From contig NZ_JAALJI010000040.1 of assembly GCF_011064595.1 (NCBI RefSeq), positions 1 through 37,720 of the forward strand: DNA of 37,720 nucleotides. Direction: 5' to 3'. This DNA is from Paludisphaera soli. GTDB taxonomy: Bacteria; Planctomycetota; Planctomycetia; Isosphaerales; Isosphaeraceae. A program made the translations under genes and the position numbers. A model generated the notes under the pieces. That model ran no database searches. It worked only from the letters and a program-made list of their open reading frames with translations, and was not told where the DNA came from. This document shows positions 1 through 37,720 of this stretch, piece by piece. How positions within the stretch are numbered: the stretch's first letter is position 1; the number at the start of each line of letters is the position of its first letter.

Positions 1-1
1 G

Positions 2-133
2 AAGGCCCTCTTTGGCGATGGGGTTTCCAGTCGAACGTCGAGGCGTCAGGCGACGGTGCCGGGCATCCGCTGCCGGGCGATGAACATCATTGCGCATCAG
101 GGGATGCCGCAGGGCAAGCGGATGGCGGCGTGA
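2..133 (+). pseudogene. 3' end of an unidentified reading frame, possibly a transposase tail
   Basis: An open frame enters from the left edge and stops at TGA 131-133. It gives 43 residues ending in RCRAMNIIAHQGMPQGKRMAA-like sequence (basic, Arg/Lys-rich). The pattern recalls C-terminal tails of some DDE transposases, but there is no diagnostic motif and the start lies outside the window. It could equally be non-coding. It converges on dnaK, which ends at 213 on the other strand. Confidence 0.2.
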
Positions 134-212
134 CTACCGGGTGCGACCGGGCGGGATCCGTCGATTCGGTCACCTGCCTCCTTCATGCAACTATGCCACG
201 CCAGTACGAGGT

Positions 213-2138
213 CTACTGCTTCTCCTCGAATTCGACGTCGATGACCTCATCCTCCTTGCCCCCGCGCGGACCCCCGTCCGACGAGGCCGAAGGGCCGTTC
301 GCCCCCGCCCGGCTCCCGGCCGCGGCCGCGCCCGCCCCGGCGTAGAGGTGCTCGGACATCGCCTGGCTGGCGTGCTGGAGCTCGTCGAGGGCCCGTTGGA
401 TCGCAGCCGGGTCGTCCCCCTCTTTCGCCTGGTTGACCTTGGCGATGGCGCCGCGGACGGCCGCCATGTCGGCTTCCGACAGCCGGCCCTGGTTCTCCCC
501 CAGCAACTTTTCAAGCTGGTAGACGCGCTGCTCAGCGGCGTTGCGGAACTCGGCCAGGTCGCGGCGGCGCTTGTCATCGGCGGAGTGCGCCTGGGCGTCC
601 CGCTGCATCCGCTTGATCTCGTCGTTGCTAAGGCCGCCGGACGACTCGATCTTGATCGTCTGCGCCTTGCCGGTCCCCTTGTCCTTGGCCGTGACGTTGA
701 GGATGCCGTTGGCGTCGACGTTGAACGACACCTCGATCTGGGGCACGCCCGTCGGCGCCGGCGGGATGCCGTCCAGGTTGAACTCGCCGAGCAGGCGGTT
801 GTCGCCGGCCATCGACCGCTCCCCCTGGTAGACCTTGATCGTCACGGCCGACTGGTCGTCCTCCGCCGTGGTGAAGGTCTCCTTCTTCTCGGTGGGGATG
901 GTGGTGTTGCGCTCGACGAGTTTGGTGAAGACGCCGCCCTTGGTCTCCAGGCCCAGCGACAGCGGCGTGACGTCCAGCAAGACGACCCCCTGGACGTCGC
1001 CGGCCAGGACCGCCCCCTGGATGGCGGCGCCAATAGCCACGACCTCGTCGGGGTTGACCCCCTTGTGCGGCTCCTTGCCGAAGATGTCCTGGACGATCTG
1101 GTGCACCCGCGGCATCCGCGTCGATCCGCCGACGAGCACTACCTCGTCGATGTCCGAGGCCTTCAGGTTGGCGTCCTCAAACGCCTTCATCACCGGCCCG
1201 CTCAGCCGCTCGAAGAGGCTGTCGGTCAGCTTCTCGAACTGGGCGCGGGTGATGGTCATCGTCAGGTGCTTCGGGCCCGAGGCGTCGGCCGTGATGAACG
1301 GCAGGTTGATGTCGGCCTGGGCCTGGAACGACAGGTCCTTCTTCGCCTTCTCGGCGGCCTCCTTGAGTCGCTGGAGGGCCATCGCGTCCTTGCGGAGGTC
1401 GATGGACTGTTCCTTCTTGAACTCGTCGGCGATGTGGTTGATGAGGGCCTCGTCCCAGTCGTCGCCGCCCAGGTGGGTGTCGCCGTTGGTCGAGAGCACC
1501 TGGAAGACGCCGTCGCCGACGTCGAGGATCGAGATGTCGAACGTGCCGCCGCCGAGGTCGAAGACCGCGATCTTCTCGTCCTTCTTCTTGTCGAGCCCGT
1601 AGGCCAGGGCCGCCGCCGTCGGCTCGTTGATGATCCGGGCGACCTCCAGGCCGGCGATCTGGCCGGCGTCCTTGGTGGCCTGGCGTTGGGAATCGTTGAA
1701 GTAGGCCGGCACGGTGATGACAGCCTTGCGGACCTTGTGCCCGAGGTAGCTCTCGGCCGCTTCCTTCAGCTTGCGGAGGATCAGCGCCGAGACCTCCGGC
1801 GGCGTGTACTCTTTGCCGTTGACCCGGACCTTGACGAAGTCGTCGGGCCCCCCGATGACCTCGTAGGGGACCATCTTCTCCTCACCCCGGACCTCGCTGT
1901 GGCGGCGGCCCATGAAGCGCTTGATCGAATAGACCGTCCCCGTGGGGTTGGTCACCGCCTGCCGCTTGGCCGGCTCGCCGACGAGGGTCTCCCCCCTACC
2001 GGTGAAGGCCACGACCGACGGCGTGATGCGGCTCCCCTCCTGGTTGGGGATGACCGTCACCTCCCCGGCCTCCATGACCGCGACCGCACTGTTGGTGGTG
2101 CCCAGGTCGACGCCGATGATCTTCTCACCCTCTGCCAC
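213..2138 (-). CDS. dnaK: Chaperone protein DnaK (Hsp70)
   Basis: Cytoplasmic ATP-dependent chaperone that binds unfolded polypeptides with DnaJ and GrpE help. The product is 641 residues, the normal DnaK length (E. coli 638). The nucleotide-binding domain starts with [10 protein letters not shown] (residues 8-17). It continues with the [17 protein letters not shown] and [11 protein letters not shown] stretches, phosphate-2 loop FDLGGGTFD near 195, and [11 protein letters not shown] near 335. The interdomain linker [14 protein letters not shown] is near 385. A helical lid follows, then a Gly/Ala-rich tail ending [11 protein letters not shown], the acidic EEVD-like end typical of bacterial DnaK. 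The start is GTG at 2138, six bases after GGAGG; a longer in-frame start at 2171 lacks a ribosome site. No grpE or dnaJ is nearby, so this may be a second, stress-associated copy. Identification is certain; the copy status is inference. Confidence 0.97.
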
Positions 2139-2224
2139 GATGAACCTCCTTCCGGGTCCTATGCCCGTCACCCGGGCCTGACGACGAGATCTTCAAGATG
2201 ATCCTGCCGCGGCACCGAGACGAC

Positions 2225-2242
2225 AGGGCTTAACACAGCCCT
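2225..2242 (-). terminator. GC-rich hairpin between the HdeD-like gene and dnaK
   Basis: Perfect inverted repeat agggct / agccct with a 6-base loop, 16 bases past the stop of the HdeD-like gene and 87 bases before the dnaK start. There is no T tract, so termination or attenuation is only a guess. Confidence 0.35.
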
Positions 2243-2257
2243 CGTGTTCCAGGAGCC

Positions 2258-2896
2258 TCACGCCTCTCCGTCTCGGGTCACTCGGTGATGCCGATCTCGT
2301 TCGGCATTCCTCGCCCCACGACCCACCGCCTCGCCCGAGAGAGGTACGACCCCGAGCGACCCCCGATGCAGCCGGCTCCGCAGGCGGAACCCGAGAACGA
2401 TCAGCAAGACGCCGGCGGCGACAGCGTAGGTCCCGATCAGCCAAACGACGGCCAGCGCCCCGGCGGCGGGATCGACCAGAAGAATCACGCCGAAGGCGAT
2501 CGACAGGAGCCCGCTGACGACGAGCAGCCATTCGCCGCGGATTTCCTTGCGAAGCCGGATGGCCGCGATGACCTGGAAGAACCCCGTGACGATCGCCCAG
2601 GCCGCGATCACGCACAGCAGCGCGAGCGCCGTGATCCCGGGCCACAAGAAGGTCACGAATCCCGCCGCGATGCCGACGAAGCCCTCCAGCAACATGGCCC
2701 ACCAGGGCATGCCCTCGGTGCGGCCGGACAGAACGGCGACGAGGGCGAGGACGCCGTCCACCAAGCTGTAGGTGCCAAAGAGGACTACCAGGGCCCCTAG
2801 CGTGATCCCCGGCCAGGCGAAGGCCAGGACCCCGAAGAGCACGGCGAACAGCCCCCGCAATGCCAGGGCCCACCAGTTGCGAGCCAGCGTGTCCAC
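2258..2896 (-). CDS. HdeD family (DUF308) integral membrane protein
   Basis: 212-residue hydrophobic protein. The family is named after E. coli HdeD, an inner-membrane protein linked to acid resistance; no enzymatic activity is known. About six membrane segments are visible as Leu/Ala/Val/Gly blocks, beginning LARNWWALALRGLFAVLFG. The repeats ALRGLFAVLFGVLAFAWPG and MLLEGFVGIAAGFVTFLWPG give the duplicated R/EG...FLWPGIT pattern of DUF308. The C-terminus is a short basic cytoplasmic tail. GTG at 2896 is preferred because GAGGAGG lies 6 bases upstream; an ATG at 2902 abuts that site with no spacing. It lies upstream of dnaK in the same orientation and downstream of the yfdX gene. HdeD beside YfdX is also seen in the enterobacterial heat-resistance locus. 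Confidence 0.85.
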   Translation of the reverse strand: MDTLARNWWALALRGLFAVLFGVLAFAWPGITLGALVVLFGTYSLVDGVLALVAVLSGRTEGMPWWAMLLEGFVGIAAGFVTFLWPGITALALLCVIAAWAIVTGFFQVIAAIRLRKEIRGEWLLVVSGLLSIAFGVILLVDPAAGALAVVWLIGTYAVAAGVLLIVLGFRLRSRLHRGSLGVVPLSGEAVGRGARNAERDRHHRVTRDGEA

Positions 2897-3039
2897 GATC
2901 ATCCTCCTCTCTAGCAACCGGGGTTCGGGCGCCCGGAGAGACCGCCCTCGCCACGATCGCCCGCGGCACGGAGTGGTTTCGGTCCACCGCGACGCCTTCG
3001 GCCGCGTCCCCCGGAGACTCGGTTTCGATTCAAGGAATT

Positions 3040-3073
3040 GATCGCGTCAGTGGAGCCACTCATTGACGCGATC
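3040..3073 (-). terminator. Hairpin overlapping the yfdX stop codon
   Basis: Perfect 10-bp arms gatcgcgtca (3040-3049) and tgacgcgatc (3064-3073), with an inner gtgg/ccac stem. The structure contains the last codons and the stop of the YfdX gene (ends 3047). No clear T tract follows on the minus strand, so it may act as a terminator or as a 3'-end stabiliser. Confidence 0.5.
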
Positions 3074-4054
3074 CCACCACCGAGTGATCAGGTTTCCCTG
3101 GCTGTGCCGCTCGTCTCGGCTGGCTACGCGGTTCCCCTCCTGGCGGAGTTGGGCTTCCAGCCGCTCGACCTCGTCCAGCATCTGCTGCACCGCCTGGCGT
3201 TGCCCCTCGGGCAGCACGTCGCGGTAAGTCTCCAGCCGCCGCTTGGCGGCCAGCAAATTGGCCTGGGCCTGGGCAGCATTGTTCTCCTCGAGCGACCGCC
3301 GTGCCAGCCAAAGGGCGTCGCGGGCGGCGATCAGCGGCGAGTCGTCCTTGCTGTAGCGGAGGGAGAGTCCGCGGATCAAGGCCGCCCCGAGGGCTTTCGA
3401 GGCATCCTCTGACTTGCCTTGCTCCAGGGCCTTGGCCGCCCTGGACAGCCCCCCATCGATCGCGCCGATGTCGGCGATGACCTCCGTGGAGATTACCTCC
3501 GACTCGACCACCTGGAGTCCCGCGACCTCCATCGCGTTCCGCCGGGCGGCCAGGATCGGGGCCAGCGTCTGGGCGTGCATGATCCCCTCGTAGAGGGGGA
3601 TGCGATCGGGCTGGGCCTCGCGCTCGTCCTGGTAAACCACCTTGCCGTCGGGCGAGGTCGTCTTGATGTGGAACGCCGTCCTGGGCAAGAGGGCGCGGAT
3701 GGCCCGGATCGCCTCGCGTCCCTTGTTCACCTGGTCGCGGGCCCGCTCGCTGTCGTCGGCGTCGATCGCGTCGACTGCCTCCTTGATGTGCTGGAAGACC
3801 TCGGCCACCAGGAGCGAGGCCTGTCGCAGGTGCTCCGCGGTCAGCTTCCCCTCGGTCTTGGTCGACGTCTCGGTGCGGAAGCCGCCCTCCTCGCCGAAGG
3901 ACCGGACGACGGGCTCGGACCGTTCCTGGGACTTGTCGGCGTCGGCCGACTTCGAAGGATCCTGCTCTCCCCGCACGGCGCCGGTCGTGACCGTCAGGGC
4001 GATCAGGCCCGCGGCCAAGGATCGCCAGGTCGTCATCCGATGAACGTAACTCAT
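3047..4054 (-). CDS. YfdX family protein, exported
   Basis: 335 residues. YfdX proteins are small periplasmic, helix-rich stress proteins of uncertain function. They are reported near acid-resistance genes in enterobacteria and in the heat-resistance locus. A signal peptide is visible: basic MTTWR then the hydrophobic run SLAAGLIALTVTTGA before RGEQ. The YfdX domain covers roughly residues 60-270, starting LRQASLLVAEVFQHIKEAVDAI and including IPLYEG, EVISTEVIADIGAI and DASKALGAAL. The remaining C-terminal third is a second helical, coiled-coil-like stretch (ARDALWLARRSLEENNA, QQMLDEVERLEAQLRQ). The start ATG at 4054 is preceded by AGGAG at suitable spacing. The protein is longer than the roughly 210-residue enterobacterial YfdX because of this added C-terminal helix region. 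Confidence 0.85.
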   Translation of the reverse strand: MSYVHRMTTWRSLAAGLIALTVTTGAVRGEQDPSKSADADKSQERSEPVVRSFGEEGGFRTETSTKTEGKLTAEHLRQASLLVAEVFQHIKEAVDAIDADDSERARDQVNKGREAIRAIRALLPRTAFHIKTTSPDGKVVYQDEREAQPDRIPLYEGIMHAQTLAPILAARRNAMEVAGLQVVESEVISTEVIADIGAIDGGLSRAAKALEQGKSEDASKALGAALIRGLSLRYSKDDSPLIAARDALWLARRSLEENNAAQAQANLLAAKRRLETYRDVLPEGQRQAVQQMLDEVERLEAQLRQEGNRVASRDERHSQGNLITRWWDRVNEWLH

Positions 4055-4278
4055 GCTCAATGCTCCTGGAGTTCTTGCGTGTGGAAATTCTCGTACCTTT
4101 GGCAGGCCTCGGATGCTGCAGTCGCCGCGGTGGCGTGGGTCGGGTCCGTGTTCAACGTCGTCGAAACCCCTCCCGAACGCTCGAGGATCCCCAATCGGGG
4201 CGCCCCGCGAGGGAAACTGCTCGGCGAGGTGGAAGGCCTGGGGCCGGCCAGGGACGTGTCGCCGGCCGCGCCTCGGCG

Positions 4279-4299
4279 CACCGTCACGGCGCGACGGTG
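4279..4299 (-). terminator. Hairpin overlapping the BON gene stop codon
   Basis: Perfect 7-bp arms caccgtc (4279-4285) and gacggtg (4293-4299) around a 7-base loop. The structure spans the last codons and stop of the BON gene (ends 4284). It repeats the arrangement at the yfdX 3' end. No T tract follows. Confidence 0.4.
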
Positions 4300-4949
4300 A
4301 TGTGGTTCTCGACATTGGTGACGCCCGGGGCCGACCAGGCCTCCCGCTCGGCCTCCTCGCGCTCAGCCCACGAGCGCACGGTGCCGCGCAAGGTCACCTT
4401 GCCGCCGGACACCTCGACGGTGATCCGTTGGGCGTCCATCGCGGCGCTGCGCTCCAGCGCCTTCTCGATCTTCGCCTTCAACTCGCTCGGCGAGACGCTC
4501 GGCTCGACCGTGATCAGGTTGCTCACCCCCGTCACGCCGGCCAGGTAGCGGACGGCGTTCTCGGCGGCCGTCTTCTGATACTGCCACTCGACTTCGCCCT
4601 CGAGCTTGACCCAACCGTTGCTGACGGTGATCTTGATCTTGTCGTGCGGCACGGAGAGGTTGGCCTTCAGGGCTTGGACCGCCGCCGCGGCGACGTCCTC
4701 ATCGGTGCGCCGACTGCTGCCAGGCAGCTTGACGTCGAGCTCGTTGGCGACGGCCTTGACGCCGTAGACGCGCTTGGCCGCCTGCTCCGCGGCGTACTTC
4801 TCGGCGTACGAAGGAACGTGGCCGGAGAGGGTGACGACGCCGCTTTTGACCGAGACGCCGATATGGGCCGCATCCACGCTCGGCTCCCAACCCAGCTCGT
4901 CCAGGACCTCGCGCTGCAGATCCCTGTCCGTCATCAAGGCCGTGCTCAT
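4284..4949 (-). CDS. Triple BON-domain protein (OsmY-like)
   Basis: 221 residues made of three BON domains, at about 6-73, 82-148 and 153-221. Each carries the VTV..G.V.L.G.V pattern: [40 protein letters not shown] and [20 protein letters not shown]. Each then has a helix and a V..V.N.I/L.V strand. BON domains bind phospholipid or proteins; OsmY, the best-known family, is an osmotic-stress periplasmic chaperone. No signal peptide is visible, so export is doubtful. ATG at 4949 follows AAAGGAG. Upstream there is a sigma-54-like element at 5027-5042 and a paired near-palindrome at 5167-5207, so the gene is proposed to belong to the regulon of the NtrC-type regulator at 16640. Confidence 0.9.
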
Positions 4950-5026
4950 GGGTTGCTCCTTTGTCTCCGGGTGCCGGTCCGCTTGGCCCTGCCTCATCAG
5001 GGGGGCTGCCGACCGATACGTCCTAT

Positions 5027-5042
5027 TGCAATGGGTAGACCA
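5027..5042 (-). promoter_or_regulatory. Putative sigma-54 -24/-12 promoter of the BON gene
   Basis: Minus-strand TGGTCTACCCATTGCA has GG and GC exactly 10 bases apart, a TGG -24 core and a good TTGCA -12 box. The CAC part of the -24 box is not conserved. A transcript starting about 12 bases downstream would have a leader of about 65 bases before the ATG at 4949. The paired enhancer-like repeats lie 143 and 173 bp upstream, which raises confidence. Confidence 0.5.
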
Positions 5043-5166
5043 TATCGACATTTACCGGTGGGCGTGTTGATCGCCGCGGTGCAATGCCTCACTTGGAATC
5101 GACTTGGGGATTGAGTTGCCGCCGCTGCGACGGCTCGCACGCTCGCCGGGGCCGCCGATTGACCAG

Positions 5167-5207
5167 GACAGTCTGTCGCCGTGTCCTGGAGGGGGTGACG
5201 ACTTGTC
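5167..5207. promoter_or_regulatory. Paired GACA-N3-TGTC-like enhancer sites upstream of the BON gene
   Basis: Site 1 GACAGTCTGTC (5167-5177) and site 2 GACGACTTGTC (5197-5207) have centres 30 bp apart. They lie 143 and 173 bp upstream of the -12 GC of the BON promoter. The same pair at nearly the same spacing and distance occurs upstream of three other genes here, which suggests binding sites for a sigma-54 activator. The 8-bp arms ccaggaca/tgtcctgg also flank site 1. Confidence 0.6.
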
Positions 5208-5246
5208 GCATTCCCTCCCGGGGCGGACCAGGGAGACGTGCTCGGG

Positions 5247-6047
5247 TCACCGAGGCGATTGGCCTCCGGTCTCAACCCGCAGGAGGGCCTCATCGGAGCG
5301 CGACTGCTCCAGGCAGCGCTGCTCGTGGTCGGCCATGGCCTGGCGATGCGCCTGCGAGCCATGCTCACCGCTCCGGCGAGCGTCCAGATCCCGGAGCCGC
5401 TCGTCGAGCCCGTAGAGCACGAGCCGGTCGCCCGCCCGGATCGCCGTCTCGCCGCGCGGGACGCCGAGGTACCTTCCATCGGCGCGGTGAATGCCCAGCA
5501 CCGTGACCCCCTCTTCGAACAGCTTCAGCTCCTCGAGCCGCCTGCCTTCTATCCAGTCTCCGGGCTCGACGAGGATCGTCCGGACGCGATATCCACCGGC
5601 CAACTCCAGCAGCTCTACGAAGTCGTAGGCCTCGAGGTCGGTCCAGCGGCTCAAGGCCCAACGCATCGCTTGGAGCATGCGGCGTTCGACCCATTTACTC
5701 CTGGCAACCAGCACGAGGGCGGCTAAGCCGGTAAGGAGCCAACCCGCACGCCACAGGCCCTCGGCCCGCGTCGTGACGCCGACGAACGAGAGGATCAGCG
5801 TGGAGGCGCCGGAGACCGCCCCCACGTTGCCGACGATCATCATCAGGGTCAGGATTCGCCGCCGCACCGGGTGGTTGACGAGATGCTCCGACTCCGACGT
5901 CGTGAAACCGACGCCGAGGTACGCCGAGAGGATCTGAAGGCGTGCCAATTGATGGGAGACGCCCGTCAACATCAGGGCCGCGACGGCCAGTCGCGTGACG
6001 AGCAGGGAGAGAGTCACCACGGTGAGAAGTGAGAAGACCGCGTTCAT
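5247..6047 (-). CDS. Membrane protein with C-terminal RCK_C (TrkA-C) domain
   Basis: 266 residues. Three hydrophobic segments are visible: SLLTVVTLSLLVTRLAVAALML (about 6-28), LTLMMIVGNVGAVSGASTLIL (about 67-88) and WLLTGLAALVLVARS (about 103-117). An RCK_C/TrkA-C domain follows at about 143-225 (VRTILVEPGDWIEGRRLEEL, VTVLGIHRADGRYLGVP, AIRAGDRLVLYG). RCK_C domains sense ligands and gate potassium channels or transporters. No selectivity filter (TVGYG) or Rossmann RCK_N domain is present, so this is not a complete channel; it may be a regulatory subunit of unknown partner. The ATG at 6047 has only a distant GGAGG, so the start is moderately sure. It sits between the luciferase-type and BON genes on the same strand. 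Confidence 0.75.
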   Translation of the reverse strand: MNAVFSLLTVVTLSLLVTRLAVAALMLTGVSHQLARLQILSAYLGVGFTTSESEHLVNHPVRRRILTLMMIVGNVGAVSGASTLILSFVGVTTRAEGLWRAGWLLTGLAALVLVARSKWVERRMLQAMRWALSRWTDLEAYDFVELLELAGGYRVRTILVEPGDWIEGRRLEELKLFEEGVTVLGIHRADGRYLGVPRGETAIRAGDRLVLYGLDERLRDLDARRSGEHGSQAHRQAMADHEQRCLEQSRSDEALLRVETGGQSPR

Positions 6048-6255
6048 GGCGACGCCAGAGGCCCTCCGATGGTTGGCCGTTCGCCCTAGTGCCCCAGGAC
6101 GTCATGGTCGCCCGGGATAGGAAGTCGCACGGCCCCGGCTCGGGCACGGTGCGTCCCTCGGGCCGTCGGTGTTCCAGGCCGTCGCAATCGACGGCGGCCC
6201 TGGCGCAAATCGAAGCCCCCACCGCGTCGGTCCCATCGATCGTCGCGGCACTCGC

Positions 6256-7257
6256 TCAGCCCGCGGGCGGTGCGGCCAGGGCGGCGGGCGCTTCCGCCTT
6301 GAGACGCGGCAGGATCTCCCGCCCCACCTCTTCGAGGACCTCGGCCGCGTCGCGCCTGGCATACTTGAAATTGAGGACGACGTGGTGCACCCCGGCCGCG
6401 CGGAGCCCGTTGAGGAAGCGGACGACGAGGTTGCGGCCGCCGCGGAAGCCGAGGTGGATCGACTCCGGCGGACCGTCCGGATCGACGGTCAGGTCGATAT
6501 ACAGGGACTGGACGAATGGCTTGAACACGCCCGGCGACGCGGCCGAGACGGCGGAACTCCAACTCGCGGCGAGTCGCTCCTGTTGATCAAGGGGGCGAGG
6601 GTAGGTGATCCAGCCATCTGCATGCTCGGCGATCCACTCCAGGCTCTGGCGGCTGGAGCCGGTGACGAGGATCGGCAGCCGACCGGTCGGTTTGGGCACG
6701 AGGTCGGCCGTCCCGGACAGCACCCCGTAGGCCGACCGGACCGTCGGGAACTCCTCGGAGAGCACCACGCGGAGCACGCGGAAGTTGTCCCGGAAGAGCG
6801 CATCACGCCGCTCGTAGTCGACGCCGAACGCCGGGAACTCGACCGGCCGGTCGCCGGAGGCGACGCCGAGCACTAGTCGGCCGCCGGTAAGTCGGTCGAC
6901 CGAGGCCGCGGCCTTGGCGGTGTGCAGCGGGTGGCGCAAGGGGAGGACGATCGAGCCGGTCGCCAGCGCGATCGTGCTCGTCCGAGCAGCGATCCAACCG
7001 AGGTAGACCCAGGGGTCGTAGACCTGGCCGACGTCGCCGAAGCTCGGGTCGCGCAGCGGCACGTCGCGCACCCAGAGGGCGGCGAAGCCCAGTTCCTCGG
7101 CCCGCACCGCCAGCCGCTCCTGGTGGCGCATCGTCGGCCGGTCGCCCTGGAACGACTCGATCGGGAAGAAGACGCCCAGCGTCAGCCGGCCTGGCGCGAA
7201 CATCCTCCGGAAGCTCGTCGATTCGTCCTCGCCGGCCGCGGAATTCCCGTTCGCCAT
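6256..7257 (-). CDS. Luciferase-type (LLM class) oxidoreductase, BA3436-like
   Basis: 333 residues of the bacterial-luciferase TIM-barrel fold; such enzymes use reduced FMN or F420 on small carbonyl, amine or sulfur compounds. The N-terminus FAPGRLTLGVFFPIESF, then LAVRAEELGFAALWVRDVPL, DPSFGDVGQVYDPWVYLG and LTGGRLVLGVASGDRPVEF, match the subgroup known as luciferase-type oxidoreductase, BA3436 family. The substrate is unknown. ATG at 7257 follows GAGGAGG with four bases between; in-frame extension upstream looks non-coding. The gene diverges from formaldehyde dehydrogenase across 797 bp. Both genes have a sigma-54-like promoter and an enhancer-like repeat pair in that spacer, so the two may be induced together by carbonyl stress (inference). 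Confidence 0.88.
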   Translation of the reverse strand: MANGNSAAGEDESTSFRRMFAPGRLTLGVFFPIESFQGDRPTMRHQERLAVRAEELGFAALWVRDVPLRDPSFGDVGQVYDPWVYLGWIAARTSTIALATGSIVLPLRHPLHTAKAAASVDRLTGGRLVLGVASGDRPVEFPAFGVDYERRDALFRDNFRVLRVVLSEEFPTVRSAYGVLSGTADLVPKPTGRLPILVTGSSRQSLEWIAEHADGWITYPRPLDQQERLAASWSSAVSAASPGVFKPFVQSLYIDLTVDPDGPPESIHLGFRGGRNLVVRFLNGLRAAGVHHVVLNFKYARRDAAEVLEEVGREILPRLKAEAPAALAAPPAG

Positions 7258-7357
7258 GCGACCTCCTCTGCGTCCGAAACCTCGGGGGAATTCGATCGAC
7301 GCACGCCTTCCCGATTTCGGGACCCCTTGACTCGTGGCCGACGAATAGGCCTGCCAT

Positions 7358-7373
7358 CGCAACGTTGGCGCCG
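7358..7373 (-). promoter_or_regulatory. Putative sigma-54 promoter of the luciferase-type gene
   Basis: Minus-strand CGGCGCCAACGTTGCG shows GG-N10-GC with GGC in the -24 box and TTGC in the -12 box. Predicted transcription start is near 7347, leaving a leader of about 90 bases before the ATG at 7257. The repeat pair at 7507-7547 is centred 152 and 182 bp upstream. Confidence 0.5.
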
Positions 7374-7506
7374 GGTCGACTCCGCCTGAGAGGAGTTCGA
7401 GTCGATCGACTTCATCACGTTTCTGCGCAAGATGTTGGGGATTCGACGCCGAGAGGCTGCGGGGGTCGTTGTCACTGGCATTTCCCATTCCCGGCCGCTT
7501 CCATGT

Positions 7507-7547
7507 GACATTTTGTCGGGATCGAACCGGATGACTGACATTTCGTC
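7507..7547. promoter_or_regulatory. Paired GACA-N3-TGTC-like enhancer sites upstream of the luciferase-type gene
   Basis: GACATTTTGTC (7507-7517) and GACATTTCGTC (7537-7547) have centres 30 bp apart, 152 and 182 bp upstream of the -12 GC of the luciferase-type gene. They are about 450-480 bp from the formaldehyde dehydrogenase promoter on the other side, which has its own pair closer by. Confidence 0.6.
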
Positions 7548-7816
7548 ACAACGGGCGAGAGTAGCCGCCATGGGCCAATGGCGCAAGGAGCGGTTTCGAC
7601 TTGCGGCGGGACTGCTTCGATCGTCGTAAATTCTGGTCGTGGCTTGGAACAGTTGCTTATTGTGCGGGGGGATCGGCAAAGCAATGCCAAACGCTTACCC
7701 ATCGTGATCCTCGATCCATCGCCCCCGCCGACGTAGTGCCCCTGGATCACGTACGATTTCGCGCGCTTCCGCTGCCAGACGCTCGATCGCACCATTTCAG
7801 CCGACGCGGCGACGCA

Positions 7817-7858
7817 GACCTCTCGGTCCAGCCGCACGGCGAGCGCGGACACATTGTC
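7817..7858. promoter_or_regulatory. Paired enhancer sites upstream of formaldehyde dehydrogenase
   Basis: The nearer site GACACATTGTC (7848-7858) sits in a longer palindrome, CGGACA-CAT-TGTCCG (7846-7860). The farther site is GACC-TCTC-GGTC (7817-7828), a weaker match but a perfect inverted repeat. Centres are about 30 bp apart, 141 and 171 bp upstream of the -12 GC at 7994. Confidence 0.55.
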
Positions 7859-7980
7859 CGAACCGGACGGCGGAGATCAGCCACCGAGGTCGAGTGGCGG
7901 CAATCGTCGTCGAAGCCCGCGAGGTGCACGTCTAGTCGTCACCACGGCTTGTGATCACCGGTCTAACCGGCCCTGGGCAT

Positions 7981-7996
7981 CGGCACGGACGTTGCT
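7981..7996 (+). promoter_or_regulatory. Putative sigma-54 -24/-12 promoter of formaldehyde dehydrogenase
   Basis: CGGCACGGACGTTGCT differs from the sigma-54 consensus TGGCACG-N4-TTGCW only in the first base, with GG-N10-GC spacing. It is the best such match in the window. Predicted start near 8007 gives a leader of about 50 bases to the ATG at 8055. A short inverted repeat ccggt-cta-accgg (7958-7970) lies just upstream. Confidence 0.65.
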
Positions 7997-8054
7997 TTCG
8001 GCGTTCGCCCAAAGGCTCTCCATTCGGTCGTTCGACATTCGAGGAGGATCAGGC

Positions 8055-9245
8055 ATGCCAGGCAACCGCGCGGTGGCGTACGTGGGGCCCAAGAAGGTCG
8101 AGATTCAGAATCTCGACTTCCCGAAACTCGTCGACCCGCGTGGCAAGCCCTGCGAACACGGTGTCATCCTCAAGCTTGTAACCACGAACATCTGCGGGAG
8201 CGACCAGCACATCTACCGGGGCCGCTTCCCGGCCCCCGAGGGGATGATCCTGGGGCACGAGAATACCGGCGAGGTCGTCGAAGTGGGCCGGGACGTGGAG
8301 TTCATCAAGGTAGGCGACCTGGTCTCCGTCCCGTTCAACGTCGCCTGCGGGAGATGTCGCAACTGCCGCGAGCAGCACACGGAGGTCTGCGAGACCACCA
8401 ATCCCGAGATGGCGTGCGGGGCCTATGGCTTCAACCTCGGCGGCTGGCAGGGCGGGCAGGCCGACTACATGATGGTCCCCTACGCCGACTTCCAACTGCT
8501 GAAGTTCCCTGACAGGGACCACGCGATGGCGAAGATCCGGGACCTCACCCTCCTCTCGGACATCCTGCCGACCGCCTACCACGGGTGCGTCGTGGCCAAG
8601 GTCACGACCGGGTCATCGGTGTACATCGCTGGGGCGGGGCCGGTGGGCCGCTGCGCAGCGGCCAGCGCCCGCCTGCTGGGGGCGTCCTGCATCATCGTCG
8701 GCGACTCGAACAAGGAACGGCTGGCGCTGGTGAAGAAGGCCGGGTACGAGGTCGTGGACATCTCCGATAAGGTCCCGCTGCCCGACCAGATCGAGGCCAT
8801 CTTTGGCAAGCGGGCGGTGGATTGCGGCGTGGACTGCGTGGGGTTCGAGGCGCACGGCTACGGCCCGTCCGCCGGGGAGGATCCGGCGGCGGTGATCAAC
8901 GGCCTGCTCGAAGTGGTCCGCGCGCCCGCCGGGCTCGGGCTACCCGGCGTCTACACGGCGGGCGACCCCCAGGCCGAGACGGAGGATCACAAGCGAGGTC
9001 GATACGGCCTCGACTGGGGCAAGCATTGGGCCAAGTCGCCGTCGCTGACGACGGGCCAGTGTCCGGTCATGAAGTACAACCGGGGGCTGATGCAGGCCAT
9101 CCTCTGGGGCCGGATGGACTACCTGGGCGAGGTCGTCAACACCGAGATCATCCCCCTTGAGAAAGCGGTCGAGGCGTATCACATCTTCGACGAGGGCTCG
9201 CCGAAGAAGTTCGTCATCGACCCGCACGGGAGCGTCCGCAAGTAG
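8055..9245 (+). CDS. fdhA: Glutathione-independent formaldehyde dehydrogenase (zinc, NAD+)
   Basis: 396-residue zinc alcohol dehydrogenase-family enzyme that oxidises formaldehyde to formate without glutathione, as in Pseudomonas putida FDH (398 residues). Catalytic zinc ligands are C47 (NICGSDQH) and H68 (GHENTGE). Structural zinc ligands are C98, C101, C104 and C112 (CGRCRNCREQHTEVC). The positions are one residue off the P. putida enzyme. The nucleotide-binding fold is VYIAGAGPVGRCAAASARLLG. The insert around GYGPSAGEDPAAVINGLLEVVRAPAG and the stretch YGLDWGKHWAKSPSLTTGQCPV are hallmarks of this subfamily. ATG at 8055 follows GAGGAGG by seven bases; longer upstream frames have no support. 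It is preceded by a near-consensus sigma-54 promoter and a paired enhancer site, so aldehyde-stress induction through the NtrC-type regulator is proposed. Confidence 0.95.
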   Translation: MPGNRAVAYVGPKKVEIQNLDFPKLVDPRGKPCEHGVILKLVTTNICGSDQHIYRGRFPAPEGMILGHENTGEVVEVGRDVEFIKVGDLVSVPFNVACGRCRNCREQHTEVCETTNPEMACGAYGFNLGGWQGGQADYMMVPYADFQLLKFPDRDHAMAKIRDLTLLSDILPTAYHGCVVAKVTTGSSVYIAGAGPVGRCAAASARLLGASCIIVGDSNKERLALVKKAGYEVVDISDKVPLPDQIEAIFGKRAVDCGVDCVGFEAHGYGPSAGEDPAAVINGLLEVVRAPAGLGLPGVYTAGDPQAETEDHKRGRYGLDWGKHWAKSPSLTTGQCPVMKYNRGLMQAILWGRMDYLGEVVNTEIIPLEKAVEAYHIFDEGSPKKFVIDPHGSVRK

Positions 9246-9479
9246 GACCTGTAAGCCGCTCGCTCGTCGGGAGGGGTTGAGAGAGGTTCAAAAAGAAGCG
9301 AGCTGGAGGCGTAAGGGCCGTACTGGTCCCGTGACGTCCCGGCCGTTCGCACGAGGATGTCTGGGGAGGAGTCGAGGGCGGCCAGAGCCGCTCTCGGGCG
9401 TATCGACGATGCGTCGTCGGCCGTCGCAACGCGATGCCCAGGGGTTGGGCGTCGGTGATTCGTTGAAGGAGGAGCGAGG

Positions 9480-9908
9480 ATGTCCCAGAAAGTAACTGTC
9501 GCCGCCGCCCAGAAAGTGATCGAGGCTTCTCGCAGGCACGCCGAGAAGATCGCCGTGCCGTCGTGCATCGCGGTGGTCGATGCCGGCGCGAACCTCGTCG
9601 CCTTCATCCGCATGGACGGGGCCTGGCTCGGCAGCATCGACATCGCCCAGGACAAGGCATTCACCGCCCGGGCCTTCGACATGCCGACGAAGGAACTGGC
9701 GAGATCGAGCCAGCCGGGCCAGCCCTTGTTCGGGATCAACGCGAGCAACGAGGGCCGGGTGGTGATCTTCGCCGGGGGCATCCCACTGATAGCCGACGGT
9801 CGGGTGGTCGGTGCGGTGGGCTGCAGCGGGGGAACCCCCGACCAGGATCACGAGGTCGCCGAGGCCGGCGTCATGGCGTTCGTCCCCGGGGGAGAGGCCG
9901 GGCGCTGA
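9480..9908 (+). CDS. GlcG/HbpS family protein (DUF336)
   Basis: 142 residues. The family includes the heme-binding HbpS of Streptomyces and GlcG of glycolate clusters; its general role is unclear. Signature segments are A...IEASRRHAEKIAVPSCIAV, DAGANLVAFIRMDGAWLGS, AQDKAFTARAF and the glycine-rich FAGGIPLIADGRVVGAVG followed by CSGGTPDQDHEVAEAG. The length is normal for the family. ATG at 9480 is preceded by GGAGGAG. The gene follows formaldehyde dehydrogenase by 234 bp with no clear terminator between them, so read-through from the sigma-54 promoter is possible. No heme ligand can be assigned from sequence alone. Confidence 0.88.
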   Translation: MSQKVTVAAAQKVIEASRRHAEKIAVPSCIAVVDAGANLVAFIRMDGAWLGSIDIAQDKAFTARAFDMPTKELARSSQPGQPLFGINASNEGRVVIFAGGIPLIADGRVVGAVGCSGGTPDQDHEVAEAGVMAFVPGGEAGR

Positions 9909-9926
9909 CCTTCCTTTCCCTGGCCC

Positions 9927-9952
9927 GGGGTCGCCATCACGGGGCGGACCCC
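9927..9952 (+). terminator. Hairpin after the GlcG-like gene
   Basis: Inverted repeat ggggtc / gacccc with a 14-base loop, 18 bases past the stop at 9908. There is no T tract, so this is a weak candidate. Confidence 0.3.
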
Positions 9953-10037
9953 GTACCTTCGAGGCCCACGACAGCCGGGTCGCGTCTCGGAGCGATCGAG
10001 CACCCTGCGGGGAATCAGCGGTAGGAATGCCAGACAC

Positions 10038-10469
10038 GTGTCCGTTCCCCTCGCTGATCCGATTACGACCCGGCTGACAGGGGCGACCCCGGCGACGATC
10101 ACAGGGGGGATTACTGGACCATTTCGCCTACGACCCGAGCACGAACTGGTCCTGGCGGTGGTCCCAGGGGCGCGGGTCACCGGGACCGCCGAGGAGGACT
10201 TCACCGAGGCCAAGGGCCGCCTCCACGAGCGGTCGCCCGTGCGCCTGGTCGGCGACGAACACCCGGTCGACGAGCCGGTCGTCGGTGAGATGTTTGGACG
10301 ACGCCCCCGTATGTACCGGATGTTCCGCGACATGCAGGACGACCGCTTCGACGGCGTCCTGAAGCCCTCACGGGCAGGGGGCATGACCGACGGATTGCCG
10401 CCGTCTCGACCCGCGGCGGCGGTCGGTCATGAAGCCGGGAGGGCAGGCGCCCGCGGCCATCCGAAATGA
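10038..10469 (+). pseudogene. Possible decayed DDE transposase fragment
   Basis: An open frame of 143 residues. Residues 32-88 (from ELVLAVVPGARV through VRLVGDEHPVDEPVVGEMFGR) look like a degraded form of a transposase segment with the pattern VVSVVPGKR...EDF...R...L..SDEYPAY..AI...YG. The conserved SDEYPAY is altered to GDEHPVD and the flanks are unrelated, so it would be a dead fragment. Start and end are arbitrary. The recognition comes from memory of family sequences and is not certain; the frame may also be fortuitous in this GC-rich DNA. Confidence 0.35.
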
Positions 10470-10571
10470 GGGGGTCGTCCCGGACATGAGGCGAACCAGG
10501 TCACAGCCTGTCCGGCCTTCGAGACGACCGTCCGAGGGGATGGAGGCCGCACGACCCATTTGACGAAGGCC

Positions 10572-10589
10572 GGGTCGCGGCCCCGACCC
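10572..10589 (-). terminator. Hairpin just downstream of the hybrid kinase gene
   Basis: Perfect 6-bp arms gggtcg / cgaccc with a 6-base loop, 4 bases past the stop (10593) of the minus-strand kinase gene. It is GC-rich with no T tract. Confidence 0.4.
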
Positions 10590-10592
10590 CTG

Positions 10593-13500
10593 TCAGGGCT
10601 CGGCCCTCCAGCCGGGGCCTTCCGCGATCTGCGCGTGGAATTGCAGGCCCTCGTACGAGATGTCGGCGACCTCCAGGATGAGCCCCCGGAGGATCGGTCC
10701 GAGCCGTGCCACGAGGGGCCTCGCCTCGTCGAGCCGTCCGCGGGCCGCATGATCTTCGAGGTCCGACGCCACCTCGCCGGCGGCCGTGGAGAACACCGAC
10801 AACAGCCCGCAGAGCTTGTGAGCGGCCTCGCGGAGCCGGGGTGCATCGCGGGCCCGCGAGGCATCGGTCACCTCGGCCAGCCGGGCCGGCGCGTAGGCCT
10901 GGAAGTCCTGGCGTAACGCACGCAGCCCGGCTTCGTTGCCGCACGCAGCCAGCAAGGTGGCCGGGTCGAGGAGACTCGCGCGGTCCCCGGTCTCCAGTCG
11001 GGAAGCGTCGCCGCCGACTGCGAGCCGGCCGATGGTCGCGCACAGTTCCGCGGCCCGGACCGGCTTCGCGAGGTAGTCGTCCATGCCGGCCGCGAGGCAC
11101 CTCTCGCGGTCTTCCTTCCCCGCGCGCGCCGTCAACGCGATGATCGGCAAATGCCCCCCGGTCGCCTGCTCGCTCCGTCGGATCTCCTGCACGACCTGGA
11201 AGCCGTCGAGCTCCGGCATGTGGAGGTCCAGGAGTAGGAGGTCGGAGGCCTCTCCGACCGCCAGTTCCAGCGCCTCCCGGCCATCGGCTGCAACCCGCAC
11301 GGCGTGACCCCACCTGGTCAGCAGCCGCTCCAGGTGTCGTGAGTTGAACTCGCTGTCCTCGGCCACCAGGATGCGCAGAGGGGCCGCGACGGGGGTCGGT
11401 ATCGCCGCCCCGTGCAGCACGTCCGACGGCTGGGCGACGACTCGATCAAGGGGACCCGGCCGCCGCGCGAACTGCGCCGTGAAGGAGAAGGTGCTGCCCC
11501 GCCCCGGCTCGCTCTCCACGCCGATCGTTCCGCCCATAGAGCCGACCAGCCGCGCGGCGATGGTCAGGCCCAACCCGGTGCCGCCGTACCTCCGCGTGGT
11601 GCTGCTATCCACCTGCTCGAAGGCCCGGAAGATCCGCTCCCGCCCGTCGGGCGGGATGCCGATGCCGGTGTCCATCACCCGAAAGAGGAGGGCGGCCTTC
11701 CACTCGGGCGCGGGGCCGTCGGCGCCTTCCACCCGCACGGACACTCGTCCTTGATCGGTGAACTTGATCGCGTTCCCGATCAGGTTGAGCAGCACCTGCC
11801 GCAGCCGGCCCGCGTCGCCGACCAGGGGGTCGGGCACGTCCGACGACACGTCGCAGGCCAGCTCCAGCCCCTTGGGACGGGCCCTCACGACCAGTGTCCG
11901 CACGATGTCGCTCAGCGCTCCGCGGAGCGAAAAGTCGGACTGGTTCAGCTCCAGCTTGCCGGACTCGATCCTCGAATAGTCGAGCAGGTCGTCGATGAGG
12001 CCGAGGAGGCTGTCAGTGGCGGACTTGACGGTCTCCAGGCATTCCCGCTGGTCGTCGGCCAGGGGGGTGTCGAGCACGAGCTCGGTCATGCCGAGGATGG
12101 CGCCGAAGGGTGTGCGGATCTCGTGGCTGACGTTCGCCAGGAATTCGTCCTTGGCCCGGTTCGCCGCCTCGGCAGCCGCCTTGGCCTGCCGCAGTTCCTC
12201 CACGGCCTGCGCCCGCTCGATCCAGTCCGCGGCCTGGCGGGCGAGCAGGTCGAGGACGTGGAGGTCCCGGTCCGACGGGACGCGCGGCGTACGGTAGTGC
12301 GTGGACAGCATCCCGACGAGCTGCCCGGACCGGCCGACGAGGGGGGTGGATTGGACGGCCCGCACGCCGGCGCCGAGCAACACGTCCAGGGCCAGCGTCC
12401 CCTCGAACGCCAGGCTCGCGGTGACGTCGCCGAGGACGACCCGCTCGCGACTGCGCATGGCGGAGCCGCAGGCCGCCTGCCCATCGTGAACGACATTGAA
12501 AAACTCGAGGAACGGCGCCTCAAAGCCGCGGCTGGCCACGATCCGGAGCGTCGAGCAGCCCCTGTCGAGTAACTGGATGTTGCCCATGTCGGCGGCGGTG
12601 ACGGCGATGGCGGCGTCCACGATCTCCAGCAGGAGCGAGGTCGTGTCGCCATCCTGCGACAGCCGGGTGCTCACCTCCTGGAGTCGTTCCATGCCGATCA
12701 GCTCGGCGGCCAGCCGCGCCTCGCTCTCGCGCAGCGACTCTTCAGCTATCTTACGTCCGGTGATGTCCCTCGCGATCCCGATGAGCCCGTGCGGCCGTCC
12801 CGCGGTGTCCGTGACGCGGCGGACGTGAGCGTCGATCCATAACGGGGAGCCGTCCTTGCGGTGGTCCAGATACTCCCCGACCCACTCTGCGCCCGCGGCG
12901 CGGGAGTGGATCAGATCGGCGATCCACGCCCGCCCCGGCTCTGGGAAACGGTCGCCGTAGGGGCGTCCCATCATCTCCGCCGCGGTCCACCCGAAGAGGC
13001 GGGTAGCCCCCTCATTCCAGAACGTGATGGTCCCCTCGAGGTCGGTGGCGATGACCGAGTCGCTGACGTTGGACAGCACCATGGCGTCCCGGTGCAGCGC
13101 CTCCTGGGCCTGCGTCCGCTCGGTGACGTCCTGCAGCAGCGCCACGAAGTAATCAACCGAACCGTCCTCGCGCCTCAGGCACTTCAAGGAGATGGTGGTG
13201 TCGATGGTTCGGCCGTCCTTGCGGATCCACCGCTTGTCCATCGTGTAGCCGTCGATCTCCCCGCCCATGACCCGGTCGAAGTGGGCGACGTCGGCGTCCA
13301 GATCGTCCGGGTGGGTCATCTCGGACCAGGTCTTCCGCAAGAGCTCCTGACGCGTGTACCCGAGAATCCGACAGATCTCGTCGTTGACCTCCAGACATCC
13401 CATGGTCGGGGAGGTGATCGCCATGCCGATCAGCCCGAGTTCGAAGTATCGCCGGAAGCGCTCCTCGCTCTGGCGTAAGGCCTGCTCGGCGAGCCGGCGC

Positions 13501-16142
13501 TCGGTGATGTCGCGGAGATGGACGGCGACCCCCCCCTCGGGCATCGGGAAGGCCCTGTTCTCGAACCACCGCCCTCTGCCGTCGTCTTGCCCCTCGAACT
13601 CGCTCATCACCCGCTCGGCTGCCGCCCGGCGCAACTGCCGCTCCACCTCGTGGCCCTCCCCGGACGGGACCTCGTCCCAGACGCACTTGCCGAGCAAGTC
13701 CGAGCGCGTCCGGCCGAGCAGGGCCTCGGCCGGGGTGTTGATGAAGGTGTAGCGCCACACCCGGTCGAGCGTGATCAGACCGTCCGGGATGCTCTCCATG
13801 AGGTGGGTGACCCGCTCCCCGGCTTCGCGGCGGACGCGGGCCATCTCCAGGTTGGCGCCGACGCGTGCCAGCAGCTCGCGGGCGCTGAACGGCTTGACCA
13901 GGTAGTCGTCCGCACCGGCCTCCAGGCCCTCCACGCGCGACTCCTCGCCGGCGCGGGCCGACAGGAGGACCACCGGGATCGCTCGAGTCGCGGGATCGGC
14001 TCGCATCGCGTTCAGGAGGCCGAAGCCGTCGAGGCGCGGCATCATCACGTCGGACAGCACCAGGTCCGGCGGGCGGGCGCGGGCGGCCTCCAGCGCCGCC
14101 TCGCCGTCCAGTACGGCTTCCACCTCGTAACGCTCGCCCAGCAGCCGGCGGACGTACTGCCGCATGTCCGCGTTGTCGTCGGCCAAGAGGATGCGCGGCC
14201 GCTTCGCGACGACTTCGTCCGGTGCCCCTGCGCCGGCCGGTCGCGAGGCGGAGGCCCCCGGCGGGAACGCCTCGCGGGCGTTCCCGACCGTGCCCGGGAA
14301 CGCTCGGGACGTCTCTTCGTCGGGCAGCCAGCGGAGCGCCTCCTCGACGAAGGCGCCCGCCCCGACCGCCTTCGCACTGAGCGCGCGGGGCACGCCGACC
14401 CGATCGGCCGGCAGGTGGGCCGCCCCTAACGGGATCGTGACGGAGAAGATGCTGCCTCCTCCGACGGTGCTCTCCACCCGCACCGAGCCGCCGTGCAGTC
14501 TCACGAGCTCCTGCACCAAGGCGAGGCCGATGCCCGTCCCCTCGTGCGTCCGGCCGCCCGCCCCCTCGACCCGGTGGAATCGCTCGAAGATGCGGGGCAG
14601 TTCCTCGGCCGGGATGCCGGTCCCGGTGTCGCGGACGGTCAGCTCCGCCGCGACGCCGGCGGCTCGGAGGCCGACGGCGATCGCCCCCTCGAGGGTGAAC
14701 TTGAAGGCGTTGGAGACGAGGTTCAGGACGACCTGCTCCCACATGTCGCGGTCCACGTAAACTGGCTCGGGCAGCGGCGGGCAGTCCACGACCAGACTCA
14801 GCCCGGCCTTCTCGCATGCCGAGCGGAAGTTGCTGGCCAGTTCCGCGGTCAGCGTCGCCAGGTCGATCGGCTCGTAGGACGCCTGGACTCGGCCCGCCTC
14901 GATCCGCGAGAAGTCCAGCAGGGTGTTGACCAGCTTCAGCAGCCTCAGGCTGCTGCGGTGGGCGGTCTGCAGCCGCTCCCGCTGCACGGCGGGCAGGGGG
15001 GCGGCCGTGTCCGCCAGTGCGTCCTCGACCGGGCCGAGTATCAGGGTCAGCGGGGTTCGGAACTCGTGCGACACGTTTGAGAAGAACGCCGTCTTCGCCC
15101 GGTCGAGCTCCGCCAGGGCCTCGGCCCGCATCTTCTCCTCCTCGTAGGCGCGGGCGTTGGCGATCGCGGTGCCGATCTGGCCCGCGACCAGCTCCAGGAA
15201 CGCGCCGTACTGCTCATCCAACCTCAGCCGGGCGCTCACGCCGGCCACGAGCAGACCGGCCGGCTGGTGTGCCTTGGTCGATGGGATCGGTAGCACGACG
15301 GCCGAGGTCGGCCGGTCCGACCAGGGCCCCTGCGGGACGGTCCCGAAGCGGTCCGAGATGTCGGAGACGACCCGCGAGGCCTCGGACCCGAGCACCTCGG
15401 CGAGCGGCCAGCCGTGGCCCCCGTCGTCGATGCCGAGGATTCGCGGACGGATCGCCTCGCACTCGTCCACTCCGCTCGAGGCCGCCAGGGAGATGCACCG
15501 GCCGTCGGCATCGGCCAGATAGATCAGGCTGAACGGGATGTCCTTGTCGTGGGATTCCAGCGTCTTCGCCGCGACAACGCATGCCTCCTCGGCGGTTTTC
15601 GCCTCGGCGGCATGGGCCCCGAGGTCGCGGAGGACGGCCACCCGGCGCTCGCCGACCACCTTCCCGGTGATCTCGTGCACGGTGCCGAACACCCCCCCGA
15701 TGCCGCTGGGCACGCCGTCATCGGGTACGGGGCTGTAGGCGATCGTGAAATGGGTCTCCTCCGGCGTGCCGTAGCGATTGATCTCCAGGTGGATGTCCTC
15801 CTGCCACGTCGCCGGGCCGCCGTGGAAGGGCGAGTCGATGAGCGGGCCGATGACGCGCCAGATCTCGGACCAGCATTCCGCGGCTGGCTGCCCCATCGAG
15901 CCCGGGTGCTTGCCGCCGAGGATCGACCGCGAGGCGTCGTTGTAGAACTGGACGTAGCGTGGCCCCCACCAGAGGAAGAGCTGGAAGCGGTTGACCAGGA
16001 GGAGTCGCACCATGGTGCGGAGGGCGAGCGACCAGCCCGCGACGGGGCCGATCGGCGTCGCCGACCAGTCGATGGAACGCATCAGCGCGGCCATTTCGCC
16101 GTCGCCAGCCAGGCAATCAGCATGCAGGTCGCGACGTCCCAT
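10593..16142 (-). CDS. Giant hybrid sensor histidine kinase with two kinase cores, two receivers and Hpt
   Basis: 1849 residues, cytoplasmic (no membrane segments seen). Order: PAS-like N-terminus (WSLALRTMVRLLLVNRFQLFLWWG type, about 20-165), GAF (about 190-320), HisKA 1 with SHEFRTP near 356, HATPase 1 (NLVSNAFKF near 474; GTGIP near 510), and receiver 1 (ADDNADMRQ near 650; phospho-Asp in LSDVMMPRLDG near 697; LVKPF near 747). Then come three PAS domains (about 780-1140), a second GAF (about 1155-1290), HisKA 2 with SHEIRTPFGAILGM near 1339, HATPase 2 (NLIGNAIKFTD near 1457), receiver 2 (AEDSEFNSRHL near 1590; LLDLHMPELDG near 1639) and a C-terminal Hpt domain with AAHKLCGLL near 1772. ATG at 16142 is chosen because AAGAAGGA precedes it; an upstream TTG (16184) is less likely. 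It diverges from the NtrC-type regulator at 16640, its probable phosphorelay partner through Hpt. The stimulus is unknown. Confidence 0.93.
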   Translation of the reverse strand: MGRRDLHADCLAGDGEMAALMRSIDWSATPIGPVAGWSLALRTMVRLLLVNRFQLFLWWGPRYVQFYNDASRSILGGKHPGSMGQPAAECWSEIWRVIGPLIDSPFHGGPATWQEDIHLEINRYGTPEETHFTIAYSPVPDDGVPSGIGGVFGTVHEITGKVVGERRVAVLRDLGAHAAEAKTAEEACVVAAKTLESHDKDIPFSLIYLADADGRCISLAASSGVDECEAIRPRILGIDDGGHGWPLAEVLGSEASRVVSDISDRFGTVPQGPWSDRPTSAVVLPIPSTKAHQPAGLLVAGVSARLRLDEQYGAFLELVAGQIGTAIANARAYEEEKMRAEALAELDRAKTAFFSNVSHEFRTPLTLILGPVEDALADTAAPLPAVQRERLQTAHRSSLRLLKLVNTLLDFSRIEAGRVQASYEPIDLATLTAELASNFRSACEKAGLSLVVDCPPLPEPVYVDRDMWEQVVLNLVSNAFKFTLEGAIAVGLRAAGVAAELTVRDTGTGIPAEELPRIFERFHRVEGAGGRTHEGTGIGLALVQELVRLHGGSVRVESTVGGGSIFSVTIPLGAAHLPADRVGVPRALSAKAVGAGAFVEEALRWLPDEETSRAFPGTVGNAREAFPPGASASRPAGAGAPDEVVAKRPRILLADDNADMRQYVRRLLGERYEVEAVLDGEAALEAARARPPDLVLSDVMMPRLDGFGLLNAMRADPATRAIPVVLLSARAGEESRVEGLEAGADDYLVKPFSARELLARVGANLEMARVRREAGERVTHLMESIPDGLITLDRVWRYTFINTPAEALLGRTRSDLLGKCVWDEVPSGEGHEVERQLRRAAAERVMSEFEGQDDGRGRWFENRAFPMPEGGVAVHLRDITERRLAEQALRQSEERFRRYFELGLIGMAITSPTMGCLEVNDEICRILGYTRQELLRKTWSEMTHPDDLDADVAHFDRVMGGEIDGYTMDKRWIRKDGRTIDTTISLKCLRREDGSVDYFVALLQDVTERTQAQEALHRDAMVLSNVSDSVIATDLEGTITFWNEGATRLFGWTAAEMMGRPYGDRFPEPGRAWIADLIHSRAAGAEWVGEYLDHRKDGSPLWIDAHVRRVTDTAGRPHGLIGIARDITGRKIAEESLRESEARLAAELIGMERLQEVSTRLSQDGDTTSLLLEIVDAAIAVTAADMGNIQLLDRGCSTLRIVASRGFEAPFLEFFNVVHDGQAACGSAMRSRERVVLGDVTASLAFEGTLALDVLLGAGVRAVQSTPLVGRSGQLVGMLSTHYRTPRVPSDRDLHVLDLLARQAADWIERAQAVEELRQAKAAAEAANRAKDEFLANVSHEIRTPFGAILGMTELVLDTPLADDQRECLETVKSATDSLLGLIDDLLDYSRIESGKLELNQSDFSLRGALSDIVRTLVVRARPKGLELACDVSSDVPDPLVGDAGRLRQVLLNLIGNAIKFTDQGRVSVRVEGADGPAPEWKAALLFRVMDTGIGIPPDGRERIFRAFEQVDSSTTRRYGGTGLGLTIAARLVGSMGGTIGVESEPGRGSTFSFTAQFARRPGPLDRVVAQPSDVLHGAAIPTPVAAPLRILVAEDSEFNSRHLERLLTRWGHAVRVAADGREALELAVGEASDLLLLDLHMPELDGFQVVQEIRRSEQATGGHLPIIALTARAGKEDRERCLAAGMDDYLAKPVRAAELCATIGRLAVGGDASRLETGDRASLLDPATLLAACGNEAGLRALRQDFQAYAPARLAEVTDASRARDAPRLREAAHKLCGLLSVFSTAAGEVASDLEDHAARGRLDEARPLVARLGPILRGLILEVADISYEGLQFHAQIAEGPGWRAEP

Positions 16143-16639
16143 CGGTATGTCCTTCTTCGGGCCGCGTCCTCGTAAGCCTCCCAAGTTCGGAAGAAACGCC
16201 AGTGTACCCTGTCAAGCCCCTTCGGTTCGCCCCCCCCTGGGATGGAATGATTTCCGCAGCTTGTGATCCAGTTCGCTCTCAACCGGGTGGCCGACTTGAT
16301 TGCGGCGAGCGAGGGATCGTGGTATAAAATTCCATTAAGAACGAGATGAGGGGGATTTATGTCGAATTTTCATCCCAAGATTCTACCTCACCCTCGTCGC
16401 CTGACCTCCCCGCAGGAGGCGTGACGAGTGGATGCTCGTCGCTCCCCCGGCCATCGATCGGATCTCGAACGACCCCAGGCGACTGCGACATGGGCCAATC
16501 CCCCATGCCTGTCAGGATTCCGAGAGCCGTCCCCGGGCCCATGCCGGCGACAGGCTGCGAGCGACCTCCTCCCGGCGGAGGCCAACCGTCGCCATCCACC
16601 GACTCGAATCCCCCGGGCCCATCGTTATGGCGCACCTCC
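16143..16639. other. Divergent intergenic region between hybrid kinase and NtrC-type regulator
   Basis: 497 bases without a convincing gene. An AT-rich stretch with TATAAA (about 16323-16328) may hold a -10-like element for the plus strand, but no well-spaced -35 box is seen. A long imperfect hairpin lies at 16393-16428: ctcgtcgcct pairs with aggc-gt-gacgag with a 2-base bulge, and has an inner cct/agg stem. It would fall in the leader of the regulator transcript. No paired GACA-N3-TGTC sites occur here. Confidence 0.4.
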
Positions 16640-18025
<1,386 letters not shown>

Positions 18026-18120
18026 CATCCTCGCTTGAGCGGCTCGTGCCACTTCCTCACCGCGGCCGCCCTGGGTTTCCTGGAGCAATCGGCGCTTCCT
18101 GGGTCGCTGACTCGCGAGGC

Positions 18121-18160
18121 GACAATCTGTCCGTCGTCCCCGAGCGAGCGACATTCTGTC
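18121..18160. promoter_or_regulatory. Paired GACA-N3-TGTC enhancer sites upstream of hsp20
   Basis: GACAATCTGTC (18121-18131) and GACATTCTGTC (18150-18160) have centres 29 bp apart, 174 and 145 bp upstream of the -12 GC at 18300. The second lies in a longer palindrome GCGACA-TTC-TGTCGC (18148-18162). A further half-site-like acaaaatctgtcc follows near 18221-18233. Confidence 0.62.
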
Positions 18161-18286
18161 GCACTCCCGCATTGGTCGACGTGCCAGCGAGCGGGCGTTC
18201 CGCGCGTCGGACGCGGCGTTACAAAATCTGTCCAGTAAAGGGCTTGGCGACCAACCCCGCTGTCGAAGCGCGGTGTGGGCCCGTTC

Positions 18287-18302
18287 GGGCACATCTCTTG
18301 CG
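18287..18302 (+). promoter_or_regulatory. Putative sigma-54 -24/-12 promoter of hsp20
   Basis: GGGCACATCTCTTGCG keeps GGCAC in the -24 box and TTGC in the -12 box with GG-N10-GC spacing. Predicted start is near 18313, leaving an unusually long leader of about 200 bases before the ATG at 18511. The gene for a sigma-54 activator ends 262 bp upstream. Confidence 0.6.
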
Positions 18303-18510
18303 TTGGTCGAGTTCATGGGCGGAGGGCCGGCAAGGGTCGATCGGCCGGGTCGATCGCGAGGGGACTGAGCCGAGCCCGCCCGGTCGCGAGACGGCGGATG
18401 TCGTCCGTTCCCCGTGCTCCCAGCTTCAGCGGCTCGACCGTCGGACCTGAGCCCGGCCGTCATTCCCATCTCGTAAACGCCCATCAACCCGCTTCGGGAG
18501 GACAGCCGCC

Positions 18511-18975
18511 ATGGCGATCCTACGCTGGGAACCACTCCGCGAGATGGTGAACCTTCGCGACGCGATGAACGCGCTGTTACAGGAGAGCTTCGTCCGCCCC
18601 ACCGGACTGCTGGCCCGCGGCGGCCCCACGATACTCCCCCTGGACGTCTTCGAGGACGAGAACGAGTTCGTCGTCAAGGCATTGTTGCCGGGCGTGCGTC
18701 CCGAGGACGTCCACATGACGGCCCACGGCGACACGCCGACGACCCGCGGGGAGATCAAGACCGTGGAGGAAAAGCAGGACGAGCGGTATCACCTGCGCGA
18801 GCGCCGCTACGGCCGGTTCCAGCGTGTGGCGAGCCTCTCGACCCCGATCGACGCCAGTCAGGTCCAGGCCCAGCATGAGGACGGCGTTTCGATGCTGAGG
18901 CTGCCCAAGGCCGAGGAGGCCAGGCCCAAGGAGATCAAAATGGGCGGCCCGGGTTCGGCCGGGAGGTCTCAGTGA
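18511..18975 (+). CDS. Hsp20/alpha-crystallin family small heat-shock protein
   Basis: 154 residues. Small heat-shock proteins form oligomers that hold unfolding proteins for DnaK and other refolding machines. The N-terminal WEPLREMVNLRDAMNALLQESF and the alpha-crystallin domain (about 43-140) are typical: LDVFEDENEFVVKALLPGVRPEDV, then YHLRERRYGRFQRVASLSTPIDASQ and DGVSMLRLPKAEEARPKEIKM. The usual V.GD.LTI.GE strand reads HGDTPTTRGEIK, and the usual DGVL.L.LPK reads DGVSMLRLPK; both are mild departures from the family. The C-terminal I-x-I-like oligomerisation motif is IKM, so it is weak. ATG at 18511 follows GGGAGGA. Its upstream region holds a sigma-54-like promoter and paired enhancer sites. 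Confidence 0.92.
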   Translation: MAILRWEPLREMVNLRDAMNALLQESFVRPTGLLARGGPTILPLDVFEDENEFVVKALLPGVRPEDVHMTAHGDTPTTRGEIKTVEEKQDERYHLRERRYGRFQRVASLSTPIDASQVQAQHEDGVSMLRLPKAEEARPKEIKMGGPGSAGRSQ

Positions 18976-19108
18976 CCGGCCCGCCGGGAGAGACCGCGAC
19001 CACGGCCCGCACAATCCGGGCGTGGATCAATCCGTCCCGGTGCACAGCCAGAGGAGACCGAAGGGGTCCCGCCGCGGTGGCGTGCCATTCCGGAGAGGAG
19101 GGGACCTC

Positions 19109-20122
19109 GTGACCCGACGCGGCTCGCGAGACGTCTGGGGAGAGGCGAGGGACTTCTGGGGCGAGGTGCTCGCCTGGCAGGGGGCGGCCACCGTACGGGT
19201 CCTGCCCCTCGTGGCCGTCTTCGGAGTGATCGCGACCCTCGTCTACGCCGCCTCCCGAGTCGGGCCTCAGATGGGCATCCCGGTCGGCCCCCACGAGATC
19301 GCCGGCACGGTGCTCGGCCTGATCCTCGTACTGCGAACCAACGCCGGCTACGAGCGGTGGTGGGAGGGGCGGCGACTCTGGGGCGGGATCGTCAACGAGG
19401 CGCGGAACCTAGCGACGATCGCCCTGTCCTACGGGCCGGGCGACCCGCGGTGGCGGGAGGAGGTCGTCCGCTGGACCATCGCCTTCGCACACGCGACCCG
19501 CAGGAGCCTGCGCGGCGAGCGCGAGCTGCCGGAGCTGGCCGCCCTGCTCGGTCGGGAGCCGGCCGACCGCGTCGCGGCCGCCGTCCACATGCCCAGCGCC
19601 ATCGCGCGGAGGATCGGCGGGCTGCTCCAAGAGGCCCGCGCGGGCGGCGGTATGGATGGCTTCGCCTTCCAGGAGGCCGAGCGTCAGAGGACGACCCTGA
19701 TCGATCACCTCGGCGGCTGCGAGAGGATCCTCAGGACGCCGCTGCCGCGCGTCTACTCGATCGAGATCCGCCGCTTCATCGCCCTGTTCCTCGTGACGCT
19801 GACCATCGCCCTGATCTCGAAGGAGCTCGGCTGGGTCACCCCGCTCCTGACCATGCTCGTAGCCTATGCCCTCCTGGTCGTCGACCTGCTCGGGGCCGAA
19901 CTCCAGAACCCGTTCGCGGACCGCAACCTCGGGGCCCTCCCCCTGGACGACATCTGCCGGACGATCGAGCGGGACCTCCTGGGCCTACTCGCGGAGGAGC
20001 GCAGTCTGGCCGAGGAGGAGATGACGATCCACGATTCCTTACCGGAAGCGTGCCCCGGCGGCGCGGCCGCCGTCGAGTGTCCTGAAGGGCGCCCCTCGGG
20101 GAGCCGGGGCTTCTTTGCGTGA
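19109..20122 (+). CDS. Bestrophin-like (UPF0187) membrane channel protein
   Basis: 337 residues. Prokaryotic bestrophin homologues form pentameric ion channels; both anion- and cation-selective forms exist. Hydrophobic segments are visible: VRVLPLVAVFGVIATLVYAA (about 28-47), EIAGTVLGLILVLR (about 60-73), FIALFLVTLTIALIS and LLTMLVAYALLVVDLLG. The family signature LRTNAGYERWWEGRRLWG follows the second segment, and ELQNPFADRNLGALPLDDICRTIE matches the C-terminal bestrophin box. A hydrophilic helical region separates the two membrane halves. GTG at 19109 is chosen because GAGGAGGGG precedes it. It follows hsp20 by 133 bp on the same strand and may be co-transcribed. Confidence 0.9.
   Translation: MTRRGSRDVWGEARDFWGEVLAWQGAATVRVLPLVAVFGVIATLVYAASRVGPQMGIPVGPHEIAGTVLGLILVLRTNAGYERWWEGRRLWGGIVNEARNLATIALSYGPGDPRWREEVVRWTIAFAHATRRSLRGERELPELAALLGREPADRVAAAVHMPSAIARRIGGLLQEARAGGGMDGFAFQEAERQRTTLIDHLGGCERILRTPLPRVYSIEIRRFIALFLVTLTIALISKELGWVTPLLTMLVAYALLVVDLLGAELQNPFADRNLGALPLDDICRTIERDLLGLLAEERSLAEEEMTIHDSLPEACPGGAAAVECPEGRPSGSRGFFA
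20091..20116 (+). terminator. Possible terminator overlapping the bestrophin gene end
   Basis: gcccc (20091-20095) pairs with ggggc (20106-20110), followed by ttcttt just before the stop at 20122. The stem is short but is followed by pyrimidines, unlike the other hairpins here. Confidence 0.3.
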
Positions 20123-20437
20123 CGGATGCGGACAACCCTCGTGCCTGGAGGCGGGAGTCGAACCGATGAGGTCTCCCGAATCACGCCTCGCGTCCAGTAT
20201 GGACGGGGTCAGAGACTGGCTCTGCTCGCAAATCGACCTCGAACCGGGCCTCATCACCCCACGTGTGGACGCGGCGGACGAGGACCCTACCGCCGAGGGG
20301 AGGATCCTATTGCCGCGGGATGGATGCGCCGATTCGTCCGGGAGGTCGTCACGGTCGACCCGGAAACGAGAAGAGCAATATCACGTCCTGGTCGTGGGGC
20401 ATGGCCAATTCTGTGAGGTTTCCGGAGGAGGCGAGTG
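20123..20437. other. Intergenic region with no clear gene
   Basis: 315 bases between the bestrophin and PfpI genes. Short open frames exist but show no family resemblance. No sigma-54-like element with paired GACA-N3-TGTC sites was found. The ribosome site GGAGGAG for the next gene lies at its end. Confidence 0.5.
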
Positions 20438-21001
20438 ATGGAGAGTCTTCAAGGGCTGAGGGTCGCGATCCTGGTCGACGACGGCTTCGAGGAGGTCGAA
20501 TTGGTCCAGCCCCGGCACGCACTCGACCAGGCCGGCGCCGAGACCCGGATCGTGTCACCCAAGGGCGAACCGGTCCGCAGTTGGGACTTCACCGACTGGG
20601 GCGGCTACTTCCCGATCGACGTGGCCCTCGCCGAGGCGAATCCGGACGACTTCGACGCGCTGCTGCTGCCCGGCGGCGTCCTGAACCCGGACAAGCTGCG
20701 GACGCAGCCTGCGGCGGTCGACTTCGTGAGGGCGTTCTTCGACGCCGGCAAGCCGGTGGCGGCGATCTGCCACGGCCCCTGGACCGTCATCGAGGCTGGC
20801 GCGGCGCGGGGGCGGCGGATCGCGTCGTGGCCGTCGCTCAAGACGGACCTCCGCAACGCCGGCGCGGAATGGGTGGATGAGGAGGTCGTGATGGATGACA
20901 ACCTCGTTTCAAGTCGCAACCCCGACGACATCCCGGCATTCAAACGGGAGATGATCTCCCTGTTCGGCCGGTCGCGTCGGCAGCAGACGCATGTGGAGTG
21001 A
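20438..21001 (+). CDS. DJ-1/PfpI family stress protein (class I glutamine amidotransferase-like)
   Basis: 187 residues. The PfpI/YhbO/GSP18 group contains stress proteins reported to have protease, glyoxalase or deglycase activity; the true substrate is debated. The Rossmann-like start [19 protein letters not shown] carries the conserved acidic residue. The nucleophile elbow is [14 protein letters not shown] with the catalytic Cys near 110 followed by His. DALLLPGG precedes it, and [42 protein letters not shown] is the conserved C-terminal block. ATG at 20438 follows GGAGGAG; a GTG immediately before it is possible. It is the first gene of a tight run with thioredoxin (6-base gap) and aldo/keto reductase, so a redox and carbonyl-stress operon is likely. 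Confidence 0.93.
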
Positions 21002-21007
21002 GGGCTC

Positions 21008-21463
21008 ATGGCAGAGACGCAGCTGATCCGATGTCCCTCATGCGGCGCGACCAATCGGGTGTCGCAGGAGGCCCAGGGGAAGATCGAACGTGGCCTGGCC
21101 CCGGTCTGCGGACGGTGCAAGAGGCCTCTCTCGGCCCGCGCCGAACCGGTGAGCGTCACGGACGCGACGTTCGCCGTCGACGTCGAGCGCTCGCCGTTGC
21201 CTGTGGTCCTCGACGTGTGGGCGGCGTGGTGCGGGCCGTGCCGGATGATCGCGCCGGTGATCGACGAACTGGCGTCGGAGTTCGCGGGCCGTGTGCGCTT
21301 CGCCAAGCTCAACTCGGACGAGAACGCCACGACGGCGGCACGCTTCAACATCCGTAGCCTCCCGACCCTCTTGCTGCTCAGGGACGGCCGCGAAGTCGAC
21401 CGCATCCTCGGAGTCCAGCCCAAGACCGAGATCGTACGACGGATCGAACGCGCGATCGCTTGA
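21008..21463 (+). CDS. trxC: Thioredoxin 2 (TrxC-type, with N-terminal zinc ribbon)
   Basis: 151 residues. The N-terminal zinc motif is CPSCG (about 9-13) and CGRCK (about 35-39), as in E. coli Trx2. The thioredoxin fold follows with the redox site [10 protein letters not shown] near 75. [30 protein letters not shown] contains the cis-proline (SLPT). It reduces protein disulfides in the cytoplasm and is often induced by oxidative stress. It starts 6 bases after the PfpI stop, so the two genes are almost surely co-transcribed. A thioredoxin is also part of the enterobacterial heat-resistance locus. The thioredoxin-reductase-like gene at 23063 is in the same neighbourhood but lacks the reductase CxxC. 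Confidence 0.95.
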
Positions 21464-21509
21464 GGAGTTCGACCCCGCACCGAGCCCGAACCCAGGGCGG
21501 AGGGAAGGT

Positions 21510-22349
21510 ATGGAACGGCGACGATTCGGCACCACCGGCTCCGAGATCTCGGTGATCGGACAGGGCACCTGGTCCATCGACGACGGCGACCGCGCCTCGG
21601 CGGTCGCCGCCCTGCGCCAGGGGCTCGACCTCGGCATGAACCACATCGACACGGCGGAGATGTATGGCGAGGCCGAGGCCATCGTCGCCGAGGCGATCGA
21701 CGGCCGGCGCGACGAGGTCTTCCTCGTCTCCAAGGTCCTCCCGCAGAACGCCTCCCGGACCGGGACGATCGGGGCCTGCGAACGGTCGCTCGCCCGCCTG
21801 AGGACCGACCATCTCGACTGCTACCTCCTGCACTGGAGGGGCCAATATCCGCTGGAGGACACCTTCGACGCCTTCGAGCAACTCCGGCGCGAGGGAAAGA
21901 TCCTCTCCTGGGGCGTGAGCAACTTCGACGAGCCGGACCTCAACGAAGCCCTGGACATCGTCGGCGAGGGCCGCATCGCGTGCGATCAGGTGCTCTACCA
22001 CCTGCAGGAGCGCGCGATCGAGCACGCCGTGATCCCCTGGTGCGAGGCCCACGACGTCGCCGTGGTCGCCTACAGCCCGTTCGGCCACGGGGACTTCCCC
22101 GGCCCGAATACAGAGGGCGGGCGACTGTTGCGAGAGATCGCCGCCGTGCGCCACGCGACACCCCGCCAGGTGGCGCTCCGCTTCCTGCTGCGGCACCCCT
22201 CGCTCTTGGCGATCCCGAAGGCCTCCAGCCCCGACCACGCCGCCGAGAACGCCGAGGCCGGCGATCTCCGGCTGAGCGACATCGAACTCTCCCAGATCGA
22301 CGCGGCCTTTCCGCGCGGACCCCGACCCCGCGAGTTGCCGATGTTGTAG
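21510..22349 (+). CDS. Aldo/keto reductase
   Basis: 279-residue NADPH-dependent carbonyl reductase of the (beta/alpha)8 AKR family. The catalytic tetrad is visible: Asp and Tyr in HIDTAEMYG (about 44-52), Lys in FLVSKVLP (near 75) and His in CYLLHW (near 107). NADP-binding segments [11 protein letters not shown] and [16 protein letters not shown] occur near the C-terminus, which ends ELPML. The substrate is unknown; the family reduces aldehydes such as methylglyoxal. The gene starts 46 bases after the thioredoxin stop and is probably the third gene of that operon. ATG at 21510 has a GGAGGGAAGG-like ribosome site. The length is normal for the short AKR5-like bacterial group. Confidence 0.93.
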
Positions 22350-22585
22350 AGCCATCCTCGAATGAGGAGGTGCCGTCGACGGCGGTGATCGGCGTCGCCG
22401 GATTCGAGCGATGCCTTCCCGTCGCAGCCGGCCCGGACGTCGACCTGTTTCTGTCGCCGGAGCGATCCTCTTACCCCCGGAATCCGACCGCCGCCTTTCG
22501 GGTCGCGCGAAAAAAGGAATGAGTCCGATGGTCCATCCAGTCCCGGAGAAGGACTCGCGTACCGGGCCGACGCGCTACTTCGCCG

Positions 22586-22726
22586 GTCGACGACCTGCCC
22601 AACCGCCCCTTCGGCGGCGAGAAGAACAGCGGCATCGGCCGCTACGACGGCCAGTGGTCCATCGAGGAGTTCACCACGACGCACCGGGTCTCGGTCCAGC
22701 ATGAGCCGGGTCGATATCCCTTCTGA
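22586..22726 (+). pseudogene. C-terminal remnant of an aldehyde dehydrogenase
   Basis: The frame from 22586 to the TGA at 22724-22726 reads [20 protein letters not shown] and continues [20 protein letters not shown]. This is the characteristic last 45 residues of an NAD-dependent aldehyde dehydrogenase (PFGG.K.SG.GR..G...I.EFT). The catalytic domain is absent and the upstream frame is broken, so it is a relic. It lies between the aldo/keto reductase and UBP genes and is not derived from the intact dehydrogenase at 26097, whose tail is different (PFGGIKKSGYGRETGELG). Confidence 0.75.
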
Positions 22727-22741
22727 ACCGGGAGGTGTCCG

Positions 22742-23026
22742 ATGCTGTGTCCGCACGTGTTCGGCCTCGAGCCTGTCCCCCCGCGCACCCCGGGATGCGA
22801 GGAGTGCCTGAAGTTGGGGATGCGCTGGGTCCACCTCCGCCTCTGCCTGACCTGCGGCCACGTCGGCTGCTGCGACAGCTCGCCGGGCCGCCACGCCACC
22901 CGCCATTTCCACCACACGACGCACCCGGTCGTCGCCTCCTTCGAGCCCGGCGAGCGATGGGCCTGGTGCTACGTCGACCAGGCGGAGATCGACGTCCCGC
23001 CCGAGTCCGTCCCATACCTGCGGTAG
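22742..23026 (+). CDS. UBP-type zinc-finger protein
   Basis: 94 residues forming one ZnF-UBP domain, the fold that in eukaryotic deubiquitinases binds the ubiquitin C-terminus. The bacterial stand-alone versions have no known function. Zinc ligands visible in order are C3-P-H5, CEEC (about 20-23), CLTCGHVGCC (about 36-45) and the histidine series GRHATRHFHHTTHPV (about 50-64). These are followed by WAWCYVDQ. ATG at 22742 follows GGGAGGTG. It is 36 bases upstream of the cNMP/thioredoxin-reductase-like gene on the same strand, so the two are probably co-transcribed and may function together. Confidence 0.9.
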   Translation: MLCPHVFGLEPVPPRTPGCEECLKLGMRWVHLRLCLTCGHVGCCDSSPGRHATRHFHHTTHPVVASFEPGERWAWCYVDQAEIDVPPESVPYLR

Positions 23027-23062
23027 TCCGGCCGGATCGCCGCCCTCAGAGGAGACCGAGAC

Positions 23063-24712
23063 ATGCTCGAGCAGGACCTGGACGCCATCGCCTTCCCCGT
23101 GCTCGACGAGGTCCGGATGGCCGCGTTCGATCGCTGCCCCTTGACCCGGCTCAGGCGATACCGGGACGGAGAGAGGCTCTTCGAGGCCGGCGACCGCGAG
23201 TGCAAGCTCGACGTGGTCCGGTCCGGCGAGGTCGAGATCCGCGACGAATCCGGGGAGACACCCAAGGTCATCGTCGTCCTCCGACCCGGGCAGTTCACCG
23301 GCGACGTGGCGCAATTGGCCGGCAGCCCGGCGCTGGTCGCCGGCGTCGCCCGGGGCGAGACCGAAGTCTACGAGGTCTCGCCGGAGGCCCTGAGGGACCT
23401 CCTGAATCTCCACCTGGACGTTGCCGACATCATCCTCCAGGCGTTCATCGCCCGATGGCGGTACCTGCGCGAGCCGGGGCGCTTCACGGGGCTCCGCGTG
23501 ATCGGCCGGCGCGACTCGCCGGAGACCTTCCGCGTCCGCACGTTCCTGGCCAAGAACGGGGTGCCCTTCACCTGGCTGGACCTCGACGCCGGACCTCAGG
23601 CCGGGCAACTGCTTCGGGAGTTCGGGGCCTCCGAGGCCGAGACGCCCGTGGTCGCCTGGGGCCGCAAGCGGGTGGTGAGCAAGCCCTCGGACCGCGACCT
23701 GGCCGAGGCCCTCGGCCTCCGTCATCCGCTGGAACCCCGCGAGTACGACTTGGCCGTGGTCGGGGCCGGGCCGGCCGGCCTGGCCGCCGCGGTCTACGGC
23801 GCCTCGGAGGGGCTGAGCACCGTGGTCCTGGAGACCACGGCCCCCGGGGGCCAGGCCGGCCGCAGCATGCGGATCGAGAACTACCTGGGCTTCCCCATCG
23901 GCATCACGGGCGCCGAGCTGGCGGAGCGTGCCTTCGTCCAGGCCATCAAGTTCGGGGCGATCCTGTCAGTCGCCGCGCCGGCGTTGCGCCTGAACTTCGA
24001 TGACGGGCACGCGGTGATCCACCTCGACGGCGGCGAGTCCGTCTCGGCCAGGTGCCTGCTGATCGCCACCGGGGCCGAATACCGCCGCCTGGGGGTCGAG
24101 GGGTGCGAGCGATTCGAGGGCCGCGGGGTCTACTACGCCGCGACGCCCATCGAGGCGCAGATGTGCTGGGGCTCGGACGTGGTGGTCATCGGCGGGGGGA
24201 ACTCCGCCGGCCAGGCCGCCGTCTTCCTCGCCACTCAGGTCCGGAAGGTTTACCTCGTGATCCGCGGCGACGACCTGTCCAAGGACATGTCCGCCTACCT
24301 GGCCCGTCGGATCGAGGAGAACCCCATGATCGACGTGCTCCGCAACACGGAGGTCCGGAGGGTCTCCGGCGACGACCACCTCGGCGAGGTCGAACTCGTC
24401 AGCAACAAGACGGGGGAGGTGCGGACGCTCAGGACGCCGGCGCTGTTCAGCTTCATCGGGGCGGTGCCGCGGACCGACTGGCTCCCCGCCGAGATCGAGC
24501 GGGACGAGAGAGGCTTCGTCCGGACCGGCCCGGCCCTGGCCCATTCCCCCGGCTGGACCGCGAAGCGGCCGCCTTTCCTGCTGGAGGCCAGCCGACCGGG
24601 CGTCTTCGCCGCCGGTGACGTGCGGTCCGGCTCGGTCAAGCGCGTCGCCTCGGCCGTCGGCGAGGGGGCGATGGCGGTCCAGTTCGTGCACGAATTCATG
24701 AAGGAGATTTGA
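23063..24712 (+). CDS. cNMP-binding, thioredoxin-reductase-like FAD oxidoreductase
   Basis: 549 residues in three parts. A cyclic-nucleotide-binding-like domain (about 15-125) contains DGERLFEAGDRECKLDVVRSG and LRPGQFTGDVAQLAG. A small glutaredoxin/thioredoxin-like domain (about 145-215) contains VIGRRDSPETFRVRTFLAKNGVPFTWLD. The rest is a thioredoxin-reductase fold with FAD motif VVGAGPAGLAAAVYGASEG near 231 and GGQAGRSMRIENYLGFP. It also has ATGAEYRRLGVEG, NAD(P) motif VVVIGGGNSAGQAA near 371 and FAAGDVRSGSVKRVASAVGEG. The disulfide CxxC normal in TrxB (CATC before DVVVIGGG) is replaced by YAATPIEAQMCWGS, leaving a single Cys. It cannot work as a classical TrxR; transfer may go to another acceptor. 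It pairs with the UBP zinc-finger gene just upstream. Confidence 0.92.
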   Translation: MLEQDLDAIAFPVLDEVRMAAFDRCPLTRLRRYRDGERLFEAGDRECKLDVVRSGEVEIRDESGETPKVIVVLRPGQFTGDVAQLAGSPALVAGVARGETEVYEVSPEALRDLLNLHLDVADIILQAFIARWRYLREPGRFTGLRVIGRRDSPETFRVRTFLAKNGVPFTWLDLDAGPQAGQLLREFGASEAETPVVAWGRKRVVSKPSDRDLAEALGLRHPLEPREYDLAVVGAGPAGLAAAVYGASEGLSTVVLETTAPGGQAGRSMRIENYLGFPIGITGAELAERAFVQAIKFGAILSVAAPALRLNFDDGHAVIHLDGGESVSARCLLIATGAEYRRLGVEGCERFEGRGVYYAATPIEAQMCWGSDVVVIGGGNSAGQAAVFLATQVRKVYLVIRGDDLSKDMSAYLARRIEENPMIDVLRNTEVRRVSGDDHLGEVELVSNKTGEVRTLRTPALFSFIGAVPRTDWLPAEIERDERGFVRTGPALAHSPGWTAKRPPFLLEASRPGVFAAGDVRSGSVKRVASAVGEGAMAVQFVHEFMKEI

Positions 24713-24841
24713 AACCGAGACCGGGATCCGTCCAGGCGGCGGACGCCCCGATCGCTTCCGAACGAGTACCGCGGCTCAAGACCGAGGGAAAAGGGCGAGC
24801 CACTCCGCCGCGCCGGTTCCGAGAACTGACGGGCCGACTCC

Positions 24842-24861
24842 TTGTCTCGTGCTGGAGACAA
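24842..24861. promoter_or_regulatory. Perfect inverted repeat upstream of the MDR gene
   Basis: ttgtctc (24842-24848) and gagacaa (24855-24861) are perfect 7-bp arms around a 6-base spacer, 59 bases before the ATG at 24920. This could be an operator for a dimeric repressor. It lies too far (129 bases) after the preceding stop for an obvious terminator and has no T tract. Confidence 0.4.
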
Positions 24862-24919
24862 CCGTTTGCGGGCTTTGCGGACGAAAGATTTCAGAATCGT
24901 TTGCATCGGAGATCGACCC

Positions 24920-25993
24920 ATGACGACTCTTTCAACCATGCCGACGCCCTTCCCACGCTCCTCGACTCGAACGACCATGCGTGCCGTGGAGCTTCGCGAC
25001 ACGTTCGGAGTCGACTCCCTCACGCTCGCGGAGCGGCAGCTGCCTTCGCCGGGGCCGGGCGAGGTGCTGCTGAGGGTGAGGGCCACGTCCCTCAACTATC
25101 GGGACTACCTCGTGGCCGTCGGGGAGTACGATCCCCACCTGAGACTGCCGCTGGTCCCCCTTTCCGACGGTGCAGGCGAGGTGGTCGAGACCGGGCCCGG
25201 TGTGACGAGAGTCGGCGTCGGCGACCGTGTCGCGGGCATCTTCATGCAGGGGTGGATCGCGGGCCCTCTCACGGCCGAGTACCCGCCGACCGCCCTGGGC
25301 GGGGCGATCGATGGGATGCTGGCCGAGTACGTCGTGCTCGACCAGCGAGGCGTGGTCCGTATCCCCGACTTCCTCACGTTCGAGGAGGCGGCGACGCTGC
25401 CGTGCGCCGCCGTCACGGCCTGGAATGCCCTCGTGCGGCACTCCTCCCTGAAGGCCGGCGAGACCATCCTCGTCCAGGGGACCGGCGGGGTGAGCCTGTT
25501 CGCCCTCCAGTTCGCCCGAGCACATGGGGCGAGGGTGATCGCGACCTCATCAAGCGACGAGAAGTTGAAGCGGGCGATGGAACTCGGGGCCTTCGAGGGG
25601 ATCAACTACCGGGACAACCCGGATTGGGCGTCGAAGGCCAGGGAGATCACCCGAGATCGAGGCGTCGACCATGTCGTCGACGTGGGGGGGCCGGGAACGC
25701 TCGGCCAGTCCATCGACGCAGTGCGGGAGTCGGGCACGGTGTGCAACATCGGCCTGCTAACGGGCTTCGCGGGCGAGGTACCCACGTACAAGGCGTTGTT
25801 CAAGGAGGTCAGGATCCAGGGGGTCTACGTCGGTAGTCGCGCGGTCTTCGAGGACATGCTCCGCGCCATCGACCTTCACCAGATCCGGCCCACGATCGAT
25901 CGAACCTTCCCGATGGAGGAGATCCGGGACGCGATCAGATACCTCAAGAGCGGGCAGCACTTCGGGAAGATCGTGGTCACTCTCGGCGAGTGA
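24920..25993 (+). CDS. MDR-family NAD(P)-dependent alcohol dehydrogenase/quinone reductase-like
   Basis: 357 residues of the medium-chain dehydrogenase/reductase superfamily. The GroES-like half contains LPSPGPGEVLLRVRATSLNYRDYLVAVGEY and PLSDGAGEVVETGPGVTRVGVGDRV. The zinc-site Cys and His of true alcohol dehydrogenases are absent (SLNYRDY in place of GICxSD), so it is zinc-free, like quinone reductases. The Rossmann half has ILVQGTGGVSLFALQFARAHGARVIATSSSDEKL, a glycine motif with NADPH-type features. The C-terminal FPMEEIRDAIRYLKSGQHFGKIVV is standard. ATG at 24920 with GGAG upstream is chosen; a second Met at MRAVELRD would give a shorter protein. The substrate is unknown. It is followed by the aldehyde dehydrogenase on the same strand. 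Confidence 0.9.
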   Translation: MTTLSTMPTPFPRSSTRTTMRAVELRDTFGVDSLTLAERQLPSPGPGEVLLRVRATSLNYRDYLVAVGEYDPHLRLPLVPLSDGAGEVVETGPGVTRVGVGDRVAGIFMQGWIAGPLTAEYPPTALGGAIDGMLAEYVVLDQRGVVRIPDFLTFEEAATLPCAAVTAWNALVRHSSLKAGETILVQGTGGVSLFALQFARAHGARVIATSSSDEKLKRAMELGAFEGINYRDNPDWASKAREITRDRGVDHVVDVGGPGTLGQSIDAVRESGTVCNIGLLTGFAGEVPTYKALFKEVRIQGVYVGSRAVFEDMLRAIDLHQIRPTIDRTFPMEEIRDAIRYLKSGQHFGKIVVTLGE

Positions 25994-26096
25994 TCGCCCC
26001 AACCAACACGTCCTGAACGAACTCGTCTGTATTCATCGCGACGCGTCGTCGACGACAGACGAGAGCGGCGAGTCGAGAACGCTTGAGGGCAGAACA

Positions 26097-27512
<1,416 letters not shown>

Positions 27513-27585
27513 GGCCTTGGGATCACAAACGGAGGGGAAACAACGGATTGGACTTCCCCACGAATGGCGAGCCCGGGGTTAACGG

Positions 27586-27690
27586 CTATCCGGCCCGCTC
27601 GAACACGTTGGGGGGTTGGAACCCCAGGGAAGAATGCTTTCGGATTCGGTTGTAGAACACCTCGATGTATTCGAAGATGCGCGCCGCGGA
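27586..27690 (-). pseudogene. C-terminal remnant of an IS3-family transposase
   Basis: Reading leftward, the frame ends ARIFEYIEVFYNRIRKHSSL then GFQPPNVFERAG and stops at 27586. The IFEYIE.FYNR.R.HS.LG pattern is the conserved tail of IS3-family OrfB integrases. The residues before it do not resemble the DDE core and no orfA is present. It is therefore a short relic just downstream of the aldehyde dehydrogenase, on the opposite strand. Confidence 0.75.
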
Positions 27691-27929
27691 CGAGGTCGCG
27701 AGCGGATTCGGGCGGACCGGCAAGCCGTCCGCATCCGAGCACTTCGGCCTGGACCCGGACGTCATGTGACTGGGGAAGGCGATCACCGGTGGTACCCGCC
27801 GATGGGCGCGACGGCGATGACGACGGCCGCCGGCGTGCGCTTCGACTCGACCGACGCTTGGCAACCGCTTTCGCTGGCGGCGGCGGTCGCCAGGCTGAAG
27901 TACCGGCGAAAGCGCGTGACCACGCTGCT

Positions 27930-28189
27930 CGGAACGTGGACTCGCGCGAGGAGACTACTTTCGCACCCCGCTCACCGGGATGAAGTTCGCCGAGCCGGTG
28001 TCGGTCCGGGTCGTCGGCCTGGCGATGGGCGTGGAGTTCGGCGAGCGTGGCGACTACGCCTCGAAGCTCGGCGACCGGTGCCGGGAAGCGGGTTTGCTGG
28101 TGAGCGCGGAGGCGGCGAACCTGCTGAACCTGTTCCCGGCCCTCACCATCGACCGGGAGGTCGCGCGGCAGCGACTGGACATCCTGTAG
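27930..28189 (+). pseudogene. C-terminal remnant of a class III aminotransferase
   Basis: The frame from 27930 reads ERGLARGDYFRTPLTGMKFA, then VRVVGLAMGVEFGE, REAGLLVSAEAANLLNLFPA and LTIDREVARQRLDIL, ending at TAG 28187-28189. This matches the small C-terminal domain of PLP-dependent class III aminotransferases (G.GLM.GVEF ... GLL ... L.L.PPLTI..E....LDIL). An in-frame TGA at 27917-27919 cuts it off from any upstream part, and the PLP-lysine region is missing. GABA and ornithine aminotransferases belong to this class. Its position downstream of a succinate-semialdehyde-type dehydrogenase is suggestive. Confidence 0.62.
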
Positions 28190-28735
28190 GCCTGCCTCTG
28201 ATCCACGAGTTCGCTGAAAAGTTCCGGTTCGTCCGAGCTTTCCCGGCGGTATTATGCCTGATGGGCGCTCAGGGACCGGACAGCATCAGCGAGTTCGCGT
28301 GTGAGAGTAGGCGAGCCGGGGACGGGTTAGGTGAGGTCGCCGGCTCCGCCCCGCCTCGTGTCTCGTCCTCGCCTACACGAGACGCCTCGGTAAGGCGCCC
28401 CCTTCACGGAAGCGGAGCAGGACCTTCGCCTCGACGCCCATCGTCCGCGGCGTCCGAAGGCCCAATGCGAGCCGGAGACGGCGGAATGCCCCGTCGATCG
28501 TGTCCCTCGTCCAGGCGCTCGCCTCCGGGATCAGGACGGCGGCTCGACAGAAGCCTTCTTGCAGGACCTCCGCTGAGACTCACGACTACGGCGTGAGTAC
28601 CATCAAGCCACCGGCCAGAGAACCCAAAGGCCGTACAGTCCCCCCCTTCCGCCGTAGCTTGGGCTGTCATCTCCTGCCGGGCAAACCGGGGCGCTCGGGC
28701 GATTGACATTTCTCGGGAAATCACGGGACCTTCGA
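28190..28735. other. Spacer between aminotransferase relic and sensor-kinase promoter region
   Basis: About 550 bases with no gene that I can support. A minus-strand frame near 28390-28580 encodes an Arg/Leu-rich peptide ending LLRFREGGALPRRLV, but it starts after a stop, has no start codon context and matches nothing recognised. An imperfect inverted repeat tttc-tcgg-gaaa occurs at 28709-28720. Confidence 0.4.
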
Positions 28736-28741
28736 TATAAT
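28736..28741 (+). promoter_or_regulatory. Possible -10 box for the PAS sensor kinase
   Basis: TATAAT at 28736-28741, in a local AT-rich patch, 136 bases upstream of the kinase ATG. A TTGACA occurs at 28703-28708 but the 27-base spacer is far too long for a sigma-70 pair, so only the -10 element is proposed. Confidence 0.3.
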
Positions 28742-28876
28742 GACAGTGCGTCGAGGCTGCCGATGCAGACCTTCCCTTCTTCCAATTGCTTCGGCGAATA
28801 GATCGGGTCGGTGACAATTAGCTGGGGCTATCGATCCCGGAATCCCCGCGGTTCGACGGCCCGTTGGAGCTGGTTC

Positions 28877-31120
28877 ATGAAATCGGAAGTAGCCTACGAA
28901 CCCGACCCGGAAGGTATCAGTGAGGGACTCGTCGACGAACTCCGCGCACTCCGGGCCGAGAACTCCGCCTTGCGGCAATCCGAGTCGCTGCTGCGGGCCA
29001 TCGTCGAGGGGATCGACCATCCGGTGTACGCCAAGGACGAAGGGGGACGCTACCTGCTGGTCAACGAGGCCGCCGCAAACGTGATAGGCCGCACGGCGGA
29101 CGAGATCCTCGGCCGTGTGGACGCAGAGCTGTTCCCGCACGACACCGCCGGCCGGATCGCCGAGGCCTGTCGCACGGTCATGGCCAAGGGACGAGCCCGG
29201 ACTCTCATCGAGGAGATCACCAACCCGGCCGGCGTCAGCCGGACCTACCTCACCACCAAGGCACCGCATCGGGACGACCGGGGTCGGATCATCGGCATCG
29301 TCGGGATTTCGCAGGACATCACCGATCGGGTCCGATCCGAGGCGGAGCTGGCCCGCCAGAAGGAGATCCTCCAGACGATTTTCGACCACATCCCCGTCAT
29401 GATCAACTTCCTCGGCCCCGACGGTCGGGTCCTGCTGGTCAACCGGGAGTGGGAGCGCGTGCTGGGCTGGTCGCTGGAGGATGCGCAAGCCCGCGACGTC
29501 GTGGCGGAACTCTACCCGGACCCCGAGAGCCGTCGAGAGGCCCTCGACTTCGTACGCAACTCCCGAGGCGAATGGCGGGGGTTCAGAACGCGGGTCCGGG
29601 ACGGCCGGGTGCTCGACACGGCCTGGGCCGTCGTCCGGCTGTCAGACGCGACCACGATCGGCATCGGGCTGGATATCACCGAACGGAAGCGTGCCGAGGA
29701 AGGCCTCCGGGCCAGCGAGCGGCAGTTCCGGGCGATCTTCGAAGGAGCGCTCGACGCGATGATCCTCGCCGACGATGAGGGCCGATACGTCGACGCCAAC
29801 CCCGCCGCTTGCGCGTTGTTCGGCCTGTCCAGTGTGGAGCTGATCGGCCGTCGGTTCGACGACTTCGCCGAGCCGGGAATCGAGCCCGAGAAGGCCTGGG
29901 CCGAGTTCCGGCGCTCAGGGTCGGCCCGGGGTTTCTTCCGCCTGGTCCGGCCCGACGGGACGGCACGTGAGACGGAGTATGCGGCCACGGCCGACATCCT
30001 CCCCGGCCGTCATCTCTCGGTCCTGCGCGACATGACCGAGCGGATGCGGTCCGAGGAGGCGCTGCGGGAGTCGGAGCGGCGAGGCGTCGCCATCCTGGAG
30101 AGCATAACCGACAGCTTCTATACGCTGGATCGGGAGTGGCGTTTCAACTACATCAACCCGCAGGCCGAGCGGATCCTCGGCAGGTCACGGGCCGAGTTGC
30201 TGGGCCGGAACGTGTGGGAAGAGTTCCCGGAAGCCCTCGGCACCGTGTTCGATCATGAATATCACCGGGTAGCGACCGAGCGCGTCCCGGTCGCCTTCGA
30301 GGTCCACTATCCGCCTTTGGGCGGTTGGTTCAGCATCCACGCCTACCCGTCGGCCGACGGGCTGTCGGTCTTTTTTACCGACGTGACCGAGCGGCGGCGG
30401 ACCGACGAACGCCTGCGGGAGGCCGCGGAGCGGCTCCAAGACCTCTCCCGCCGGCTGATCCGGGCCCAGGAGGAGGAGCGCCGCCACATCGCCCGCGAGC
30501 TGCACGACGAGATCGGCCAGGCCCTCACCGCGATGAGGCTCAACGTGCGGTTGGCCCTGCGCGACCCGGGCTCCCCGTCGGCCTCCCGACGGCTGGAGGA
30601 GACCATCGCCCTGGCCGAGCGGACGATCGGCCAGGTCCGCGACCTCTCGCTCGACCTCCGCCCTTCCATGCTGGATGACCTGGGGCTCCTCGATGCCCTG
30701 CGCTCCTACGTCTTCGGGTTCGGCCAGCGGTCGGGCACCGAGGCTCAATTCGCGGCGGACGAGGCGCTCGGCCGGATGGACCCGGACGTGGAGACGGCCT
30801 GCTACCGCGTCGCCCAGGAGGCGCTGACGAACGTGGCGCGGCACGCGGAGGCCGGGCGGGTGCGCGTGGAGTTGCGGCGCACGGGGGCCGAGCTGCGGCT
30901 CGTCGTCGCCGACGACGGCGCCGGGTTCGACGTGGCGGCGGCGACGGCGCGGGCGGCGGGCGGATCCAGCCTCGGCGTCCTCGGTATGCAGGAGCGGGCG
31001 ACGTTCGTCGACGGCCGCGTCGAGATCGCTTCCGAGCCGGGCCGGGGAACGGAGGTTCGGGCCATCTTCCCGCTGAAGCAGGCCCGGCCGGCGGTCGGCG
31101 ACGACCCACCGGGGGAATAG
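28877..31120 (+). CDS. Multi-PAS sensor histidine kinase (HisKA_3, NarL/UhpB type)
   Basis: 747 residues, no membrane segments, so a cytoplasmic sensor. Four PAS domains are seen. They begin LLRAIVEGIDHPVYAKDEGG (about 38), LQTIFDHIPVMINFLGPDG (about 165), FRAIFEGALDAMILADDEG (about 285) and VAILESITDSFYTLDREW (about 405). The kinase core is HisKA_3 with RLIRAQEEERRHIARELHDE, the phospho-acceptor His being near 540, followed by a HATPase_c domain. The latter has ETACYRVAQEALTNVARHA, VVADDGAGFD and GLGVLGMQERA-like GSSLGVLGMQERATFVDG. ATG 28877 follows GGAG by seven bases; an upstream GTG at 28811 is possible. The cognate response regulator begins 4 bases after its stop. The signal is unknown; PAS domains may bind heme, flavin or small ligands. 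Confidence 0.93.
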   Translation: MKSEVAYEPDPEGISEGLVDELRALRAENSALRQSESLLRAIVEGIDHPVYAKDEGGRYLLVNEAAANVIGRTADEILGRVDAELFPHDTAGRIAEACRTVMAKGRARTLIEEITNPAGVSRTYLTTKAPHRDDRGRIIGIVGISQDITDRVRSEAELARQKEILQTIFDHIPVMINFLGPDGRVLLVNREWERVLGWSLEDAQARDVVAELYPDPESRREALDFVRNSRGEWRGFRTRVRDGRVLDTAWAVVRLSDATTIGIGLDITERKRAEEGLRASERQFRAIFEGALDAMILADDEGRYVDANPAACALFGLSSVELIGRRFDDFAEPGIEPEKAWAEFRRSGSARGFFRLVRPDGTARETEYAATADILPGRHLSVLRDMTERMRSEEALRESERRGVAILESITDSFYTLDREWRFNYINPQAERILGRSRAELLGRNVWEEFPEALGTVFDHEYHRVATERVPVAFEVHYPPLGGWFSIHAYPSADGLSVFFTDVTERRRTDERLREAAERLQDLSRRLIRAQEEERRHIARELHDEIGQALTAMRLNVRLALRDPGSPSASRRLEETIALAERTIGQVRDLSLDLRPSMLDDLGLLDALRSYVFGFGQRSGTEAQFAADEALGRMDPDVETACYRVAQEALTNVARHAEAGRVRVELRRTGAELRLVVADDGAGFDVAAATARAAGGSSLGVLGMQERATFVDGRVEIASEPGRGTEVRAIFPLKQARPAVGDDPPGE

Positions 31121-31123
31121 GCG

Positions 31124-31777
31124 ATGGACACTATCCGCGTCATCCTGGCCGATGACCACACCCTGCTGAGGGCCGGGCTCCGCGCGTTGCTTGAGGACCT
31201 GCCCGGCGTCGAGATCGTCGCCGAGGCGGCCGACGGCCGCGAGGCGCTGGCCCTCGTCGAGGCCCACCGGCCGGATGTCGTGCTGATGGACATCGCCATG
31301 CCGCACCTGAGCGGCCTGGACGTCTCGGCGCGGCTTCGGCAGGAGCGGCCCGAGGTCAAGGTCCTCATCCTTTCGATGCACAAGGACGAGGCGTACGTCC
31401 GCCGTGCGGTCCTGTCGGGCGCGTCCGGCTACCTGCTTAAGGACTCCGACACCGAGGAGCTCGGCCTGGCCCTCCGCGCGGTGGCGCGGGGGGAGACCTA
31501 CCTCAGCCCGGCGGTCTCGAAGCACCTCGTCGCCGATTACCGGAGGCAGGCGGGCGAGCAGCCCGGGCCGGCCGGCGGCCTGACGCCGCGGCAGCGGGAG
31601 GTCCTCCGGCTGATCGCCGAAGGGGAGACGACCAAGGCGATCGCCCGGCGGCTCGGCATCAGCATCAAGACGGTGGAATCGCACCGAACCCTGCTCATGG
31701 AGCGTCTCGGCATCCACGACGTCCCCGGGCTGGTCCGCTACGCCATCCGGGCCGGCCTGATCACGACCGAGCCATAG
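31124..31777 (+). CDS. NarL/FixJ-type response regulator with LuxR HTH
   Basis: 217 residues. Receiver domain (about 1-120): acidic pair ADDH, phospho-Asp in VVLMDIAMPHLSG near 54, Ser/Thr switch in VLILSMH, and Lys in GYLLKDSD. LuxR-type helix-turn-helix (about 148-205): LTPRQREVLRLIAEGETTKA then IARRLGISIKTVESHRTLLMERLGI. It regulates transcription when phosphorylated by the kinase encoded just upstream; the 3-base gap implies translational coupling. The targets are unknown. The following 1.1 kb holds no gene, so it appears to be the last gene of its operon. Confidence 0.95.
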   Translation: MDTIRVILADDHTLLRAGLRALLEDLPGVEIVAEAADGREALALVEAHRPDVVLMDIAMPHLSGLDVSARLRQERPEVKVLILSMHKDEAYVRRAVLSGASGYLLKDSDTEELGLALRAVARGETYLSPAVSKHLVADYRRQAGEQPGPAGGLTPRQREVLRLIAEGETTKAIARRLGISIKTVESHRTLLMERLGIHDVPGLVRYAIRAGLITTEP

Positions 31778-32639
31778 CAGATGCCCCATCGGTCCCCGGT
31801 CGTGGAGGGCCTCAAATGGCCCGAAACAAGCCGGCTTGGGCTTCGTGCCAGGGAGACCGGCGCCAGGATCGACGCCGCCGGGAGGACCACGAGCGGAGTC
31901 GAATGCGGCGGGATCGACGCGGGGTCCTTATCGCCCTGAACGCGCGGAGCAGGACCCAGGAGCGAGGGACTTGCAGCAGGGACCCGGAGGGAAGCGCGAC
32001 CGGCGTGAAGGCTGAAGACGATCGTCGGGGCGGGGGCCGCCGCATCCCAGATTCGTGACGTCCGGGATCGATCAGATAGGGCCGCCGGTCCAGGCCCCAT
32101 CTCAGGAGCAGCGGCACGATCTCGCCTGCGGCCTGCCCTCCCTTCCCCCGGGGCATCCACCGGAGGACCAGCAATTCCCCGGCCTCCGACCCGGGCGAAT
32201 TCTGAGAGACGGTCGGATCCTGGGATCATAATATGTCATAGGTCGATCGACCCCGGTGACGACCGAGCGGGCCGCTCGGGGTCTGGCGAAGCAGTCGCCG
32301 GATCGTGCCAGGGATGGGACGTCGCCCGGGGCGATCGAGCTCATTCGGATACGTTCGGGGCAGGACGGAGGTCGCGACGTGGCGGACCCGTCCGCCGAAC
32401 TCGGAAGTCCTTTCCCATCCCGATCCGTAGGACCTTCTCGAAACGGACGTACGTACGCCTCTTTGATCAAGGACACCATCTCCTGAGGGGTTGCAGGAGT
32501 CTATGCCCCGGCCGCTGGTAGCCGCTCATGGGTGCCGGGCCGAGCCCTGAAGATCCTCTCCATTGAGGACGCCCTGATACATCGCGGTCCATCGCACGCC
32601 TGCTGCGGCGTCCAACTTCGAGGTGGAGTCGGCGGCGGG
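31778..32639. other. Long spacer without a supported gene
   Basis: About 860 bases after the LuxR-type regulator. Several open frames on both strands are no more than expected in GC-rich DNA. A minus-strand peptide near 32060-32170 (LVLRWMPRGKGGQAAGEIV) looks vaguely protein-like but matches no family that I recognise. The stretch probably carries decayed sequence, as the receiver-domain relic that follows it does. Confidence 0.4.
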
Positions 32640-32806
32640 CTGGAGGTCATGCGCCACGCCCGGGAAAGTTACGGCCTCTGTGGGATCGCCTTCAGCGGCT
32701 ACGGGATGGACGACGACCTGCGAGAGCCGCGTGGCGGGATTCGACCACCACCTGACCAGTCTGGTGCGCATCGGCACGCTGATCGACCCGATCCGGAGGA
32801 CCGTCT
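32640..32806 (+). pseudogene. Frameshifted remnant of a response-regulator receiver domain
   Basis: Frame one reads LEVMRHARESYGLCGIAFSG then YGMDDDLRE. After a 2-base contraction in a GAGAG run (about 32722-32726) the next frame reads ESRVAGFDHHLTSLVRIGTL then IDPIRR. Together these match the last half of a receiver domain, as in hybrid kinases (GIALSGYGMDEDL..SREAGFD.HLTKPV). The invariant Lys of LTKPV is replaced (LTSLV) and the phospho-Asp half is missing, so it is dead. The upstream RALKILSIEDALIHRG may be the degraded start of the same domain, with the middle deleted. Confidence 0.65.
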
Positions 32807-32929
32807 CGTACGGCCCCGTGGCTGGTCCAAGCCCGTTGCGTCGTCCAGGCATCCCTCAAGACCCCGGATCTCCCTCGTCGGCGATAAGGCCTTGATCCAT
32901 AATCCCAAAAGTTGAGGTTTCCCAGGACC

Positions 32930-33202
32930 ATGACGATCGCGAACAGTGCATACGAATGCGAGCAAAGCAATCGACCCGCCCCGCCCACCGATGGCCCGCG
33001 ACTGGTGTCGGAGCTCCTCGTGGAGCTAGTCCAGGGCCTGGAACGCATGGCGGAACAGTCCCAGGCCATCGATGCAAGGTCGCCGGAGCGGTGGGACGGC
33101 GAAGGCTGGGCCTACTTGGAGGTGGAGGTCCCCGGCGTCACCGGGCTTGAAATCGATATCAACGTCCACCTGGGCCGCGCCTACATCCGCGTGGAGCGAT
33201 AG
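32930..33202 (+). CDS. Small protein of unknown function
   Basis: 90 residues. The N-terminal third is polar (MTIANSAYECEQSNRPAPPT). A helix follows (LVSELLVELVQGLERMAEQSQAI). The C-terminal part, WAYLEVEVPGVTGLEIDINV then HLGRAYIRVER, reads like two beta strands with the VPG turn. This recalls the first strands of alpha-crystallin domains (V.A.LPGV...DI.V...G..I), but it is far too short to be an Hsp20. A perfect hairpin directly after the stop supports a real transcript end. ATG 32930 has a weak AGGA two bases upstream, too close to be ideal; TTG 32912 is an alternative. The function is not known. Confidence 0.65.
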   Translation: MTIANSAYECEQSNRPAPPTDGPRLVSELLVELVQGLERMAEQSQAIDARSPERWDGEGWAYLEVEVPGVTGLEIDINVHLGRAYIRVER

Positions 33203-33256
33203 GCTGGGATGACGTGAATCCCAGCTGCGGCAGTCGAGGGGTTGTTGCCTGCCGCA
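33203..33256 (+). terminator. Tandem hairpins directly after the 90-residue gene
   Basis: The first hairpin has perfect 8-bp arms gctgggat / atcccagc with a 7-base loop (33203-33225), starting on the base after the stop codon. The second has arms tgcggca (33226-33232) and tgccgca (33250-33256). There is no T tract. The remaining bases to 33533 hold nothing that I recognise. Confidence 0.5.
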
Positions 33257-33533
33257 GCCGAACATGCGCGGATTTCGGTGCCACGGGCGACCGCCGGAGG
33301 TCACGGCCGACGGAGCGGACCCCTCGGCCCACGGGGGACGCCCCGGTGGGTCGACCGGGCATTTCCCTATGGACGATCCCAGGGCCGCGTCCCACCTTTC
33401 TCCTGTGTCGGCATGGTTCAGCCCCTGGCGGTCGACCGCGCGAAGCCTCCGGGAACATCGCCCGGGTCCATAGCCGACATCGCCATCCCGACTCCGTTGA
33501 GTATCCAGCGTTTAGGTCGATGGAGACCGCGCC

Positions 33534-35942
33534 ATGGTCGTCCGTAAGGGAGCCGAGCTGAGGCCGGAGTGCCATTCCGCGAAGGTTCCGGCATGGATCG
33601 GTCCCCCGACCGACGTGGGGGAGACCGGCGGACCAGTTCGGCCGGCCTGCTCGATTCCCTGCGCCTACCGCCGAGAACACGCGGAGCCGGCGAGCCGGGA
33701 GGCCGAACCATCCGCCCGAGCCGTGCTCGACTCGCTTACGGCGCATCTCGCGATCTTGGACTCATCGGGGACGATCCTGACTGTCAACCGGGCCTGGCGC
33801 GCGTTCGCGGCGGCCAACGCCCCGGCCGGGGCGCGCGTCTCCGAGGGAACCAACTACCTCCGCGTCTGCGACGAGGCCGAGGGAGAGGACGTCGAGGCCG
33901 CGAGGGCCTTCGCCGCGGGCATCCGCGACGTGCTCGCCCGCCGTCGTCCGGAGTTCGCGCAGGAGTATCCCTGCCACTCCGCGGGTCGGCGGCGTTGGTT
34001 CGTCGGGCGGGTGGTGCCCCTCGCGGGCGACGGCCCCCCGAGGGCGGTGGTGACCCACGATGACGTCACCGAGCGGAAGGAGATGGAGCTCGAACTCGCC
34101 CGGAGCGGGGAGCGGCTCCACGCCGTAATGAGCCACGTCCGAGCGGCGATCTTCCTCAAGGACCTCGAAGGCCGCTACATCCTGATCAACCGCCGATTCG
34201 CCGAGCTCTTCGGCGTGACCGAGGAGGCCGTCGTCGGCAGGACTGACTTCGACTTCCTCCCGGCGAACATCGCCGAGACTTTCCGTTCGAACGACCTGAG
34301 GGCGCTGGACGCGGGAGTGCCCGTGGAGACTGAGGAAGTCGCCCCGTACCTCGACGGGCCGCACACCTCGATCGTGATCAAGGTCCCGCTGCTCGGGACC
34401 GACGGCGTCCCGTACGCCGTCTGCGGGATCGCCACCGACATCACCGAGCGGAAGCGGGCCGAATCGGCCCTGCGGGAGGGCGGCGAGCGGCTGAGGTTGG
34501 CCCTGGAAGCCGGACAAATGGTGACCTGGGACTGGAACCTCCGCTCGAAGACCGTCGTCTGGTCGGACAACACGGAGGCGGTCCTCGGGATGGCTCCCGG
34601 GACGCTCGACGGCACCTCCGAGGGCTTCCAGCGGCTCATTCATCCCTCCGACCGGCAGGCCGTGACATGCGCGATCGACCATGCGATCGAGGCGAGGTCG
34701 GGCTACGAGGTCGATTTCCGCATCGCCCGACCGGCCGGCTCGATCGGCTGGATGTCGATCAAGGGACGGGTCGTCTGCGCGGACGATGGGCAGCCGGCCC
34801 GCGTGATCGGCGTCGGCCGGGACATCACCGAGGGCAAGAGGGCGGAGAAGGAGATCTTCGCCCTGAACGCCGAGCTGGATATCCGACTGGAACGCCTCCA
34901 GTCCCTTCGCGAGATCGACAGGGCGATCGCCAACTGCCTCGACCTGCCGTTCACGCTGGGGATCGTCGTCGATCAGGCGATCGCCCGGCTGGAGGTCGAC
35001 GCCGCCGGCATCCTGCTGGGCAGCCCGCAGATGCCTACACTCGAGTACGCCGCCCGTAAGGGATACCGCCACGGAAGGACGAACGGGCCCTCAGGACGGC
35101 TCGACTCCGGTCCGGCCGTACGCGCGGTCCAGGAACGCCGCACGCAACACGTCCTCGACCCGCCCGGAGCGGAGGCGTTCGCCGCCTACTGGGCCGTGCC
35201 GCTGGTGATCAAGGGCCGGGTGGGGGGCGTGCTGGAGATCGGCCACCGCTCCCCGCTCGAGCCCGATCCCAATTGGCTGGAGTTCCTGGAGGCCTTGGCC
35301 GGTCAGGCGGCCATAGCCCTGGACAACGCCGGCCTGTACGAGGGGCTGCGTCGCTCCAACCTGGAGCTCTCCCTGGCGTACGACGCCACCATCGAGGGCT
35401 GGTCGCGGGCGATGGAACTGCGCGACCACGAGACCGAAGGGCACAGCCGGCGCGTCACGGAGATGACCCTCCGCCTTGCCCGGGAGATGCACCTCGACGA
35501 GGCCGAGCTGGTCCAGGTGCGCCGAGGGGCTCTGCTGCACGACATCGGCAAGATCGGCATCCCCGATCGCATCCTGCTCAAGCCCGGGCCGCTCACCGAC
35601 GAAGAGGCGGCGATCATGCGCCGCCACCCGCAGCTCGCGCTGGAGATGCTGGCGCCGATCGCCTTCCTCCGCCCGGCGCTCGACATCCCGTACTGTCACC
35701 ACGAGAAGTGGGACGGCACCGGGTATCCGCGCGGCCTGAAGGCTGATCAGATCCCTATGGCGGCCCGGATCTTCTCCGCCGTCGACATCTGGGACGCCCT
35801 GGGTAGCGACCGACCGTATCGCAAGGGGTGGACGCGCGCCAGGGTCATCAAGCATCTGCGGTCGCTGGCGGGGACGCACCTGGATCCAAGGGTTGTCGAG
35901 ATCTTCCTGGGGATCTTGTCCCGGCAGGTGCCCGCCCCATGA
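33534..35942 (+). CDS. PAS-PAS-PAS-GAF-HD-GYP protein, probable cyclic-di-GMP phosphodiesterase
   Basis: 802 residues. PAS domains begin AVLDSLTAHLAILDSSGTIL (about 64), LHAVMSHVRAAIFLKDLEG (about 190) and LRLALEAGQMVTWDWNLRS (about 322). A GAF domain spans about 460-600 (LREIDRAIANCLDLPFTLG to LEALAGQAAIALDNAGLYE). The HD-GYP domain (about 610-795) has HETEGHSRRV, LLHDIGKIGIPDRILLKPG, the diagnostic HHEKWDGTGYPRGL, and FSAVDIWDALGSDRPYR. HD-GYP enzymes hydrolyse cyclic-di-GMP; the metal-binding HD and GYP motifs are intact, so activity is expected. ATG 33534 has GGAG upstream, but the first 60 residues are low in family resemblance and a later start is possible. It stands alone, followed by a strong hairpin. 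Confidence 0.93.
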   Translation: MVVRKGAELRPECHSAKVPAWIGPPTDVGETGGPVRPACSIPCAYRREHAEPASREAEPSARAVLDSLTAHLAILDSSGTILTVNRAWRAFAAANAPAGARVSEGTNYLRVCDEAEGEDVEAARAFAAGIRDVLARRRPEFAQEYPCHSAGRRRWFVGRVVPLAGDGPPRAVVTHDDVTERKEMELELARSGERLHAVMSHVRAAIFLKDLEGRYILINRRFAELFGVTEEAVVGRTDFDFLPANIAETFRSNDLRALDAGVPVETEEVAPYLDGPHTSIVIKVPLLGTDGVPYAVCGIATDITERKRAESALREGGERLRLALEAGQMVTWDWNLRSKTVVWSDNTEAVLGMAPGTLDGTSEGFQRLIHPSDRQAVTCAIDHAIEARSGYEVDFRIARPAGSIGWMSIKGRVVCADDGQPARVIGVGRDITEGKRAEKEIFALNAELDIRLERLQSLREIDRAIANCLDLPFTLGIVVDQAIARLEVDAAGILLGSPQMPTLEYAARKGYRHGRTNGPSGRLDSGPAVRAVQERRTQHVLDPPGAEAFAAYWAVPLVIKGRVGGVLEIGHRSPLEPDPNWLEFLEALAGQAAIALDNAGLYEGLRRSNLELSLAYDATIEGWSRAMELRDHETEGHSRRVTEMTLRLAREMHLDEAELVQVRRGALLHDIGKIGIPDRILLKPGPLTDEEAAIMRRHPQLALEMLAPIAFLRPALDIPYCHHEKWDGTGYPRGLKADQIPMAARIFSAVDIWDALGSDRPYRKGWTRARVIKHLRSLAGTHLDPRVVEIFLGILSRQVPAP

Positions 35943-35986
35943 GGAGCCACAAGGAACGTTCCGGGCGCGGGCAATCCTCCGCCCGG

Positions 35987-36011
35987 GCCGCCCGGACCGC
36001 TTCCGGGCGGC
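35987..36011 (+). terminator. Strong hairpin after the HD-GYP gene
   Basis: Perfect 10-bp arms gccgcccgga (35987-35996) and tccgggcggc (36002-36011) with a 5-base loop, 44 bases past the stop at 35942. The stem is very GC-rich and has no T tract, so termination is likely but not certain. Confidence 0.6.
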
Positions 36012-36180
36012 TCCATGAAGATAGCATCCGATCCATGGGGACACCGCGTCGCGGACGTTCGGCGTAATCTCCTGCATAGGGTGCCGGTCGCGGTCGAGGA
36101 ACATCGTCGCTGACAAGTCCAGCATTGCGGGCTTACCGGCCTGCCACGCCGGCGGTTTCAACTGATCCACCTCGCTTAAC

Positions 36181-36204
36181 CTACTGACTCCATCGTAGCC
36201 AAAG
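36181..36204 (+). repeat. Left terminal inverted repeat of the IS630 element
   Basis: The sequence begins ctactgactcca and ends ccaaag. It matches the reverse complement of the right end at 20 of 24 positions, including the first 12 without mismatch. Confidence 0.85.
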
Positions 36205-36237
36205 GAACACTCGGGCGGCTTCCGTCGTGGTAAGGGC

Positions 36238-37268
36238 ATGAGACCCGTCGGAACCGCGCAGGAACTGGAACGTCGCCGTCGCCACGCCGTCGAGCTGATG
36301 CGGCGAGGGGAGTCGCCTACCGTCGTCGCCCGCATCCTGGGCGTCGGCCGGACTTCGCTGTACCGCTGGCTCGCCCTGGCCGAGAAGTCCCCCGAGGCCC
36401 TGGCCGCCAGGCCCCATCCCGGCCCCCGGCCCCGGCCGACCGACGAGCGGCTTCGGGAGCTGGAGCTCCTGCTGCTGGAGGGTGCCCGGGCCCACGGCCG
36501 GCCCGACGCCCTTTGGAGCGCCGGCCGGGTCGCCGAACTCGTCCGTCGTCGCTTCGGCGTCGAGCACCACGTCGAGCACGTCCGCAAGATCCTCCGGCGG
36601 CGGCTGCGTTGGAGCAGCCAGCGGCCGCAGAAGAAGGCCCGGCAGCGGGATGAGGAGCGGATCGCCCACTGAAGGGCCGAGGAGCTCCCTCGGATCATCG
36701 AGGAGGCTCGCGAGCGGAAGGCCCACCTCATCTTCCTGGACGAATCGGGCTTCCAGCTCACGCCGGTGATCCGCCACACCTACGCCCCGAGGGGCCGCAC
36801 GCTCATCGTCGAGGCGTGGCATCGCAAGGGGCGGACCTCGGCGATCGGTGCCGTGACCGTCAGCCCGAGGCGGCGCAAGCCCAAGCTCGACTTCCGACTC
36901 CTGCCCGACGACGCCAACGCCCGGGGCGAGGACTCCGTCGCCTTCCTGAAGGGCCTGCGGGCCCACCTCGGCGGGCCGATGACGATCCTCTGGGACCGGA
37001 GCCGGATCCATGGCCGATCGGGCTGGTGAAGACCTACCTGGCGAAGCATCCGGAGATCGTCGCCGAGGACTTCTCCGGCCACGCCCCGGAGGTCAACCCG
37101 GATGAGGGGGTGTGGGGGTGGACCAAGTACCACCGACTGCCGAACTACGCCCCGGACGACACGGCCGAGCTGCGATTCCGGCTCTGCCGGGAGCTGTCGG
37201 CCCTGCGTCGACGGCCGGACCTCTTGGCCTCGTTCATCCGCCTCGCCGAGATCCCGCTCCGATTGTAA
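36238..37268 (+). pseudogene. IS630-family transposase, interrupted by a stop and a frameshift
   Basis: Residues 1-144 hold the N-terminal helix-turn-helix region (RRRHAVELMRRGESPTVVAR, ILGVGRTSLYRWL) and linker. An in-frame TGA at 36670-36672 sits where family members have Trp (IAH-stop-RAEELPRI), so a single TGG to TGA change is likely. The same frame then continues with the catalytic Asp in HLIFLDESGF and the second Asp in TILWDRSRIH. Near 37013-37022 a 1-base loss in a G run shifts the frame; the rest reads LVKTYLAKHPEIVAEDF, then the catalytic Glu in NPDEGVWGW, to TAA at 37266-37268. The DDE residues are all preserved, so decay is recent. Confidence 0.88.
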
Positions 37269-37274
37269 CCGTCG

Positions 37275-37298
37275 CTTTGGGCAGGCTGGAGTCAGTAG
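37275..37298 (-). repeat. Right terminal inverted repeat of the IS630 element
   Basis: The reverse complement begins ctactgactcca and ends cccaaag, pairing with the repeat at 36181-36204. It lies 6 bases after the transposase stop. Confidence 0.85.
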
Positions 37299-37355
37299 TT
37301 ACCACTGTAGCACTGATACGGACTCCATTTAGTTCTGACGCCGTTCTCGCGTCAG

Positions 37356-37720
37356 CTATGGGGCGGCGCAGACCGGCTTGATCAGCTCGGGGTCGGCCAG
37401 GGCGACGTCCATGACGGCGACGGCGGCCCCCATCAGGTCCTCCCAACGGGGGTGGAGGCGGTTGGACCAGGAGTGCGAGCGGAAGTGGTGCCACAAGTTC
37501 TCGATCGGGTTCAGCTCGGGCGAGTACGGCGGCAGCCGGATCAGCGAGACGTTCTCCGGCACCTCCAGCGCCCCGGCCACGTGGAACCCCGCCCCGCCCC
37601 AGATCAGCACGGCGTGCACCTCCGGGGCGAGCCGGCGCGAGAGCTCGGCCAGGAAGACGTCGATCGCCTCCGCGTCCAGTCCGGGCATGATGATCCCGGA
37701 CGTCGCCCCGGTGGCGGGGC
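37356..37720 (-). CDS. IS630-family transposase, 3' part (runs off the window)
   Basis: The C-terminal 120 or so residues of a second, different IS630-type transposase; the 5' part lies beyond the right edge (the frame is open to 37720, reading ATGATSGIIMPGLDAEAIDV). Motifs: second catalytic Asp position altered to G in VLIWGGAGFHVAG (family: W.DNA..H), and the third acidic residue in LPPYSPELNPIENLWHHFR, intact. It ends at 37356. The Asp-to-Gly change in WDNA suggests that the protein may be inactive, unless this subgroup differs. The element end should lie in the 55 bases between here and the neighbouring element. Nested or adjacent insertion cannot be resolved from this window. Confidence 0.85.
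   Translation of the reverse strand, partial: PATGATSGIIMPGLDAEAIDVFLAELSRRLAPEVHAVLIWGGAGFHVAGALEVPENVSLIRLPPYSPELNPIENLWHHFRSHSWSNRLHPRWEDLMGAAVAVMDVALADPELIKPVCAAP

Follow-up and report, generated by a model that had tools for sequence, protein, structure and literature searches.

The window analysed here is an entire contig (C133) of 37,720 bases from an 8-Mb genome in 197 contigs, and the stretch under study is the spacer at positions 7258-8054, which separates a minus-strand gene for an LLM-class luciferase-like oxidoreductase (LLM) from the divergent, plus-strand fdhA. These genes, together with the predicted promoters and enhancers of the spacer and of two further units on the contig, are included in Table 1. 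For the LLM protein, the top solved chain was 2b81. FdhA aligns almost full length with the glutathione-independent formaldehyde dehydrogenase/dismutase chains given in the table, but it differs from this family in that its score against the NCBIfam model TIGR02819 (glutathione-independent formaldehyde dehydrogenase), 590.6 bits, falls under the equivalog cut-off of 636.95, so that its substrate is not certain and the assignment is putative. The HbpS-like gene downstream, after a gap of about 235 bp, is possibly part of the fdhA unit. Such a gene also adjoins fdhA, upstream of it, in three acidobacterial loci (L136, L139 and L140), a gene pair that recurs.

Table 1. Genes, predicted promoters and candidate enhancers of the spacer and of related units in the window.
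Feature	Position	Strand	Basis or remark
Probable stress operon	213-4949	-	BON 4284-4949, YfdX 3047-4315, DUF308 2258-2917, dnaK 213-2171
BON unit -24/-12 promoter TGGTCTACCCATTGCA	5027-5042	-	motif match
BON unit enhancer pair	5167-5207		dyad scan, composite model
LLM-class luciferase-like oxidoreductase, TIGR03571 family	6256-7257	-	Pfam Bac_luciferase 162 bits; TIGR03571 416.9 bits against cut-off 303.9
LLM -24/-12 promoter CGGCGCCAACGTTGCG	7373-7358	-	3 mismatches to TGGCACNNNNNTTGCW; GG and GC kept at right spacing
26-nt block GATCGACTTCATCACGTTTCTGCGCA	7404-7429		identical in A. insulae; between LLM promoter and enhancer
LLM enhancer pair	7507-7547		dyads 7507-7517 GACATTTTGTC (perfect) and 7537-7547 GACATTTCGTC (1 mismatch), 30 bp apart
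fdhA enhancer, weak partner GACCTCTCGGTC	7817-7828		GACC-N4-GGTC: 4-base centre, C/G replacing A/T; GACCTCACGGTC in A. insulae
fdhA enhancer, main dyad GACACATTGTC	7848-7858		perfect
fdhA -24/-12 promoter CGGCACGGACGTTGCT	7981-7996	+	1 mismatch to consensus TGGCACNNNNNTTGCW
FdhA, zinc-dependent glutathione-independent formaldehyde dehydrogenase/dismutase-like	8055-9245	+	TIGR02819; solved chains 2dph, 4jlw, 1kol
HbpS-like protein	9480-9908	+	Pfam HbpS-like 149.2 bits
Hybrid histidine kinase, 1863 aa, proposed sensor	10593-16184	-	GAF, two HisKA, two HATPase_c, two receivers, PAS, sub-threshold Hpt
NtrC-type response regulator, proposed activator	16640-18025	+	receiver PF00072, AAA+ PF00158, HTH_8 PF02954, all over cut-off; GAFTGA
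hsp20 unit enhancer pair	18121-18160		two perfect dyads
hsp20 unit -24/-12 promoter GGGCACATCTCTTGCG	18287-18302	+	motif match
Hsp20 small heat-shock protein	18511-18975	+	heads run: bestrophin, PfpI, thioredoxin, aldo/keto reductase

As had been predicted, one sigma-54-like promoter was found for each direction of the spacer, both with GG and GC at -24 and -12 and 10 bases between them, and the fdhA promoter, the best of the four in the window, departs from the consensus at a single base. Placing +1 at 12 bases past the GC gives predicted transcription starts at 8007 (plus) and 7347 (minus). The genome encodes sigma-54 in a single rpoN copy (one PF04552 match, 201.5 bits). However, a sigma-54-like match is weak evidence by itself: the genome has 84 one-mismatch matches to TGGCACNNNNNTTGCW versus 132 for the reversed control and, since there is no excess over this control, -24/-12 matches were trusted only beside an enhancer. 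One such one-mismatch match, at 16641, was rejected as a coding coincidence, as it overlaps the probable start codon (MAHLL) of the regulator gene described below, with similar matches at the regulator starts of relatives.

Upstream of each spacer promoter lies a candidate enhancer built on the dyad GACANNNTGTC. The original prediction gave each promoter its own pair of dyads, which stands for LLM, where the pair is clear, and only in part for fdhA, where the stretch 7817-7858 comprises one strong, perfect site and one degenerate site. Perfect copies of GACANNNTGTC occur five times in the window (at 5167, 7507, 7848, 18121 and 18150), in all cases in intergenic DNA, which makes up 24% of the window by our gene list. 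Four of these five fall in three pairs 29-30 bp apart, the partner being either perfect or one mismatch away.

Conservation of the spacer

The same divergent LLM-fdhA pair is found in Aquisphaera insulae JC669 (G002), of the same planctomycete family (Isosphaeraceae), with LLM 86% and FdhA 74% identical. The spacer between them is identical at 560 of 797 window columns (about 70%), and both promoters and both dyad sets are kept at matching places. First, 15 of the 16 bases of the fdhA promoter are retained, and 13 of 16 in the LLM promoter, whose three changes lie between the two elements. Second, the LLM dyads keep 10 of 11 bases (the perfect dyad) and 7 of 11 (its partner, still one mismatch from the dyad). 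Third, the fdhA dyad falls within the longest stretch of identity in the spacer (36 nt, 7837-7872), and a 19-nt run (7512-7530) extends from the first LLM dyad onwards. The 26-nt block between the LLM promoter and its enhancer is a possible site for a bending protein; no second copy of it with fewer than six mismatches was found in the loci compared.

This conservation bears on whether one enhancer cluster serves both promoters, the second dyad set being dispensable. Sigma-54 enhancers can act across several hundred bases, and of the fdhA set just one dyad is good, as such sharing would allow. However, both sets are conserved in A. insulae, that of fdhA more strongly (40 of 42 bases, versus 33 of 41 for LLM), and each lies at the usual distance of the regulon from its own promoter, which makes a shared enhancer rather unlikely. 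The proposal of two control units, one per direction, was thus borne out, both by their matching places in A. insulae and by these distances.

Other fdhA loci were also compared. A pair of dyads with at most two mismatches was present in three of 80, namely, L135 (A. insulae), L134 and L165; in the last, with one mismatch per dyad, it is located inside the fdhA match. The fdhA homologues of L133 and L134 are 83% identical, and no LLM gene was found near them in the stretches compared. In L134 a perfect pair lies in the interval that separates an ALDH gene on the minus strand from ADH and fdhA genes on the plus strand, and the promoter found faces the ALDH side. Genome G028, of the same genus and with an fdhA 86% identical, yielded neither a regulator orthologue at E <= 1e-150 nor a pair; it has a two-mismatch sigma-54 site 85 bp before fdhA.

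Geometry and rarity of the enhancer-promoter units

Two further units of this kind lie on the contig, one preceding the BON gene of the probable stress operon and the other hsp20. The probable start of the BON protein is ATG 4949, where there is a good ribosome site, rather than 5051, the first possible start of the open reading frame; the BON promoter makes sense only with the former. Measured from the centre of the enhancer to where the -24 element begins, the distances are 145 (BON), 154 (LLM), 143 (fdhA) and 147 bp (hsp20). When units from five genomes were put together, 17 of 18 had a -24/-12 element with three or fewer mismatches at 130-158 bp from the enhancer centre, a range that was set after the distances had been inspected. 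The strand of each unit was given by its downstream gene, save for the G027:C16 unit and the ALDH-side unit of G435, for which the side with the promoter match was taken. Dyad spacing is 29-30 bp in most units (27 in the BON unit of G027, 34 in BON-3 of G435), and in several units of relatives TTGT replaces the TTGC of the consensus. BON-2 of G435 has four mismatches inside 130-158 bp, but a two-mismatch site at 124 bp. The 18 units include the two fdhA units, which have the weak partner dyad, and leave out a G003 pair beside an LLM remnant, for which there is no good promoter. Against other offsets in the same DNA, the combined p was about 1e-12 for 12 units (the four of the window and the two A. 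insulae homologues being excluded), with zeros set to 0.002 and with units treated as independent, which they are not fully.

A loose pattern of the pair matched three places in the 8-Mb genome, all on this contig (LLM, BON and hsp20), and none in the reversed control. Single perfect dyads numbered 39 in 7.97 Mb, versus 21 in the reversed control, and five of the 39 fall within these 37.7 kb. To this we added a composite model, namely, two dyads 28-31 bp apart and a -24/-12 element 130-156 bp further on, which at four or fewer mismatches recovered three units in the window (BON, LLM and hsp20); three more matches at five mismatches are the same pairs read in the other direction. The fdhA unit is missed by this model because of its weak partner dyad, and rests on its near-perfect promoter and its conservation. 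No composite unit with up to six mismatches was present in 165,435 bases of partly overlapping loci from the same genome, a background from which locus L011 was left out; the single pair seen in background loci is presumably the hsp20 pair of the window, as L011 covers it. Likewise, 77 other fdhA loci, 728,354 bases in all, had none with up to five mismatches.

Chance resemblance in GC-rich DNA would agree with the promoter counts given above, one-mismatch matches being no commoner than in the reversed control. In 300 Markov shuffles of the window, however, the composite unit was absent at four mismatches, with means of 0.003 at five and 0.023 at six, and the motifs are conserved in a spacer otherwise only some 70% identical, so that the probability of this explanation is close to negligible. 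Given its rarity, the motif allows candidate targets to be listed for a genome.

The candidate activator and the distribution of its putative sites

The regulator gene of the contig encodes a receiver, a sigma-54 AAA+ domain and HTH_8, the domain composition of the NtrC family. Its scores are under the equivalog cut-offs of AtoC (441.5 versus 714), NtrC (417.2 versus 558.6) and ZraR (380.7 versus 760), and under the NCBIfam cut-off of each family among the matches listed (25 of 104). Homology to family orthologues begins at residues 95-99 (75 in G435) of the long open reading frame 16346-18025, and the start is therefore probably the ATG at 16640 (residue 99). The hybrid kinase gene is divergent from it, an arrangement that recurs in G002, G037, G038 and G435; in the stretches of G003:C340 and G027:C48 that were compared, no kinase homologue was found beside the regulator.

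Regulator orthologues complete through the HTH were present in six of 45 family genomes (G000, G002, G003, G027, G037 and G038). The loose pair pattern matched in 13 of the 45, with one match (G008) in the reversed control, and in G000, G002, G003 and G027 two perfect dyads 29 bp apart occur together with window homologues. All four are among the six with the regulator, for which the chance is 15/148,995 (about 1e-4). G435 also has pairs and a regulator orthologue; G436, which has fdhA, has neither. All five genomes with strict pairs beside stress-gene homologues (these four and G435) thus carry a regulator orthologue with a shared recognition helix, GIS(T/A)RTLLRKI, which is common to seven of 19 aligned regulators and differs in the other 12. 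These 19 come from 20 loci, L118 having been left out by an ORF filter with an exact Walker string.

In G002, G003, G027 and G435, the pairs precede homologues of PfpI/Trx, YfdX, hsp20, zf-UBP with TrxR, dnaK and BON. The BON homologues of G027 and G435 are 75-80% identical over their full length (nine loci compared), the BON/YfdX-type unit of G003 has YfdX as its target, the G002:C65 unit has PfpI and Trx as the only window homologues found, and one pair in G027:C16 is without a recognised target. In the window itself, at 22742-24712, a 94-aa zf-UBP protein adjoins a thioredoxin reductase with a cyclic-nucleotide-binding domain; the corresponding gene pair in G027 (L079) has its own enhancer.

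Two observations were made on G003:C340. At L078 2642-2876, a 25-residue LLM match, 88% identical, is accompanied by an enhancer pair like that of the window LLM unit, with no fdhA found; it is apparently a decayed or rearranged copy of the LLM unit. The hsp20 promoter (L078, about 5005-5050) has two tandem copies of GGGCACGCTACTT(A/G)TA, 23 bp apart, an apparent promoter duplication.

The nine other loose-pattern genomes are G009, G011, G012, G014, G026, G030, G040, G041 and G044. The homologue comparison covered four of them, namely, G011, G014, G026 (two of three places) and G041, where no window homologue was found beyond weak kinase-domain matches; in one of the G044 matches both dyads are perfect, at a spacing of 27 bp. 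Across the phylum, a strict pair search returned three of 392 sampled genomes, namely, the window's own, G388 with one pair, and G397, of another family, with eight strict GACANNNTGTC pairs (contigs C5 and C8; L095, L097-L100). In the five of these eight that were listed, the dyads have a spacing of 31 bp and form part of longer palindromes, GACATCTTGTCCGTC...GACGGACAAGATGTC. The stretches compared, which for G397 were five of the eight places and one 19-kb stretch, showed no window homologues. The G397 pairs are possibly the site of another regulator or a repeat and, given these eight, strict pairs are not exclusive to the regulator studied here.

The dyads could instead be the site of a different sigma-54 activator, or of an unrelated regulator. 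With 12 near-full-length sigma-54 activator domains in the genome (E below 1e-61), another activator could fill this role. The strict pairs of G388 and G397, for which the stretches compared showed no window homologues, are consistent with this, as are G037 and G038, which have the regulator and the shared helix but no loose-pattern pair anywhere in the genome, only degenerate pairs beside the regulator gene. Against it, pair and regulator co-occur in five genomes, the shared helix differs in paralogues, and the near-constant distance to the -24/-12 element argues for a sigma-54 activator over an unrelated protein. We therefore regard a different binder as unlikely, and the regulator encoded on the contig as the probable binder of these dyads, judging from sequence.

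The proposed stress regulon and known systems

The spacer would then probably hold two back-to-back sigma-54 units within a broader stress regulon that is run by the kinase and regulator of the contig. From the motifs, which are conserved, near-constant in geometry and found together with the regulator and its helix, we infer the following course of signal, phosphotransfer, binding and transcription. Sigma-54 RNA polymerase would wait as a closed complex at the -24/-12 elements of LLM (minus) and fdhA (plus). Stress sensed by the hybrid kinase would lead to transfer of phosphate to the NtrC-type regulator, whose dimers may occupy the two GACANNNTGTC dyads, spaced by about three helical turns, and assemble into an AAA+ ring that reaches the polymerase by looping some 145-155 bp of DNA. 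The same regulator would drive the BON/YfdX/DUF308/dnaK and hsp20 units, with LLM and fdhA as the presumptive redox and aldehyde-detoxifying arms of one stress regulon.

The spacer had been read as serving strong co-induction of formaldehyde oxidation and a flavin-dependent reaction. Taken as a dedicated system, this would be a formaldehyde or methanol response in which the activator senses an aldehyde and switches on LLM and fdhA only. Such a response would suit the one-mismatch fdhA promoter, the best of the four, and the Aldedh, zinc ADH, AKR and DJ-1/PfpI families also present on the contig. In this form the original prediction was not supported, as both in the window and in relatives the same enhancer precedes genes for chaperones, redox proteins and envelope stress, and for this reason LLM and fdhA appear to be two members among the targets of a general stress regulon. 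Moreover, fdhA (E <= 1e-100) is present in three of 45 family genomes, whereas G003 and G027 (92% and 77% complete) carry the regulator and enhancer, with no fdhA found in them at this threshold. We thus hold a dedicated aldehyde response to be distinctly unlikely. Under the general stress regulon, the target list (DnaK, Hsp20, YfdX, thioredoxin, TrxR and PfpI) points to protein-damaging or oxidative/electrophile stress as the signal, not to formaldehyde as a carbon source.

More broadly, it seems reasonably likely that this is a patchy, self-contained planctomycete stress regulon with its own kinase and activator and an enhancer, GACANNNTGTC-N18/19-GACANNNTGTC, about 130-155 bp from its promoters, in which new targets, the divergent LLM/fdhA pair being an example, gain a whole enhancer-promoter unit. 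The gene classes involved are chaperones, YfdX/BON/DUF308 envelope proteins, and thiol and aldehyde redox enzymes.

NtrC, a sigma-54 response regulator, acts at glnA through tandem enhancer sites. The system proposed here resembles those of the NtrC family in its receiver, AAA+ and Fis-type HTH domains and in its paired palindromes, which are separated by about three turns and lie over 100 bp ahead of a -24/-12 element; it differs in its palindrome, GACANNNTGTC, in its hybrid kinase partner and in its stress-gene targets. To our knowledge, planctomycete sigma-54 activators are many and their individual targets mostly unassigned. Here, sequence alone allows one activator, a likely kinase, a likely motif and about 18 target units across five genomes to be named, and the system offers a direct test of whether sigma-54 runs part of heat-shock and redox defence in planctomycetes.

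In the portion of the literature drawn on here, DnaK, IbpA and other chaperone COGs are enriched for predicted sigma-54 regulation in Planctomycetia, and planctomycete COG2204 regulators are assigned to ZraR (Carrera-Reyna et al. 2025, PMC12316311). Within that portion, an activator-binding motif, a paired enhancer and a defined regulon are not named, unlike here, and the terms 'formaldehyde' and 'upstream activat' are absent from the main text of PMC12316311. In Rhodopirellula baltica, according to the part of PMC2754498 concerned with these genes, heat shock induces hsp20, dnaK and two histidine kinases, and rpoN falls under high salt. Our literature search found no paper with the motif strings and no published description of this regulator, motif or regulon, which appear to be new, the class of mechanism being known.

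The gene content also recalls the transmissible locus of stress tolerance (tLST), a proteobacterial island which, as outlined in part of PMC8290217, groups sHsp20, YfdX, HdeD, thioredoxin and KefB with ClpK, FtsH and DegP. As far as that outline goes, the window likewise groups sHsp20, YfdX, a DUF308 protein, thioredoxin and a potassium-transport-related protein (TrkA_C versus KefB). We take the DUF308 protein to be the equivalent of HdeD. A Pfam scan of proteins from a subset of the window ORFs gave no match to ClpK, FtsH or DegP. Unlike tLST, the window has dnaK, FdhA, LLM and a two-component sigma-54 regulator, and its host is a planctomycete, not a proteobacterium. Separately, a DDE-type transposase fragment lies at 37356-37688, near the contig end, and together with the patchy occurrence of the regulon it hints at mobility.
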